Of a DNA stretch of 64,000 bases, positions 1 through 64,000 are shown one piece after another (the first letter of the stretch is position 1; the number at the start of each line of letters is the position of its first letter). The stretch is from Closterium sp. NIES-65 (taxonomy: Eukaryota; Streptophyta; Zygnematophyceae; Desmidiales; Closteriaceae): positions 1-64,000 of the forward strand of contig CANXME010002464.1 in the NCBI GenBank assembly GCA_948144175.1. Direction: 5' to 3'. The notes below the pieces were generated by a model. The model did no database searches. It saw nothing but the letters and a program-made list of their open reading frames with translations, and was not told the DNA's origin. The position numbers and the translations under genes are program-made.

Positions 1-193
1 CACCGAGCCGAGCCGCATCTGCGATCCGAATTGGAAGACAGGCCGAGTCGGGGGGGGGAAACCAAGCCACACAAATTGCAGATGGCACCCCAACTCGGGC
101 CAATCAGCAGAGTGCAGATGCACCCACAGGCCTGCCCCTGTTCAGTGCAGGCGACCTGGAAAAACGCCAGGACCTTTTCGCTGATGTCGCAAC

Positions 194-559
194 TTGGGAC
201 CACACCCCCTTCGCAACAGCAGGCAACCACCTCTCGCGCATCACTCACCTCGCACTCTTCGCGAATCTTTCGCAGCCTGCCTTCTCACCCCGCTGCTACA
301 CCTCGCAAAAGATCCTAACTCGCCCGCAGGCTGGAGACTGCTCATATTCCTCCCGCGCATCCTCTTGCGCACCTCATCAGCCAAGCGCCCAGATTGGTCG
401 AAGGTAGGAGCCAGGCTGATAGGTTCCGCCAAGGCCAGTGACGGAGCCTGTACGACGAGGCGGCTGACGCAGTATCCCAACCACCCCAGCCACGCCATGC
501 GCCAGACACCACAGGCATCCTGGCAAGGGCAGAGGGACTCGCCAAACGAGGGAACCTAG
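194..559 (+). pseudogene. LINE-A polyprotein, region upstream of the RT palm
   Basis: An open stretch contains CLLTPLLHLAKDPNSPAGW, matching CLLTPLLRLAKEPDSIQASV of LINE-B near 5390-5455, so this is the coding frame of the segment N-terminal to the reverse transcriptase. The frame closes at 557-559, and the coding frame then shifts before the palm (the 752 frame, which reads back to about 700). No catalytic residue lies here; the region is a family-specific linker. It is partial and frameshifted, so no product is expected. Confidence 0.5.
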
Positions 560-751
560 CAAAATCCCTCCAATCCCTCACGGCCACGCCAGTCTCCCCC
601 CCCTCAACTGACGTGCTTCGGGCTCTCTCAGCTCGACACCCCCCTGCGCGCCAATCCATCCCGGAGTGGGTGTCGGATTTCACCACAGAGTGCACCCCTT
701 CAATCCCCTCCACGCGACTTCAGACGCATTCTCGCCAAATGCCCGAACGGA

Positions 752-2646
752 GTGAGCGCTGGTCCCTCGGGGACCACCTTCGAACACCTGAGGGACGCAG
801 CAGTTGGGAATACGGACATCTTCCTGCAATTGCACGCACTCACAAACACGACGTTAGCCGAAAAACTCAGCGCGGAAGCAACAGAACTCCTCACTGCGTC
901 ACGCTTACTTGCTTTCACGAAGCCCCATGGGGGCACACGGCCTATAGCAGTAGGCGAATGCCTGCTCAGATTAGTAGCAAAAGCGGCTCTATTCTTGGCG
1001 GCTGAGAGAGCACACGATCACTTCGCACCGCTACAATTCGGGGTGGCGGTAGCAGGAGGCATCGAGGCGGCGGTGCACACGGCAAGGACATACCTGGAGG
1101 ATAATGACGGGGCTGTGGCGCTACAAATCGACCTGGCAAACGCATTTAATGCGGTCGAGCGGGCAGCAGTGTTCGAAGGCCTCAAGGGGACCACCCTGGA
1201 ATTCATGGTGCCCCTGGTCCGGCTCTCCTATGGTGTCCCCTCGGAACTGCACCTCGACCACGCGTTTCATGCCCCCCCCCTACAATCCGCACGCGGCGTA
1301 CGCCAAGGGGATCTGGGCCCGCTCCTCTTCGCCGCCAGCATTCACCCGTGCCTGGTAGCCGCGGCGGAGGCGCACCCAGAAGTCGTCATCCTCGCCTACG
1401 CGGACGACATTACGCTCCTGGGGGAAGCTGAGGCGTGCACAGAGGCATTCAATCACCTCACCAGGGCGCTGCTTCCCCTAGGCCTGGAACACAACCCCGA
1501 GAAGTGCGCAGCATGGTCGGCTGCGCACATTGACCCCGCCTCTCTTCCGCCGCATGTACCTTTCTTGGCGGACGGGATCCGCGTCCTGGGGAGCCCAATA
1601 GGCCCGCAGCGGGATGCGCGGCGTTGGTACAGGAGCGCCTGTCAGCAGCAGCAGAGCCACTTCCGCTACTGTCACAAATGGACCCGCAGCTGTGCCTGCT
1701 ACTCCTAACACGGTGCGTGAGCCGCCGCGCCTCCTACCTCATTAGAATGATGCCCTTGGAGGTGCTGCCAGCGGACACCTGGTCAGAGTGGGGGGAGCAG
1801 CTGCTACACACTTACCTGACGGCGGCACACACGACGATACCCAGGGAGGAAGAAGAGCGGGGGAGAATCTGGCGGCAGGCCGCCCTGCCCGTGACGCTGG
1901 GCGGCCTCGGCATCACCAACCCAGCCACGGAAGGGGTGTTCGCTTACCTAGCCTCGGTCATTTCCACGGCCCACCTGCTGCGCTCGTTTGGCGACACGTT
2001 GCACCCCTCAATCGCCCAGATGCTGCCGCTACTAGATGCAGACGCGAACTCACCCTCGGTCCTGCCAAGGCGCCTCGTAGCGGCAGAAGCCACGCTGCCC
2101 CCAGATGGACTAGAAGCTCTACAGGCCGGCCGACACGGGACGGATGGCCCGAAGCTACAGCAGGCCCTGTCGCTGGCCGTCCACACAGCCCGCTATATTG
2201 AGGTGCTCGATGCCTCGCGGGAGATGCCCCTGAACCCGCTCTACGGCCACACCCAACGCCTGCAGTCACTCCTCGGCCCCGGGGTGGGAGATTGGCTGCT
2301 AGCCATCCCCCTGGTCCCGGCTCTTCGCCTCGGCCCCTCGCAGCACTCCACTGCATCCTCCTTCCGCCTAGGCCTCCCCCTTCCCGTCCCTCGGCACTGC
2401 GACTGCCGCCACCGCACGACCTTCCCTGACCACCGCCTACCCAACCACCTCATGCGTTGTGAGAAAGGCGGGGGAGGATTGCCACTCACCATGCTCTTCG
2501 GGATGAGTGTGCGAAGATCGCAGCAGAGGCAGGCTACACGGTGCACAAGGAATCCACAGTGTACTCACCGGTCGAAAACCTCAAAGCAGACGTTTGCATC
2601 CGCCATCCCGACACCGGCGAAGTCCACATGTGCGACATCACCGTGA
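752..2646 (+). pseudogene. LINE-A reverse transcriptase and thumb, frameshifted
   Basis: The reverse transcriptase of a non-LTR element copies its own RNA at the target. Frame 752-1708 carries palm motif A (LQIDLANAFNAVE, about 1120-1160, catalytic Asp), motif B (GVRQGDLGPLLFA, about 1293-1331) and motif C (AYADDITLLG, about 1395-1424). GTRPIAVGECLLRLVAKA precedes these at about 920. The frame shifts near 1620-1650 into 1624-2646, which continues with LLLLTRCVSRRASYLIRMMP, LPVTLGGLGITNPA and PLYGHTQRLQSL. It ends at a C-x-C...HLMRC finger near 2397-2461. The 752 position is only the first start-like codon of the open stretch; coding continues upstream. Frameshifts make it inactive. Confidence 0.8.
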
Positions 2647-3101
2647 CGGACCCGGTCTCTCACCAGGACGAGTTTGCGCGGAAGGGCGCCTGGGTGGGCT
2701 GCAAGGATGCAAGCCGCCAGAAGAAGACAAGTACGCGCGGCGGAACGCGTGGGTGGGCTTCCATGCCATGGCGTTGAGACGTACGGCTACCCGTCCCCGG
2801 GAGTGCACGCCTTCCTCCGCAGCTGCGCCGAGCTCGCGAGCAAGCGGCGGTTCAACGCTGCGCCAAAGTCAAGGGAGGGTGGCCAGGCTCCTTACGGAGT
2901 ACCGTCAGCGCTGGAGGTGTGACACTCCAGCGCGCCCAGGCCAATGCCCTTCGCGACAAGACCCACGAGGCCATTGCCGCGGATGAGCTTGGCCTGCAAG
3001 GCCCGTTTGGCAGCTTGGGTGAGGAGCAGTTGTACCAGCTGCTGGAAGACCCCACAGGCCAGCAGGGCCGTGGGAGAAGGGGTAGGAGTAGGGATGAGTA
3101 G
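2507..3101 (+). pseudogene. LINE-A C-terminal nuclease-like domain (RLE candidate)
   Basis: The frame at 2541-2777 reads VYSPVENLKADVCIRHPD then TGEVHMCDITVTDP. The spacing of Asp, Asp and a following Lys/Tyr block resembles the PD-(D/E)XK restriction-like endonuclease of R2-type LINEs, which would nick the target to prime reverse transcription. A second frame (2507-2986) supplies the next block, DKYARRNAWVGFHAMA. A third (2919-3101) supplies TLQRAQANALRDKT and closes with TAG at 3099-3101. The same blocks in the same order occur in LINE-B. At least two frameshifts break the domain. Nuclease identity is inference from motif spacing and position, not from a search. Confidence 0.5.
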
Positions 3102-3265
3102 TGGTACCTTTGTGTGTTTTCTTGGTTGTTGGCTTGCCTGTTTGTCGTTTGATTGCCTAGACTAGCTTAGTACCCAGGTCTGTACCTTGATGATACTAAT
3201 ACGAAGGACCGTTCGAGATGACAACAATAGAATACAAGTATCAGGCTAGATCACCGTAGGAAAAC

Positions 3266-5153
3266 ATGACCGGCCTGCCCACCATCAAGGGCCCAAGCGG
3301 GCCGCAAACGCTATGCTACCGCCGCCGCGAGCGGCCTACACAAACTCTGTCACACCCGCCAGCTGAAGCACGCTGGCGACAACCTTATCGCCCAGGCGGA
3401 TGTGCGGACACGCAGCCGTCTACAACAGCTACAGCTGATGCCGACTGCACCCTTCATCCCCCACCTCCTCGAGGACGCATGCCTCCCCAACGCCCGAGCC
3501 CAACTCCCCATCGGGCCCAACCAATGTCCGCTCCAGCTCGTGCACCAGGTCACGCACTGCAAGCTGGCACCGCTCAGTCCGATCAGCATCCATCCTACAG
3601 TGCGCAGCTGGGCAGTCTTCCATCGCCCCCAGCGCGGCCTCCAGCACGTTCGTCACCACTTCAACAAATGCCCGCCCGTGCCACAAGCGCACTTCAACAA
3701 ACGCCCGCCCGTGCCACAAGCGCACAAGCACCTTACTCGACAGCTGCAGCGAGCGAGGAGGGGCACGGGTCCGCGCCCGGATCCGCTCCACGATCACGGC
3801 GAGAGCTCAAGCGGACCCCCACGGACCGACGACGCGGAGGGCGGATGTCCCGAGGCATCGGCGCGGCGGCCGACTCACCAGCATCAAGATCCACCCCCTC
3901 TGTTGCCTCCCACCACCGCAAGTGGAGCTGCAGGCATGGGGCCGGGGACAAGAGGTGGGTGAAACGGAGCACGCCCCGGAGGCATACTCAAACCCGGGAA
4001 GCTGAGGCACAAGAACCGGAGGCGCAGGAGGCGGCGCGGGCCGCTGCGGGAGGTGCGCCGGATGAAGCGTCAGCTGACCAGGAAGAAGGGGTGGCGCAAG
4101 ACCCCCGTTGTGGAAGGGATGGAACTGGCCTGACCGCCGGGAGCAACATCCCACACCCCCAGTGGACCCACGTGCAGAGGGAATGGAACGCTAGGAGGAG
4201 GCGCAGGAGGTTGTGGCAGCTGCGGAGCGGGAGGCGGTGCGGCAAATGACACGGGATCTGCAGTTGGGGGATTCGGCAACAAATCAAGCAGAGGGGGTAT
4301 CTGACGCACATGCGCAGGCGCGGGAACGCGGCCTGGCGCCATCGCACCATCGGGAAGCGCCGCTAGCGCCCGCACAACAGCCGCGCCGTGGCGGCATCCG
4401 TCCCCGCTGCCGTGGCAGCGGCGGCCGCCACTGGAGCAGGATCAGCCGGCTGCTGCTGGAGATGATGCGCGCGCCAATAGCGCCGGGGCTGATTTCGTCG
4501 CCCATGATTGTTCGCTGGCTGAGACCGCTGGGGAGAGGAGGGACGCCATGGAGACTGCTGGCGCGGAGACGATCGACGGGGGGATGCCTGCAGCGACGAT
4601 GACGGCCGGGACGGAACAGGCGCGGTCACGGCAGACCGCTCGGACGCACGAGCCACCTCTGGCCACAGCGCCGGCGACTGGGCAGGACGCCACGACGACG
4701 GACTGCGACGCTCCCCGTGTGCCCGGGATTGGGGACTGTTCCCGCCCTCGCGAATGCGAGCCCGGCATCGCCCAGGCGGGCTGTTGATCAACTTCAGTGG
4801 TGGTCTCCGCAACTGCAACGCTCAAACTTGATGCACACGAGGGGCCAGGCAAGCAGCTCCAGGGGACGACGTGGAGGCGGGCGCGGAAGGGGAGGCCGCG
4901 AGAGCCCCCAGACAAGAGGAGGGGGCTATGGCCAAATTGCGAGGCGCTTAATCGCCGAGGAAAACCTACTAAGGGGAGCCGCAGCGTGTAACGGGCAAAG
5001 GCCGGAGGAGAGGGCTGATGGAGAGGAGAGGGTGAGCGAGGAACTGAGGAATGAGCCCTTGGGTGACCAATCTTATACCCTCTCGAGGGAGGGTATCCCA
5101 AGCTCAGAAACCGAGGAACAAGGCGAACAAGGGGTGGAGGAGGATGTTCACTA
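3266..5153 (+). pseudogene. LINE-B 5' coding region, low-complexity basic/proline-rich
   Basis: The best coding stretch is the frame of 3402-3962, which can be read back to about 3295 as KRYATAAASGLHKLCH then TRQLKHAGDNLIAQADVRTR, an ordinary-looking amphipathic sequence. Downstream, the frame of 4717-5154 ends in an Arg/Gly-rich segment (SSRGRRGGGRGRGGRESPQ) that could bind nucleic acid. Overlapping frames are Pro/Ala/Arg-rich because of base composition, so the true reading is uncertain. I recognise no domain; it occupies the position of the N-terminal part of the element protein. Confidence 0.4.
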
Positions 5154-5460
5154 AGGTGGGGGTCGACAAATTCGCCGAAGCGCATCTGAATTTCCCCCCC
5201 GAATTCCAACCCGCGCGGCTGCCAGACCTGCACCCCGAGCCAACCAAGTCAATCGACTCCCGCCAGAAAGAACGCCCCAACCACATTTCTCACCGAAGCA
5301 GCTAGCTGGTGACAATGCGAAATTTGCGGAAATTGGCAGTTGGGACATCCAGGTGCTCCGTGACTCTTGCCAAACACCACTCGCCCGCCACCTGCCTCCT
5401 GACCCCCCTGCTGCGATTGGCCAAGGAACCTGACTCAATCCAAGCCTCCGTGACTCACCC

Positions 5461-6672
5461 TTGGAGTTCCTAGTCCCCTTCACCCGAAGCTCATATGGCG
5501 CGCCGTCCGAACTTATCATCGATGCCGCCTTCCATGCCAACAACCTCTGCTCCTCGAGGGGAGTACGCCAAAGGGACCCCATGGGCCCCCTTCTCTTCGC
5601 CGCCACAATCCACCCCGCACTAAGGGCAGTAGCCGCCGCCAATCCCACAGTCGTCGTTCTCGCCTATGGAGACGACATCACACTACTCGGCCCTGAACCC
5701 GACTGCACCGCCGCCTTCAACGGCCTCACCGCGGCGCTAGCCCCACTCGGCCTCCACCACAACGCCGCCAAATGTGCGGCCTGGTCACCCACGTCATCTC
5801 AACTCCAGCACCTGCCGTCAGGAGTGCCATGGTCGCCCTCTGGCCTCAAGGTTCTGGGCAGCCCCGTGGGTCCGCCCGAGGACTGCGCCACGTTTCTTCG
5901 CACCCGAATGGCCGAGGCTGTGGAGCCATCGGCACTCCTCTCCGAGCTGGAGCCGCAAGTATGCCTCCTACTTCTTACGCGCTGCATCAGCCGCCGTATC
6001 TCCTACATCCTCCGCACTACCCCCCCGGACTCCCTTCCCCTCGCTGACTGGGACTCCTGGGGGGAAGGAAACTTCCACACCCTCCTAGCATCCGCCGCCA
6101 TCCCTCTGCCACGCCACCGCCCTGAGCAGCTGCGGGTCTGGCGCCAGGCCTCCCTCCCACCTACACTTGGAGGCCTAGGCATTGCCGACCCCGCCTTGGA
6201 GCGGTTCGCGAGCTACCTAGCCTCAACCGCGGCCGCCTTTCACCTCCTCTCCGCGTCTTCCTCTCCCTCCCACTCCCAAGTGCTGGCACTCCTCCCCCTC
6301 TTCTCCGCTGACGCCTCAAGCCGCTCCCAGCTCCCTCTCCGTTTGGCGGCCGCGGAGGAGACCCTGCCACGAGAGGCAATTGGCATTCTACAGAAAGTGC
6401 GGGAGGGGGGGGGATTTCTTGAAACTTCAGCATGCAATCTCCCTCCACGTCCATGCAACAAGGGCAACTGCTGCGGTGCAGGAGAGCAGGGTGATGGCAC
6501 CAAACCCCCTGCTCGGCCATATCCAGCGGCTACAGTCCCTCACAGGACCAGGGGCAAAGGACTGGCTCATGTCCCTGCCTATCAACCGACCGCACCGCCT
6601 GCCAGCCCACTACTTCACCTCTATGGCTGCTTTCCGCCTTGGCATACCCCAGCTCGTCCCGGCCTTCTGTGA
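5461..6672 (+). pseudogene. LINE-B reverse transcriptase, N-terminal palm deleted
   Basis: The open frame begins abruptly at LEFLVPFTRSSYGAPSEL, which in LINE-A lies after motif A. Motif B (GVRQRDPMGPLLFAATI, about 5551-5601) and motif C (AYGDDITLLG, about 5662-5691) remain; LINE-A has YADD where this copy has YGDD. The thumb region has the same blocks as LINE-A, including LLLLTRCISRRISYILRT and LPPTLGGLGIADPALE. The frame breaks at a G run near 6404-6413 and continues in the 6380-6910 frame. Missing motif A means no catalytic activity. Confidence 0.75.
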
Positions 6673-7339
6673 CTGCAACGACCAAGTGGAGATACTCGAC
6701 CCACGCCTACCTAATCACCTACTTCGGTGCGGAACGGGGAAGGGCAGAACGGGCACCCACCATGCGCTAAGAGATGAGTGCGAGCGGATCGCGACGGAGG
6801 CGGGCTTCGCGGTCCAGAAGGAGACAACAATTTACACACCGGTGGAGGGCTCAAGGCGGACCTCGCCATACGCCACCCCGACTCAGGAGCCGTGTGGCTC
6901 ATTGACGTAGCAGTCACGACCCCATTTCCTCCAGGACGAGACGGCCAGGCGGGGAGTGGGGTGGGCAGCCAGGGCGGCGGCAAGGGCGAAAGAGCATAAG
7001 TACCGCAACCGGCAGCAGTGGGTGGGGTTCATAGCAATGGCAGTAGAGACTTACGGGTGCTGCTCCCCCGGAGTATTTGAGTTCATGCGCCTATGTGCTA
7101 ACCTGGCGGCGAAGCGCTTCCATAATGCCGAGCCTTCTTCACGAGAGTCAACAAACTGTTCCATTCGTACCGCCAAAGGTGGTCCATTGCCTTGCAGAGG
7201 GGCCAGGCGAACGCCCTATGCGCCAAGACCCTGGCGGCCTTCGAGGCCGAGGCACCGACTTGTGCCTACCAGGATGAGCCCCTTGACACGGGCGACCTTC
7301 TGCACATTCTCGAGCTGGACTTTGAGCTGCCTTAGGTAG
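6380..7339 (+). pseudogene. LINE-B finger and nuclease-like C-terminus, frameshifted
   Basis: The 6380 frame carries NPLLGHIQRLQSLTGPGAKD and a finger CDC...NHLLRC (about 6671-6728), followed by HHALRDECERIATEAGF. The frame then shifts: 6778-6999 gives GGLKADLAIRHPDSGAVW then LIDVAVTTP, the PD-(D/E)XK-like core. The 6956-7339 frame gives EHKYRNRQQWVGFIAMAVE and ends with TAG at 7333-7335 in the 6778 frame context or TAG near 7337. Block order matches LINE-A, so the frameshifts are decay rather than different genes. Confidence 0.55.
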
Positions 7340-7415
7340 CTCTCTTGCATGTCTGTGCCTGAATATATAAACTACACCGATGTATTGCATGCTACATCCA
7401 ATGAAGGACCATTCG

Positions 7416-7864
7416 AGAGAGAGAGCAAGCAAGTTATGCACACTACGAGTGTGCTTCGTGTCTCGTCACCCCTGTGCACCACTCAACAGTTGACTCTCCT
7501 ATCCACGCACGGGAATCCCCCATATCCACCCACCCATACCCACATCCAGACACCTCCGGCAAGGCGTATGAGAGTGCTGTATGGAGCAGCGTCGATGACA
7601 TTGCAGCAGCACAGCAGAGGCAGATGCAGCAACGCCCTCTGTAGCAGCAGCAGCAGCCGGGGCAGAAGCAGCAGCGGGGCCAGCTGAAACGCAACCCAGA
7701 AAGGCAGCAAGGGGGAGGAAGACGAGAGGGCGGCGGATGGTGGCGCGTGGTGGAGAGAAGAAGGAGGGCGAGATGAACGGTGGGGAGAGGAGAGGGAGGG
7801 AGGCAGCGAGCAGGGGGAGCAGTGGAAGAAGAGGGTTGCAAGGTGGTGGGGGACAGAGGGGGGC
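7416..7864. other. No gene recognised; intron-like sequence
   Basis: This lies between the LINE-B tail and a purine-only tract. It has CAG-rich stretches (about 7601-7700) and becomes increasingly G+A-rich after 7690. Upstream exons of the alpha-mannosidase gene would be expected on this strand, but I could not place one here. Serine-rich minus-strand frames result from composition. Confidence 0.4.
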
Positions 7865-8192
7865 AAGATGGGTCAGGGAGGAGGAGTTGGAGGGGGAGGA
7901 GGGGGAGGAGGGGGAGGAGGAGGAGGAGGAGGAGGAGGAGGAGGAGGAGGAGGAGGAGGAGGAGGAGGAGGAGAGGAGGAGGAGGAGGAGGAGGAGGAGG
8001 AGGAGGAGGAGGAGGAGGAGGAGAGAGGAGGAAGAGGAGAGGAGAGGAGGAGGAGGAGGAGGAGGAGGAGGAGGAGGAGGAGGAGGAGGAGGAGGAGGAG
8101 AGGAGGAGGAAGAGGAAGAGGAGGAGGAGGAGGAGGAGGAGGGAGGAGGAGGAGGAGGTAGGAGGAGGAGGAGGAGGAGGAGGAGGAGGGAG
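7865..8192. repeat. (GGA)n polypurine microsatellite
   Basis: Almost uninterrupted GGA triplets with occasional GAA and GA interruptions form over 300 bp of purine on the + strand. All frames stay open, producing poly-Glu, poly-Gly and poly-Arg readings on + and poly-Ser/Pro/Leu on -. These are artefacts. The tract lies directly before the first placed exon of the mannosidase gene. Confidence 0.95.
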
Positions 8193-8279
8193 CGGGCAGG
8201 AAGGGGATGCTACTGTTGTGCTGGGAGGGTGGCAAGGTGTGGGGGGGGCTCGTGGCACTGGTGCTGCTGGCGCCGACAG

Positions 8280-8393
8280 GGGCGGTGGGGAGCGGGCGGC
8301 GTTGCGCTGCGCGTCTCGTTCTCCAAGTCAGCGGCGGGCATGCAACGGGTGGAGCTGGTCTCTCGGAGTGCGAATGTCATGGGGGAGACTGTG
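8280..8393 (+). CDS. alpha-mannosidase exon a
   Basis: The exon follows CGACAG and ends at donor GTGAGT (8394). It is 38 codons, phase 0, including VALRVSFSKSAAGMQRVELV. This resembles the strand-turn-strand segment before the YIF-P block in plant GH38 enzymes. The join to exon b stays in frame. The start is less certain than the donor. Confidence 0.5.
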
Positions 8394-8739
8394 GTGAGTG
8401 GTGTGGCGAAAGAGAAAGGGGTAAGGGTTGGGTGGTGATGGGATGGGAATGGGTGTCTAATGAGGGCAAGGGACTGGCAGCATGACAAAAATCAGTTGTG
8501 TGAAAGATGGGTGGTTTTGAGACGCCTCAAAACAACCCTTCTTTCACGTGAGGGCAAGGGACCGGCAGCATGACAAAAACCAGCTCTTGAGAATAGCAAG
8601 GATCAAGCTGGTATTTTCCTGCAAGCCAATATTGTCTCTCTTTTCTCTCTCTTTTCTGTTCTTTTTGTCAGATTATCATCTGCATTGTAACCTGCATCTA
8701 TCCTATAAGTTTTGGTCAGAGATAGGCACCCAAATTAGT
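8394..8739. other. Intron sequence with a hairpin flanked by 35-bp direct repeats
   Basis: A 35-bp sequence beginning TGAGGGCAAGGGAC occurs at 8461-8495 and again at 8549-8583 (33 of 35 identical, both differences T/C). Between them lies an imperfect palindrome with 22-bp arms (8500-8521 and 8526-8547, 20 of 22 paired) and a 4-base loop. The inner arms read TTTTGAG and CTCAAAA. No coding signal is visible. Confidence 0.8.
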
Positions 8740-8945
8740 TGGGGTGCACAACTAGGGTTAACCCTAGTTTGAGGTTGGAACCCAACCTTGGCCCAATTAT
8801 TGGGCCCCCAAGGTTGGGTTGGGAGATGATTGCCCCCCTTCAATAATGTTGACCCACTTTGGTCAACATTATTGGTCCCCCCAATAACTCCTCAACCCAA
8901 CTTATTGGTGGGGGGCAATAATGTTGGCAAGGTTCCCAACCATAC
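8740..8945. repeat. Foldback element with nested palindromes
   Basis: Three hairpins follow one another. AACTAGGGTT then AACCCTAGTT is a perfect 20-bp palindrome near 8751-8770. Arms AACCCAACCTTGG and CCAAGGTTGGGTT enclose CCCAATTATTGGG near 8780-8821. Arms CAATAATGTTGACC and GGTCAACATTATTG lie near 8841-8874. The sequence after the last hairpin, reverse-complemented, also matches the segment starting at 8774 imperfectly, so the whole could fold back. It has no ORF and is MITE-like. Its ends and any target duplication could not be fixed. Confidence 0.6.
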
Positions 8946-9123
8946 CGCCCATCCTAGCTCAACTATGTATACCCGCATGTGTCCTAAAGCAACCATCAGT
9001 TCCGCTTCAATATTTGTGACATTTTTCGTTTGTATACAGTATAAGTAGTATGACAAAGCAAGACACACTCACACTGATAAGACTCTGCAGTCTGTTGAAC
9101 ACTCTCTTTCCGGCCTCATAAGC

Positions 9124-9365
9124 ATGTGTGATGATGCCCTTTGCACTCCTGCTACATGCCCTGTGCACTCCTGTTACATGCCCTGTGCACTCCTGTTACA
9201 TGCCCTGTGCACTCCTGTCACATGCCCTGTGCACTCCTGTTACATGCCCTGTGCACTCCTGCTTCATGCGCTGTGCACTCCTGCTTCATGCGCTGTGCAC
9301 TCCTGCTTCATGCGCTGTGCATTCCTGCTTCATGCGCTGTGCACTCCTGCTTCATGCGCTGTGTC
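9124..9365. repeat. 22-bp minisatellite (GTGCACTCCTG..ATGCCCT)
   Basis: About eleven tandem units of 22 bp differ in a few positions (TACATGCC versus TTCATGCG). Because 22 is not a multiple of three and the unit lacks stops, several overlapping open frames arise; none is a gene. It lies in the intron between exons a and b. Confidence 0.95.
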
Positions 9366-9404
9366 ATCTGCTCTGCTACCACGCCATCCCTCACCTGCAC
9401 ATGT

Positions 9405-9885
9405 TGCCATGCCACGACGTGCCATGCCATCACATGCAATATCACGCCATGCCATGCCGTGCCATGCCATGCCACGCCATCGCATGCAATATCACGACAT
9501 GCCATGCCATGCCACACGATTGCTAGCAATATCACGCCATGCCATGCCATGCCACACCATTGCATGCAATATCACGCCATCCCATGCCATGCCACGCCAT
9601 CGCATGCAATGTCACGACATGCTATGCCATGCCATGCCACGCCATCGCTAGCAATATCACGTCATGCCATGCCATGCCATGCCATGCCACACCACCGCAT
9701 GCAATATCACGCTATGCCATGCCATGCCATGCCACGCCATCGCATGCAATATCACGCCATGCCATGCCATGCCACGCCATCGCATGCAATATGACACCAT
9801 GCCATGGCATGCCATACCACGCCATCGCATGCAATATCGCGCCATGCCATGCCATGCCATGCAATATCACCCCACGCCACGCGTT
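9405..9885. repeat. GCCATGCCAC minisatellite with a longer internal period
   Basis: ATGCC-rich repeats punctuated by CGCATGCAATATCAC recur every 55-65 bp, giving a two-level repeat. All overlapping Cys/His/Met/Pro frames come from the repeat. The array ends about 50 bp before exon b. Confidence 0.9.
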
Positions 9886-9940
9886 CATGCCATTCCACGC
9901 CAATCCACGCCCTGCCACGCCATGGCAGCTGGTGGGCAAG

Positions 9941-10045
9941 GCAGTGAGCGCCAGCATGATGGAGTATGCAACATTGGCTGGTGGCACATACATCTTCCAA
10001 CCCTCCTAGCCAGCTGCGCCCATCACAAACAACGCCACCTCCCAG
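9941..10045 (+). pseudogene. alpha-mannosidase exon b, with in-frame TAG
   Basis: The exon is bounded by GGGCAAG before it and donor GTCAGT after it (10046). It is 35 codons, phase 0 at both ends, and encodes the conserved GGTYIFQPS block, then TAG (10007-10009), then PAAPITNNATSQ, which joins exon c in frame. Open frame on both sides of the TAG with matching splice phase argues for a nonsense mutation, possibly from CAG. Alternatives are an assembly error or an unrecognised donor before the TAG. Confidence 0.6.
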
Positions 10046-10413
10046 GTCAGTAGGCGGGTCGGTCACAAACGCCCCACCACAGGGCACCATGCCTCTCGCG
10101 CACTGCACTGGTGGCGCCACTGGCGTTCGAGTCCATTCAAGTCACAGGCAGACACACACAGTGCCTGCCTTGATGTGCAACATGCTTCACCTGCTGCATT
10201 AGTGGTGCCAGTGCCTCGAATCTAATCTGCTCAAGCCATGGGCCAGGCACCGCCTACCATGATGCACCATGCCTCTCCCGCACTGCCAGTGCCAGCTGTG
10301 CCGTACCTTCAGTATGGAGTGGCTTCTGATGGGTGGAGTGGAGTAAAGCCGCTTTGCAAGAGGCCTTTGATTTTTGTCGCTTCTTCCTGGCTGATCTGCT
10401 GACGTGGAACCAG
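10046..10413. other. Intron b-c, nothing recognised
   Basis: Unique sequence between donor GTCAGT and the acceptor before exon c. No repeat array, palindrome or extra coding block was noticed. Confidence 0.5.
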
Positions 10414-10485
10414 GTGCCCATTCACATCCAGCGTGGACCAATCGTGGAGGAGTACAGCCGCCAGGTCACTCCATGGATCTCTGAG
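10414..10485 (+). CDS. alpha-mannosidase exon c
   Basis: Acceptor AACCAG and donor GTGAGT enclose 24 codons: VPIHIQRGPIVEEYSRQV then TPWISE. This is the family's conserved strand just before the YPGKDYAEL block. Phase is 0 at both ends. Confidence 0.85.
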
Positions 10486-10490
10486 GTGAG

Positions 10491-10704
10491 TGCACCAACA
10501 CCACCACCACCACCACCACCACCACCACCACCACCACCACCACCACCACCACCACCACCACCACCACCACCACCACCACCACCACCACCACCACCACCAA
10601 CACCACCACCACCACCACCTCCACCTCCTCCTCCTCCTCCTCCTCCTCCTCCTCCTCCTCCTCCTCCTCCTCCTCCTCCTCCTCCTCCTCCTCCTCCTCC
10701 TCCT
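10491..10704. repeat. (CAC)n followed by (CCT)n microsatellite
   Basis: CAC triplets run from about 10491 to 10620 and switch to CCT triplets to about 10704, starting five bases after the exon c donor. Poly-His, poly-Pro and poly-Leu frames here are artefacts. Confidence 0.95.
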
Positions 10705-10904
10705 TACCTCCTTCACTTTCTTGATTCTGGCTTGGTGTTTTGAGAACGTTTGGAAACCTTCCACCTCCGCACCTCTTGCCCCTGCCTTGTCTGATATGCT
10801 TTTCGGTCCTTTTTGCACTATTCACGCTGCTGTACGCTATTTATCACAGCGACACGCACGCACATACATTGCTCGATTAATGATTGCGTAATGATCGCAC
10901 AGCC

Positions 10905-13900
10905 ACACTCAGTGCACGTGTGTCTACGCCACACTCAGTGCACGAATGTCTACGCCACACTCAGTGCACGTGTGTCTACGCCACACTCAGTACACGTGTG
11001 TCCACGCCACACTCAGTACACGTGTGTCCACGCCACACTCAGTGCACGTGTGTCCACGCCACACTCAGTGCACGCGTGTCTATGCCACACTCAGTGCACG
11101 TGTGTCTATGCCACACTCAGTGCACGTGTGTCTACGCCACACTCAGTGCACGTGTGTCCACGCCACACTTAGTGCACGTGTGTCTATGCCACACTCAGTG
11201 CACGTGTGTCTACGCCACACTCAGTGCACGTGTGTCTACGCCACACTCAGTGCACGTGTGTCCACGCCACACTCCGTACACATGTGTCCACGCCACACTC
11301 CGTGCACGTGTGTCCACGCCACATTCAGTGCACGTGTGTCTTCGCCACACTCAGTGCACGTGTGTCTTCGCCACACTCAGTGCACGTGTGTCTTCGCCAC
11401 ACTCAGTGCACGTGTGTCTTCGCCACACTCAGTGCACGTGTGTCTACGCCACACTCAGTGCACGTGCGTCTACGCCACACTCAGTGCACGTGTGTCTTCG
11501 CCACACTCAGTGCACGTGTGTCTTCGCCACACTCAGTGCACGTGTGTCTACGCCACACTCAGTGCACGTGCGTCTACGCCACACTCAGTGCATGTGTTTC
11601 TACGCCATACTCAGTGCATGTGTGTCTTCGTCACACTCAGTGCACGTGTGTCTACGTCACACTCAGTGCACGTGTGTCTACTCCACACTCAGTGCACGTC
11701 TGTCTACGCCATACTCAGTGCACGTGTGTCTTCGCCACACTCAGTGCACGTGCGTCTATGCCACACTGAGTGCACGTGTTTCTTTGCCACACTCAGTGCA
11801 CGTGTGTCTACGCCACACTCAGTGCACGTGTGTCTACGCCACATTAAGTGCACGTGTGTCTACGCCACACTCAGTACACGTGTGTCCACGCCACACTCAG
11901 TGCACGTGTGTCCACGCCACACTCAGTGCACGTGTGTCCACGCCACACTCAGTGCACGTGTGTCCACGCCACACTCAGTGCACGTGTGTCTTCGCCACAC
12001 TCAGTGCACGTGTGTCTATGCCACACCAGTGCACGTGTGTCTTCGTCACACTCAGTGCACGTGTGTCTACGCCACACTCAGTGCACGTGTGTCTACGCCA
12101 CACTCAGTGCACGTGTGTCTACGCCACACTCAGTGCAAGTGTGTCTACGCCACACTCAGTGCAAGTGTGTCTATGCCATACTCAGTGCACGTGTGTCTAC
12201 GCCACACTCAGTGCACGTGTGTCTACGCCACACTCAGTGCACGTGTGTCTTCGTCACACTCAGTGCACGTGTGTCTACGCCACACTCAGTGCACGTGTGT
12301 CTACGCCACACTCAGTGCACGTGTGTCTACGCCACACTTAGTGCACGTGTGTCTTCGTCACACTCAGTGCACATGTGTCTACGCCACACTCAGTGCACGT
12401 GTGTCTACGCCACACTCAGTGCACGTGTGTCTACGCCACACTCAGTGCACGTGTGTCTTCGCCACACTCAGTACACGTGTGTCCACGCCACACTCAGTGC
12501 ACGTGTGTCCACGCCACACTCAGTGCACGTGTGTCCACGCCACACTCAGTGCACGCGTGTCTATGCCACACTAAGTGCACGTGTGTCTACGCCACACTCA
12601 GTGCACGTGTGTCTACGCCACACTCAGTGCACGTGTGTCTACGCCACACTCAGTGCACGTGTGTCTATGCCACACTCAGTACACGTGTGTCCACGCCACA
12701 CTCAGTGCACGTGTGTCCACGCCACACTCAGTGCACGTGTGTCTACGCCACATTCAGTGCACGTGTGTCTACACCACACTCAGTACACGTGTGTCCACGC
12801 CACACTCAGTGCACGTGTGTCCACGCCACACTCAGTGCACGTGTGTCGACGCCACACTCAGTGCACGTGTGTCCACGCCACACTCAGTGCACGTGTGTCT
12901 TCGCCACACTCAGTGCACGTGTGTCTACGCCACACTCAGTGCACGTGTGTCTTCGCCACACTCAGTACACGTGTGTCCACGCCACACTCAGTGCACGTGT
13001 GTCCACGCCACACTCAGTGCACGTGTGTCCACGCCACACTCAGTGCACGCGTGTCTATGCCACACTAAGTGCACGTGTGTCTACGCCACACTCAGTGCAC
13101 GTGTGTCTACGCCACACTCAGTGCACGTGTGTCTACGCCACACTCAGTGTACGTGTGTCTATGCCACACTCAGTACACGTGTGTCCACGCCACACTCAGT
13201 GCACGTGTGTCCACGCCACACTCAGTGCACGTGTGTCTACGCCACATTCAGTGCACGTGTGTCTACGCCACACTCAGTACACGTGTGTCCACGCCACACT
13301 CAGTGCACGTGTGTCCACGCCACACTCAGTGCACGTGTGTCGACGCCACACTCAGTGCACGTGTGTCCACGCCACACTCAGTGCACGTGTGTCCACGCCA
13401 CACTCAGTGCACGTGTTTCTACGCCACACTCAGTGCACCTGTGTCTTCGCCACACTCAGTGCACGTGTGTCTACGCCACACTCAGTGCACGTGTGTCTTT
13501 GCCACACTCAGTGCACGTGTGTCTACGCCACACTCAGTGCACGTGTGTCTACGCCACACTCAGTGCACGTGTGTCTACGCCACATTCAGTGCACGTGTGT
13601 CTACGCCACACTCAGTACACGTGTGTCCACGCTACACTCAGTGCACGTGTGTCTATGCCACACTCAGTGCACGTGTGTCCACGCCACACTCAGTGCACGT
13701 GTGTCCACGCCACACTCAGTGCACGTGTGTCCACGCCACACTCAGTGCACGTGTGTCCACGCCACACTCAGTGCACGTGTGTCCACGCCACACTCAGTGC
13801 ACGTGTGTCCACGCCACACTCAGTGCACGTGTGTCTTCGCCACACTCAGTGCACGTGTTTCTACGCCACACTCAGTGCACGTGTGTCTTCGCCACACTCA

Positions 13901-14206
13901 GTGCACGTGTGTCTACGCCACACTCAGTGCACGTGTGTCTTTGCCACACTCAGTGCACGTGTGTCTACGCCACACTCAGTGCACGTGTGTCTACGCCACA
14001 CTCAGTGCACGTGTGTCTTCGCCACACTCAGTGCACGTGTGTCTACGCCACACTCAGTGCACGTGTGTCTTCGTCTCACTCAGTGCACGTGTGTCTACGC
14101 CACACTCAGTGCACGTGTGTCTTCGCCACACTCAGTGCACGTGTGTCTTCGCCACACTCAGTGCACGTGTGTCTACGCCATACTGAGTGCACGTGTGTCT
14201 ACGCTG
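10905..14206. repeat. 26-bp minisatellite, about 127 units
   Basis: The unit contains CACTCAGTGCACGTGTGTC followed by a variable TACG, CACG, TTCG, TATG or GACG and a C. It repeats with almost no length change for 3.3 kb. No strand + frame of the unit contains a stop and 26 is not a multiple of three, so all three + frames stay open for hundreds of codons. A composite variant near 12548-12575 recurs near 13042-13069, 494 bp (19 units) away, showing block duplication. The array lies wholly inside the intron between exons c and d. Confidence 0.95.
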
Positions 14207-14323
14207 CATTCAACTGCCTTTTCTGAGATGCTTTGTGTGACTCCTTTGCTCCGTTTCACCCTCCCATAAGACATCCAACGCAGTGGTGCGTAAGTTGCTT
14301 GCTTGCTGTTCAATTTACTCGCC

Positions 14324-14375
14324 ACTCTCAATGCGATTGCTTTTGATTCGACTCAAAAGCAAACTCCCAATGCGA
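14324..14375. repeat. 26-bp palindrome bounded by 13-bp direct repeats
   Basis: ACTCTCAATGCGA (14324-14336) is followed without gap by a palindrome (14337-14362; half-arm TTGCTTTTGATTC, 12 of 13 paired). This is followed without gap by ACTCCCAATGCGA (14363-14375). Direct-repeat identity is 12 of 13. The arrangement is that of a tiny insertion with a target-site duplication. Confidence 0.85.
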
Positions 14376-14473
14376 GGTTTTTCCACTGCCTGCCTGCTCC
14401 CTCTGATAACGCACCACCCTTCATCCTCCCTCTCCCTGTGCCTCTGCCGCTCTGCACCGCTCCCAACTCCCAG

Positions 14474-14530
14474 GTCTTCAGAGTGTATCCAGGGAAGGAC
14501 TACGCTGAGCTGCACTATTCCGGGAGTGCT
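14474..14530 (+). CDS. alpha-mannosidase exon d
   Basis: Acceptor TCCCAG and donor GTTTGA enclose 19 codons, VFRVYPGKDYAELHYSGSA, one of the best conserved blocks of the family. Phase is 0 at both ends. The donor is non-consensus at positions +3 to +6. Confidence 0.85.
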
Positions 14531-14731
14531 GTTTGATACCATTTCTGTTCGCTGTTCACTGCTGTCTCAAGAATCCTCAACAGCCAACCCTGCAATCGTC
14601 TCACAAGACGTTGACCCGCTTCACCACTCTCGCTGCTTGCCAAATCAAAGCGTATGCTACTCGCTCACAGCCACCCCACCCCTCATTGTTGTCCATACTG
14701 TGCCTGTGTGTGAGGGGGTTGCACTGCACAG

Positions 14732-14848
14732 GTGGGTCCGTTGCCCTCCAAGGGTCACAACCACGAGGTGGTGACTCGCTTCGTGTCGCCCATCAACAGC
14801 AGCAGGACCTTCTACTCCGACTCCAATGGCCGCAGCTACCTCAAGCGG
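14732..14848 (+). CDS. alpha-mannosidase exon e
   Basis: Acceptor GCACAG and donor GTGAGA enclose 39 codons starting VGPLPSKGHNHEVVTRFV and ending TFYSDSNGRSYLKR. The (F/Y)Y(S/T)DSNGR motif is a hallmark of GH38 lysosomal-type enzymes. Phase is 0. A near-identical copy of the 3' half with its donor lies at 14929-14988. Confidence 0.9.
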
Positions 14849-14928
14849 GTGAGAGGCTTTAACCTTGGAATGAGTGCACATGAATGGATGAATGTCAATG
14901 CCTGGAAGCTCTCTTCACAGCGCCCATC

Positions 14929-14988
14929 AACAGCAGCAGGACCTTTTACTCCGACTCCAATGGCCGCAGCTACCTCAAGCGGGTGAAG
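14929..14988. repeat. Copy of exon e 3' end inside the following intron
   Basis: CGCCCATCAACAGCAGCAG through TACCTCAAGCGGGTGA repeats exon e and its donor with one C/T change. More decayed copies are visible near 15259-15310 and 15448-15500. The nearest copy keeps an acceptor-like TTCACAG before it and a GTGAAG donor after it, so it could act as a pseudo-exon. Confidence 0.85.
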
Positions 14989-15005
14989 GTTTCTTGTTTT
15001 CGAAT

Positions 15006-15228
15006 GAGTGCACACAGTCCTTTCAAATGAGTGCACACAGTCCTTTCAAATGAGTGCACACAGTCCTTTCAAACGAGTGCACACAGTCCTTTCAAATGAG
15101 TGCACACAGTCCTTTCAAATGAGTGCACACAGTCCTTTCAAATGAGTGCACACAGTCATTTCAAACGAGTGCACACAGTCCTTTCAAATGAGTGCACACA
15201 GTCCTTTCAGATGAGTGCACACAGTCCT
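15006..15228. repeat. 23-bp minisatellite (GTCCTTTCAAATGAGTGCAC..)
   Basis: About ten near-identical 23-bp units differ mainly at A/C and T/G single positions. They lie in intron e-f and have no coding value. Confidence 0.95.
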
Positions 15229-15363
15229 TAATTTGATGGTGCCTAGAAGCTCACGTCACAGCTCACTGCAACAGCAGCAACACCTTCTACTCTGATTCCA
15301 GTGGCTGGCTGGAGCCGCATCAAGAAGGCGAGGCGGTGTTGGGACTGGTCAGCTGTTCCTTCC

Positions 15364-15421
15364 TTACACACCAGGGAGTCGTGCTTTGAGTCGACTCAAA
15401 ACACGACTTACACACCAGGGA
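15364..15421. repeat. 30-bp palindrome bounded by perfect 14-bp direct repeats
   Basis: TTACACACCAGGGA (15364-15377) abuts a palindrome (15378-15407; half-arm GTCGTGCTTTGAGTC, 14 of 15 paired, centre GTCGAC). This abuts TTACACACCAGGGA again (15408-15421). The structure is the same as at 14324-14375 with a different target sequence, and the palindromes share the core TTTGAGTCGACTCAAA. Confidence 0.9.
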
Positions 15422-15605
15422 AATTCCTCCATACGACAGCAAGCATCCATCAACAGCAGCAAGAAATTTCACTATTACTCCAATCGCTGAAGCTACATTG
15501 GATGGGTGGGGCTGCATGCATGCATACCCGTCCAAACTTTGTTGGTGCTCTTATATTTGCTTCACTACTTCATCAGCATCAGCACTAGCAGACAGTAATG
15601 GAGGT

Positions 15606-16212
15606 CTGAAATGGCAGTGACTGAGTTTTGAAATGGCAGTGATTGAGTTTTGAAATGGCAGTAATCGAGTTTTGAAATGGTAGTGATCGAGTTGAAATGG
15701 TAGTGATCGAGTTTTGAAATGGCAGTGATCGAGTTTTGAAATGGCAGTGATCAAGTTTTGAAATGGCAGTGATCAAGTTTTGAAATGGCAGTGATCGAGT
15801 TTTGAAATGGCAGTGATCGAGTTTTGAAATGGCAGTGGTCGAGTTTTGAAATGGCAGTGATCGAGTTTTGAAATGGCAGTGATCGAGTTTTGAAATGGCA
15901 GTGATCGAGTTTTGAAATGGTAGTGATCGAGTTTTGAAATGGCAGTGATCGAGTTTTGAAATGGCAGTGATCAAGTTTTGAAATGGTAGTGATCGAGTTT
16001 TGAAATGGCAGTGATCGAGTTTTGAAATGGCAGTGATCGAGTTTTGAAATGGCAGTGATCGAGTTTTGAAATGGCAGTGATCGAGTTTTGAAATGGCAGT
16101 GATCGAGTTTTGAAATGGCAGTGATCGAGTTTTGAAATGGCAGTGATCGAGTTTTGAAATGGCAGTGATCGAGTTTTGAAATGGCAGTGATCGAGTTTTG
16201 AAATGGCAGTAA
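15606..16212. repeat. 22-bp minisatellite (GATCGAGTTTTGAAATGGCA..)
   Basis: About 27 units show very low divergence (CGAG/CAAG and GGCAGT/GGTAGT variants). Long minus-strand open frames of Ile/Ser/Leu/His residues come from the repeat. It lies in intron e-f. Confidence 0.95.
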
Positions 16213-16554
16213 GAGGGACTAGGAGGTCCAATCCCCGTTCACTGCAGCTCAGCCTTCACTGCAGCTCAGCCTTCACTGCAGATTTGTGTTTCTTTTCTCC
16301 ATGCCCTCTCCCTCCTTCATGCCCTCTCCCTTCTCCATGCCCTCTCCTTGCCCATTCCCTTTGCAACAAACATATACGCGCCCACGAAACCAGTGCCATT
16401 GTCCAGCGCTCCTATTCACAAGCCCCAGAATGCCTTCTGCTCACCATCCCCACCATCCCCACCCCACCACACCACTACCATCTGATTGGAGCCTTAACAT
16501 CACCGACCCCGTTCAGACCGCCTCCCTTCTCCATGCCCTCTCCCTTCACCGTTC

Positions 16555-16795
16555 CCACCCCACCACCCACCCCACCACCATCCCCACTCCACCACCATCC
16601 CCACCCCACCACCATCCCCACCCCATCACCATCCCCACCCCACCACCGTCCCCACCCCACCACCATCCCCACCCCACCACCATCCCCACCCCACCACCAT
16701 CCCCACCCCACCACCCCACCATTCCCACCATTCCCACCATTCCCACCACCCCACCACCCCACCACCCCACCATCCCCACCCCGCCACCCCACTGT
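16555..16795. repeat. CACCCCACCACCATCC minisatellite
   Basis: Pyrimidine-rich repeats of about 16 bp and shorter derivatives run up to the acceptor of exon f and thus form its polypyrimidine region. A decayed copy of exon f lies just before the array at 16480-16513. Confidence 0.9.
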
Positions 16796-16798
16796 CAG

Positions 16799-16864
16799 GT
16801 GGTGGACTACCGGTCCGACTGGCACCTTAACGTCACCGACCCCATAGCAGGGAACTACTATCCG
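16799..16864 (+). CDS. alpha-mannosidase exon f
   Basis: Acceptor CTGTCAG and donor GTGAGT enclose 22 codons: VVDYRSDWHLNVTDPIAG then NYYP. The family has a similar DYR-DW...P(V/I)AGNYYP block. Phase is 0 at both ends. Confidence 0.9.
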
Positions 16865-17157
16865 GTGAGTCAACGCAAGTCAACAGGGTCAACTCAAGGT
16901 CAACCAGAGTCAGCAGAGTCAACTCGAGGGCAAAACAAAGTTCCCTCGGTTGGAAGTGGTCCTATCTACCATCGAAGGAGTGGCGCTGGCAAGTCAACCA
17001 GAGCCAACGTGATGGCAACAAGAGCCTTTCTCCTCTCTCTCCTGCTTGACGCGCCCTGCAGCTATCGTTCCGTTGTGTTGCTCTTTCTTTGTCTATGAAT
17101 TGGCACATCTTGGCCTCCTCCCTTTCTCTCTCCTCGACTCCTTGCTCTTCACTTCAG

Positions 17158-17270
17158 ATAACGGTTGGAGCTTTCATGAAAGACAAAGCAGCCCAGTTGT
17201 CGGTGCTTGTGGACCGGGCGGCAGGCGCTGCCAGGCTGGCATCTGGCCAGATGGACGTTATGCTTCACAG
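17158..17270 (+). CDS. alpha-mannosidase exon g
   Basis: Acceptor CTTCAG and donor GTGACG enclose 113 bp: ITVGAFMKDKAAQLSVLVD, then RAAGAARLASGQMDVMLH and AG of an Arg codon. LSVLVDR and the G-x-(M/V)-D-x-M-L-H-R block are strongly conserved. The split Arg codon is completed by the first base of exon h. Confidence 0.9.
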
Positions 17271-17346
17271 GTGACGTCATGCTTCATAGGTGACGTCATG
17301 CTTCACAGGTGACGTCATGATTCACAGGTTAGGTCATGCTTCACAG
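17271..17346. repeat. Tandem 19-bp copies of the exon g/intron border
   Basis: Four 19-bp units (GTGACGTCATGCTTCACAG and variants) repeat the last bases of exon g plus its donor. Each unit starts with GT and ends with AG, and three keep the palindrome TGACGTCA, an ACGT-core/CRE-like site. The repeat multiplies the 5' splice site. Confidence 0.9.
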
Positions 17347-17384
17347 GTGTGGGAGGGCTCTGTAGCACAGGGGGGTGCATGCAG

Positions 17385-17500
17385 TGCTGCCATGGTGCAT
17401 GCAGTGCTGCTGTGGTGCATGCAGTGCTGCCATGGTGCATGCAGTGCTGCCATGGTGCATGCAGTGCTGCCACCATGGTGCATGCAGTGCTGCCATGGTG
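17385..17500. repeat. 20-bp minisatellite (CATGGTGCATGCAGTGCTGC)
   Basis: Six units, one with a 3-bp insertion, lie in intron g-h. A single further half-unit lies at 17556-17570 beyond the palindrome at 17519-17550. Confidence 0.9.
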
Positions 17501-17518
17501 CATGCAAGGAGAATGACG

Positions 17519-17550
17519 AGGTGACTTTTGAGTCGACTCAAAAGTCACCT
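17519..17550. repeat. Perfect 32-bp palindrome
   Basis: The half-arm is AGGTGACTTTTGAGTC and the second half is its exact reverse complement; the centre is GTCGAC. It belongs to the same TTTTGAGTCGACTCAAAA family as those at 14337 and 15378. It interrupts the 20-bp array: TGCCATGGTGCATGCA occurs on both sides, but 12 and 3 bp away rather than abutting. Confidence 0.9.
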
Positions 17551-17634
17551 TTTTGCCATGGTGCATGCATAAAAGGTTATGTGTTGGAGCCTTGCCCTCA
17601 CCTGTGCAACATGGCATGCCATGGGCTATGCGCA

Positions 17635-17868
17635 AGCCATGCTCATGTTGCAAGCCATGCTCATGTTGCAAGCCATGCTCATGTTGCAGCCATGCTCATG
17701 TTGCAAGCCATGCTCATGTTGCAAGCCATGCTCATGTTGCAAGCCATGCTCATGCTGCAAGCCATGCTCATGTTGCAAGCCATGCTTATGCTGCAAGCCA
17801 TGCTCATGTTGCAAGCCATGCTCATGCTGCAAGCCATGCTCATGTTGCAAGCCATGTTGCAGCCATGT
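17635..17868. repeat. 18-bp minisatellite (GCCATGCTCATGTTGCAA)
   Basis: About thirteen units lie in intron g-h. As 18 is a multiple of three, each frame gives a regular six-residue peptide repeat, an artefact. Confidence 0.95.
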
Positions 17869-18129
17869 CCATGACTAGCCCATGGCAAGCCATGGACTAG
17901 TCGTCGTGTAGCTCCTTCATTCTGATGTGCATGGATAGAGGCGAGCCATGTTTCTCATGCTTTCACACTTCCATCGTTTTCCACCCAAACGTGACATCCA
18001 ACTCCCCTCATCTTCCCCCATCCCCCCCACACATCTCCCCTCATTCCTTCCCATCTCCCCCCAAACCCCCTCCCCCATCTCCCCCCACCCCCCCCCACCA
18101 TCTCCCCCCATCCTTCCACGCGGCACCAG

Positions 18130-18214
18130 GAAGCTGGCATCGCTGGACGACAAGGGCGTGGGGGAGGCACTGGAGGAGAGGATCACACTGGGCAACAAGA
18201 CCCGCTTCCTCACC
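18130..18214 (+). CDS. alpha-mannosidase exon h
   Basis: Acceptor CACCAG and donor GTGAGT enclose 85 bp. Its first base completes the Arg codon from exon g, then KLASLDDKGVGEALEERI, TLGNKTRFLT. The DD-GVGEAL block is typical of the family. It ends in phase 0. Confidence 0.9.
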
Positions 18215-18239
18215 GTGAGTGCTTGCTGCATTATTCACA

Positions 18240-18498
18240 GCATGACTTTCCACGCTTCCACACTTACCCACTTCCACACTTCCGCACTTCCGCACATCCC
18301 CACTTCCGCACTTCCGCACTTCCACACTTCCACACTTCCGCACTTCCATACTTCCACACTTCCACACTTCCAAACTTCCACACTTCCACACTTCCACACT
18401 TCCAAACTTCCACACTTCCACACTTCCACGCTTCCGCACTTCCACACTTCCACGCTTCCGCACTTCCACACTTCCGTGCTTCCACACTTCCGCGCTTG
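18240..18498. repeat. CTTCCACA octamer-type repeat
   Basis: ACTTCCAC and ACTTCCGC units of 8-9 bp run for about 260 bp in intron h-i. Regular WKCGSVEV-like minus-strand frames are artefacts. Confidence 0.9.
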
Positions 18499-18559
18499 GC
18501 CACGGGCTCGAATCTCGTGTAAGCGAGAGATGTCCATTCGGCGACAACTGGATCTCCCC

Positions 18560-18610
18560 GGCTGCTCTGCAGGGTTCATGGGATCTCTGCGCTTCGAGCT
18601 AGCTTGCAGC
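18560..18610. repeat. Decayed copy of exon i 5' end
   Basis: CTCTGCAG then a segment with GGATCTCTGCGCTTCGAG resembles the acceptor and first codons of exon i (GGCTCTCTGCGCTTTGG at 20115). A second copy starts at 19493. The real exon lies 1.5 kb downstream. Confidence 0.65.
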
Positions 18611-18644
18611 GCCGCCAGAAACGCATGAAACTATCTGGCAGTCA

Positions 18645-18664
18645 CTTCTGAGTCGACTCAAAAG
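18645..18664. repeat. 20-bp palindrome, TTTTGAG/CTCAAAA family
   Basis: Half-arm CTTCTGAGTC, 9 of 10 paired, centre GTCGAC. It stands at the left edge of the 22-bp array, whose unit itself contains CTTTGAGTTG. The array region is enclosed by AAACGCATGAA at 18619-18629 and again near 19106-19116. Confidence 0.75.
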
Positions 18665-18667
18665 GAT

Positions 18668-19090
18668 CTCGCTGCTTTGAGTTGGTGTGCTCGGTGCTTT
18701 GAGTTGGTGTGCTCGCTGCTTTGAGTTGGTGTGCTCGGTGCTTTGAGTTGGTGTGCTCGGTGCTTTGAGTTGGTGTGCTCGCTGCTTTGAGTTGGTGTGC
18801 TCGGTGCTTTGAGTTGGTGTGCTCGGTGCTTTGAGTTGGTGTGCTCGCTGCTTTGAGTTGGTGTGCTCGGTGCTTTGAGTTGGTGTGCTCGCTGCTTTGA
18901 GTTGGTGTGCTCGCTGCTTTGAGTTGGTGTGCTCGCTGCTTTGAGTTGGTGTGCTCGGTGCTTTGAGTTGGTGTGCTCGCTGCTTTGAGTTGGTGTGCTC
19001 GCTGCTTTGAGTTGGTGTGCTCGCTGCTTTGAGTTGGTGTGCTCGCTGCTTTGAGTTGGTGTGCTCGCTGCTTTGAGTTGGTGTGCTCAC
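18668..19090. repeat. 22-bp minisatellite (GCTGCTTTGAGTTGGTGTGC..)
   Basis: About nineteen units alternate CTCGCT and CTCGGT. They lie in intron h-i. Long minus-strand Thr/Gln/Ser/His frames are artefacts. Confidence 0.95.
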
Positions 19091-19146
19091 AGTGCGGTTT
19101 AAAAAACGCATGAAGCAAGCCCCTTCCACCTCTCATACCCCTCAAC

Positions 19147-19492
19147 AATCATCGTTCCCCTGCCCTGCAAGTTGACTTTTGACACGTCTCAAAAGTCAGC
19201 AATCATCGTTCCCCTGCCCTGCAAGTTGACTTTTGACACGTCTCAAAAGTCAACAATCATCGTTCCCCTGCCCTGCAAGTTGACTTTTGACATGTCTCAA
19301 AAGTCAACAATCATCGTTCCCCTGCCCTGCAAGTTGACTTTTGACATGTCAAAAGTCAACAATCATCGTTCCCCTACCCTGCAAGTTGACTTTTGACATG
19401 TCTCAAAAGTCAACAATCATCGTTCCCCTGCCCTGCAAGTTGACTTTTGATACGTCTCAAAAGTCAACAATCATCGTTCCCCTGCCCTGCAA
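19147..19492. repeat. 54-bp array: six palindromes alternating with seven 24-bp spacers
   Basis: The 24-bp spacer (AATCATCGTTCCCCTGCCCT plus GCAA) alternates with a 30-bp palindrome (half-arm GTTGACTTTTGACAC, 14 of 15 paired) at 19171, 19225, 19279, 19333 (28 bp), 19385 and 19439. The array begins and ends with the spacer. A single palindrome flanked by a direct repeat, then amplified, would give exactly this pattern. Confidence 0.95.
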
Positions 19493-19589
19493 CTTGTAGG
19501 TTCTCTGCGCTTAGGGCAGCGCACACAGCCACTCATAACCCCTCTTCACTTTGCCTTTTCACTGTTGAAGTCAGACCTTTCCATCTCTC

Positions 19590-20097
19590 CCACCCTACAA
19601 CAACCGTCTCTCCCACCCTGCAACAACCGTCTCTCCCACCCTGCAACAACCGTCTCTCCCACCCTGCAACAACCGTCTCTCCCACCCTGCAACAACCGTC
19701 TCTCCCACCCTGCAACAACCGTCTCTCCCACCCTGCAACAACCGTCTCTCCCACCCTGCAACAACGGTCTCTCCCACCCTGCAACAACCGTCTCTCCCAC
19801 CCTGCAAAAACCGTCTCTCCCACCCTGCAACAACCGTCTCTCCCACCATGCAACAACCGTCTCTCCCACCCTGCAACAACGGTCTCTCCCACCCTGCAAC
19901 AACCGTCTCTCCCACCCTGCAACAACCGTCTCTCCCACCCTGCAACAACCGTCTCTCCCACCCTGCAACAACCGTCTCTCCTACCCTGCAACAACCGTCT
20001 CTCCCACCCTGAAACAACTGTCTCTCCCACCCTGCAACAACCGTCTCTCCCACCCTGCAACAACTGTCTCTCCCACCCTGCAACAACCGTCTCTCCC
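19590..20097. repeat. 23-bp minisatellite (AACAACCGTCTCTCCCACCC..)
   Basis: About 22 units with few changes run up to within 12 bp of the exon i acceptor and form its polypyrimidine tract. A copy of exon i fragments (19493-19590) lies just upstream. Confidence 0.95.
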
Positions 20098-20108
20098 CTT
20101 CCCTGTAG

Positions 20109-20279
20109 GTTGTGGGCTCTCTGCGCTTTGGCCTGCACCCCAACACAGACTCTGAAGAAAGTGCAGGGGAGCAATGGGGGCAAGGGGGGGATTGTCTATG
20201 GTTGGGGCGGGGCAGCGAGTGGAGGAGGGAGCATGCCCAACGGCTCCTAACCCCTCTGCAGCTCGCCTTTGCTGTTGAA
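20109..20279 (+). CDS. alpha-mannosidase exon i
   Basis: Acceptor CCTGTAG and donor GTGAGC enclose 57 codons, phase 0, starting VVGSLRFGLHPNTDSEES and ending SEWRREHAQRLLTPLQLAFA, VE. The WRR...Q..-PL-LAF block is conserved in the family. The Gly-rich middle (GEQWGQGGDCLWLGRGS) is longer than usual and may be an expansion. Confidence 0.75.
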
Positions 20280-20583
20280 GTGAGCCGTGCCATTGTCATC
20301 CCCCTTTCTATCATCTATCTCTTCCATTCGCACAACGGCTTGGCTCCTAGCGTTCTCTTTATACTTTCTAAGCATGTCCCACACGCACAACGGCTCTAAT
20401 CAATCAATTCAACTCTTATTCTGAAACCCTCTCCATCACACTATGATCCCCACCTTTTCCATGCGCTCCCACTCATGCTCTGCGTTCCCTGCAACCCTCC
20501 CAGCTTCTGTTTCAACCCCCAATACACTCGAATCTCTCTCCATCCATCCCAACCCCGTCATATCTCTATCCCTATGCCTGCAG

Positions 20584-20730
20584 ACTCAAAAGTCCATCAG
20601 GGCAGCACAAGGCAGCTACACGTGGCACTACTCCCTCACCCAGCCACCCTCCACGTCAGCATCATCCACGTCATCCAGCAGCCTTGACACCTACTCGGTC
20701 CCTCCCAACGCTGCTGTCATTTCGATGCAG
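20584..20730 (+). CDS. alpha-mannosidase exon j
   Basis: Acceptor CCTGCAG and donor GTAACA enclose 49 codons: TQKSIRAAQGSYTWHYSL, a Ser/Thr-rich stretch, and YSVPPNAAVISMQ. The last block matches the family's YSLP-NVA-ITLQ. Phase is 0. A copy of its 3' end and donor lies at 20815-20867. Confidence 0.85.
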
Positions 20731-20814
20731 GTAACAGCCTCCTCGTTGCAAGCACAGTGTTTCATCCATGCTAAACAAAGGTTGTTTAGGCGCCTCAGAA
20801 CCTTCCTCCTACTA

Positions 20815-20867
20815 GGCCCTCCCAACGTTGCTGTCATATCGTTGCAGGTATCAGCCACCTCATTCCA
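20815..20867. repeat. Copy of exon j 3' end with its own donor
   Basis: CCCTCCCAACGTTGCTGTCA through GTTGCAGGTATCAGCC repeats 20700-20745 with a few changes and keeps CAG|GT. Between original and copy is an imperfect palindrome centred on GGCGCC near 20777-20798 (GGTTGTTTAGGCG against CGCCTCAGAACC). Confidence 0.85.
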
Positions 20868-21270
20868 AGCATTGTGTTGCGTTGTAAGGGGCGCCTCAAA
20901 AGCACTGTGTCTCGTTCCTACTGCACTCATGTATCCTTCACTTCAGTAATCATTTCCACGGAACTCACCTTGCACGGAACTTGCCTTCCTTTTCACCCTC
21001 CTACAACACGCGTAGTTGACTGCCCCCTCACTCATCATCACCCCCGTTTTCTCACCACCAGCAGTCACACGAGAACTTCTATCAGAGGATGCTGTACTGT
21101 TCTGTGCTGTGCTGTGCTGTGCTGTGCTGTGCGGTGCTGTGCTGTGCTGTGATGCTACCATTTCTTTTTGAGAAATATCAAAGACCGATTGTACTAAGGT
21201 TGGCCCACCTCTTTCTGCCACTGTCTCCTTTCTTTGATGATGCACTCGCTTGTGCCACTGTCACGTGCAG

Positions 21271-21318
21271 GAGCTCTCCCCAAGCAAGGTTGTTCTGAGA
21301 CTAGCTCACCTATACGAG
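21271..21318 (+). CDS. alpha-mannosidase exon k
   Basis: Acceptor CGTGCAG and donor GTGATT enclose 16 codons, ELSPSKVVLRLAHLYE, the family's near-invariant VLLRLAHLYE block. Phase is 0. A decayed copy reading RPIVLRLAHLF lies upstream at about 21181-21214. Confidence 0.9.
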
Positions 21319-21703
21319 GTGATTCCTACACTCACACCCCTTCTCACTCACATTCCCCCTCGCTCACACCCCTTCCACACTCTTCAACCACACTCACGCT
21401 CCCTCCTCTCTCACACCCGTGCTTCGCTCATGCCCTTCACACTCACATCTCCCCACACTCGGCCTTCTCTCCGTCCTACTTCACTTCTACATTCTCCCTC
21501 ACATCCGCCCTCCTCTTACCACTCACATCCACGCTCCCCTGTCAAAATACCTCCTGTCGTCTCACTATCCCCTCATAAAAATTCGTCAAGATCCTAGTTT
21601 CAGGTGACGTAAATCCACGCCCCCTTCATGCCTTATATGTGCCTCTTCCCTGCCTCGTCTGCCTCCCTGCCCCATGTGCTTCCCTGCCTATCCTTGCCTA
21701 CAG

Positions 21704-21772
21704 CCTGGCGAGCATGCTGTCTTGTCTCTCCCAGCTCAAGTGGACCTTCGGAGATTGTTTGGAGCAAAACAA
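21704..21772 (+). CDS. alpha-mannosidase exon l
   Basis: Acceptor CCTACAG and donor GTAACC enclose 23 codons: PGEHAVLSLPAQVDLRRL then FGAKQ. The L-x-LF block precedes the TE(L/M)SL-ANQ block in the family. Phase is 0 at both ends. Confidence 0.85.
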
Positions 21773-22116
21773 GTAACCGTTTTTGTTACCCTGCCACTCA
21801 GCATAACAAGTAACGGGTCTGCAAACCTTATATTCTCACCTGCTATCACATGCTATCGTGGTCATCCCTTAACAGTTGTTTCTTTGCAACAAGCCACGTC
21901 TCTGGTTACCCTTCATCCCTCTCTCCTGCTCTCACACCTTTTCTCACAGGTGCTTTGTAAAAGGTGTACTTTTCTGTCAACCAAGAACCATAGTGTAATA
22001 CAATCACACTCCAGGCTGTATTATTCCTTTCCTGCTCATTCCACAATCACACTTCATATCTTCATGCCTCTAAACGCAACATTCCGTACTGTCACATTGC
22101 CATCCACCCATAGCAG

Positions 22117-22356
22117 ATCCACGAGGTGACAGAGTTGAGTCTGATGGCCAATCAGAGACGAGCAGATATGCGGCAGCCTCTCTCCTGGAGAGTGGATGGA
22201 GAGGAGGAAGTTGGGGCAGCAGTTGATGAAAATAGGTCAGCCCAAGAATCTTTCCTTCATTCTGACTCTCTTGTAGTGGAGTTGAGGCCTGCAGAAATTC
22301 GCACATTTTTAATCAAGCTACAAGGTACACACATGAGTACTAAACTCAATGGTTGA
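22117..22356 (+). CDS. alpha-mannosidase terminal exon m
   Basis: Acceptor CATAGCAG opens 79 codons plus TGA: IHEVTELSLMANQRRADM, then LVVELRPAEIRTFLIKLQ. TE-SL-ANQ and the L-P-EIRTF(L/I)-L strand define the C-terminal beta-domain. No obvious polyadenylation signal was identified; a TIR element starts 33 bp downstream. Confidence 0.9.
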   Translation: MHEVTELSLMANQRRADMRQPLSWRVDGEEEVGAAVDENRSAQESFLHSDSLVVELRPAEIRTFLIKLQGTHMSTKLNG

Positions 22357-22830
22357 TGTGTGTTCACACCTTGAAATTAAGCATGCTACCGTCATACCCC
22401 GGATATACCCCCATGGGGGGCAATAATAAAACAGGTTTTTTTGGGGGGGATGGGCTTATACTCGAGTAAATTTATAAGCGCCGGTGTCTAAAAAATGACA
22501 TATGTTTTTTTATATTTTTTAACACCAAACTGTAGATCTCGTGCTTGCTTTTTCAATCCAGTCGAAGTTACATGGGGTCGTCTGTGAAATTCTCGCGCGC
22601 GCTGGGAGATACACCCAATCTGACTCACATCCAGCTCCTGACAGCTCTTGCTGACTGGACCCGCATCCAGTGCAGGGTCCGAATGTGAGCGGAACCGAAT
22701 CTGCAACACATCCGCCTGCTAAAGTAAACATCGTTACAGCGTTTTGAACACATTTCAAAATTTAAAGTTTATGTGCGCTTATAATAAAACAAGTTTTTTC
22801 AATGGGTGCGCTTATAATCGAGTAGGGGAT

Positions 22831-22954
22831 TGTCAGATATATATGACTTAGTCTTTGTAGGCTCTGGTGGGGTTGACACTAAGGGGTACAGGTTTCTAGG
22901 GTTTCATATTTGTATCCAACATTTTCCTAGTTCAATCATTCCTCATTCTTCACA
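22831..22954 (+). repeat. Copia 1 5' LTR
   Basis: 124 bp, TGTCAGATAT...TTCTTCACA, nearly identical to 30005-30128 (differences such as GGGGTTG/GGGGTAG). It is followed directly by a TGGTAT primer-binding site. Confidence 0.95.
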
Positions 22955-23803
22955 TGGTATAGAGCGAGTTCCCTACTGGGACCATTTCTTCCAAGGGCCC
23001 ACCTTTGAAAAAAATTTTGGACTGCCCGAAGCGCGCTTCGCATCCTGCCCTAAAATTTCGCTGCCCCTTAGCGGCCTGCCCCTTCGCGGCCCCTTAGCGG
23101 CCCCTTCGCGGCCCCTTTAGCGGCCCCTTCGCGGCCCTCCTTCACGGCCCCGTCGCGGCCCCTTCACGGCCCCTACGCGGCCCTCTTGCGACCCCTTCGC
23201 GACCCCTCTTAAGGCCCTTCGCGGCCCCCTCACGGCTCTTCACAGCCCCTTCGCGGCCCCCTCTCGGCCCTTCGCGGCCCCTTCTCAGCCCCTTCGCGGC
23301 CCTTCGCGGCCCTTTGCGGCCCCTTCTCGGCCCCTCTGCGGCCCTTTGCGGCCCCTTCGGGCCCCTTGGCGGCGCTTTCGCGGCCCCCCCCTCCCCCTTC
23401 GCGGCTCTTCGCGGCCCGTCGTCGCCGCCTCACCAGCAGCTGCCGTCACCCTTACTGCAACTGTAGCGGACCTCTCGCCTCGTCGTCCCTGTTCCTGCAG
23501 CAGCGGCCGTCCCTGCAGCAGCTGCCGTCGCCGTCCCTGCCGCCACAGCAGCTGCCGGCCCTGCTGGTGTCGCGAGCCGCCGCCACTGCTGCGGTCCCTG
23601 CTGCCCCGGCCCTGACCTGCAGCCGAGCCGCGGTCCTACCCTGCTGCCCCGTTGCGGCCCCGACCCTGCCGGCGCACCTCGGCCCTGCCACTCCTGTCGC
23701 GGCCACCCTACCCACTCGCCACTGGTAAGCGCCCTGCCGAGCCGCGCCCCCTTTAGCCGACTCATGCTGCCGCTACTGCTGCTAGCCTGCTGCTGCTGCT
23801 GTC
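22955..23803 (+). other. Copia 1 leader with GCGGCCCCTTC repeats
   Basis: The primer site is followed by about 300 bp of GCGGCCCCTT-type repeats and Pro/Ala-rich GC-rich sequence before the gag ATG. There is no coding evidence. Equivalent positions in Copia 2, 3 and 4 hold different GC-rich repeats. Confidence 0.8.
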
Positions 23804-25518
23804 ATGGCTACCCCCAATGTGCTCACCTTTGATGATGAGGGTCGTGCTGTCGACTTTGAGGTCTGGGTCGATGATCTGCAGCTTTTCCTGCAGTGCGATA
23901 GAAAAGACGGTCTCTCACTGTTCGATCTCACATCTGGCGCCTTTGCTGCCCCTACTGCCGATGCTGACAGTACTGTACGCTCACAGTGGGCAACACGGGA
24001 TGCTGCTGCTCGTCTTGCTTTGCGTAGTCACCTGCCGTCCACTGAGTGCGCGCACTTTAGTCAGTACAAGAGTGCTAAGACCTTGTACAACGCTGTAGTT
24101 GCACGCTACTCTTCCCCTGCCACTGCTGCCCTTAGTCGCCTCATGCTGCCGTACCTGTTCCCTGACCTTGCCGCCTTTCCCACAGTCGCTGACCTCATTA
24201 CGCACCTCCGCACTAGTGACACCCGCTACCGCGCTGCGCTTCGTGCTGAGTTTTGCGCCAAGAACCCCCCCCCCCCATGTACATCACCCTCTACTACCTA
24301 GTCACCCGGCTCCCTGACTCCCTTCGCTCGGTCAAGGACCACTTCCTCTCTGTTTGCCCCACCACACTCACCGTTGACCTCCTCGAGGAGCGCCTCCTTG
24401 TAGCTAAGAAGAGTATAGTCGTTGGAGCCTCTCGTGGTGACCCTCGTACCCCCTCCTTTGAGGGGTGCTCCCCCATTCCCCTTTTGCCCTCTGTTGCCTC
24501 TGCTGCTGCTGTCGACCTCGTTGGCACTGAGCCGGTCGGCGCTGCGTCTGCCTCTAGCGGGAGACGCCGCAACGGCAAGGGCAAGGGGGGCAACGGCGCT
24601 GGAGGAGCTGGCGGGGGCGGTGGTGGTGGTGGTGGAGGCGGCGGAGGGGGTGGGGGTGGCGGTGGGAGTGGTGGCGGGGGTGGGGGCTTCGGTGGCAGCA
24701 GTGGAGGCGGAGGCAGAGGCGGCGGTGGCGATGGGAGGGGAGGAGGCGTTGGTTGCGGCGGTGGCGGCAGTGGCGCTAGAGCTGGTTGGGGTGGCTCTGT
24801 GCAGCGGGGAGGCTTCGGTGGTGGTCAGCGCCAGCACCAGCAGCGCGCTCGTGAGACCCCGCCCCCCCAGCAGCTTCGTGAGTGGTACGCTGCGCGTCAG
24901 CGGGGTGGGGGTGCAGGTCCCTGTGCCTACGTCCTGCGTACTGGCGACCGCAATGGTGAGCCGTGCGGCGGCCCGCACGCCACCCAGCGCTGCTTTGGCC
25001 GCCTGACGTACGCCTGGCGTCTCCAGTTCCCTGACGCCACTGAGATCCCTCGCTGGGGCGAGCTGCTTAGGTCGAGGGTTGCTCTCTTTGATCTTGATTA
25101 TGATGCTATTCTTGCTGCCATGTATGTCGTGTCTACTAGTGACGACGGTGACTGTTACTTGTGTGTGCCGCCTGACCCGGGCATTGAGGCTGCTGCTCTA
25201 GGTGCTAGTGAGTCTGCTGCTCTAGATGCTGGTGAGTCTGCTGCTCCAGGTGCTGGTGAGTCTGCTCTCTCAGGTACCACATCGGCTCAGGTTTTGCACA
25301 CCTTCACTCTTGACTCGGGTGCTTCCCGCTCCTTCTTTCGAGACCTCACCACACTCACGCCGCTTAGTCGACCAGTTGCAGTCTCCCTGGCAGACCCCTT
25401 TGGGGGTCCTGTCCTTGCCCACTTCTCCACTGTCCTACCGTGTCCGGCGGCCCTTTTCTGGCACCCTGTCAGGTCTTTACCTCCCCTCGTTCTCTATGAA
25501 CTTGGTGAGTGGTGCTGA
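23804..25518 (+). pseudogene. Copia 1 gag-protease, frameshifted
   Basis: ATG at 23804 opens MATPNVLTFDDEGRAVDFEV, the start shared with Copia 2 and 4. The first frame stops at 24301 because a C run (24265-24276, 12 C against 10 in the in-frame Copia 2 copy) shifts it; 24253-25518 continues as MYITLYYLVTRLPDSLRS. A Gly-rich region follows (about 24595-24800). Then come QQLREWYAARQRGG, a C-x13-C-x3-H-x4-C finger (about 24920-24990) and the aspartic protease motif LDSGASRSFF (about 25310-25340). The frame is lost again near 25455 by a one-base change. Confidence 0.85.
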
Positions 25519-26821
25519 CCTTCAGGATGGGGGGGTTGACCAGTTCACTCCTGCGAGTCAGCGAGTGACCCACTGTACGTGTACTCGGACGGGCCGACAC
25601 TTGGCCACGTTTACCCGTCAGCCGGGGTCGAGCGTGTACACACTGACTACCGAGTCTCCTCTGGTTCCTATGTCTGGTCAGGTAGCTGCGTCAGGTCATG
25701 TGTTTGCTGCAGCAACCAGGTCCGGTCCTGAGTCTGCCCCCAGCTCGTGGCGTCTCCTGTCCCACCAGACTCTCCTCTGGCACCACCGCCTTGGTCACCC
25801 CTCCCTGCCTCGTCTCCGAGGCATGGTCTCCCGTGTCCTTGTCTCTGGTCTCCCCCGGTCCCTCCCTCCCCTTCCTCCGGGGCCTGCCCCTACCTGCGTT
25901 CCCTGCGTCGAGGGGCAGCAGCGCGCCGCTCCTCACTCCGAGTTTCATCTGACAGAGGCTCCACTGCAGATGCTTCACATGGACGTGTGGGGCCCAACCC
26001 GCGTCCGTGGACGGGGTCACGAGCGTTACTTCCTGCGGGTGGTTGACGACTACTCGCGTTACACCACAGTCTTCCCCTTGCGCAGTAAGGGTGAGGTCAC
26101 TGAGGTGTTGATCGACTGGATCCGCGGTGCTCGTCTCCAGCTCAAAGAGAGTTTTGGCTCGGACTTTCCTGTTCTGCATCTGCACTCCGACAGAGGTGGA
26201 GAGTTTTCCTCTGACCTTCTGCGAGCCTTCTCTCGTGCGGAAGGCATCCGCCAGGCGTTCACGCTTCTGGCCTCTCCACAGCAAAATGGGATTGCTGAGC
26301 GCCGCATTGGCGTGGTCATGGACGTCGCTCGTACGTCCATGATCCATGCGGCTGCCCCCCAATTTCTGTGGCCGTTCGCGGTTCAGTACGCGGCGCATCA
26401 GATCAACCTTCAGCCAAGGGTCTCCATGCCGGAGACCTCCCCTGCTCTGCTGTGGACCGGGAAGGTTGGCGATGTGTCGGCGTTCCGTGTCGGGGGATCT
26501 CGAGCTTTCGTCCGCGACTTGTCTACGGACAAGCTGTCCTCGCGTGCTGTTCCCGGCGTTTTCTTTGGCTTCCCGTTTGACGCGCCTGGTTGGCAGTTTT
26601 ACCACCCCACCTCGCGCCGTGTTCTGTCCTCTCAAGACGTCACGTTTAACGAGCCGGTTCCCTACTACCGTCTCTTCCCCTACCGTTCTGCTCCCCTTCC
26701 CCCCCCGCCGCTCTTCCTTGCGCCAGGTCCCCCCCCCGGTAGACCCCCTCCCCCCCCAGGGTCCTGCCCCCTCAGGTGTGTCCCAGGTAGACGCGGTCGA
26801 GCCTGTCGAGGTAGTTGTTGA
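25439..26821 (+). pseudogene. Copia 1 integrase
   Basis: The frame resumes near SGTLSGLYLPSFSMNLVSGA. The zinc-binding region LLWHHRLGHPSLPRLRGM...CVPC (about 25775-25905) is followed by the catalytic core: DVWGPTRVRG (Asp), DDYSRYTTVF, HSDRGGEFSS (Asp) and SPQQNGIAERRIG (Glu). The frame ends at 26821 in a proline-rich tract; the family's frame continues at 26346-28016 as PPVDPLPPQGPAPSGVSQVD. Only this frameshift separates it from the Ala/Gly/Glu-rich linker. Confidence 0.9.
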
Positions 26822-27640
26822 CTCTGGTGCTGCTAGGGGTGCTGAGCCTGCGAGTGCCGGGTCTGGGGGTGCTGAGCCTGAGCGTGCGGAGCCTGGGGGT
26901 GCTGAGCCTGGGGGTGCTGAGTCTGGGGGTGCTAAGCCTGGGGTTGCTGAGTCTAGGGGTGCGGAGCCTGAGGGTGCTGGGCCTACTCGTGTGGAGTCTG
27001 GTGGTGCTGGGCCTAGAGGTCCTTCAGGTGCTTCATCCCGGCGGGAGCCAATCTCTCCGCAGGAGCTGCGCGAGTGGTTTGCTAGGCGCTGGCGCCGTGC
27101 TGCTGGAGCTGGTGGTGCTTTCAGCGCTGAAGGTTTGGCTGCGGCTGGGGTTCCTTCTATTGCTGGGGCTGCTGGGGAATCTGGAGCCACGGGTCCCGGA
27201 GGTGCTCTTACAGGATATACTGGAGCTGCCGGGCCTGGTGGTGCTACTGGAGCTGGAGCTAATGGCCGTGCTGGAGCCGGCGTTGCTGCTGGAGTAGGTG
27301 CTGCTGGAGGTACTGGAGCGGGAGCTGCTTTGTCTTCCAGTGGTCCCGCTGGAGCGAGAGCTACTTGCGGTGCTGGAGCTTGGGGTGCTGCTAGAGGTGC
27401 AGCTGGAGGTGCTGGAGCTGGAGGTGTTACTGGTGCCGGGGCTCCTGTGGGTGCTGGAGTTGGCGCTACTGGAGCAGCTGGTGGAGCTGCTGGAGCTGTT
27501 GGAGCTGACGCAGGGGGTGCTGGTGCTGTCCCTGCTGGATCTCGAGGTGCTGCGCGGCCACGGCTGTACTTCGTTCCGCTCCTTGAGCAGGTTCTTGGTC
27601 TTCCGCCCTCTCCTGGTCCTGCTCCTCCCTTAGAGTGTCC
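26720..27640 (+). repeat. Copia 1 integrase-RT linker, GCTGAGCCTGGGGGT repeats
   Basis: Degenerate 15-bp repeats encode (A-E-x-G-G) pentapeptides, then Gly/Ala-rich repeats around GASSRREPISPQELREWFAR. The linker is a disordered part of the polyprotein in every copia element here and differs in length between copies. Confidence 0.8.
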
Positions 27641-29818
27641 ACCGCCTGTCCAGTCCGAGTCACAGTTACAGCCGCCTCCCCGAGGCCTGCTCCTTCTCCC
27701 TACACTGGTCCTACTGGAAGTCTTGCTGAGCGTCGTGAGCCTGCGTCTCGTCCTGCGTCGCCTGTTCGTGCTGCTCGCACTTGGCGTCGTGTTCCGCGTC
27801 AGCGTCCTCCTGCGGTCCAAGGCACGCACCAAATGGCAGTGCGTCCTTCTACTGCTTCACTGCGTGTCCCCTTGCCATCTCCTCCAGAGTCCTCTCTTCC
27901 TGCTCTTGCCGACCCGGAGTCGGTCTCCCTTCGTGCTGCCAGCCCTGCTGTCACGCGTCTCCTGGCTACTGTTGTCACTGACCCTTCCTTTGAGACCACT
28001 GCTGTGTCTGCCTTAGTCACTGAGCTTGTCGACTTTGCTGCTCACTTTCGTCTAGAATACGCCACTAGTCTCGTTGCAGAGTCTGAGTTTGTCTATCCTC
28101 CATCCGTCAGGGGTGAGTGTGCTCTTAGCACAGACGTCCTTGAGGACAGGCAGGAGGAATTCCAGTGTTTTGCTGCTGCTTTACCTCATCTTGTGTCCAT
28201 GCTGATTGCACCTGAGGGAGACCCGGATGCACCAGACATCCCGACTCCGCGCTCTAATGCAGAGGCGATAGAGGGTCCCTACTCCTCTCAGTGGCAGTCA
28301 GCCATAGACGCAGAGATGGCTTTGTGGAAGTCCACAGGCACCTACGTCGACGTGGTTCCCCCACCTGGGGCGAACATCGTCAGTGGCATAAGGATTTTCA
28401 GGGTGAAGCGGCCGCCGGGCTCTCCGCCTGTCTTCAAGGCGCGTTACGTGGCTCGAGGCTTCAGTCAGCGGCAGGGAGTTGACTACTTTCAGACCTTCTC
28501 TCCCATCCCAAAGATGACCACTCTTCGGGTGCTGCTGCACATAGCCGCTCAGCGCGACTACGAGCTTCACTCTCTTGACTTCAGCACTGCTTTCCTAAAG
28601 GGCAGCCTGCACGATGAGATCTGGCTGTGCCGCCCACCTGGCTTCACTGGGTCGTTTCCTCCTGGTACCCAGTGGAGCCTCCGGCGGCCAGTCTACGGTC
28701 TCCGCCAGGCCCCCCGTGAGTGGCACGACACACTGAGGACTACACTTGCGGTTCTTGGCTTTGCTCCTTCCACTGCTGACCCGTCGCTGTTTCTCCGAAC
28801 CGACACTACTCTGCCGCCGTTTTACATCCTTGTGTACGTCGACGACTTGGTCTTTACTATTGCTGACACTAAGGGACTCGCCCACGTGAAGTCGGAGCTG
28901 CAGAAGAGACACACGTGCACAGACCTAGGTGAACTGCGCAGCTACCTTGGCTTGCAGATCACCCGGGACAGAGCACGGCGCACCATTACCCTGACTCAGT
29001 CACACATGGTGCAGCAAGTCCTTCAGCGCTTCGGCTTCACGTACTCCTCGCCTCAGGTCACTCCTCTGCCTACTTGCCACTCACTCTCAGCTCTGCCTTC
29101 GGATAAGTCCGTAGAGTCGAGTGGCCCGTACCCAGAGCTTGTTGGCTGCCTCATGTACCTGATGACCTGCACTCGACCTGACCTGGCATACCCTCTTAGC
29201 ATCTTGGCATGCTATGTTGCTCCTGGGAGACATCGACCAGAGCACATGGCTGCAGCAAAGAGGGTGTTGCGCTACTTGTGCAGTACGTCTGGCATGGGGC
29301 TCGTGCTTGGAGGGCGGAGTTTAGTGGTCCTCACTGGTCACGCAGACGCGTCTTGGGTTGACGACCTGGCTATGCAGCGGTCGTCACAAGGTTCCACCTT
29401 CAGCCTTGGTTCCGGCTCTGTTTCGTGGCGGTCTATCCGCTCGTTTTCTGTTCTCAGTTCCAGCTATGAGGCTGAGATCTTCGCAGGGGCCATGGCTGCA
29501 CAGGAGTTACGCTGGCTCACTTACCTGCTGACTGACCTAGGAGAGCCGCCTCGTTCTCCTCCAATTCTGTACGTAGATAACAAGGCCATGCTGGCCTTGT
29601 GTCGGGAGCACAGACTGGAGCACAGAACGAAGCACATTGCTCTTTGCTACTTCCTTGCTCATGAGCTGCAGCAGCGTGGTGAGTTGCGTCTTGCTTACGT
29701 GGCCTCTCAGGCCAACACTGCTGATATCTTCACCAAGGCACTTCAGCCTTGTGATCATCAGCGCTTTTGTACGATGTTAGGTCTTGTGCCTAGTTGGCCT
29801 CACTTGCTTACTTCTTGA
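27635..29818 (+). CDS. Copia 1 reverse transcriptase-RNase H, open frame
   Basis: The 727-codon open frame ends TGA at 29816-29818; the first third overlaps the linker. Blocks: WKSTGTYVDVVPPPGANIVS, FKARYVARGFSQRQGVDYF, LDFSTAFLKGSLHDEIW, catalytic YVDD in ILVYVDDLVFTIADT (about 28830-28875), DLGELRSYLGLQITRDRA. RNase H follows with GHADASWVDD (Asp), YEAEIFAGAMAAQELRW (Glu) and YVDNKAMLALC (Asp). All catalytic residues look intact. The true translation start is upstream in gag, so 27635 only marks the open stretch. Confidence 0.9.
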   Translation: MSTACPVRVTVTAASPRPAPSPYTGPTGSLAERREPASRPASPVRAARTWRRVPRQRPPAVQGTHQMAVRPSTASLRVPLPSPPESSLPALADPESVSLRAASPAVTRLLATVVTDPSFETTAVSALVTELVDFAAHFRLEYATSLVAESEFVYPPSVRGECALSTDVLEDRQEEFQCFAAALPHLVSMLIAPEGDPDAPDIPTPRSNAEAIEGPYSSQWQSAIDAEMALWKSTGTYVDVVPPPGANIVSGIRIFRVKRPPGSPPVFKARYVARGFSQRQGVDYFQTFSPIPKMTTLRVLLHIAAQRDYELHSLDFSTAFLKGSLHDEIWLCRPPGFTGSFPPGTQWSLRRPVYGLRQAPREWHDTLRTTLAVLGFAPSTADPSLFLRTDTTLPPFYILVYVDDLVFTIADTKGLAHVKSELQKRHTCTDLGELRSYLGLQITRDRARRTITLTQSHMVQQVLQRFGFTYSSPQVTPLPTCHSLSALPSDKSVESSGPYPELVGCLMYLMTCTRPDLAYPLSILACYVAPGRHRPEHMAAAKRVLRYLCSTSGMGLVLGGRSLVVLTGHADASWVDDLAMQRSSQGSTFSLGSGSVSWRSIRSFSVLSSSYEAEIFAGAMAAQELRWLTYLLTDLGEPPRSPPILYVDNKAMLALCREHRLEHRTKHIALCYFLAHELQQRGELRLAYVASQANTADIFTKALQPCDHQRFCTMLGLVPSWPHLLTS

Positions 29819-30004
29819 CCTTCCTTGTACTGTGATCTATATATACCTGCTCTTGCTTGCTTACCTTTATATATATGATCCTGCATGTGAACTGGCCTTG
29901 TGGCTTTTGAACCGATGCACGGAATGTGTGCTGACGTTTGAACCGTTGCTTTGCTTGACTGGTCTTGTCACCCCTAGTTCTCCCCCACTTTGCCTATGGA
30001 GGTG

Positions 30005-30128
30005 TGTCAGATATATATGACTTAGTCTTTGTAGGCTCTGGTGGGGTAGACACTAAGGGGTACAGGTTTCTAGGGTTTCATATTTGTATCCAATATTTTC
30101 CTAGTTCAATCATTCCTCATTCTTCACA
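30005..30128 (+). repeat. Copia 1 3' LTR
   Basis: The 124-bp copy of the 5' LTR, preceded by CTATGGAGGTG as a weak purine tract and followed by the second GGGAT. Confidence 0.95.
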
Positions 30129-30273
30129 GGGATATAAGCGCCACACGCCAATTAAAAGCGTCAGGCGCTTATCCGAGGGTGGCGCTAATATCCGGGGTAT
30201 GACGGTATCTCAGCGGATGTTTTCTTGTATAAAAAAATTTCAGGTTTGATTTGAAGCATCATGTTGCATATGG

Positions 30274-30394
30274 TGTCAAATTATAATATTGTGTAGGCTA
30301 TAGTGGGGTAGCCCATATGGGGTACACATTTCTAGGGTTGCATATTTGTATCACTTCCATTCCTTAGTCAATCATTCTCGTTCTACTTTTCTCA
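30274..30394 (+). repeat. Copia 2 5' LTR
   Basis: 121 bp, TGTCAAATTATAATATTG...TTTTCTCA, differing from the 3' copy in about one base (TTTTCTCA/TTTCCTCA), so the insertion is young by LTR divergence. Confidence 0.95.
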
Positions 30395-31470
30395 TGGTAT
30401 CGAGCAGGTTCCCCCGTGGGAACTGTGCCTAGGGCCCACCACATCGATCTTTTTTTCCTGCCGGAAGCGCGCTCAGCCCGAGTCGCGCTCCGGGCTCTCA
30501 CCTCTTCGAGCCGCCCTTCTCAGCGGCCCCGCCGCCCTTCGCTGCGGCCCTGCCGCCCCACATTGCGGCCCCCGCCGCCCTTCTTCGCGGCCCTGCCGCT
30601 CTTCGCTGCGGCCCCACTGCCTCACGTTGCGGCCCCGCCGCCCTTCGCTGCGGCCCCGCCGCCCGTCTCAGCCGCCCCGCCGCCCGTCTCAGCGGCCTCG
30701 CCGCCCGTCTCAGCGGCCCCGCCAACCGTCTCAGCGGCCCCGCCGCCCTTCGCTGCGGCCCCGCCGCCCTTCATTGCGGCCCGGCCGCCTCTCTCGCTGC
30801 GGCCCCGCCGCCCTACTCAGCGGCCCCGCCGCCCTTCACTGCGGCCCCGCCGCCTCTCTCGCTGCAGCCCCGCCGCCCTACTCAGCGGCCCCGCCGCCCT
30901 TCACTGCGGCCCCGCCGCCTATCTCGTTGCGGCCCTGCCGCCCTACTCAGCGGCCCCGCCGCCCTTCTACTGCGGCCCCGCCGCCCTTCTCAACGGCCCC
31001 GCCGCCCTACTCAGCGGCCCCGCCGCCCTTCTACTGCGGCCCCGCCGCCCTTCTCAGGGGCCCCGCCGCCCTTCTCAGCGGCCCCGGCGCCCTTTACCAG
31101 CGGCCCTGCCGCCCCTTCACTGCGGCCCCGCCGCCCCTTTCACCAGCGACCCTGCCGCCCTACACCGCCCGCGCCGCCCGAGCCGCCCGAACCGCCCGAG
31201 CCGCCGAGCCGCCCGAGCCGCCCGACTCTCCCGAGCCGCCCGAGCCACCCGACCAGCCCGAGCCACCCGAGCCGCCCGAGCCGCCCGAGCCACCCGAGCC
31301 GCCTGAGGAGCCGAGCCACGGAGCCGCAGTTGCTGCCGTGCTGTCCGAGCAGCCGTGTTGCCGTGCTGCTGTACTGCTGAGCTGCCCGACCCGCCCTGTC
31401 TGGTAAGAGCAGCGCTTTTGTCACTGCACTGCCCCTGTCCTACAGTTGGTATTGCTAGTCTACTACTGTC
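30395..31470 (+). other. Copia 2 leader with GCGGCCCCGCCGCCCTTC repeats
   Basis: Primer site, then about 600 bp of GCGGCCCCGCCGCCC-type repeats (about 30525-31150), then GAGCCGCCC repeats to about 31320. Long Pro/Ala/Arg frames here are composition artefacts; gag starts at the ATG at 31471. Confidence 0.85.
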
Positions 31471-32820
31471 ATGGCTACCCCCAGTCTTCTCGCTTTTGAC
31501 GCTGAGGGTCGAGCCATTGACTTTGAGGTTTGGGTAGATGACCTGCAGCTTTTCCTACAGTGCGATAGGGCAGACGGTCTCTCCCTCTTTGACCTCACCT
31601 CTGGTGCTTCCCCTGCCCCTGCTGCCGATGCCGACGCCACTGTTCGCTCACAGTGGGCCACTCGCGATGCTGCTGCACGTCTTGCTGTGCGTCGCCACCT
31701 GCCTACCACTGAGCGCGCGCACTTTAGTCAGTACAAGAGTGCTCAGACCTTGTACGACGCTGTAGTTGCACGCTACTCTTCCCCTGCCACTGCTGCACTG
31801 AGCCGCCTCATGCTACCGTTTCTCTTTCCTGACCTTGCTGCCTTTCCCACACTCGCTGACCTCATTACGCACCTCCGCACTAGTGACACTCGCTACCGCG
31901 CCGCGCTTCCTGCTGAGTTTTGCGCCAAGAACCCCCCCCCCATGTACATCACTCTCTATTATATAGTCTCCCGCCTCCTTGACTCCCTTCGCGTAGTCAG
32001 GGACCACTTTCTCTCAGTCTGTCCCACCACTCGCACTGTTGACCTCCTCGAGAAGGCCCTCCTAGCAGAGGAGAAGAGCATAGTCGCTGTAGGAGCCTCT
32101 CGTGGTGACCCACGCACCCCCATCTTTGAGGGGTGTTCCCCTTCCCCCTTGTTACCCTCTGTCGCCTCAGCTGCTGCGGCCGACCTTGTTGGTCTTGAGT
32201 CGGTCGGTGCGGCGCCTGCCCCTAGCGGGAGACGCCGCTCTGGCAAGGGCAAGGGGGGCAAGGGCGCGGGTGGAGCTAGCGGGGGTGGTGGAGGTGGCGG
32301 TGGAGGCGGCGGAGGGAGTGGGGGTGGTGGTGGGAGTGGTGGCGGAGGTGGAGGTGTCGGTGGCAGCAGCGGAGGCGGAGGCGGCGGAGGCGGTAGCGGT
32401 GGGAGTGGAGGCGGCGCTGGTGGCGGAGGTGGAGGCCGCGGTGGTGGAGGAGGTGGAGCTGGTCGGGGTGGTGCTTCGCAGCGGAGCGGCTTCGGTGGTG
32501 GTCAGCGCCAGCAGCAGCAGCAGCAGCAGCAGCGTTCTCGGGACATCCCCCCTCCTCAGCAGCTCCGTGAGTGGTACACGCAGCGTCAGCGTGGTGGGGC
32601 TTTTGGCCCGTGCACCTACGTCCTTCGCTTCGGCGACCGCGGGGGTGAGCAGTGTGGGGGTGCCCACTCTACCCAGCGCTGCTTTGGCTGCCAGACGGAC
32701 GCTTGGCGTCAGCAGTTCCCGGAGGCTAGTGAGATCCCCCGCTGGGAGAGCTGTCTAGGGCAGGTGTCGCCATCTATGAACTTGACTTTGATGCTATCCT
32801 TGCTGCCATGTATGCTGTGA
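31471..32820 (+). pseudogene. Copia 2 gag
   Basis: MATPSLLAFDAEGRAIDFEV opens a 449-codon frame that crosses the C run (10 C) without a shift, showing the intact gag reading FCAKNPPPMYITLYY. After the gag core come a Gly-rich segment (about 32260-32470), a Gln run, QQLREWYTQRQRGG and the finger C-x13-C-x3-H-x4-C. A small deletion near 32745-32760 shifts the frame to a stop at 32818-32820, before the protease. Gag packages element RNA in cytoplasmic particles. Confidence 0.9.
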
Positions 32821-32879
32821 CTATTAGTGATGAGGGTGACTGTTTTACCGGTGTTTCCCGCCCGACCCGGGCATTGGTA

Positions 32880-34723
32880 CTGCTACGCTAGGTGCTAGTG
32901 AGGCTGTTGCTCTAATTGCCAGCGCGTCTGCGCCCTCAGGTACTGGTGAGGCTGCGCTCTCAAGTACCGCATCGGCTTCGGCCTCCCTCACCTTCACACT
33001 TGACTCGGGGGCTTCTCGCTCCTTCTTTCGAGACCGCACCACACTCACGCCACTTGGTCGGCCGGTTGCAGTCTCCCTGGCAGACCCCTCTGGGGAACCT
33101 GTCCTCTGTCACTTCTCCACTGTCCTCTCGTGTCCGGCTGCCCCCTCTGGCACCTTGTCTGGTCTTTACCTCCCCTCGTTCTCGACGAACTTGGTGAGTG
33201 GTGCTGACCTGCAGGATGCGGGGGTTCACCAGTTTACTCCTGCGAGTCAGCGGGTGACCCGTTGCTCGGACGCACGCACGGGCCGACACCTGGCCACGTT
33301 TTCGCGTCGGCCGGGGTCGAGCCTCTACACACTGACCACTGGGTCCCCTCCTGTCCCTGCTTCTGGCCAGGCAGCTGCGTCGGATCAGGTGTTTGCTGCA
33401 GCGTCCAGGTCTGGTCCTGAGTCTGCCCCCTGCTCGTGTCGCCTCCTGTCTCACGAGACTCTCCTGTGGCACCACCGTCTTGGTCACCCCTCCCTGCCTC
33501 GTCTCCGAGGCATGGCTTCCCGTGTCCTTGTCTCTGGTCTTCCCCGGTCCCTCCCTCCCCTTCCTCCGGGGCCTGGTCCTTCCTGTTTCCCCTGTGTCGA
33601 GGGGCGGCTCCAGGCTGCCCCTCACTCCTCTCAGTTTCCCCCGACAGAGGCCCCGCTGCAGACGCTTCACTTGGACGTGTGGGGCCCAGCCCGCGTCCGT
33701 GGACAGGGTCACAAGCGCTTCTTCCTGCTGGTGGTTGACGACTACTCGCGTTACACCACAGTCTTCCCCTTGCGCAGCAAGGGTGATGTCACTGAGGTGT
33801 TGATCAACTGGATCCGCGCAGCTCGTCTCCACCTCATGAGGAGCTTCGGCTCAGACTTTCCTGTTCTGCATCCGCACTCTGACCGAGGCAGAGAGTTCTC
33901 CTCTGGCCTTCTGCGAGCCTACTGTCGTGCGCGAGGCATCCGCCAGACCTTTACGCTTCCGGACTCTCCACAGAAAAATGGGATTGCTGAGCGCTGCATT
34001 GGCATGGTCATGGATGTCGCTCGTACGTCCATGATGCATGCGGCTCCCCCCATTTTCTGTGGCCGTTTGCGGTTTGGTACGCGGCGCATCAGCTCAACCT
34101 TCATCCCAGAGTCTCTAAGGCCGGAGACCTTCCCAGCCTTGCTGTGGACGGGGAAGGTCAGCGATGCGTCTGCGTTCCGTGTCTGGGGATCTCGGGCGTT
34201 TGTCCGCGACTTGTCTGCGGACAAGCTGTCCCCTCGTGCTACTCCCTGTGTCTTCCTTGGCTTCCCCCCTGACGCCCCTGGGTGGCAGTTCTACCACCCC
34301 ACCTCTCGTCGTGTTCTGTCCTCCCAGGACGTCACGTTCGACGAGTCAGTCCCCTACTACCGCCTCTTCCCCTACCGCACTCCTTCCCTCCCCCCGCCAC
34401 CGCACTTCCTTGTACCAGGTCCCCCTCCGGTAGACCCCCTCCCCCCTCAGGGTCCTGCCCCTTCAGGTGTGTCCCAGGTAGACGCAGTCGAGCCGGTCGA
34501 GGTTGCTGGTGACTCTGGTACTGCTGCGGGTGCTGAGCCTGGGGGTGCTGACTCTGGGGGTGCTGCGCGCGTGGGTGCTGAGCCTGGGGGTGCTGAGTCT
34601 GGGGGTGCTGTGACTGGGGGTGCTGAGCCTGGGGGTGCTACGACTGGGGGTGCTGAGCCTGGGGGTACTGCGACTGGGGGTGCTGAGCCCGGGGGTGCTA
34701 CGACTGGGGGTGCTGCACCTGGG
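32880..34723 (+). pseudogene. Copia 2 protease-integrase, interrupted by the chromovirus
   Basis: The protease motif LDSGASRSFF lies near 33000-33030; the open frame 33155-34807 carries integrase. Zinc-binding HHRLGHPSLPRLRGMASR...CFPC and core DVWGPARVRG, DDYSRYTTVF, HSDRGREFSS, SPQKNGIAERCIG retain the catalytic Asp, Asp, Glu. Near 34045-34130 a pair of compensating frameshifts replaces the usual HFLWPFAVRYAAHQ with an out-of-frame segment. Codons after 34723 belong to the inserted LTR. The linker resumes at about 39351. Confidence 0.85.
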
Positions 34724-35096
34724 TGTGAGGATCTGGGATCGAGCTCAGAAAAGATGATTCAAATTGAATTGAATGATCACCTGGGTACAACACGAGGCTA
34801 TATATAGGCTCGACACAAGGCCCCGTAACCAGGTGTTATGCGAAGGTTCCGCGGGTCGCGAAGCGTCCCGAACAGATCCTTACCGAATTCGGTAGAAGGC
34901 AATTCGGTGGCAACCGAAAAGCCAGAATTCGGTGCACGCAACCTAGCTCGGTGCTATAACTATAATAAAATATAGGAAAGCACCTAGCCTAGGAAATCAA
35001 GCAATTCATGCATGCATATGATTATCCTATGCTAGAAATAGCATGATACAATAAAGGCAAGCAAGCATAGCTGGCATAAGCCGTCGTACTCTCACA
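34724..35096 (-). repeat. Chromovirus 3' LTR
   Basis: 373 bp beginning TGTGAGGATC and ending ACTCTCACA on the + strand, giving TGTGAG/CTCACA inverted ends. A purine tract (complement of CCCCCCCTC at 35101-35109) adjoins it inside, as expected for the polypurine tract. Confidence 0.8.
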
Positions 35097-35184
35097 CGTC
35101 CCCCCCTCAAAGCTGGGTGGCGTGAGATACACCCTGCTTGACAAGATATTCCTTGAGAGCACGGCGTGCGTTGCCAATATCAGC

Positions 35185-35850
35185 TTATGCAACCCAACTG
35201 TCCTCAGTGGGGTCGTATCCCTTCCAGCGTATCAGGAACTCGAGGGTCTTGCCGCCGCGGCGCCGATGAGAGAGAACGCGCTCGATCTCGTACTCGGGTT
35301 CATCCTGTATGAGAACAGGTGCTGGTGGCGGTAGTTGCCGTCCCTGGAACTGTTGGTTGGGGTCCTTGTAGGGCTTCAGTAGCTGGACATGGAAAGCGTT
35401 GTGAAGCTTCCATGTATCTGGTAAGCGCAAGCGGAATGTAACTGGTGTCACCTGTGCCTCAACGAGAAAAGGACCACAGAAGCGAGGCCGGAGTTTGGAT
35501 GGGAGGTGAGACAGGTTCAAGTTGCGCGTGTCAAGAAGCACCTGATCTCCGACTGCTACTGAGTGATCACGTCGCTGACGATCGGCATACTGCTTCTAGG
35601 AGTTTTGCATCGTTGTGAGACGTCGCTGAGTCTTCTCCCATAGCTGCTGCATGGTGGTGACGAAGTCATGTGCGGCTTGGACGTCTGCCGGTGTGGTTGG
35701 CTGCTGTGGTGTGAGTGGTTCCCGTCCGTAACACAGGAAGAAAGGAGTTTTCCCTGTGGCCGCATGTGATGCGTTGTTGTAAGCGAACTCTAGGGTTGGT
35801 AACTGTGTGTCCCAGTGGCTGACGTCGTCCTTGCAAGCTGTGCGCAGTAA
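35185..35850 (-). pseudogene. Chromovirus integrase C-terminus and chromodomain
   Basis: In the frame continuing from the integrase core, the segment reads FLCYGREPLTPQQPTTPA, a TAG at 35596-35598, then KQYADRQRRDHSVAVGDQVL and FCGPFLVEAQVTPVTFRLRL. The chromodomain follows: EYEIERVLSHRRRGGKTLEF, LIRWKGYDPTEDSWVA, with a TAA at 35185-35187 before ADIGNARRALKEYL. Chromodomains bind histone H3 marks and steer integration to heterochromatin. Confidence 0.85.
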
Positions 35851-36390
35851 CTATTCAACCACTTGATTGAGTCGCTCTGTCTGTCCGTCAGTCTGGGGGT
35901 GGTATGCTGAAGACATTGCAAGCTTTGTCCCCAACAGTCCCATGAGCTCCTTCCAGAACTTACTCGTGAATTTGGGGTCTCTGTCTGAGATGAGTGTAGC
36001 GGGGATGCCGTGGATGGTGATGATGCGGTCGAAGAAGAGTCGAGCAGTTGCTTCAGCTGTAGCTGTGGCGTTGGTCGGTATGAAGTGACCCATTTTGGAG
36101 AACTTATCGATCACCACGAGGATGGAATCATGTCCCCGTGAGGTCGAAGGAAGTCCTGTGATGAAGTCGAGGCTAACGACCTGCCATGGCTGCTCCGGTA
36201 CGGGTAGAGGCTGAAGTAACCCTGCTTTTTTCTGCTTGCTGCTCTTCATCCGCTGGCACGTGTCGCAAGAGGTGACGAACTGCTGCACGTCTGCTGCCAT
36301 CCCGGGCCAGTAGTAATACTTCGCTATCCCTGCTAACGTCTTGTTGCTCCCGAAATGTCCCGCGTAAGGTACGTCGTGAAACTCCTCCAA
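35851..36390 (-). pseudogene. Chromovirus integrase core
   Basis: The 179-codon frame has the H-H-C-C finger (HDVPYAGHFGSNKTLAG...CDTCQRMKSSK) and the DDE core: LDFITGLPSTSRGHDSIL, VVIDKFSKMGHFIPT, SDRDPKFTSKFWKEL, SSAYHPQTDGQTERLNQ. All three acidic residues are present. The frame ends at TAG (35851-35853), where LLRTACKDDVSHWDTQLPTL follows in frame, so the stop is internal. Confidence 0.95.
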
Positions 36391-36416
36391 TAGGATCTGC
36401 CGTAGCAGGGCGTAGT

Positions 36417-36793
36417 TGTCAAAATCCCAACCACTAGACCATTGGGATCAAAGGGCTTGTTTCAGTAGCGGGTCAGTGCGCCCATAACCCCCCAAGCAAA
36501 CGCGCCTGTAACCCCCCCTAGGATCGATCGGGGATCTCACAGTGTAGCTCTACTGACACCCCCCCACACTGGGAGGCCCAGGACTGAGCACAGTGGCAAC
36601 GGCCAACATGTGCATACACCGGGATTCGAACCCGAGACCGCTCTGATACCATGTCAGAATCCCAACCACTAGACCATTGGGATCAAAGGGCTTGTTTCAG
36701 TAGCGGGTCAGTGCGCCCATAACCCCCCAGGCAAACGCGCCTGTAACCCCCCCTAGGATCGATCGGGGATCTCACAGTGTAGCTCTACTGACA
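36417..36793 (-). mobile_element. Miniature LTR element (TRIM-like) with tRNA-like A and B boxes
   Basis: Two 142-bp repeats (36417-36558 and 36652-36793) with TGTCAG...TTCTGACA ends on the minus strand flank 93 bp that hold a primer site TGGTATCAGAGC at one end and a G-rich purine tract at the other. Flanks GTAGT and GTAAT could be a 5-bp duplication with one change. There is no ORF. Across the upstream LTR and primer site, minus strand, lie TGGTCTAGTGG and GGTTCGAATCC, A and B boxes 44 nt apart start to start, as in tRNA genes. TCTGA and TCAGA pair around the LTR/primer junction. Acceptor stem is absent. Confidence 0.85.
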
Positions 36794-37623
36794 GTAATTC
36801 GGTACCCAAATCTTTCCTGAACCCTTCCTTACAGCTAAGTCTTTCTCCCACTGTAATAGCTTCTTACTGAGGTAGGCGATGGGCTGCAAACTGCGTTCGT
36901 GATGCTGCATCAGTACTGCTCCGACTGCTTGGTCACTAGCGTCTGCTTCCACCACATAGTCTCTGTCTGGATCCGGTAGGATGAGTACTGGCGCTATAGT
37001 CAGTGCTGTCTGTTTGTTCAATGCGCGGTAGTCGATGCACATCCGTAAACTACCGTCTGGCTTTGGAGTGAAGAGAACTGGTGCACCGTAGGGAGAGGTG
37101 GATGGGCGGATCAGTTGTCTATCTAGTAGATACTCTATCTGTTTTTCATGTCTGTCAGTTCAGTCGGGCTCAGTCGGTATGGTGCACGTGAGACGGGTTT
37201 CGCACCTGGTTCCTCCACGATCTCGTGCTTGTGGGTGCGTGCTGGAGATACGCCTGTGGGTAGGTTGTCGGGCATTATATCCTTGTACTGCTCCAAGACC
37301 TCCTCTGCTGCTGCTATAACCAGTGCTAAGTAACCCGTGTTACTCTCGTTCACTGTCCGTTCGAACCGTGCCAGTGTCGTTTCAGGAACGCTCCCTGTAT
37401 CCGTCAAGCTTCGCAGCTCCACTCGTTTCCCGTTGTTGTAGATGCACGTTTTCCGGTTGACCCAGTTGATCTTGGGGTTGAACCGCTTCAGAAAATCTTG
37501 CCCCAAGATGAAATCTAATCCCTTGATGTTCGTGATCGGCAACGTCGGCTTCCACCTCAACGCCCTTATCTGCAGCTGCAATGTTGACTTTCCGTGGATG
37601 GGAAGCTTCGTACCGTCCACCAT
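36794..37623 (-). pseudogene. Chromovirus protease end, RT and RNase H with a catalytic-core deletion
   Basis: The frame 37135-37623 has LPITNIKGLDFILGQDFLKR (protease end) and GAKPVSRAPYRLSPTEL (RT start); the frame then shifts near 37135. RT continues LIRPSTSPYGAPVLFTPKPD, SLRMCIDYRALNKQT and jumps directly to APVLILPDPDRDYVVEADAS, the RNase H start. The roughly 200 residues of the RT palm that should carry the YxDD active site are gone. RNase H runs into the miniature element: LLQWEKDLAVRKGSGKIW. Confidence 0.85.
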
Positions 37624-37647
37624 CGTTGCTATAAACTGGGTTTCTTC

Positions 37648-39012
37648 TTAGGATTCTCCAATTTTCTCCAACGTCCCGCGGTCGCACACCGAGTGGGACG
37701 CACCACTGTCCACCAGGGCCTGGAGGCGACGCCCGTTGCAGATCACCTCGAGTACTAGTGGTTGCTGCTGCTCCGAGTATCCGTAGATGGTATCGCTTAT
37801 AGAATCGTAGGGTACGTCGAATATGTTATCCCTAGGTCCTGCGCTCAAAGATGCAGCTTCAGTATCAGTTTTCAACTGAGAAAGGTTAGAAGGATTTATC
37901 CGAGGCCGATTCGGCTTCTCTTGGGCCTGGAACCTTCCACTAAGCCTTTGCAGCTGTGTAGGCTTCATCTGTGGGGAACAGGGAGCCTTTAAACAGTGCT
38001 GTTGGGAGAGAATATTAACTCCTCGGAACGCTCGACCCGTATTAGCGCTCTGGAGTTGGGTCCCCATAATACCCGGTACCGGTTTAATTTCTGACTCTCC
38101 CTTAATAAAGGCTTGAAACCCACGAGAAGTAATATTCTTACTTGTCGGGGTATACGGCTGGAGTTTCCCGGTCGGTGCAGGGTCTTGTTTCGCGGATCCT
38201 CCATTAGTCTCGGCGATTTCCCCTGGTGCCGGCTGGTCGTGACGTTTTAAATTTGCGCCACCATATTCTCCTTTTTTCGCCCTCTCCGAAGTTGCCACGT
38301 TGTCCGTTTTCTGCTTCGGGGGTGCCGCACTGTTCTTGTCCTTCAGCTCCGCACACCTTCTCTTCATTTTCCAACACGCCAAGATACGATGTCCTGTAGC
38401 GCCGCAAAATTTGCACGTCTCATTATTTGCTAGCCGCTGCTCCACATAGCCCTCGTCGTTCTCCATGGGGTCGGCAGTCGTGGGTGGTGCCAATCGCCCC
38501 ATGCCACTAGTTGGCTTGTTGCGTCGTGTTCCGTAGTAGCTACTGTTCAACGTGTCGAACTGTTCGATCAGTGCTGCCGGAACCTGCGCCCACGTCCCCT
38601 CGCCTTGGACTATTCTGTTGTTGATCCACTCTAGAGCTGGGCCTCGTAACAGTGTTGCTGCGAGCCGTATGCGCATTGCGTCTTTTGCCGGGGTCGTGCA
38701 TCTAACGGCTTCGAAGTAAATTTCAAGTTCAGCTACAAATCGACGAACGTCGTTCCTTTTTACTGTAGGATCAAACGCCTCCGGTAGCCTCAGCTTCACT
38801 GCTTCGAGGTTAACTGTAGCTGCTGCCGTTGTCGCATGTAGAATTGTCGGTGTAGCCGCTGCTGCTGCTGCTACTGTTGTCGCTGCTGCTGTGGCGGTTG
38901 CCGACTGGTTCGCAAGGAGTTTTTCGAGTCGTGGGAGCGCTGCACGTATTTGCTTATGCTCAGCACGTAGCTCCGCGATTTTCTGTACTGAAATATCTCT
39001 TTTTTCCTCCAT
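37648..39012 (-). pseudogene. Chromovirus gag and protease start
   Basis: The 454-codon frame starts MEEKRDISVQKIAELRAEHK with an Ala/Thr-rich stretch, then the gag core (LPEAFDPTVKRNDVRRFVAE, MRIRLAATLLRGPALEWINN). A CCHC knuckle CKFCGATGHRILAC (C-x2-C-x4-H-x4-C) and the protease motif LVDSGASHSVCDR end it. The stop at 37648-37650 is followed at once by more protease sequence in another frame, so a frameshift separates gag-protease from pol. Confidence 0.9.
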
Positions 39013-39350
39013 TTGGCGATTTACAGGAAGATGCGAGACGAAAATAATCGAATTCTAGGTGCTGGTCGACTTACTGCGAGTCAAATTGACTGTAGAATCG
39101 AGGAGCCCGAATTTTGTAGGTTGCGTAAATCTCCCTTAGGCGAAATTCGCGTCCGATCTTGGCCGTTCAGGGGAAAATCGATCTGACGCTCCAAATTCCA
39201 ACTTTTTGGGGCGAAATTCTCAGGGCAGTTGAGATGAAACTCGATCGAACGGTCGAAACTCCAACCTTTCCACCAGTAAATCTGAGGGGTGTTCGAAAAC
39301 CGAATCGAGGGGGACTTCGAAAATTGCGCGCAACTGGTTTTACATACCCG

Positions 39351-41242
39351 TATCTGAGCCTGGGGGTGATGCGTCTGGAGCTACTAAGCCTAGTGGTGTG
39401 GAGCCAGCGGCCGCTGGACCTGCTCGTGTGGCGTCTGGCCGTGTTGGGCCTGGAGGTTCTCCGGGTGCTTCGTCTCGGCGGGAGCCACTCTCCCCACACG
39501 ACCTGCGCGAGTGGTTTGCCCGGTGCTGGAGGCGTACTACTGGAGCTAGAGCTTCTTCGGCCGCTGAGGGTACTGGTGTCGCCGGTCCCGGAGGTACTCG
39601 CCCAAGGAGTGCTGGAGCTGCTGGGCCTGCGGGTACGACTGGAGCTGGAGCAGCTGAGGGTGTTGGCGCAGAGGCTACTGCTGTCAGTCCTGGCGGTGGT
39701 CCTGCTGCGGGTGCTGCTGGTACTGCTGGAGGTCCTGCAGCTGGAGGTGCTGTTGACACTGGTGCTGCCGCTGAGGGTGCTGGTGCTGTCCCTGCTGTGT
39801 CGGGAGTCGCCGCGCGACCTCGGCCGTACTTCGTTCCGCTCCTTCAGCAGGTTCTTGGTCCTTCTCCTCCTGTACAGTGTCCACCGCCTGTCCAGTCACA
39901 GTCACAGTTACCGCCCGCCTCCCCACTGCCTGCTCCCTCTCCTTACACTGGTCCTACTGGAGGTCTTGCTGAGCGTCATGAGCCCGCGTCTCGTCCCGTG
40001 TCGCCTGTTCGTGCTGCTCGTGCTAGTGGTAGCGGTTTGCATCAGCGTCCTCCTCCTGTCCCTGGCACGCACCGGATGTCTCTGCGTCCGTCCACTGCTC
40101 CTCTGCGTGTCCCTTTGCCTTCTCCTCCTGAGTCCTCTCTTCCTGCGCTTGCCGACCCGGAGTCGGACTCTCTTCGTGCTGCCAGTCCTACCGTCACGCG
40201 TCTCCTTGCTACTGTCGTCACTGACCCCTCTTTTGAGTCCACTGCTGCGTCTGCTCTTGTTGCTGAGCTCGTTGACTTTGCTGCTCGCTGTCGTCTAGAC
40301 TACGCTGCTAGTCTTGTTGCTGAGTCTGCGTCTGTCTGTCCTCCGTCCGTCAATGGTGAGTGTGCTCTTGGCACGGACGTCCTTGAGGACAGGCAGGAGG
40401 AGTTCCAGTGTCTGGCTGCTGCTTCACCTCATCTCGCGTCCGTACTGCTTACCCCTGAGGGAGACCCGGATGCACTAGACATCCCGACTCCGCGCTCTTA
40501 CGCGGAGGCCGTAGAGGGTCCCTACTCCTCTCACTGGCAGGCAGCTATGGATGCAGAGATGGCTTCCTGGAAGTCCACAGGCACCTACGTTGACGCGGTT
40601 CCTCCTCCTGGGGCGAACATCGTCAGTGGCATGTGGATCTTCAGGGTGAAGCGGCCGCCGGGCTCTCCACCTGTCTTCAAGGCGCGGTACGTGGCTCGTC
40701 GCTTCAGTCAGCGGCAGGGAGTTGACTACTTTCAGACCTTCTCTCCCACCCCGAAGATGACCACTCTTCGGGTGCTGCTACACATAGCCGCTCAGCGTGA
40801 CTACGAGCTTCACTCCCTTGACTTCAGCACTACTTTCCTGCTGGGTAGCTTGCACGAGGAGATCTGGCTGCGCCGTCCACTTGGCTTCACTGGGACTTTC
40901 CCACCTGGCACCCAGTGGAGCCTCCGACGGCCAGTCTACGGTCTCCACCAGGCACCGCGCGAGTGGCACAACACACTGAGGACTACGCTTGCGGCTCTTG
41001 GGTTTGCTCCCTCTACTGCTGACCCGTCGTTGTTTCTGCGCACCGACACCTCTCTGCCGCCGTTCTACATCCTCGTGTACGTCGAGGACTTGGTCTTTGC
41101 CACAGCTGACACTGCTGGACTCGCCCACGTGAAGTCCGAGCTGCAGAAGAGACACACGTGCACAGACCTCGGTGAACTGCGCAGCTACCTTGGCTTGCAG
41201 ATCACCCGGGACAGAGCACACCGCACCATTACCCTGACTTAG
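39351..41242 (+). pseudogene. Copia 2 linker and reverse transcriptase, YVED active site
   Basis: After the chromovirus the linker resumes (GASSRREPLSPHDLREWFAR). RT blocks are WKSTGTYVDAVPPPGANIVS, FKARYVARRFSQRQGVDYF, SLDFSTTFLLGSLHEEIWL and ILVYVEDLVFATADTAGL (about 41070-41120). The first catalytic Asp of YVDD is Glu here, and STAFL is STTFL. The frame ends at TAG (41240-41242) where related copies have CAG (TLTQSHMVQQ). Confidence 0.9.
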
Positions 41243-41248
41243 TCACAC

Positions 41249-42058
41249 ATGGTGCAGCAGGTCCTTCAGCGCTTCGGCTTCACGTACTCCTCGCCTCAGG
41301 CCACTCCTCTGTCTACTCGCCACTCGCTCTCAGCTCTGCCTTTGGATGAGTCCGTAGAGTCGAGTGGCCCGTACCCAGAGCTTGTTGGCTGCCTCATGTA
41401 CCTGATGACCTGCACAGGACCTGACCTTGCATACCCTCTTAGCATTCTTGCACGCTATGTTGCTCCTGGGAGACACAGACGTTACTTGGCTGCAGCGAAG
41501 AGGGTGTTACTCTACTTGTGCATTACGTCGGGCATGGGGCTAGTGCTTGGAGGGCGGAGTCCAGTGGTCCTCACTGGGCACGCGGACGCTTCTTGGGCTG
41601 ACGACCAGGCTACGCAGCGGTCGTCACAGGGTTAGACCTTCAGTCTTGGTTCCGGCTCTGTTTCGTTGCGGGCTACTCGCTCGTCTTCTGTTCTCGGCTC
41701 CAGTTGTGAGGCTGAGATCTACGCCGGGGCCATGGCTGCACAGGAGCTTCGCTGGCTCACCTACCTGCTGACTGACCTCGGAGAGCCGCCTCGTTCTCCT
41801 TCAGTGCTGTACGTAGACAACAAGGCCATGCAAGCCTTGTGTCGGGAGCAGCGCCTGGAGCACAGAACGAAGCACATTGCTCTCCGCTACTTTCTTGCTC
41901 GTGAGTTGCAGCAGCGTGGCCAGTTGCGACTTGCGTACGTGGCCTCTGAGGCCAACACTGCTGATGTTTTCACCAAGGCACTTTCGCCTTGTGATCATCA
42001 GCGCTTCTGCACTCAGCTGGGTCTTGTGCCTGTCTTGCCTCACTTGCTCACCCCTTGA
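41249..42058 (+). pseudogene. Copia 2 RT end and RNase H
   Basis: MVQQVLQRFGFTYSSPQATP runs to TAG at 41633-41635, where related copies have a Tyr or Ser codon. A further frame 41666-42058 carries CEAEIYAGAMAAQELRW, YVDNKAMQALCREQRL and ANTADVFTKALSP, ending TGA. RNase H degrades the RNA of the hybrid. GHADASWADD and the other acidic positions are kept, but two stops break the protein. Confidence 0.9.
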
Positions 42059-42272
42059 CCTTGCTTGTACTCTAACATATATATATACCTGCTCTTGCTT
42101 GTTTAGCCTTATATATATATATATGTGTGTACTCCTGCATGTGAACTGACCTTGTGGCCTTGACCTTGTGCTCGGACTGTGTGGTGACGTTGTGATCCAC
42201 CCTGAGCTTTGTCTGCTTTGCTTGACTGGTCTTGTGACCCCTTGTTCTCCCCCACTTTGCCTATGGGGGTGT

Positions 42273-42469
42273 TCTCAGAATAGTAGATTAATCTTAGGCG
42301 CCATGGCTAGGTTTTGAGGAAAACGAGAGTAGCGAGGGAGAAGTTGTACCAACAAAAAGAGGGTGATTCAATATTGAGCGAGGGTACAAATACAACCCTA
42401 GAAAGCTGTACCCCATATGTGCAACCCCACTATAGCCTACAAACATGCATCAGCTATAATACTCTGACA
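42273..42469 (-). repeat. Copia 3 3' LTR (197 bp)
   Basis: Read on the minus strand it starts TGTCAGAGTATTATAGC and ends CTATTCTGAGA. The last about 112 bp match 49387-49500; the first about 85 bp match the usual copia LTR core (TAGGCTATAGTGGGGT) but not the 5' LTR of this element. Confidence 0.9.
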
Positions 42470-42680
42470 CACCCCCATAGGCTAAGTGGGGGAGAACAAG
42501 GGGTCACAAGACCAGTCAAGCAAAGCAAAGCAAAGCAAGCTCAGGGTGGATCACAAAGTCACCACACAGTCCGAGCACAAGAGGAGGGCCAGAGGCCAGT
42601 TCACATGCAGGAGTACTGACATATATATAAAACTAGACAAGCAAGAGCAGGTATATATATATGTCACAGTACAAGTGAAG

Positions 42681-44348
42681 TCAAGAGGAGAGCAAGTGAG
42701 GCAAGACAGGTACAAGACCCAGCTGGGTGCAAAAGCGCTGATGGTCACAAGGCGCGAGTGCCTTGGTGAACACATCAGCAGTGTTGGCCTCAGAGGCCAC
42801 GTACGCAAGTCGCAACTGACCACGCTGCTGCAGCTCACGAGCAAGGAAGTAGCGGAGAGCAATGTGCTTCGTTCTGTGCTCCAAGCGCTGCTCTCGACAC
42901 AAGGCCAGCATGGCCTTGTTGTCTACGTACAGCACTGGAGGAGAACGAGGCGGCTCTCCAAGGTCAGTCAGCAGGTAGGTGAGCCAGCGAAGCTCCTGTG
43001 CAGCCATGGCCCCGGCGTAGATCTCAGCCTCACAACTGGAGCCGAGAACCGAAGACGAGCGAGTAGACCGCCACGAGACAGAGCCGGAACCAAGGCTGAA
43101 GGTGTAACCCTGTGACGACCGCTGCGTAGCCTGGTCGTCAGCCCAAGAAGCGTCCGCGTGGCCGGTAAGGACCACTGGACTCCGCCCTCCAAGCACTAGC
43201 CCCATGCCCGACGTACTGCACAGGTAGCGCAATACCCTCTTCGCTGCAGCCATGTGCTCTGGTCTGTGTCTCCCAGGAGCAACATAGCGTGCAAGAATGC
43301 TCAGAGGGTATGCAAGGTCAGGTCGTGTGCAGGTCATCAGGTACATGAGGCAGCCAACAAGCTCTGCATACGGACCACTCGACTCTACGGACTCATCCGA
43401 AGGCAGAGCTGAGAGTGAGTGGCGAGTAGGCAGAGGAGTGGCCTGAGGCGAGGAGTACGTGAAGCCGAAGCGCTGAAGGACCTGCTGCACCATGTGTGAC
43501 TGAGTCAAGGTAATGGTGCGGCGTGCTCTGTCCCGAGTGATCTGCAAGCCAAGGTAGCTGCGCAGTTCACCCAGGTCTGTGCACGTGTGTCTCTTCAGCA
43601 GTTCGGACTTCACGTAGGCGAGTCCAGCAGTGTCTGCTGTGGCAAAGACCAAGTCGTCGACGTACACGAGGATGTAGAACGGCGGCAGGGAAGTGTCGGT
43701 GCGAAGAAACAGCGACGGGTCAGCAGTAGAAGGAGCAAACCCAAGAGCCGCAAGCGTAGTCCTCAGTGTGTCGTGCCACTCACGCGGTGCCTGGCGGAGA
43801 CCGTAGACTGGCCGTCGGAGGCTCCACTGGGTGCCAGGAGGGAAAGTCCCAGTGAAGCCAGGTGGACGGCGCAGCCAGATCTCCTCGTGCAGGCTACCCT
43901 GCAGGAACGCAGTGCTGAAGTCGAGAGAGTGAAGCTCGTAGTCGCGCTGAGCGGCTATGTGCAGCAGCACCCGAAGAGTGGTCATCTTCGGTGTGGGAGA
44001 GAAGGTCTGAAAGTAGTCAACTCCCTGCCGCTGACTGAAGCCACGAGCAACGTACCGTGCCTTGAAGACAGGTGGAGAGCCCGCCGGCCGCTTCACCCTG
44101 AAGATCCACATGCCACTGACGATGTTCGCCCCAGGAGGGGGAACCGCGTCAACGTAGGTGCCTGTGGACTTCCAGGAAGCCATCTCTGCATCCATAGCTG
44201 CCTGCCACTGAGAGGAGTAGGGACCCTCTACGGCCTCCGCGTAAGAACGCGGAGTCGGGATGTCTAGTGCATCCGGGTCTCCCTCAGGGGCAAGCAGTAC
44301 AGACGCGAGATGAGGTGAAGCAGCCGCTAGACACTGTAACTCCTCCTA
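42681..44348 (-). CDS. Copia 3 reverse transcriptase-RNase H, open frame
   Basis: The open frame runs from the TAG at 44346-44348 to TGA at 42681-42683. It has SYAEAVEGPYSSQWQAAMDA, FKARYVARGFSQRQGVDYF, LDFSTAFLQGSLHEEIW, YVDD in ILVYVDDLVFATADTAGL, then RNase H with GHADASWADD, CEAEIYAGAMAAQELRW and YVDNKAMLALC. All catalytic residues are intact. The one upstream TAG replaces CAG in VLEDRQEE of related copies; the first Met is at 44195. Confidence 0.9.
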
Positions 44349-47300
44349 CCTGTCCTCTAGGACGTCCGTGCCAAGAGCACACTCACCCCCGACGGACGGA
44401 GGACAGACAGACGCAGACTCAGCAACAAGACTAGCAGCGTAGTCGAGACGACAGCGAGCAGCAAAGTCAACGAGCTCAGCGACTAGAGCAGACGCAGCAG
44501 TGGACTCAAAAGAGGGGTCAGTGACGACAAGAGCAAGAAGACGCGTGACAGTAGGACTGGCAGCGCGAAGAAAGTCCGACTCAGGGTCGGCAAGCGCAGG
44601 AAGAGAGGACTCAGGAGGAGAAGGCAAAGGGGCACGTAGAGGAGCAGTGGACGGACGCAGAGACATCCGGTGCGTGCCAGGGACAGGAGGAGGACGCTGA
44701 CGCGAACCGCGACCACTAGCGCGAGCAGCACGAACCGGCGACGCGGGACGAGACGCAGGCTCACGACGCTCAGCAAGACCTCCAGTAGGACCAGTGTAAG
44801 GAGAGGGAGAAGGCAGAGGAGAGGAAGGCTCCAACAGTGACTGCGACTGGACAGGCTGTGGACACTCTACCGAAGGAGAAATACCAAGAACCTGCTGTAG
44901 GAGCGGAACGAAGTACGGCCGAGGCCGCGCGGCAGCTCCAGACTCAGCAGGGACAGCACCAGCACCCTCAGCGACAGCACCAGCGCCACCAACACCTCCA
45001 GCGGCAGGACCTCCAGCAGCACCAGCAGCAGAACCACCGCCAGGACAGACAGCAGTAGTCTCAGCACCAACACCCTCAGCAGCTCCAGCTCCAGTAGGAC
45101 CCGCAGGCCCAGCAGCTCCGGGACCGGCAGCACCAGCACCCTCGACGGTCGACGAAGCTCCAGCTCCAGCAGCACTCCTCCAACGGCGAGCAAACCACTC
45201 GCGCAGCTCCTGTGGAGAGAGGGGCTCCCGGCGAGACGCAGCAGCAGGAGAAACCCCAGGCTCAGCAGCTCCAGACTCAGCACCCCCAGGCACAGCAGCT
45301 CCAGACGTAGCACCCCCAGGCTCAGCAGCTCCAGACTCAGCACCTCCAGGCTCAGCAGCTCCAGACTCAGCACCCCCAGACTCAGTAGCTCCAGCTCTAG
45401 TAGGACTCGCAGGCCCAGCAGCTCCGGGACCGGCAGCACCCTCAGCAAGCGAAGAAGCTCCAGCTCCAGCAGCACGCCTCCAGCGGCGAGCAAACCACTC
45501 GCGCAGCTCCTGTGGAGAGAGCGGCTCCCGCCCAGCAGTCGCAGGCTCCGCACCTCCAGGCTCAGCACCCCCAGGCTCAGCAGCTCCTGACGTAGCACCC
45601 CCAGGCTCAGCACCCCCAGCAGCAGCACCCCCAAGCTCAGCACCCGCAGGCGTAGCACCCCCAGACTCTCCACCCGCAGCAGGACCAGACTCAGCAGCAA
45701 CCTCGACTGGCTCGACTGTGTCTACCTGGGACACACCTGAAGGGGCAGGAACCTGAGGGGGGAGGGGGTCTACCGGGGGGGGAACTGGCACCAGGAAGTC
45801 CGGTGGGGGGGGGAGGGAAGGAGTACGGTAGGGGAAGAGGCGGTAGAAGGGGACTGACTCGTCGAACGTGACGTCCTGGGAGGACAGAACACGACGAGAG
45901 GAGGGGTGGTAGAACTGCCACCCTGGAGCGTCAAGGGGGAAGCCAAGGAAGACACAGGGAGCAGCACGGGGGGACAGCTTGTCTGCAGACAAGTCGCGGA
46001 CAAACGCCCGAGATCCCCAGACACGGAACGCAGACGCATCGCCGACCTTCCCCGTCCACAGTAACACTGGCGACATCGCGGGCCGAGAGACCCTGGGGTG
46101 AAGGTTGAGCTGATGCGCCGCGTACCGAACCGCAAACGGCCACAGAAAATGGGGGGCAGCCGCATGCATCATGGACGTACGAGCGACATCCATGACCATG
46201 CCAATGCGGCGCTCAGCAATTCCATTTTGCTGTGGAGAGTCCGGAAGCGTAAAGGTCTGGCGGATCCCCTGTGCACGACAGTAGTCTCGCAGAAGGCGAG
46301 AGGAGAACTCCCCACCTCGGTCAGAGTGCAGACGGAGAACAGGAAAGTCCGAGCCGAAGCTCCTCCTGAGCTGGAGACGAGCCTCGCGGATCCAGTCGAT
46401 CAGCACCTCAGTGACAGCACCCTTGCTGCGCAAGGGGAAGACTGAGGTGTAACGCGAGTAGTCGTCAACCACCAACAGGAAGTAGCGCTCGTGACCCTGC
46501 CCACGGACGGGGGCCGGGCCCCACACGTCCATGTGAAGCGTCTGCAGAGGAGCCTCTGTCGGGGGAAACTGGGAGGAGTGAGGAGCAGCCCTGAGGCGCC
46601 CCTCGACACAGGGGACACAGGAAGGTCCTGGTCTTGAAGGAAGGGGAGGGAGAGACTGGGGAAGACCAGAGACAAGGACACGGGAAGCCATGCCCCGAAC
46701 ACGGGGCAAGGAGGGGTGGCCTAGACGGTGGTGCCACAGGAGAGTCTCGTGAGACAGGAGGCGACACGAACAGGGGGCAGACTCAGGACCAGACCTGGAC
46801 GCAGCAGCAAACACCTGACCCGACGCTGCTACCTGACCGGACGCGGGGACAGGAGGAGACTCAGTGGTCAGGGTGTAGAGGCTCGACCCCGGCCGACGCG
46901 AGAACGTGGCCAGGTGCCGGCCTGTGCGTGCGTCCGTGCAGTGGGTCACCCGCTGACTCGCAGGAGTGAACTGGTGAACCCCCGCATCCTGTAGGTCTGC
47001 ACCACTCACCAAGTTCGTCGAGAACGAGGGGAGGTACAGGCCAGACAGGGTGCCCGAGGGGGCAGCCGGACACGGGAGGACAGTGGAGAAGTGAGCGAGG
47101 ACAGGACCCCCAGAGGGGTCAGCCAGGGAGACAGCAACCGGCCGACCAAGCGGCGTGAGTGTGGTGCGGTCCCGAAAGAAGGAGCGAGAAGCCCCAGAGT
47201 CAAGTGTAAAGGTGAGGGAGGCCGAAGCCAACGCGGTACCTGAGAGCGCAGCCTCACCCGCACCTGAGGAAGCAGACTCACTAGCACCTAGAGCAGCAGC

Positions 47301-47882
47301 CGCACCTGTACCAGGAGCAGGAGACTCACTAGCACCCAGAGCAGCAGCCTCACCAGTAGCTAGAGCAGCAGGTCCTATACCTGGGTCAGGCGGAACGCAC
47401 AGGTGACCGGCATGGTCAGCACTAGTAGGCAATGCATACATGGCAGTGAGAATAGCATCATAGTCAAGAGCATATATATCTACCCTCTGCCTAAGCAACT
47501 CCACCCAGTCGGGAAGCTCAGCCTCGTCACCAAACACGGTACGCCAGGCGTCGCTCAGACGGGCGAAGCAGCGGGACTGTGTATGACTACGTGTCTCACA
47601 AGGCTGACCAGTCCGAGTACCAGTGCGAATCACGTAAGAGCAGCGAACAGCACTGAGAGACCCTCCACTCTGAGCGTACCACTCACGAAGCTGGCGAGGC
47701 GTGAGAGACACGCGAGAGGGTCGCGGGAGCTGCATCTGGCCGCCACCACGAGTAGAAGCAGCAGGAGTGGTAGTAGGAGTAGCGTCGCCACCCCTACAGC
47801 CCCAACCAGCGTACCACTCACGCAGCTGCTGGGGCGTGAGGGACTCACGCAGGCGTCGCTGGGGCTGCATCTGGCTCCGCAA
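44346..47882 (-). pseudogene. Copia 3 gag finger, protease, integrase and linker
   Basis: The 1178-codon frame begins MRSQMQPQRRLRESLTPQQL. Here the block LTPQQLREWYA is present twice (LTPRQLREWYAQ follows). The finger has an extra residue (C-x13-C-x4-H-x4-C). Protease LDSGASRSFFRDRT, integrase HHRLGHPSLPRVRGM...CVPC, DVWGPAPVRG, DDYSRYTSVF, HSDRGGEFSS and SPQQNGIAERRIG are complete. A long Gly/Ala/Glu linker with two REPLSPQELREWFARRW blocks follows. TAG at 44346-44348 ends the frame. The gag core is absent. Confidence 0.9.
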
Positions 47883-49082
47883 GTAGAAGCAGGAGCAGGA
47901 CTAGCAGCAGGAAGGCAGGCAGCCAGGCAAGCCAAAAGGCAGGCAGGCAGGCAAGCAGGCGACGCGCAGCGTGCTAGCAGGGCAAGAGCTCACCAGTGGT
48001 GGGAAGAGTAGGCTCGGCGACTCAGCGGCTCGGCAGCTCGGCGGCTTGGCGGCTCGGGCGACTCGGGCGGCTCGGCGGCAAGGCGGCTCGGCAGCAACTG
48101 CAGCTCAGCAGCTCGGTGACTCGGCGGCTCGGCGGCAGGGCGGCTCGGCAGCAACTGCAGCTCAGCAGCTCAGCGACCCGGTGGCTCGGCGACAGGGCGG
48201 CTCGGCGGTGGGGCGGCTCGGCTGCTGCAGGTGAGCGATGAAGGAGGAGGAGAAGCAGAGGAGGCCACACACCTGCCACCCCTCTGCTGGCCTCTCAGGT
48301 CGCCTCGACAGGCGACGGGAAAAAGGGGGGGGTGGGTGGTGGGGGCCGGTAGGTGCAGCGGCGGGGCCAGCAGGTGCAGTTGCGGGGCCGGTAGAAGGGG
48401 ACGGCAGCCTGGGCGGTCGTGGGCGGCTCACGCTGGGCGGGTGCACGGGCGGCTCGGCGGGCGGCGTACAGGCAGCTCACGGGCGGCTGCGACGGGCGGC
48501 TCGCGGGCGTCGGGCGCTAGGGCGCTGGGGCGACGACGGGCGGCGCTCAGGCGTCAGAGCGGGCGGCCGTCAGGGCGCTAGGGCGGGCTGCGCTCAGGCG
48601 TCAGGGCGGGCGGCCGTCAGGGCGCAAGGGCGGGCGGCGCTCGGGCGCTAGGGCGAGCGGCGCACGGGCGCTAGGGCGGGCGGCCGTCAGGGCGCTAGGG
48701 CGGGCGGCGCTCGGGCGCTAGGGCGGGCGGCGCTCGGGCGCTAGGGCGGGCGGCCGTCAGGGCGCTAGGGCGGGCGGCGCTCGGGCGCTAGGGCGGGCGG
48801 CGCTCGGGCGCTAGGGCGGGCGGCCGTCAGGGCGCTAGGGCGGGCGGCCGTCAGGGCGCTAGGGCGGGCGGCGCTCGGGCGCTAGGGCGGGCGGCGCTCG
48901 GGCGCTAGGGCGGGCGGCCGTCAGGGCGCTAGGGCGGGCGGCCGTCAGGGCGCTAGGGCGGGCGGCGTTCGGGCGCTAGAGCGGGCGGCCGTCAGGGCAC
49001 TAGGGCGGGCGGCCGTCAGGGCGCAAGGGCGGCGGCGCTCGGGCGCTAGGGCGGGCGGCCTTCAGAGCACTAGGGCAGATCG

Positions 49083-49124
<42 letters not shown>

Positions 49125-49386
49125 GAGCGGAATAGGGGGCCGAAACGGAGGCGCGACGAGGCGACGTCGGGGCAGCGTGGCCGCGAACGACGGGGCGACG
49201 AGGCAGCGCGTCGAGCAGAGCGCCGCCTTCGCCCCGTCGATCGCACTGACGATTGAAACCGTCGCGGATTTTCACGCGACGGTCGCACTGACGGCCCGAT
49301 CGCAGTAGAAAGTCGTTGGGAGGGAGGGCCGCCATGACAGGGTCGAAAATTGGTGGGCCCATTGATCGAAATCTAGCTCGATACCA
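47883..49386 (-). other. Copia 3 leader: GC-rich minisatellite, A41 run, no gag core
   Basis: Reading from the primer site (49386 leftward, TGGTATCGAGC), about 260 bp of unique GC-rich sequence is followed by a homopolymer (41 A on + at 49083-49123). Next comes a 24-bp repeat (GCGCTAGGGCGGGCGGCGCT on +, about 48500-49075), then GGCGGCTCGGCAG repeats to about 48235. No frame matches the gag core MATP(S/N)VL... of the other copies. Confidence 0.85.
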
Positions 49387-49616
49387 TCTCAGAATAGTAG
49401 ATTAATCTTAGGCGCCATGGCTAGGTTTTGAGGAAAACGAGAGTAGCGAGGGAGAAGTTGTACCAACAAAAAGAGGGTGATTCAATATTGAGCGAGGGTA
49501 CAAATAGGAAAGAACCAACAAGAAAGGTGCACCACCAACTAAGAGAATGCTATAACTACAGTAACCAATCCTACAGGCAGTTACATATAGAAAATATTAA
49601 CTTATATTTTCCGACA
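49387..49616 (-). repeat. Copia 3 5' LTR (230 bp)
   Basis: Shares about 112 bp with the 3' LTR (49387-49500), then has a different upstream part starting TGTCGGAAAATATAAG on the minus strand. The primer site adjoins it at 49386. Confidence 0.85.
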
Positions 49617-49620
49617 GGTG

Positions 49621-49741
49621 TGTCAAATTATAATATTGTGTAGGCTATAGTGGGGTAGCCCATATGGGGTACACATTTCTAGGGTTGCATATTTGTATCA
49701 CTTCCATTCCTTAGTCAATCATTCTCGTTCTACTTTCCTCA
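49621..49741 (+). repeat. Copia 2 3' LTR
   Basis: 121 bp, nearly identical to 30274-30394. It is separated from the rest of Copia 2 by Copia 3 and followed by TATGG. Confidence 0.95.
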
Positions 49742-49746
49742 TATGG

Positions 49747-51129
49747 TTCCTTCCATGTTTTGAGAGCTTTTTTAAGATAGCATAATAAGGTTACCAGAAA
49801 GAATGGAATGACAATGCTGGTTGCATGAGGGGTAAAAGCGAATAGTTTGTACAAATGTGGGCGACCTACCGTAATCAGCAACCAGGGCTCTAGATATCAG
49901 CCTTTTTATGCTGAGTCAGAGTTAGATCAAGTTTTTTTTTAGGAGCTTGGCTGAATCCGTTTTTTTTGTTATCTACCTTGGCTGGATTATCACAGTTTTT
50001 TTTCACTATGGTAGCTTTTTCAGCCTTTTTGTATGAGTGTAGGCTGTGCACTCAGCCTTGTATAGGGGTTGCACGCACACCGAAACCGGCATTACAGGAA
50101 TTTCCGTCAGCTTGGCTTAGTTTAGGACTGATGCCGTCAATCGTGGGCGGGAAATTGAATTTCCCCCGCGCGGCATCGCACACTCTCGTGAGATCAGCTG
50201 CAAGTCTGACAAATCGGGGTTGCGCAGCAGGGAGTGTTGGCGAGATTTGTTGCCAACATATGGCTTGCAGCGCGCTGCGCCTCGCACGATGCCACAAACA
50301 TCCACCCCACCCCACCTTTCCTCAAACACAACCACGTGAGGTGCATGCAGGGACCACCAGGGAGATGGGAGGTTCTATTACGAGGGCCTCTTCCACGCTG
50401 CCTCATCCTCACCGTCACGCCTATTCCCTCTATCGCCTGCCAACTCTCGCTTCACTTCAGTGCTGACTTGAACCCTTGTTTAGGGTTTAGGGAGTGAGAC
50501 TGCTTATGCCAGAACTGTGGCCACCAAACTGAGAGCGGCACGCACTGCAGGCACAGCGTCAGGAATGGTTGATGTCTCTGTGCACTCTGTTTCATGCAAA
50601 TGAGCCCGCCGAGATCCTACGAGGTTAGCTATATTAAATATGCTAGACCAAGCATTGAAATCCGGGCCATAACTAATCCCCTCCAATGTTCTGTTATTCG
50701 CAGGCATTGACAAGAAAAGGGCATTGAAGGAGCTGAGGTCTCTGTGCCCGGTCCTGGGCAGGTGAGGAGGAGGAGAGACTGTGGAGGAGAGAAGATGGGA
50801 GGCGACTGCTGACGCTGCAAACACACAGACGAGGTGTTGGCTCAGTGGCTACCGGAACAGTGCTCCGGACTACTGGAGTAACTGGCCCCGCGGCTAAAAG
50901 TAGCGGCAGACGAGCAACGGACCCACGGGCGACTGGCGACTACCGGAGATTGTAGCCTCCGGACTGCTGCTGCTGCTGACGACAAGACTGCTGCCTCCAC
51001 TCAACCTCCCCCAGCTGCCCAACGCCCCTCTCACACACCCCTTGCTCAAACCCTAGCCCTACACCCAGAGCACCCCCTTAAACCCTAAACCCCAGACTCC
51101 CACACATCCACCCCCCTCAGCGATAGCTG
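49747..51129. other. Flank of Copia 2: no gene recognised, short TTTAGGG tracts
   Basis: AT-richer unique sequence to about 50480. TTTAGGGTTTAGGG occurs at about 50478-50491 and AACCCTAG/AAACCCTAAACCCC near 51051 and 51080, two-unit plant-telomere-like tracts. A possible exon (50702-50760) is listed separately. Nothing else shows domain-like coding. Confidence 0.5.
50702..50760 (+). CDS. Possible isolated exon, unknown protein
   Basis: ATTCGCAG before and CAG|GTGAGG after bound a short open segment reading GIDKKRALKELRSLCPVLG. Another plausible coding stretch upstream (TVATKLRAARTAGTASGMVD, about 50513-50572) is in a matching style. I do not recognise the family. Composition is more balanced than the surrounding repeats, which is the only other support. 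Confidence 0.25.
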
Positions 51130-51262
51130 CAGCAGTGGGAGACGAAGGAGGAGGAGGAGGAGGGGACGGGACGCACAACCGACACCCCCACAACCATCAC
51201 CCCCACACCCACCCCCCCACGGCTGCACCGGGTCCAGGAGCGGCTGCTGCAGAGGCCAGGGG

Positions 51263-52010
51263 CGGCTGCTGCTGGGGCGGTTGCTCCAGGGGCTGCTGCT
51301 GCTGGGGCGGCTGCTCCAGGGGCTGCTGCTGCTGGGGCGGCTGCTCCAGGGGCTGCTGCTGCTAGGGCGGCTGCTCCAGGGGCTGCTGCTGCTGGGGCTG
51401 CTCCTGCTGGGGCGGCTCTTGCTGGGGCGGCTGCTCTAGGGGCTGCTGCTGCTGGGGCGGCTGCTCCAGGGGCTGCTGCTGCTGGGGCGGCTGCTCCAGG
51501 GGCTGCTGCTGCTAGGGCGGCTGCTCCAGGGGCTGCTGCTGCTGGGGCGGCTGCTCCAGGGGCTGCTGCTGCTGGGGCGGCTGCTCCAGGGGCTGCTGCT
51601 GCTGGGGCGGCTGCTCCAGGGGCTGCTGCTGCTGGGGCGGCTGCTCCAGGGGCTGCTGCTGCTGGGGCGGCTGCTCCAGGTGCTGCTGCTGCTGGGGCGG
51701 CTGCTCCGGGGGCTGCTGCTGCTGGTGTTGCTCCTGCTGGGGCGGCTGCTGCTGGGGCGGCTGCTGCTGGGGCGGCTGCTCCAGGGGCTGCTGCAGCTGG
51801 GGCGGCTGCTGCTGAGGCGGCTGCTCCAGGTGCTGCTGCTGCTGGGGCGGCTGCTCCAGGGGCTGCTGCTGCTGGGGCTGCTGCTGCTGGGGCGGCTGCT
51901 CCAGGGGCTGCTGCTGCTGGGGCGGCTGTTCGAGGGGCTGCTGCTGCTGGGGCGGCTGCTCCAGAGGCTGCTGCTGCTGGGGCGGCTGCTCCAGGGGCTG
52001 CTGCTGCAGC
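51263..52010. repeat. 30-bp minisatellite (GGGGCGGCTGCTCCAGGGGC..)
   Basis: About 25 units of 30 bp with shorter derivatives. As 30 is a multiple of three, regular 10-residue peptide repeats appear (GRLLQGLLLL on +, SSSPWSSRPS on -); I treat these as artefacts. It sits in the leader position of the copia remnant whose LTR is at 52374-52584. Confidence 0.95.
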
Positions 52011-52373
52011 GGAAATTAGGAGGGAGGGGAGGGGAAGGGCGCGGCCCCCAGGGTGCCCTGACGGGCGACGTGCTAGGGAGCTGCGCAGGCCCCCGAAAGT
52101 TCCCCGACGGGCGACGGGAGGGGACCGCGCGCAGGCCCCTCAGGCGCCGTGACGAGGCGACGGTCGGGGCCAGTGCGCGGGCCCCCAAGACGCCGCGACG
52201 AAGTAGGAGCCCGCCGCGCGCCTCGGGGCGCACGGCGGGCAGAAAACCGCCACGCATTCCGAGCGCGTGGCGGGAAGAAAAATAGAATGTCGCGCGCCAC
52301 AGGGCGCGCGACACACAGTAGGGCAGCCGAAGCAAGTGGGCCCACAGGCCAGGAGCTTTAAGCTCAGATAGCA

Positions 52374-52584
52374 TATTAAAGTTCTAGAGTGTAGTAGGCT
52401 TAGAAGCCATAGTTTAGGTGCCTTAGTAGCTTAGGTTTTAGGGTGTAAGGAAAATGTCAAGAAAGTTGAAAGGAGAGAATGTGATTCACTAGCAAGAGTT
52501 GGGATACAAGTACAACACCCTAAATTGGGTTGTACTCATTATAGAGTACCCCACTGCAGGCTAGACAGCAAATACATTCTGACA
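52374..52584 (-). repeat. Copia-type 5' LTR remnant with leader
   Basis: Minus strand: starts TGTCAGAATGTATTTGC and has the LTR core variant CTGCAGTGGGGTAC with TTAGGGTGTTGTACTTGTAT. A degenerate primer site (TGCTATCTGAGC, 52362-52373) and GGGCCCAC, as in other leaders, follow. The leader runs left through GC-rich sequence into the 30-bp array and then ends. No coding part or second LTR is present; CATTG follows at 52585. Confidence 0.6.
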
Positions 52585-52672
52585 CATTGGTCCCCTTCGT
52601 TTCCCATATCTGCACCCCCACTTTCATTTTTTCATTCAATTACTTGCTCTAGCCCGCCTAGCTGGCGAAGCC

Positions 52673-53838
52673 ATGGTGGAATTCATAGGGACCCACTTCC
52701 ATTTTAAGAAGAAAATGAAGCGCACGTGGCGATTAACCAACGACGGGTGGTATACCGTGAGCCTCCAGACCCTCCTGAACCACCAGCGCCTCCAGCGCCG
52801 TCTGCACCGCCTTCTCCTCCTGCTCCTTCTGCTCCTCCCGCTCCTCCTGCTCCTCCTGCACCGCTTGTTAACTGTTCTGCGTACACGCGCAATCGGCCCA
52901 TGCTCCAGCTCCTGCTGCCAGCTACTTTCAACGAATGAATGTCAGAGCTGGAGTCCAACAAGCCCACTGATGTGTACGTCCCACCTTCACCGCCGGCACC
53001 ACGATGGGGATAGCCCAGAGACTGTACGTGGGACGAGTCGGCTGTGGGCGCCGATGACGTTGTTGCTCCCGATGATGAGCCCTACGGCAATAGTGGAGAG
53101 CGTGTGGCAAAGGTGAAACGAGCGCCGAGGCTAGCACAGAGTCGGACTTGTTCCTAGAGGGCGGCGCAAGTGCTGCGGACAACGACGGCGTGGAGTCTTA
53201 CATATCCCCCGGTTAACAAATTAAGTCCCCACCTCTCTGTTGAGAACCGGGATGCCCGCCCCCCCTCTTGTAGGCATAAGCTGACACAACGTAAGCGGCA
53301 CTCGTACACCGCCCAGGAGAAGCTTAAGTGGCTCGTGCGCTTGGAAGTTGCAGCATCAATAAGCGAGGTGGCGCGGGAGTCCGACATCCACCGCAAGTAC
53401 CTGAATGAGTGGAAGCAGCACGCAGACCAGCTTAAGGACGCCCACAGCGCATGGAAACGTTTACACGGCCGCTGGAGAGCTTCGTGGTACTGTTTGATGG
53501 AGATGAAGGTCTACGTGCAACTCCTCGACTGGCGGCGCCGGGGTGTTGCACTTTCGGTCGGCAAACTGCAATGGTCTGGCGAGGTGATGAAAGTGCTGTT
53601 TCCAGACGTGAAATGGAAAGGGAGTCAGCGATGGTCGCAGCGGTTTCGTAAGCAGTGGAACCTTAGCGTCCGCATGAAAACCAAGGTGGCGCAGAAGACT
53701 CTACAATGTACATGCCTTGTGTTGTTTGAAGCACGCTCAAATTTGCTTGGTGTTTTTATTGATTTGAGTGCGCCCATATGTGTGTATCATGTTACTAACT
53801 TGCCTTCCCCCTTTGACATTTCATCCCCATGCGCAGAC
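52673..53838 (+). pseudogene. pogo/Tigger-like transposase, N-terminal part
   Basis: ATG at 52673 opens VEFIGTHFHFKKKMKRTWRL then TNDGWYT, then a Pro-rich stretch. After stops and a frame change, 53170-53841 carries a psq-type helix-turn-helix (KRHSYTAQEKLKWLVRLEVA, ASISEVARESDIHRKYLNEW). A second DNA-binding block follows: WSQRFRKQWNLSVRMKTKVA, QKTL, as in CENP-B/pogo proteins that bind transposon ends. The gene is split at 53838 by Copia 4 and resumes at 60810. Nonsense changes and lost frame make it dead. Confidence 0.75.
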
Positions 53839-53963
53839 TGAGAAACTGAACGAGAATGAATCGACTAAGGGAAACTTGGGTACAAGTGCAAACCCTAGAA
53901 AACTGTACCCCATATGTGCTACCCCACTATAGCCTACAGTAACTATGTCATATAAATCTGGCA
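53839..53963 (-). repeat. Copia 4 3' LTR
   Basis: 125 bp; on + it starts TGAGAAACTGAACGAG and ends AAATCTGGCA. A few differences from the 5' LTR (CGACTAAGGGAAAC/TGACTAAGGGAAAG, TGGCA/TGACA). Confidence 0.9.
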
Positions 53964-54170
53964 CACCCCTATCGGCAAAGTGGGGGAGAACAAGGGGTCA
54001 CAAGACCAGTCAAGCAAAGTAAAGCAAGCTCAGGGTGGATCACAAAGTCACCACACATTCCGAGCACAAGTTCAAGGCCACAAGGCCAGTTCACATGCAG
54101 GATTACATATATATATAAGGCTAGACAAGCAAGAGCAGGTGTATATATATATGCAACAGTATAAACAAGG

Positions 54171-54833
54171 TCAAGGGGTGAGCAAGTGAGGAAAGGTAGG
54201 CACAAGACCCAGCAGAGTACAGAAGCGCTGATGATCACAAGGCGCAAGTGCCTTGGTGAAGATATCAGCAGTGTTGGCCTCAGAGGCCACGTACGCAAGC
54301 CGCAGCTGACCACGCTGCTGTAGCTCACGAGCAAGGAAGTAGCGGAGAGCAATGTGCTTCGTTCTGTGCTCCAGTCTCTGCTCTCGACACAAGGCCAGCA
54401 TGGCCTTGTGGTCTACGTACAGCACTACAGAACGAGGCGGCTCTCCGAGGTCAGTCAGCAGGTAGGTGAGCCAGCGAAGCTCCTGTGCAGCCATGGCCCC
54501 GGCGTAGATCTCAGCCTCACAACTGGAGCCGAGAACAGAAGACGAGCGGGTAGCCCGCCACGAAACATAGCCGGAACCAAGGCTGAAGGTGTAACCCTGT
54601 GACGACCGCTGCGTAGCCTGGTCGTCAGCCCAAGAAGCGTCTGCGTGCCCAGTGAGGACCACTGGACTCTGCCCTCCAAGCACAAGCCCCATGCCCGACG
54701 TACTGCACAAGTAGCGCAACACCCTCTTCGCTGCAGCCATATGCTCCGGTCTGTGTCTCCCAGGAGAAACATAGCGTGCGAGAATGCTAAGAGGATATGC
54801 AAAGTCAGGTCGTGTGCAAGTCATCAGGTACAT
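54171..54833 (-). pseudogene. Copia 4 RNase H
   Basis: MYLMTCTRPDFAYPLSILAR begins a 220-codon frame with GHADASWADD, CEAEIYAGAMAAQELRW, YVDHKAMLALC (Asn to His after the catalytic Asp) and ANTADIFTKALAP, ending TGA at 54171-54173. A two-base loss near 54840-54860 separates it from the RT frame; two codons in PPRSVVLYVD are also missing relative to other copies. Confidence 0.9.
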
Positions 54834-54970
54834 GAGGCAACCAACAACTTTGGGTACGGGCCACTCGACTCTACGGACTCATCCGAAGGCAGAGCTGAGA
54901 GTGAGTGGCGAGTAGGCACAGGAGTGGCCTGAGGCGAGGAGTACGTGAAGCCGAAGCGCTGAAGAACCTG

Positions 54971-55666
54971 CTACACCATGTGTGACTGAGTCAGGGTAAT
55001 GGTGCGGCGTGCTCTGTCCCGAGTGATCTGGAAGCCAAGGTAGCTGCGCAGTTCACCCACGTCGGTGCACGTGTGTCTCTTCTGCAGCTCCGACATCACG
55101 TGGGCGAGTCCAGCATTGTCAGCTGTGGCAAAGACCAAGTCGTCAACGTACACGAGGATGTAGAACGGCGGCAAAGAAGTGTCGGTGCGCGAAAACAGCG
55201 ACGGGTCGGCAGTAGAGGGAGCAAACCCAAGAGCCGCAAGTGTAGTCCTCAGTGTGTCGTGCCACTCACGCGGTGCCTAGCGGAGACCGTAGACTAGATG
55301 CCGAAGGCTCCACTGGGTGCCAGGAGGAAAAGACCCAGTGACGCTAGGTGGGCAACGCAGCCAGATCTCCTCGTGCAGGCTGCCATGCAAGAAAGCAGTG
55401 CAGAAGTCAAGAGAGTGTAGCTCGTAGTCACGGTGAGCAGCTATGTGCAGCAGTACCCAAAGAGTGGTCATCTTCGGGGTGGGGTAGTCAACTCCCTGCC
55501 GCTGACTGAAGCCACGAGCCACGTAACGCGCCTTGAAGACAGGCGGAGAGCCCGGCGGCCGCTTCACCCTGAAAATCCACATGCCACTGACGATGTTCGC
55601 CCCAGGCGGGGGAACCTCGTCAACGTAGGTGCCTGTGGAAATCCAGGAAGCTATCTCTGTGTCCAT
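54971..55666 (-). pseudogene. Copia 4 reverse transcriptase, broken
   Basis: Frame 55277-55666: WISTGTYVDEVPPPGANIVS, FKARYVARGFSQRQGVDY, then a deletion of about five codons before PTPKMTTLWVLLHIAAHRDY; it stops at TAG (55277-55279) where others have CAG in GLRQAPREWHD. Frame 54971-55174 has ILVYVDDLVFATADNAGL and ends at TAG (54971-54973), again at a Gln (HMVQQVLQ). YVDD is intact, but the protein is interrupted. Confidence 0.9.
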
Positions 55667-55678
55667 AGCTGCCTGCCA

Positions 55679-58600
55679 CTAAGAGGAGAAGGGACCCTCT
55701 ATCGCCTTCGCGTAAGAGCGCGGAGTCGGGATGTCAAGTGCATCCGGGTCTCCCTCAGGGGCAAGCAATACGGACACGAGATGAGGTGAAGCAGTAGCCA
55801 AACACTGGAACTCCTCCTGCGTGTCCTCAAGGACGTCCGTGCCAAGGGCACACTCACCCCCGACGGACGGAGGACAGACAGACTCAAACTCAGCGACAAG
55901 ACTAGCAGCGTAGTCTAGACGACAGCGAGCAGCAAAGTCGACGAGCTCATTAACTAGGGCAGATGCAGCAGTGGACTCAAAGGAAGGGTCGGTGACGACA
56001 GTAGCAAGGAGACGCGTGACAGTAGGATTGGCAGCACGAAGAGAGTCCGACTCCGGGTCGGGAAGAGCAGGAAGAGAGGACTCAGGAGGAGAAGGCAAAG
56101 GGGCACGCAGAGGAGCAGTGGATGGACGCAGAGACATCTGGTGCGTGCCAGGGACAGGAGGAGGACGTTGACGCGAACCACGACCACTAGTGCGAGCAGG
56201 ACGCACATGCGACGTAGAGCGAAACGCAGGCTTAGGACCAGTGTAGGGAGAAGGAGTAGGCAGTGGGGAGGCCGGCTGTAACTGTAACTCTGACGGGACT
56301 GGCTGTGGACACTCTAAGGGAGAAGGAGGACCAGTAGAAGGCGGAAGACCAAGAACCTGCTGAAGGAGCGGAACGAAGTACGGCCGAGGCCGCGCGGCCA
56401 CTTCAGACACAGCACGGACAGCACTAGTACTACCAGCGGCAGCACCAGCGCCAGGAGCACCTCCAGCTCCAGTACCTCCAGCAGCACCAGTAGCACCCCC
56501 AGCAGGACCGCCTCCAGGACCGACAGCAGTAGCCTCAGCGCCAACACCCTCAGCAGCTCCAGCTTCAGTCGTACCCGCAGGCCCAGCAGCTCCAGTACTC
56601 CCAGTACGAGCACCTCCGGGCTCAGCACCCCCAGGCACAGCACCCCCAGTAGTAGCACCCTCAGGCTCAGCACCCCCACGCGTAGCACCCACACGCTCAG
56701 CACCCCCAGAGTCAGCACCCCCAGGCTCAGCACCCTCAGTAGCACCAGAGTCACCAGTAACCTCGACAAGCTCGACTGCGTCTACGTGGGACACACCTGA
56801 AGGGGCAGGACCCTGAGGGGGGTGGGGGTCTACCGGGGGGGGACCTGGCACAAGGAAGAGCGGTGGCGGGGGGAGGGACGGAGTGCGGTAGGGGAAGAGG
56901 CGGTAGTAGGAGACCGACTCGTCAAACGTGACGTCCTGGGAGGACAGAACACGGCGAGAGGTGGGGTGGTAGAACTGCCACCCTGGCGCGTCAGGGGGGA
57001 AGCCAAGGAAGACGCAAGGAGCAGCACGAGGGGACAGCTTGTGCGCAGACAAGTCGCGGACAAACGCCCGAGATCCCCAGATACGGAACGCAGACGCATC
57101 GCCAACCTTCTCCGTCCCCAGCAAAGCTGGGGAGGTCTCCGGAATGAAGACCCTGGGGTGAAGGTTGATCTGATGCGCCGCGTACCGAACCGCAAACGGC
57201 CACAGAAAATGGGGAGCCGCATGCATCATGGACGTACGGGCGACGTCCATGACCATGCTAATGCGGCGCTCAGCAATCCCATTTTGCTGTGGAGATTCTG
57301 GAAGCGAGAAGGTCTTGCGGATGCCTCGTGCACGACAGTAGGCTCGCAGAAGGCCAGAGGAGAACTCTTCGCCTCTGTCAGAGTGCAGACGCAGAACAGG
57401 AAAGTCCGAGCCGAAACTCTTCCTCAGGTGGAGACGAGCTGCGCGGATCCAGTCGATCAACACCTCAGTGACATCACCCTTGCTGCGCAAGGGGAAGACT
57501 GTGGTGTAACGCGAGTAGTCGTCAACCACCAGCAGGAAGTAGCGCTCGTGACCCTGTCCACGGACGCGGGCGGGGCCCCACACGTCCATGTGAAGCGTCT
57601 GTAGCGGGGCCTCTGTCGGAAGAAACTGGGAGAAGTGAGGGGCAGCCCGCTGCCGACCCTCGACACAGGGGACACAGGTAGGGCCAGGGCCCTGAGGAAG
57701 GGGAGGGAGGGACCGAGGGAGACCGGAAAAAAGAAGACGGGAGGCCATGCCTCTGAGCCGAAGCAGAGAGGGGTGACCAAGGCGGTGGTGCCAGAGGAGA
57801 GTCTCGTGAGACAGGAGACGACACGAATAGGGGGCAGACTCAGGACCAGACCTGGACGCTGCAGCAAACACCTGACCCAACGCAGTGACCCTACCAGACT
57901 CAACAACCGGAGGAGACGCAGTGGTCAGTGTGTACAGGCTCGACCCCGGCCGACGAGTAAACGTGGCCAAGTGTCGGCCCGTCTGAGCGTCCGTGCAGTG
58001 GGTCACCTGCTGGCTTGCAGGAGTGAACCGGTGAACTCCCCCATCCTGTAGGTCAGCACCACTCACCAAGTTCGTAGAGAACGAGGGGAGGTAAAGACCC
58101 GACAGGGTGCCAGTGGAAGCCGCTGGACACGGGAGGACAGTGGAGAAGTGAGCAAGGACAGGACCTTGAGAGGGGTCTGCCAGAGAGAGTGCAACTGGAC
58201 GACCAAGCAGCGTGAGTGTGGTGCGGTCTCGAAAGAAGGAGCGAGAAGCCCCCGAGTCAAGGGTGAAGGTGAGGGAGGCCGAAGCCGACTCGGTACCTGA
58301 GAGCGCGGACTCACCAGCACCTGAGGAAGCAGACGCACTAGCACCTAGAGCAGCAGCCTCGCTAGCACCTAGAGCAGCAGCCTCGCTAGCACCTAGAGCA
58401 GCAGCCTCACCAGTACCTAGAGCAGCAGTCTCAATGCCCGGGTCGGGCGGGAAACACCGGTAACAGTCACCCTCATCACTAATAGTCACAGCATACATGG
58501 CAGCAAGAATAGCATCAAAGTCAAGGTCAAAGATAGCTACTCCCGCCCTAGGCTCAACCCAGCGGGGGATCTCCTTGGCCTCCGGGAACTGGTGATGCCA

Positions 58601-59149
58601 AGCGTCCGTCAGGCGGCCAAAGCAGCGCTGGGTGGAGTGCGCACCCCCGCACTGTTCACCCGCACGGTCGCCGGTGCGTACGACGTAGGTGCACGGACCA
58701 GTACCCCCACCCCGCTGGCGTGCAGCGTACCACTCACGGAGCTGCTGAGGGGGGGGGATGTCACGAGTGCGCTGCTGCTGCTGCTGCTGCTGGTGCTGAC
58801 CCCCACCAGAGGCGACCCTCTGCGCAGCGCCACCCCGACCAGCTCCACCTCCTCCGCCGCCGCCTCCTCCACCGCCGCCACCTCCGCCACCTCCGCTCCC
58901 ACCGCCACCGCCGCCGCCGCCTCCGCCTCCACTGCCGCCACCGACACCTCCACCCCCGCCACCACTCCCACCACCACCCCCACCCCCTCCACTTTCTCCA
59001 CCGCCACCTCCGCCACCCCCGCCCGCCCCTCCAGCACCCTTGCACCCCTTGCCCTTGCCGGTGCGGCGTCTCCTGCTCGGGGCAGACGCAGCGCTGATCG
59101 ACTCGAAATTAACGAGGTCGGCTGCAGCAGTAGAGGCAACAGAGGGCAA
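55679..59149 (-). pseudogene. Copia 4 gag end, protease, integrase and linker
   Basis: The 1156-codon frame starts in the late gag (LPSVASTAAADLVNFESI), with Gly-rich region, Gln run, QQLREWYAARQRGGGTGP, finger C-x13-C-x3-H-x4-C and protease LDSGASRSFFRDRT. Integrase has HHRLGHPSLLRLRGMASR...CVPC, DVWGPARVRG, DDYSRYTTVF, HSDRGEEFSS and SPQQNGIAERRIS. The linker leads to SYAKAIEGPFSS and TAG at 55679-55681, where others read SSQWQ. Catalytic Asp, Asp, Glu are present. Confidence 0.9.
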
Positions 59150-59315
59150 AAGGGGGGAGGGGGAACACCCCTCAAAGACGGGGGTGCGAGGGTCACCACG
59201 AGAGGCTCCTACAACGTCTATGCTCTTCTCAACTGCTAGGAGGGCCTTCTCGAGGAGGTCAACGGTGAGAGGAAGTGGTCCCTGACTACGCGAAGGGAGT
59301 CAGGGAGTCGAGTGA

Positions 59316-59810
59316 CTATGTAGTAGAGGGTGATGTACATGGGGGGGGGTTCTTGGCGCAGAACTCAGCAAGAAGCGCAGCGCGGTAGCGAGTGTCACTA
59401 GTGCGGAGGTGCGTAATGAGGTCAGCGACTGTGGGAAAGGCAGCAAGGTCAGGGAAGAGGTACGGTAGTATGAGGAGGCTCAGTGCAGCAGTTGCAGGGG
59501 AGGAGTAGCGCGCAACTACAGCGTCGTACAGGGTCTGAGCACTCTTGTATTGGCTAAAGTGCGCACGCTCAGAGGTAGGCAGGTGGCGACGCATAGCAAG
59601 ACGTGCAGCAGCATCGCGTGTGGCCCACTGTGAGCGAACAGTGGCGTCGGCATCAGCAGCAGGGGTAGGAGAGGCACCAGAGGTGAGGTCAAAGAGGGAG
59701 AGACCGTCTGCCCTATCGCCCTGTAGGAAAAGCTGCAGGTCATCTACCCAGACGTCAAAGTCAATGGCCCGACCCTCAGCGTCAAAAGCGAGGACACTAG
59801 GGGTAGCCAT
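59316..59810 (-). pseudogene. Copia 4 gag N-terminal core
   Basis: MATPSVLAFDAEGRAIDFDV opens the gag core through FSQYKSAQTLYDAVVARYSS, LITHLRTSDTRYRAALLAEF. At the C run (9 C, on + the G run 59341-59349) the frame shifts and stops at 59316-59318; the family frame continues as MYITLYYIVTRLPDS toward 59149. The in-frame length in Copia 2 is 10 C. Confidence 0.9.
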
Positions 59811-59825
59811 GACAGCAGTAGACTA

Positions 59826-60684
59826 GCAGCGCGAATAATAGGGTAAGGGCAGTGCAGTGACAGAGGCACTGCTCTTACCGGACAGGGCGGCTTGGCGGCT
59901 CGGCAACTCGGGCAGCTCGGCGATACGGCGGCTCGGCAGAAACTGCGGCTCGGCGACTCGGCGGCTCGGGCGGCTCGGCGGTACGGCGGCTCGGCAGCAA
60001 CTGCAGCTCGGTGGCTTGGCAACCCGGCGGCTCGGGCGGCTCATGTGGCGCGGCGGCTCGGGCGGCTTGGGTGGATCGGGCGGCTCAGCAGCAGCTCGGC
60101 GGCGCCGGCGGCTCGGTGGTGACGGCGGGGCCGCGTGGGGACGGCGGCGGGGCCGGGTGGAGCGGCGGCGGGGCCGGTTGGAGCGGCGTCGGGGCCGGTA
60201 GAGGCGGCGCCGGGGCCGGGAAGGGCAGCGCTGGGGCCGCAGGGGTAGGCGACGGGGCCAGCAGAGGCGGCGCCGAGGCAGGGAAGGGCAGCGCCGAGGC
60301 CGCAGGGGTAGGCGACGGGGCCGCTAGGGCGGCTAGGAGGGGGGGGGTCGCGAGGGCGGCTTGAAGAGGCCGCGAGGGCGGTTAGAAAGGGCCGCGAGGG
60401 CGGCGTGAAAGGGCCGCGAAGGCGGCGCAACGCGACGGAGCCGCGAGGGCGGCGGATCGGGGCCGCGAGGGCGGCGCGACGCGGCCGCTAGGGCGGCGCG
60501 ACGTGAAGGGGCCGCGAGGGCGACGCGACGGGGCCGCAAGCGCGACGTGACGTGGCCGCTAAGGCGGCGCGACAGGGTCGAAAGAGGGGAGCCCGACTCG
60601 GGCAGTGTAGAGCGCACTCCGGGCAAGGAAAAAAAGGTGGTGGGCCCTAGGAACAGTTCCCACAGGGGAACCTGCTCGATACCA
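59826..60684 (-). other. Copia 4 leader, GGCGGCTCGGCGG and GCCGCGAGGGCGGC repeats
   Basis: Between the primer site and gag ATG (59810) there are two kinds of GC-rich repeat: GGCTCGGCGGC types (about 59885-60110) and GGCCGCGAGGGCGGCGCGAC types (about 60340-60580). Arg/Ala/Pro-rich frames are artefacts. Confidence 0.8.
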
Positions 60685-60809
60685 TGAGAAACTGAACGAG
60701 AATGAATTGACTAAGGGAAAGTTGGGTACAAGTGCAAACCCTAGAAAACTGTACCCCATATGTGCTACCCCACTATAGCCTACAGTAACTATGTCATATA
60801 AATCTGACA
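60685..60809 (-). repeat. Copia 4 5' LTR
   Basis: 125 bp matching 53839-53963; flanked inside by the primer site complement ACCTGCTCGATACCA and outside by CAGAC. Confidence 0.95.
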
Positions 60810-60814
60810 CAGAC

Positions 60815-61302
60815 GTGGATGGCAAGGAATTTTGGACGTTCGTACGTAAAGCTCGGCGTGATTACGACATCGACGTGTGCTACATAATGAACGCCGCCTA
60901 GACTCCTCTGTGGCTGGAGATATCGGAGACAACCACCATAGAGCAGACGAGCGTGAAGTCAGTGCCCATCCGAAATGGTGGGTACCAGAAAGAATGAGTC
61001 ACTGTGATGTTGGCGTGCATAGCAACGGGGGAGAAGCTAAAAACGTGGGTGTTCTTCAAACGCAAGAAAGTGCTAAAGGGTGATTTCCCGAATAGTAAGC
61101 TCTGAGGTTGTGACTTTTTGTGGCTGTTTCATATAAGAAATAAACTAATGACTGTATCATTTTGCTTAAGCGCGGATGTGGTCGTCGGCTGCCAAAACAA
61201 TGGCTGGATGGAAGCCAAGAATATCATCTAGTGGCTCGACGAGGCAATGGTGCCTTTTATCAAGCCCAAGTTTGGCGTCCTTCGAAAGTTGCCGTTCAGC
61301 CC
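60815..61302 (+). pseudogene. pogo/Tigger-like transposase, catalytic part
   Basis: It resumes after Copia 4: DVDGKEFWTFVRKARRDYDI, DVCYIMNAA, TAG (60899-60901), TPLWLEISETTTIE...VKSVPIRNGGYQKE, TGA, VTVMLACIATGEKLKTWVFF, KRKKVLKGDFPNS. Pogo DDE_1 transposases have N-x-D-(E/Q)-T-P at the first catalytic Asp; here the position reads Ala followed by a stop. A GTAAGC donor and GCTTAAG acceptor may bound a short intron (about 61094-61169), after which VVVGCQNNGWMEAKNII, TAG, WLDEAMVPFIKPKFGVL resembles the family's gWm...Wl block. It is truncated by the next copia. Confidence 0.75.
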
Positions 61303-61998
61303 TGATACACCGAAATGCACTCATTCCTCGTTCTGAGGAGTACAAGTTGGAAACTCTAAAGTGTTGTACCCCATATCAGCTACCCCACTACAGCCTACAC
61401 AGACTAAAGCATATAAGATTTACACACCCCCATAGGCAAAGTGGGGGAGAACAAGAAGTCACAAGACCAGTCAAGGATAGCAAAGCAAGCTGAGGGTGGA
61501 TCACAAAGTCACCACGCATTCTGAGCACAAGCAAATGGCCACAAGGCCAGTTCACATGGAGAGTTATCTAAAGGCGAACAAACAATACAGTGATGACAAC
61601 ATAGCAAGAATAAGCATCTATGTATATGTATAAAGATCACAGCACAACAAAGTCAAGAAGTAAGCAAGTGAGGCCCAGTAGGCACAAGGCCAAGAGCAGT
61701 GCAGAAACGCTGATGATCACAAGGCTGAAGTGCCTTGGTGAAAATATCAGCAGTGTTGGCCCGAGTGGCCACGTAAGCAAGACGAAGCTGGCCATGCTAC
61801 TGCAACTCTCGAGCAAGGAAGTAGCGCAGAGCGATGTGCTTCGTCCTGTGCTCCAGTCTTTGCTCCTGACACAAGGCAATCATGGCCTTGTTGTCGACGT
61901 ACAGCACTGGAGGAGAACGAGGCGGCTCTCCCAGGTTGATCAGCAGATAGGTGAGCCAGCGTAACTCTTGTGCAGCCATGGCCCCTACGTATATCCCG
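61303..61998 (-). mobile_element. Copia 5 3' fragment: LTR and RNase H
   Basis: A probable 3' LTR (61303-61424, TG...CA ends) has the shared core TAGGCTGTAGTGGGGTAG on the minus strand. Internal sequence then runs to 61998, ending in RNase H residues YVGAMAAQELRWLTYLLINL, YVDNKAMIALC, RTKHIALRYFLARELQ, a stop at 61797-61799, and THVATRANTADIFTKALQ-like sequence. The fragment breaks just before the RNase H Glu block and joins an unrelated copia piece of opposite orientation. Confidence 0.8.
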
Positions 61999-62319
61999 AG
62001 CCACCTGAGCCGCCCGAGCCACCGAGCCGCCGCTGCTGCGGAGCCACCCGAGCCGCCCGAGCCGCCGAGTCCCCGAGCTGCAGTTGCTGCCGAGCCGCCG
62101 AACTGCCGAGCCGCCCGAGCCGCCCTGTCCGGTAAGAGCGGCACCTCTACCAGTGCGCTGCCCTTAGCCTACTGCTCGCGCTGCTAGTCCACTGCTGTCA
62201 TGGCTACCCCCAGCGTCCTCGCTTTTGACGCTGAGGGTCGGGCCATTGACTTTGACGTTCGGGTAGATGACCTGCAGCTTTTCCTACAGTGCGATAGGGC
62301 AGACGGTCTCTCCCTCTTT
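61999..62319 (+). pseudogene. Copia gag start fragment
   Basis: GAGCCGCC-type leader repeats and the copia leader TTGGC... context precede ATG at 62201: MATPSVLAFDAEGRAIDFDV, RVDDLQLFLQCDRADGLSLF, then the sequence changes abruptly to TGCGGAGATAACTGC. It matches the Copia 2 and 4 gag start in plus orientation. Both ends are breakpoints. Confidence 0.85.
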
Positions 62320-63541
62320 TGCGGAGATAACTGCAGCAACGGGAGCTAGGCTACGGGCTAGGCACGTGTGCTCGTGTGATCTCTGCGTTCTCTGTTCCTT
62401 AGTCGTTTTCCTTGTGCACACACTACTTGCTAGTTCACGGGGAAAATTGGCAAGAGTTTCACTAGGAAAAGTTCAGAACAATGGTACAATGAAGTTGGCA
62501 ATGCAAGACTACATCAGGGCTAGCATTCAGGTCGGCCAACTGCCAGCGCAGCTTGGTCGACCGCGTTCCAGCACGGCTTGGTCGACCGAACTCCAGCAAG
62601 GCAAGGTCGACGGCGTGCCAGCGTTGCTCACGCAGGACAGCAGTGCACCCGCTTCGCAGGTGTGCGTAGCCGATTGGCGTGCAGAGTCCCGTCACCTGCA
62701 CAGCGCACACTCCACGTCAACCTTGAGCTGACGACTGCCTCTGGCCCGCCACGACGACCTCGGGATACCACCACTGAGGTCGTGCTCGCCAACTTCGCCT
62801 GGGCGACCGTCGCACTCCTTCGCAGCACTTCGTCACCCAGGTAACCTGGTCGACCAGGCTACCACGTCGACCAGCAGCTCCCGTACGTGCCCGTCGACCT
62901 CCCAAGTCGACGACCACCTCCACGTCGACCTCACTAGGTCGACGACACCATCGGTCGACCTCCTCCAGGTCGACATCCCCTCTGGTCGACCAGCTCCACG
63001 TCGACCAGCACAGTCGTCGGCCGACCACCCACGTCGGCCACCCGAAGCTGACGTCACAAAGTTGACGCCCAGCTATTCGACACCCAACTGCTCAGCGTCC
63101 TGAGTCGAGGTCGACGTCGGCCCCTCCTTCGTCGACCACCAGGTCCAGTCGACCACTAACAGGTCGACTAGCAGTCCGTTAGCCGATTGCCGAAGTCGGC
63201 TTCAACGTCCTCTTCAGGTCGACTCCCAAGTCGACCTCCCTGAAGTCGGCGCCACCCTGAAGTCGGCGCCCGTGCAGTGGTCCCCCGTGCAGGTCGACCT
63301 CCTCGTCGACCAGCTCACCCACTGCTGCAGGTCGGCTGCTCCCCTCACACCCGACCACGAAGTCGGCTCCGCCCAAGCGAGGACGGGGCCAATACCCAAC
63401 TCCCGTTGACACTCCCCTGCCGCGTTCACGCTTGGCCCCCCCAAGTCCACTCGGCAGTACTCCTCGGAGAATAGCTCGTCGACGTGCACCCAACACATAG
63501 CACGTCGTCCACCGCACCAGCCATGCAAAAGGGCATGGCAC
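62320..63541. other. Non-coding 3' region of Copia 6; GTCGAC-rich tract
   Basis: It begins TGCGGAGATAAC, which could be an LTR end of the element whose RNase H follows. From about 62555 to 63490 the hexamer GTCGAC occurs more than twenty times, in no regular period. Cys/Arg/Trp-rich frames are composition artefacts. No second LTR is available in the window to test the LTR guess. Confidence 0.4.
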
Positions 63542-64000
63542 CTACTGCTGCACGTCATTGTCGCCGTCGCCCACATTGTCCAAGCGCACTTGGCCGATTG
63601 CAACGGAGCACCGGTTGAAGGCCGGATAGTGCAGCGCCTTCGTCAGGAAGTCGGCCGGCTGTTCAGCGGTCGGGATGTACTGCAGCGAGAACTTCCCGCG
63701 CCTCACCATGTGCTGTAGCCAGGCCTGCCGCCGTTCCATGTGCTTGAGGTTGCCCGTTAACCCCATGCCCTCGGCGACCGTGATGGCCGACTTGTTGTCC
63801 ACGCGCAGGACAGTCGGCTTCCCGGCGTCCAGTTGCCGGAACTCGGCGAGGAGGAAGCGAAGGCGACGTCCCTCCTTGCCAGCTTCAGTGGCCGCCACGT
63901 ACTCCGACTCGGTCGACGACAGCGTCGCGCACTTGATGCGCTGGCTCGACCAGGAGACTGCAGCCCCTCCGTAGACGAACACGTAGCCGCTCGTGCTCAT
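63542..64000 (-). CDS. Copia 6 RNase H, partial, different copia lineage
   Basis: The 152-residue open frame is cut by the window edge: MSTSGYVFVYGGAAVSWSSQ, RIKCATLSSTESEYVAATEA (Glu), LRVDNKSAITVAEGMGLTGN (Asp), RQAWLQHMVRRGKFSLQYIP, EQPADFLTKALHYPAFNR. This is the Ty1/copia RNase H C-terminus, but it is clearly diverged from the GHADASWADD family of Copia 1-5. The stop is TAG at 63542-63544. It is an apparently intact reading as far as visible. Confidence 0.9.
   Translation of the reverse strand: MSTSGYVFVYGGAAVSWSSQRIKCATLSSTESEYVAATEAGKEGRRLRFLLAEFRQLDAGKPTVLRVDNKSAITVAEGMGLTGNLKHMERRQAWLQHMVRRGKFSLQYIPTAEQPADFLTKALHYPAFNRCSVAIGQVRLDNVGDGDNDVQQ

Follow-up and report, generated by a model that had tools for sequence, protein, structure and literature searches.

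What causes a short palindrome to lie between two copies of a direct repeat, and can such a structure be the trace of an insertion? The question is raised by the window, the 64,000-nucleotide stretch of Closterium sp. NIES-65 DNA analysed here (C2166:1-64000), for which the initial annotation had proposed a hairpin element of about 30 bp that duplicates 13-14 bp of its target. The two structures from which the proposal arose, at 14324-14375 and 15364-15421, are indeed palindromes between direct repeats when the sequence is read. The other palindromes then listed (8500-8547, 17519-17550, 18645-18664 and 19171-19468) are all real as well, and that at 8500-8547 and the array also have a clear repeat. 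The features are given below; none has a strand assigned.

8461-8495, no strand: third insertion, left 35-bp target repeat
8500-8547, no strand: third insertion, 48-bp long-arm palindrome with an ACGC centre
8549-8583, no strand: third insertion, right 35-bp target repeat, with 2 differences
14324-14336, no strand: left target repeat ACTCTCAATGCGA (sequence read and repeat scoring)
14337-14362, no strand: 26-bp palindromic insert with core TTTTGATTCGACTCAAAA and one unpaired position pair (sequence read)
14363-14375, no strand: right target repeat ACTCCCAATGCGA, 12/13 identical to the left copy (sequence read)
15364-15377, no strand: left target repeat TTACACACCAGGGA, 15 bp counting the preceding C (sequence read and repeat scoring)
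15378-15407, no strand: 30-bp palindromic insert, a short-arm form of the long-arm lineage ...AGTCGTG-core-CACGACT...
15408-15421, no strand: right target repeat TTACACACCAGGGA, 14/14 identical to the left copy (sequence read)
17519-17550, no strand: perfect 32-bp palindrome AGGTGAC-core-GTCACCT
18645-18664, no strand: core copy without a detectable repeat
19142-19496, no strand: array in which six palindromes (19173-19468) take turns with seven copies of a spacer, at a period of 54

The palindrome at 15378-15407 has one unpaired position pair, and 4 and 1 extra bases separate that at 8500-8547 from its 35-bp repeats. At 17519-17550 the 16-bp repeats (17491-17506 and 17554-17569) are ambiguous because the left copy, which does not abut, ends a minisatellite. 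The kinship of the cores, claimed at the outset, holds: TTTTGAGTCGACTCAAAA is matched eight times in the window with up to three mismatches and not once in 100 shuffles. Between 8000 and 21000, 14 palindromes have a stem score of at least 10, and ten of them have an abutting repeat scoring at least 10, against a mean of 0.21 palindromes, none with an abutting repeat, in 150 first-order Markov surrogates. By their coordinates, six of the ten belong to the single array at 19142-19496. Because of this, and because the surrogates are free of tandem repeats, control positions within the stretches and palindromes without the core are the better controls. No copies of the family were found at 24250-64000. 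The introns, the retrotransposons and the scale of the assembly indicate that the palindrome-bearing DNA is nuclear; the exons at about 14480-14990 resemble, we presume from their residue pattern, an alpha-mannosidase gene. The locus itself (14205-15620) recurs as an identical copy at G000:C249:78982-80397 and as a 96% identical one at G000:C1786:427261-428630, which are either haplotigs or a recent segmental duplication.

How widespread the family is was judged by the genome-wide core search suggested in the initial annotation, here of assembly G000, with 874,075,685 bp in 2400 contigs. With up to three mismatches, TTTTGAGTCGACTCAAAA occurs at 57,370 places, compared with 180 for its reversed, uncomplemented control. 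The form with fixed arms and four free centre bases, TTTTGAGNNNNCTCAAAA, is found without mismatch at 30,327 places, compared with 4 for the control. The number of independent insertions is far below 57,370, as arrays and duplicated segments inflate the places. By hand count, the centre is self-complementary (TCGA, GCGC, ACGT or AATT) in 46 of 50 listed members of the 30,327, where about 3 would be expected with equal bases.

One test of insertion is whether direct repeats abut the palindromes in excess, and they do. The main sample comprised 20 stretches (198 kb) around copies near the head of the listing, plus the window; it was picked mainly by the core, is biased and is drawn from few contigs. 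A repeat scoring at least 10 lies at the edges of 60 of 88 palindromic copies, versus 261 of 1760 control positions (14.8%) taken from these stretches, in a genome full of tandem repeats. The excess goes with the core family: at the same minimum stem score, repeats flank 50 of 59 core palindromes and 6 of 23 palindromes without the core. Four of these six lie in tandem arrays, one is a variant-core family member and one adjoins a family member. A second set of ten short, previously unused stretches from the same listings had a repeat at 10 of 11 sites, of which four are arrays and L055 matches poorly; it had no control of its own, the array C18:9243-9638 was left out and one copy was cut by the end of its stretch.

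The 88 copies represent 52 loci, of which 34 are single-copy. A repeat is present at 21 of these 34, and at the other 13 none scores 10 or more. The 21 repeats are 11-64 bp long (median 27) with a mean identity of 95%, and seven are exact. When a looser core is allowed, 38 of 57 isolated copies have a repeat and 19 have none. At 37 isolated loci the lengths run from 11 to 117 bp, the longest (76-117 bp) being weak and perhaps due to chance. When periods of up to 3000 bp were scanned, the best ones came out at 27-154 bp, some of them without meaning. The fixed duplication of 13-14 bp must therefore be abandoned: the range is 11 to about 70 bp, and the two values first noticed are draws from a wide distribution. 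The view that the targets are unrelated fares better, since the repeats differ from locus to locus while the insert is common to them.

The repeat edges fall close to the palindrome edges, within 4 nt for 17 left and 18 right edges of the 21 single-copy loci, in a search that allowed only -4 to +8. No clear target motif is seen at the repeat edges of 37 loci (in 42 columns the chi-square does not exceed 9.2). At L037, L051 and the window insert at 15378 the target seemed to be like the outer arm that is missing there, which suggested priming by microhomology. Identities at first numbered 109 in 279 (0.39) against 0.25 in random pieces, with 0 of 500 draws as high, but decayed arms are mixed into this count. 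With only the outer target copies compared with the arms, there was no effect (32 loci; Fisher p 0.99 and 0.86), and the idea was rejected. Being shorter than about 100 bp and without a target motif, the flanking repeats look like tandem duplications from break repair.

What lies between the repeats is a palindrome of about 18-55 bp without interior, with a constant core and variable arms; the 30 bp originally proposed is one draw from this wide distribution. Arm lineages that share the core include AGGTGAC-, GCGTGTAATGAGTCGTG-, TGATAAGTCGAG-, GC- and GTGAAAGAAGG-like ones, the last having, as read by eye, mostly an ACGT centre. Short hairpins in several related classes, as in organelle short palindromic repeats, are thus what the Closterium arm lineages amount to. 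In L043 a perfect 52-bp palindrome of the GCGTGTAATGAGTCGTG- lineage sits between 35-bp repeats. The arms are often unequal (lengths of 7 and 2, 3 and 10, 6 and 15, or 17 and 9, for example), and most cores are complete. At L023:5026-5101, L034:2199-2253 and L026:9015-9058 the insert is compound: several cores overlap, as though a palindrome had gone into another. A second, unrelated palindrome family, CCTGTTCGGTTCGCCTCGAACG..., is present without flanking repeats at L025:5472-5515 and L033:2272-2311.

The two arms change together. Among 77 loci selected by a stricter core pattern, one copy each, pairing is found in 309 of 539 cells of arm pairs 10-16, where shuffles average 193 and reach at most 225, and in 139 of 154 cells of the centre pairs (shuffles 91 on average, 108 at most); for the flank pairs the figure is 148 of 539, with a shuffle mean of 142. 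In the 138 loci of a looser pattern, a set thinned out by chance hits, paired cells were still above every shuffle and further pair types were no more frequent than in the shuffles (54 vs. a mean of 52.6). Because the shuffles keep relatedness, the strongest sign of co-variation is the existence of several centre types, each self-complementary. Halves were also scored for their partners, on both strands, so that a whole palindrome is counted twice, and in stretches chosen, with bias, around whole cores: the opposite half is present for 39 of 42 copies of CTCAAAAGTCACC, two of the three exceptions being in compound inserts, and for 80 of 87 of the plain half GACTCAAAAG. The 35 of 35 partners found for lineage b halves say little, as nearly all come from short core-chosen stretches.

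Have the palindromes moved? The insert at 15378, including its asymmetric mismatch, recurs at 100% identity in unrelated flanks, over 33 nt in C2050 and C244 (these two being a single locus, in reverse reading), over 32 nt in C2079 and C212, and over 30 nt in C298. Empty sites were sought by joining the left flank, one repeat and the right flank and matching the product to sampled DNA of the same genome. In contiguous matches, a few diverged paralogues show a single repeat without the palindrome, the cleanest case being L021:8969 against L018:3954-3845 (110 nt at 80% identity); the two lie on the same contig with about 45 kb between them. In the alignments of eight such loci the fit is loose at L020:4155 and L026:2257, and several of the loci are copies within stretches of repeated exons. 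When tandem arrays are masked, an empty-site match is seen at 3 of 20 sites compared with 11 of 800 control deletions (Fisher p 0.004), the empty sites being diverged paralogues of 78-83% identity. Unmasked, the excess is weak (5 of 25 sites vs. 22 of 250 control deletions).

Presence/absence polymorphism was not seen: the 96%-identical duplicate of the window locus in C1786 keeps both elements, and it and the four loci of the L043 flank are all filled. Some apparent empty sites did not hold up. The 46-bp difference in C1786 is two units of a 23-bp minisatellite and not the element, and all four loci found with the L043 flank carry the palindrome. A comparison of NIES-68 with NIES-54 proteins, considered as a cross-strain empty site, carries no weight because the NIES-54 array seems to be in intron sequence beside an exon. 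Of the original proposal, then, insertion of a hairpin with duplication of the target gains from an excess of repeats linked to the family, its fixed duplication length is lost, and its empty sites are paralogues within the genome.

We prefer the view, and consider it somewhat better than an even bet, that the palindromes are a minute mobile DNA family of the Closterium nucleus, captured at staggered breaks. The hairpin would enter a staggered break as an intact folded or double-stranded unit; both overhangs would be filled in and joined to it, and the overhang would thereby become the duplication. End joining at staggered breaks is favoured because there is neither a clear target motif nor microhomology, and a classical fixed-cut transposase fits badly because repeat length varies while the core is constant and the arms are variable. 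Vaughn and Bennetzen reportedly traced small tandem duplications to filled staggered breaks in 2014. That filled staggered breaks give short tandem duplications, below 100 bp and at breaks with long overhangs, is also stated in passages of PMC8355091, and in both respects the Closterium repeats would be alike. A conserved palindrome captured between the copies, which is what Closterium has, is not mentioned in those passages. Counting against capture of a hairpin, 13 of the 34 single-copy loci are without a repeat, presence/absence polymorphism was not seen, and no enzyme or donor was found.

The arrays appear to be a later stage. One more repeat than palindromes is found in the arrays at window 19142, L020 and L031, and the L029 array closes with no more than a short fragment of its repeat. 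Arrays of the form (repeat-palindrome)n-repeat would thus be later expansions of single insertions, the repeat-palindrome-repeat unit possibly expanding by slippage or unequal exchange. Since these arrays resemble expanded insertions, the origin of some minisatellites may be explained. Window 10902-14204 is taken up by an apparently intronic minisatellite, in which a 26-bp unit is repeated about 127 times, and many 17-26-bp arrays lie nearby.

Could duplication have come before, rather than with, the palindrome? Old local palindromes whose neighbours were duplicated by slippage or unequal exchange would turn into palindrome-containing minisatellite units, and the genome is extremely rich in minisatellites, with many copies of the family in arrays. 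Such a history would leave two palindromes around one repeat, whereas most of the closely read arrays, L029 excepted, show the reverse surplus. It also has to contend with an insert common to loci whose repeats are unrelated, with the different behaviour of palindromes outside the core family (6/23 vs. 50/59) and with the nearness of most repeat edges to the palindrome edge (up to 4 nt, in the -4 to +8 range), and we hold it to be distinctly unlikely. Retroposition of a hairpin RNA by a LINE-type reverse transcriptase is unlikely too, if a little less so: target-primed reverse transcription leaves target duplications of variable length, and the repeats do vary; many copies have one long and one short arm; and one insert (L053/L054) has a seven-T run beside its short arm. 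The window also has reverse-transcriptase ORFs at 560-2646 and 5434-6672, whose motifs we take to be non-LTR-like and which presumably are an element in pieces. Against this mode of spread, which would be expected to leave partial copies through 5' truncation at any point, halves without a partner are few (3/42 for CTCAAAAGTCACC and 7/87 for GACTCAAAAG, in stretches chosen around whole cores) and no clear nick-site motif was found at the repeat edges of 37 loci.

A miniature element derived from a DNA transposon, with a pair of terminal inverted repeats, no interior and an unseen transposase to move it, would share its palindromic anatomy, arm lineages and copy number with the family, which resembles the ends of such elements in all three. 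Transposases normally duplicate a set length of target. Here the lengths run from 11 to about 70 bp without a clear target preference, and arms without a partner are few in the sampled DNA; we rate this origin as highly improbable. MITEs likewise combine a target duplication of fixed length with a transposase partner. The Closterium palindromes are like MITEs (mentioned in PMC7789003) in their inverted repeats, absence of genes and high copy number, but neither a fixed duplication length nor a transposase partner was seen. That selection instead conserves the palindromes for a function, as hairpins in RNA or as dyad sites for protein binding, with the repeats incidental, we find scarcely credible. 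Compensatory changes in arms and centre would suit such sites, and some copies are intronic or beside exon copies; still, copies are found in unrelated contexts and in long near-identical arrays, the flanking repeats are left unexplained, and 8000-21000 has no Rfam match at the gathering threshold.

If capture at staggered breaks is the right reading, what is the family to be compared with? By analogy, the organelle palindromes of Volvox carteri and the GC clusters of yeast mitochondria appear to be the systems that work most like it. A 1989 study of the yeast clusters is said to speak in its title of single elements and tandem arrays. The Volvox repeats are 10-100 nt long, form hairpins and are regarded as selfish DNA (PMC2670323). 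They are like those of Closterium in being hairpin repeats of related classes in introns and intergenic DNA. They differ in multiplying in mitochondrial and plastid DNA, their nuclear copies being called inert, whereas the Closterium family is found in an assembly of nuclear scale, and in having TAAA/ATTT loops (PMC2670323). The long target repeats also set Closterium apart, the stem 'duplicat' occurring 0 times in the Volvox main text (PMC2670323). As to their spread, three routes are considered by the Volvox authors, transposition, retrotransposition and recombination, without a preference, although the two orientations suggest the first of these to them (PMC2670323). The yeast GC clusters similarly unite short palindromic mobile DNA with direct repeats, but these are AG or ACT (2-3 bp) and mitochondrial, compared with 11 to about 70 bp in Closterium (PMC4478555). 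Introner elements, for example of Amoebophrya, share with the Closterium family a nuclear, intronic location and inverted and direct repeats. Their inverted repeats mark the two ends of an intron, and direct repeats of 3-5 nt sit where exon and intron meet (PMC7789003), as opposed to Closterium inserts of 18-55 bp that have no interior.

The initial annotation knew of organelle counterparts and of no described nuclear one, and none was seen among the open-licence papers listed by the searches either, the Volvox and yeast mitochondrial families being organellar. None of the listed open-licence titles and abstracts describes a Closterium palindromic mini-element, open-licence paper texts had no match to GAGTCGACTCAAAAG, and PMC10407611 was absent from the 13 listed papers that contain the stem 'palindrom'. 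The exact 20-mer CTTTTGAGTCGACTCAAAAG had 0 matches in genome_contigs and viral_contigs, from which close relatives of the window's genome are possibly excluded. Of 8000 proteins scored against the translated palindrome, two had an E of 10 or less, each from a Closterium strain. The translated sequences read as (repeat-palindrome)4-repeat in NIES-54 (E 6e-4) and (repeat-palindrome)6-repeat in Yama58-4 (E 2.8). Because these are two strains, the family is present in at least one strain besides that of the window, and an artefact of a single assembly is unlikely.

Short palindromic mobile DNA has been known from organelles; here it occupies tens of thousands of nuclear places. It is possible, though we put it forward tentatively and with the odds somewhat against it, that this is a new nuclear class: gene-free hairpins of 18-55 bp captured whole, which record overhangs, perhaps seed minisatellites, and have arms that correct each other within the hairpin. 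If true, every insertion is a record of how long the overhang of a single break was. The long target repeats keep the record of the joining event, so that the mechanism is testable with existing strain assemblies.

Other sequences in the region have multiplied too. The intron neighbouring one exon (CATCAACAGCAGCAGGACCTTCTACTCC...) has partly decayed repeat copies of it at 14786-14858, 14920-14984, about 15255-15320 and 15448-15510, and similar exon-like copies are present in L019, L023, L025, L031 and the NIES-65 protein P0123. Such copies look like a habit of the Closterium genome. Window 24250-64000 has several copia-type ORFs with long low-complexity stretches, including that at 42681-44342. 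With this ORF as the query, all 120 proteins listed of 8000 scored come from Closterium strains, and the translated core is absent from these 120 copia proteins (P0001-P0120).
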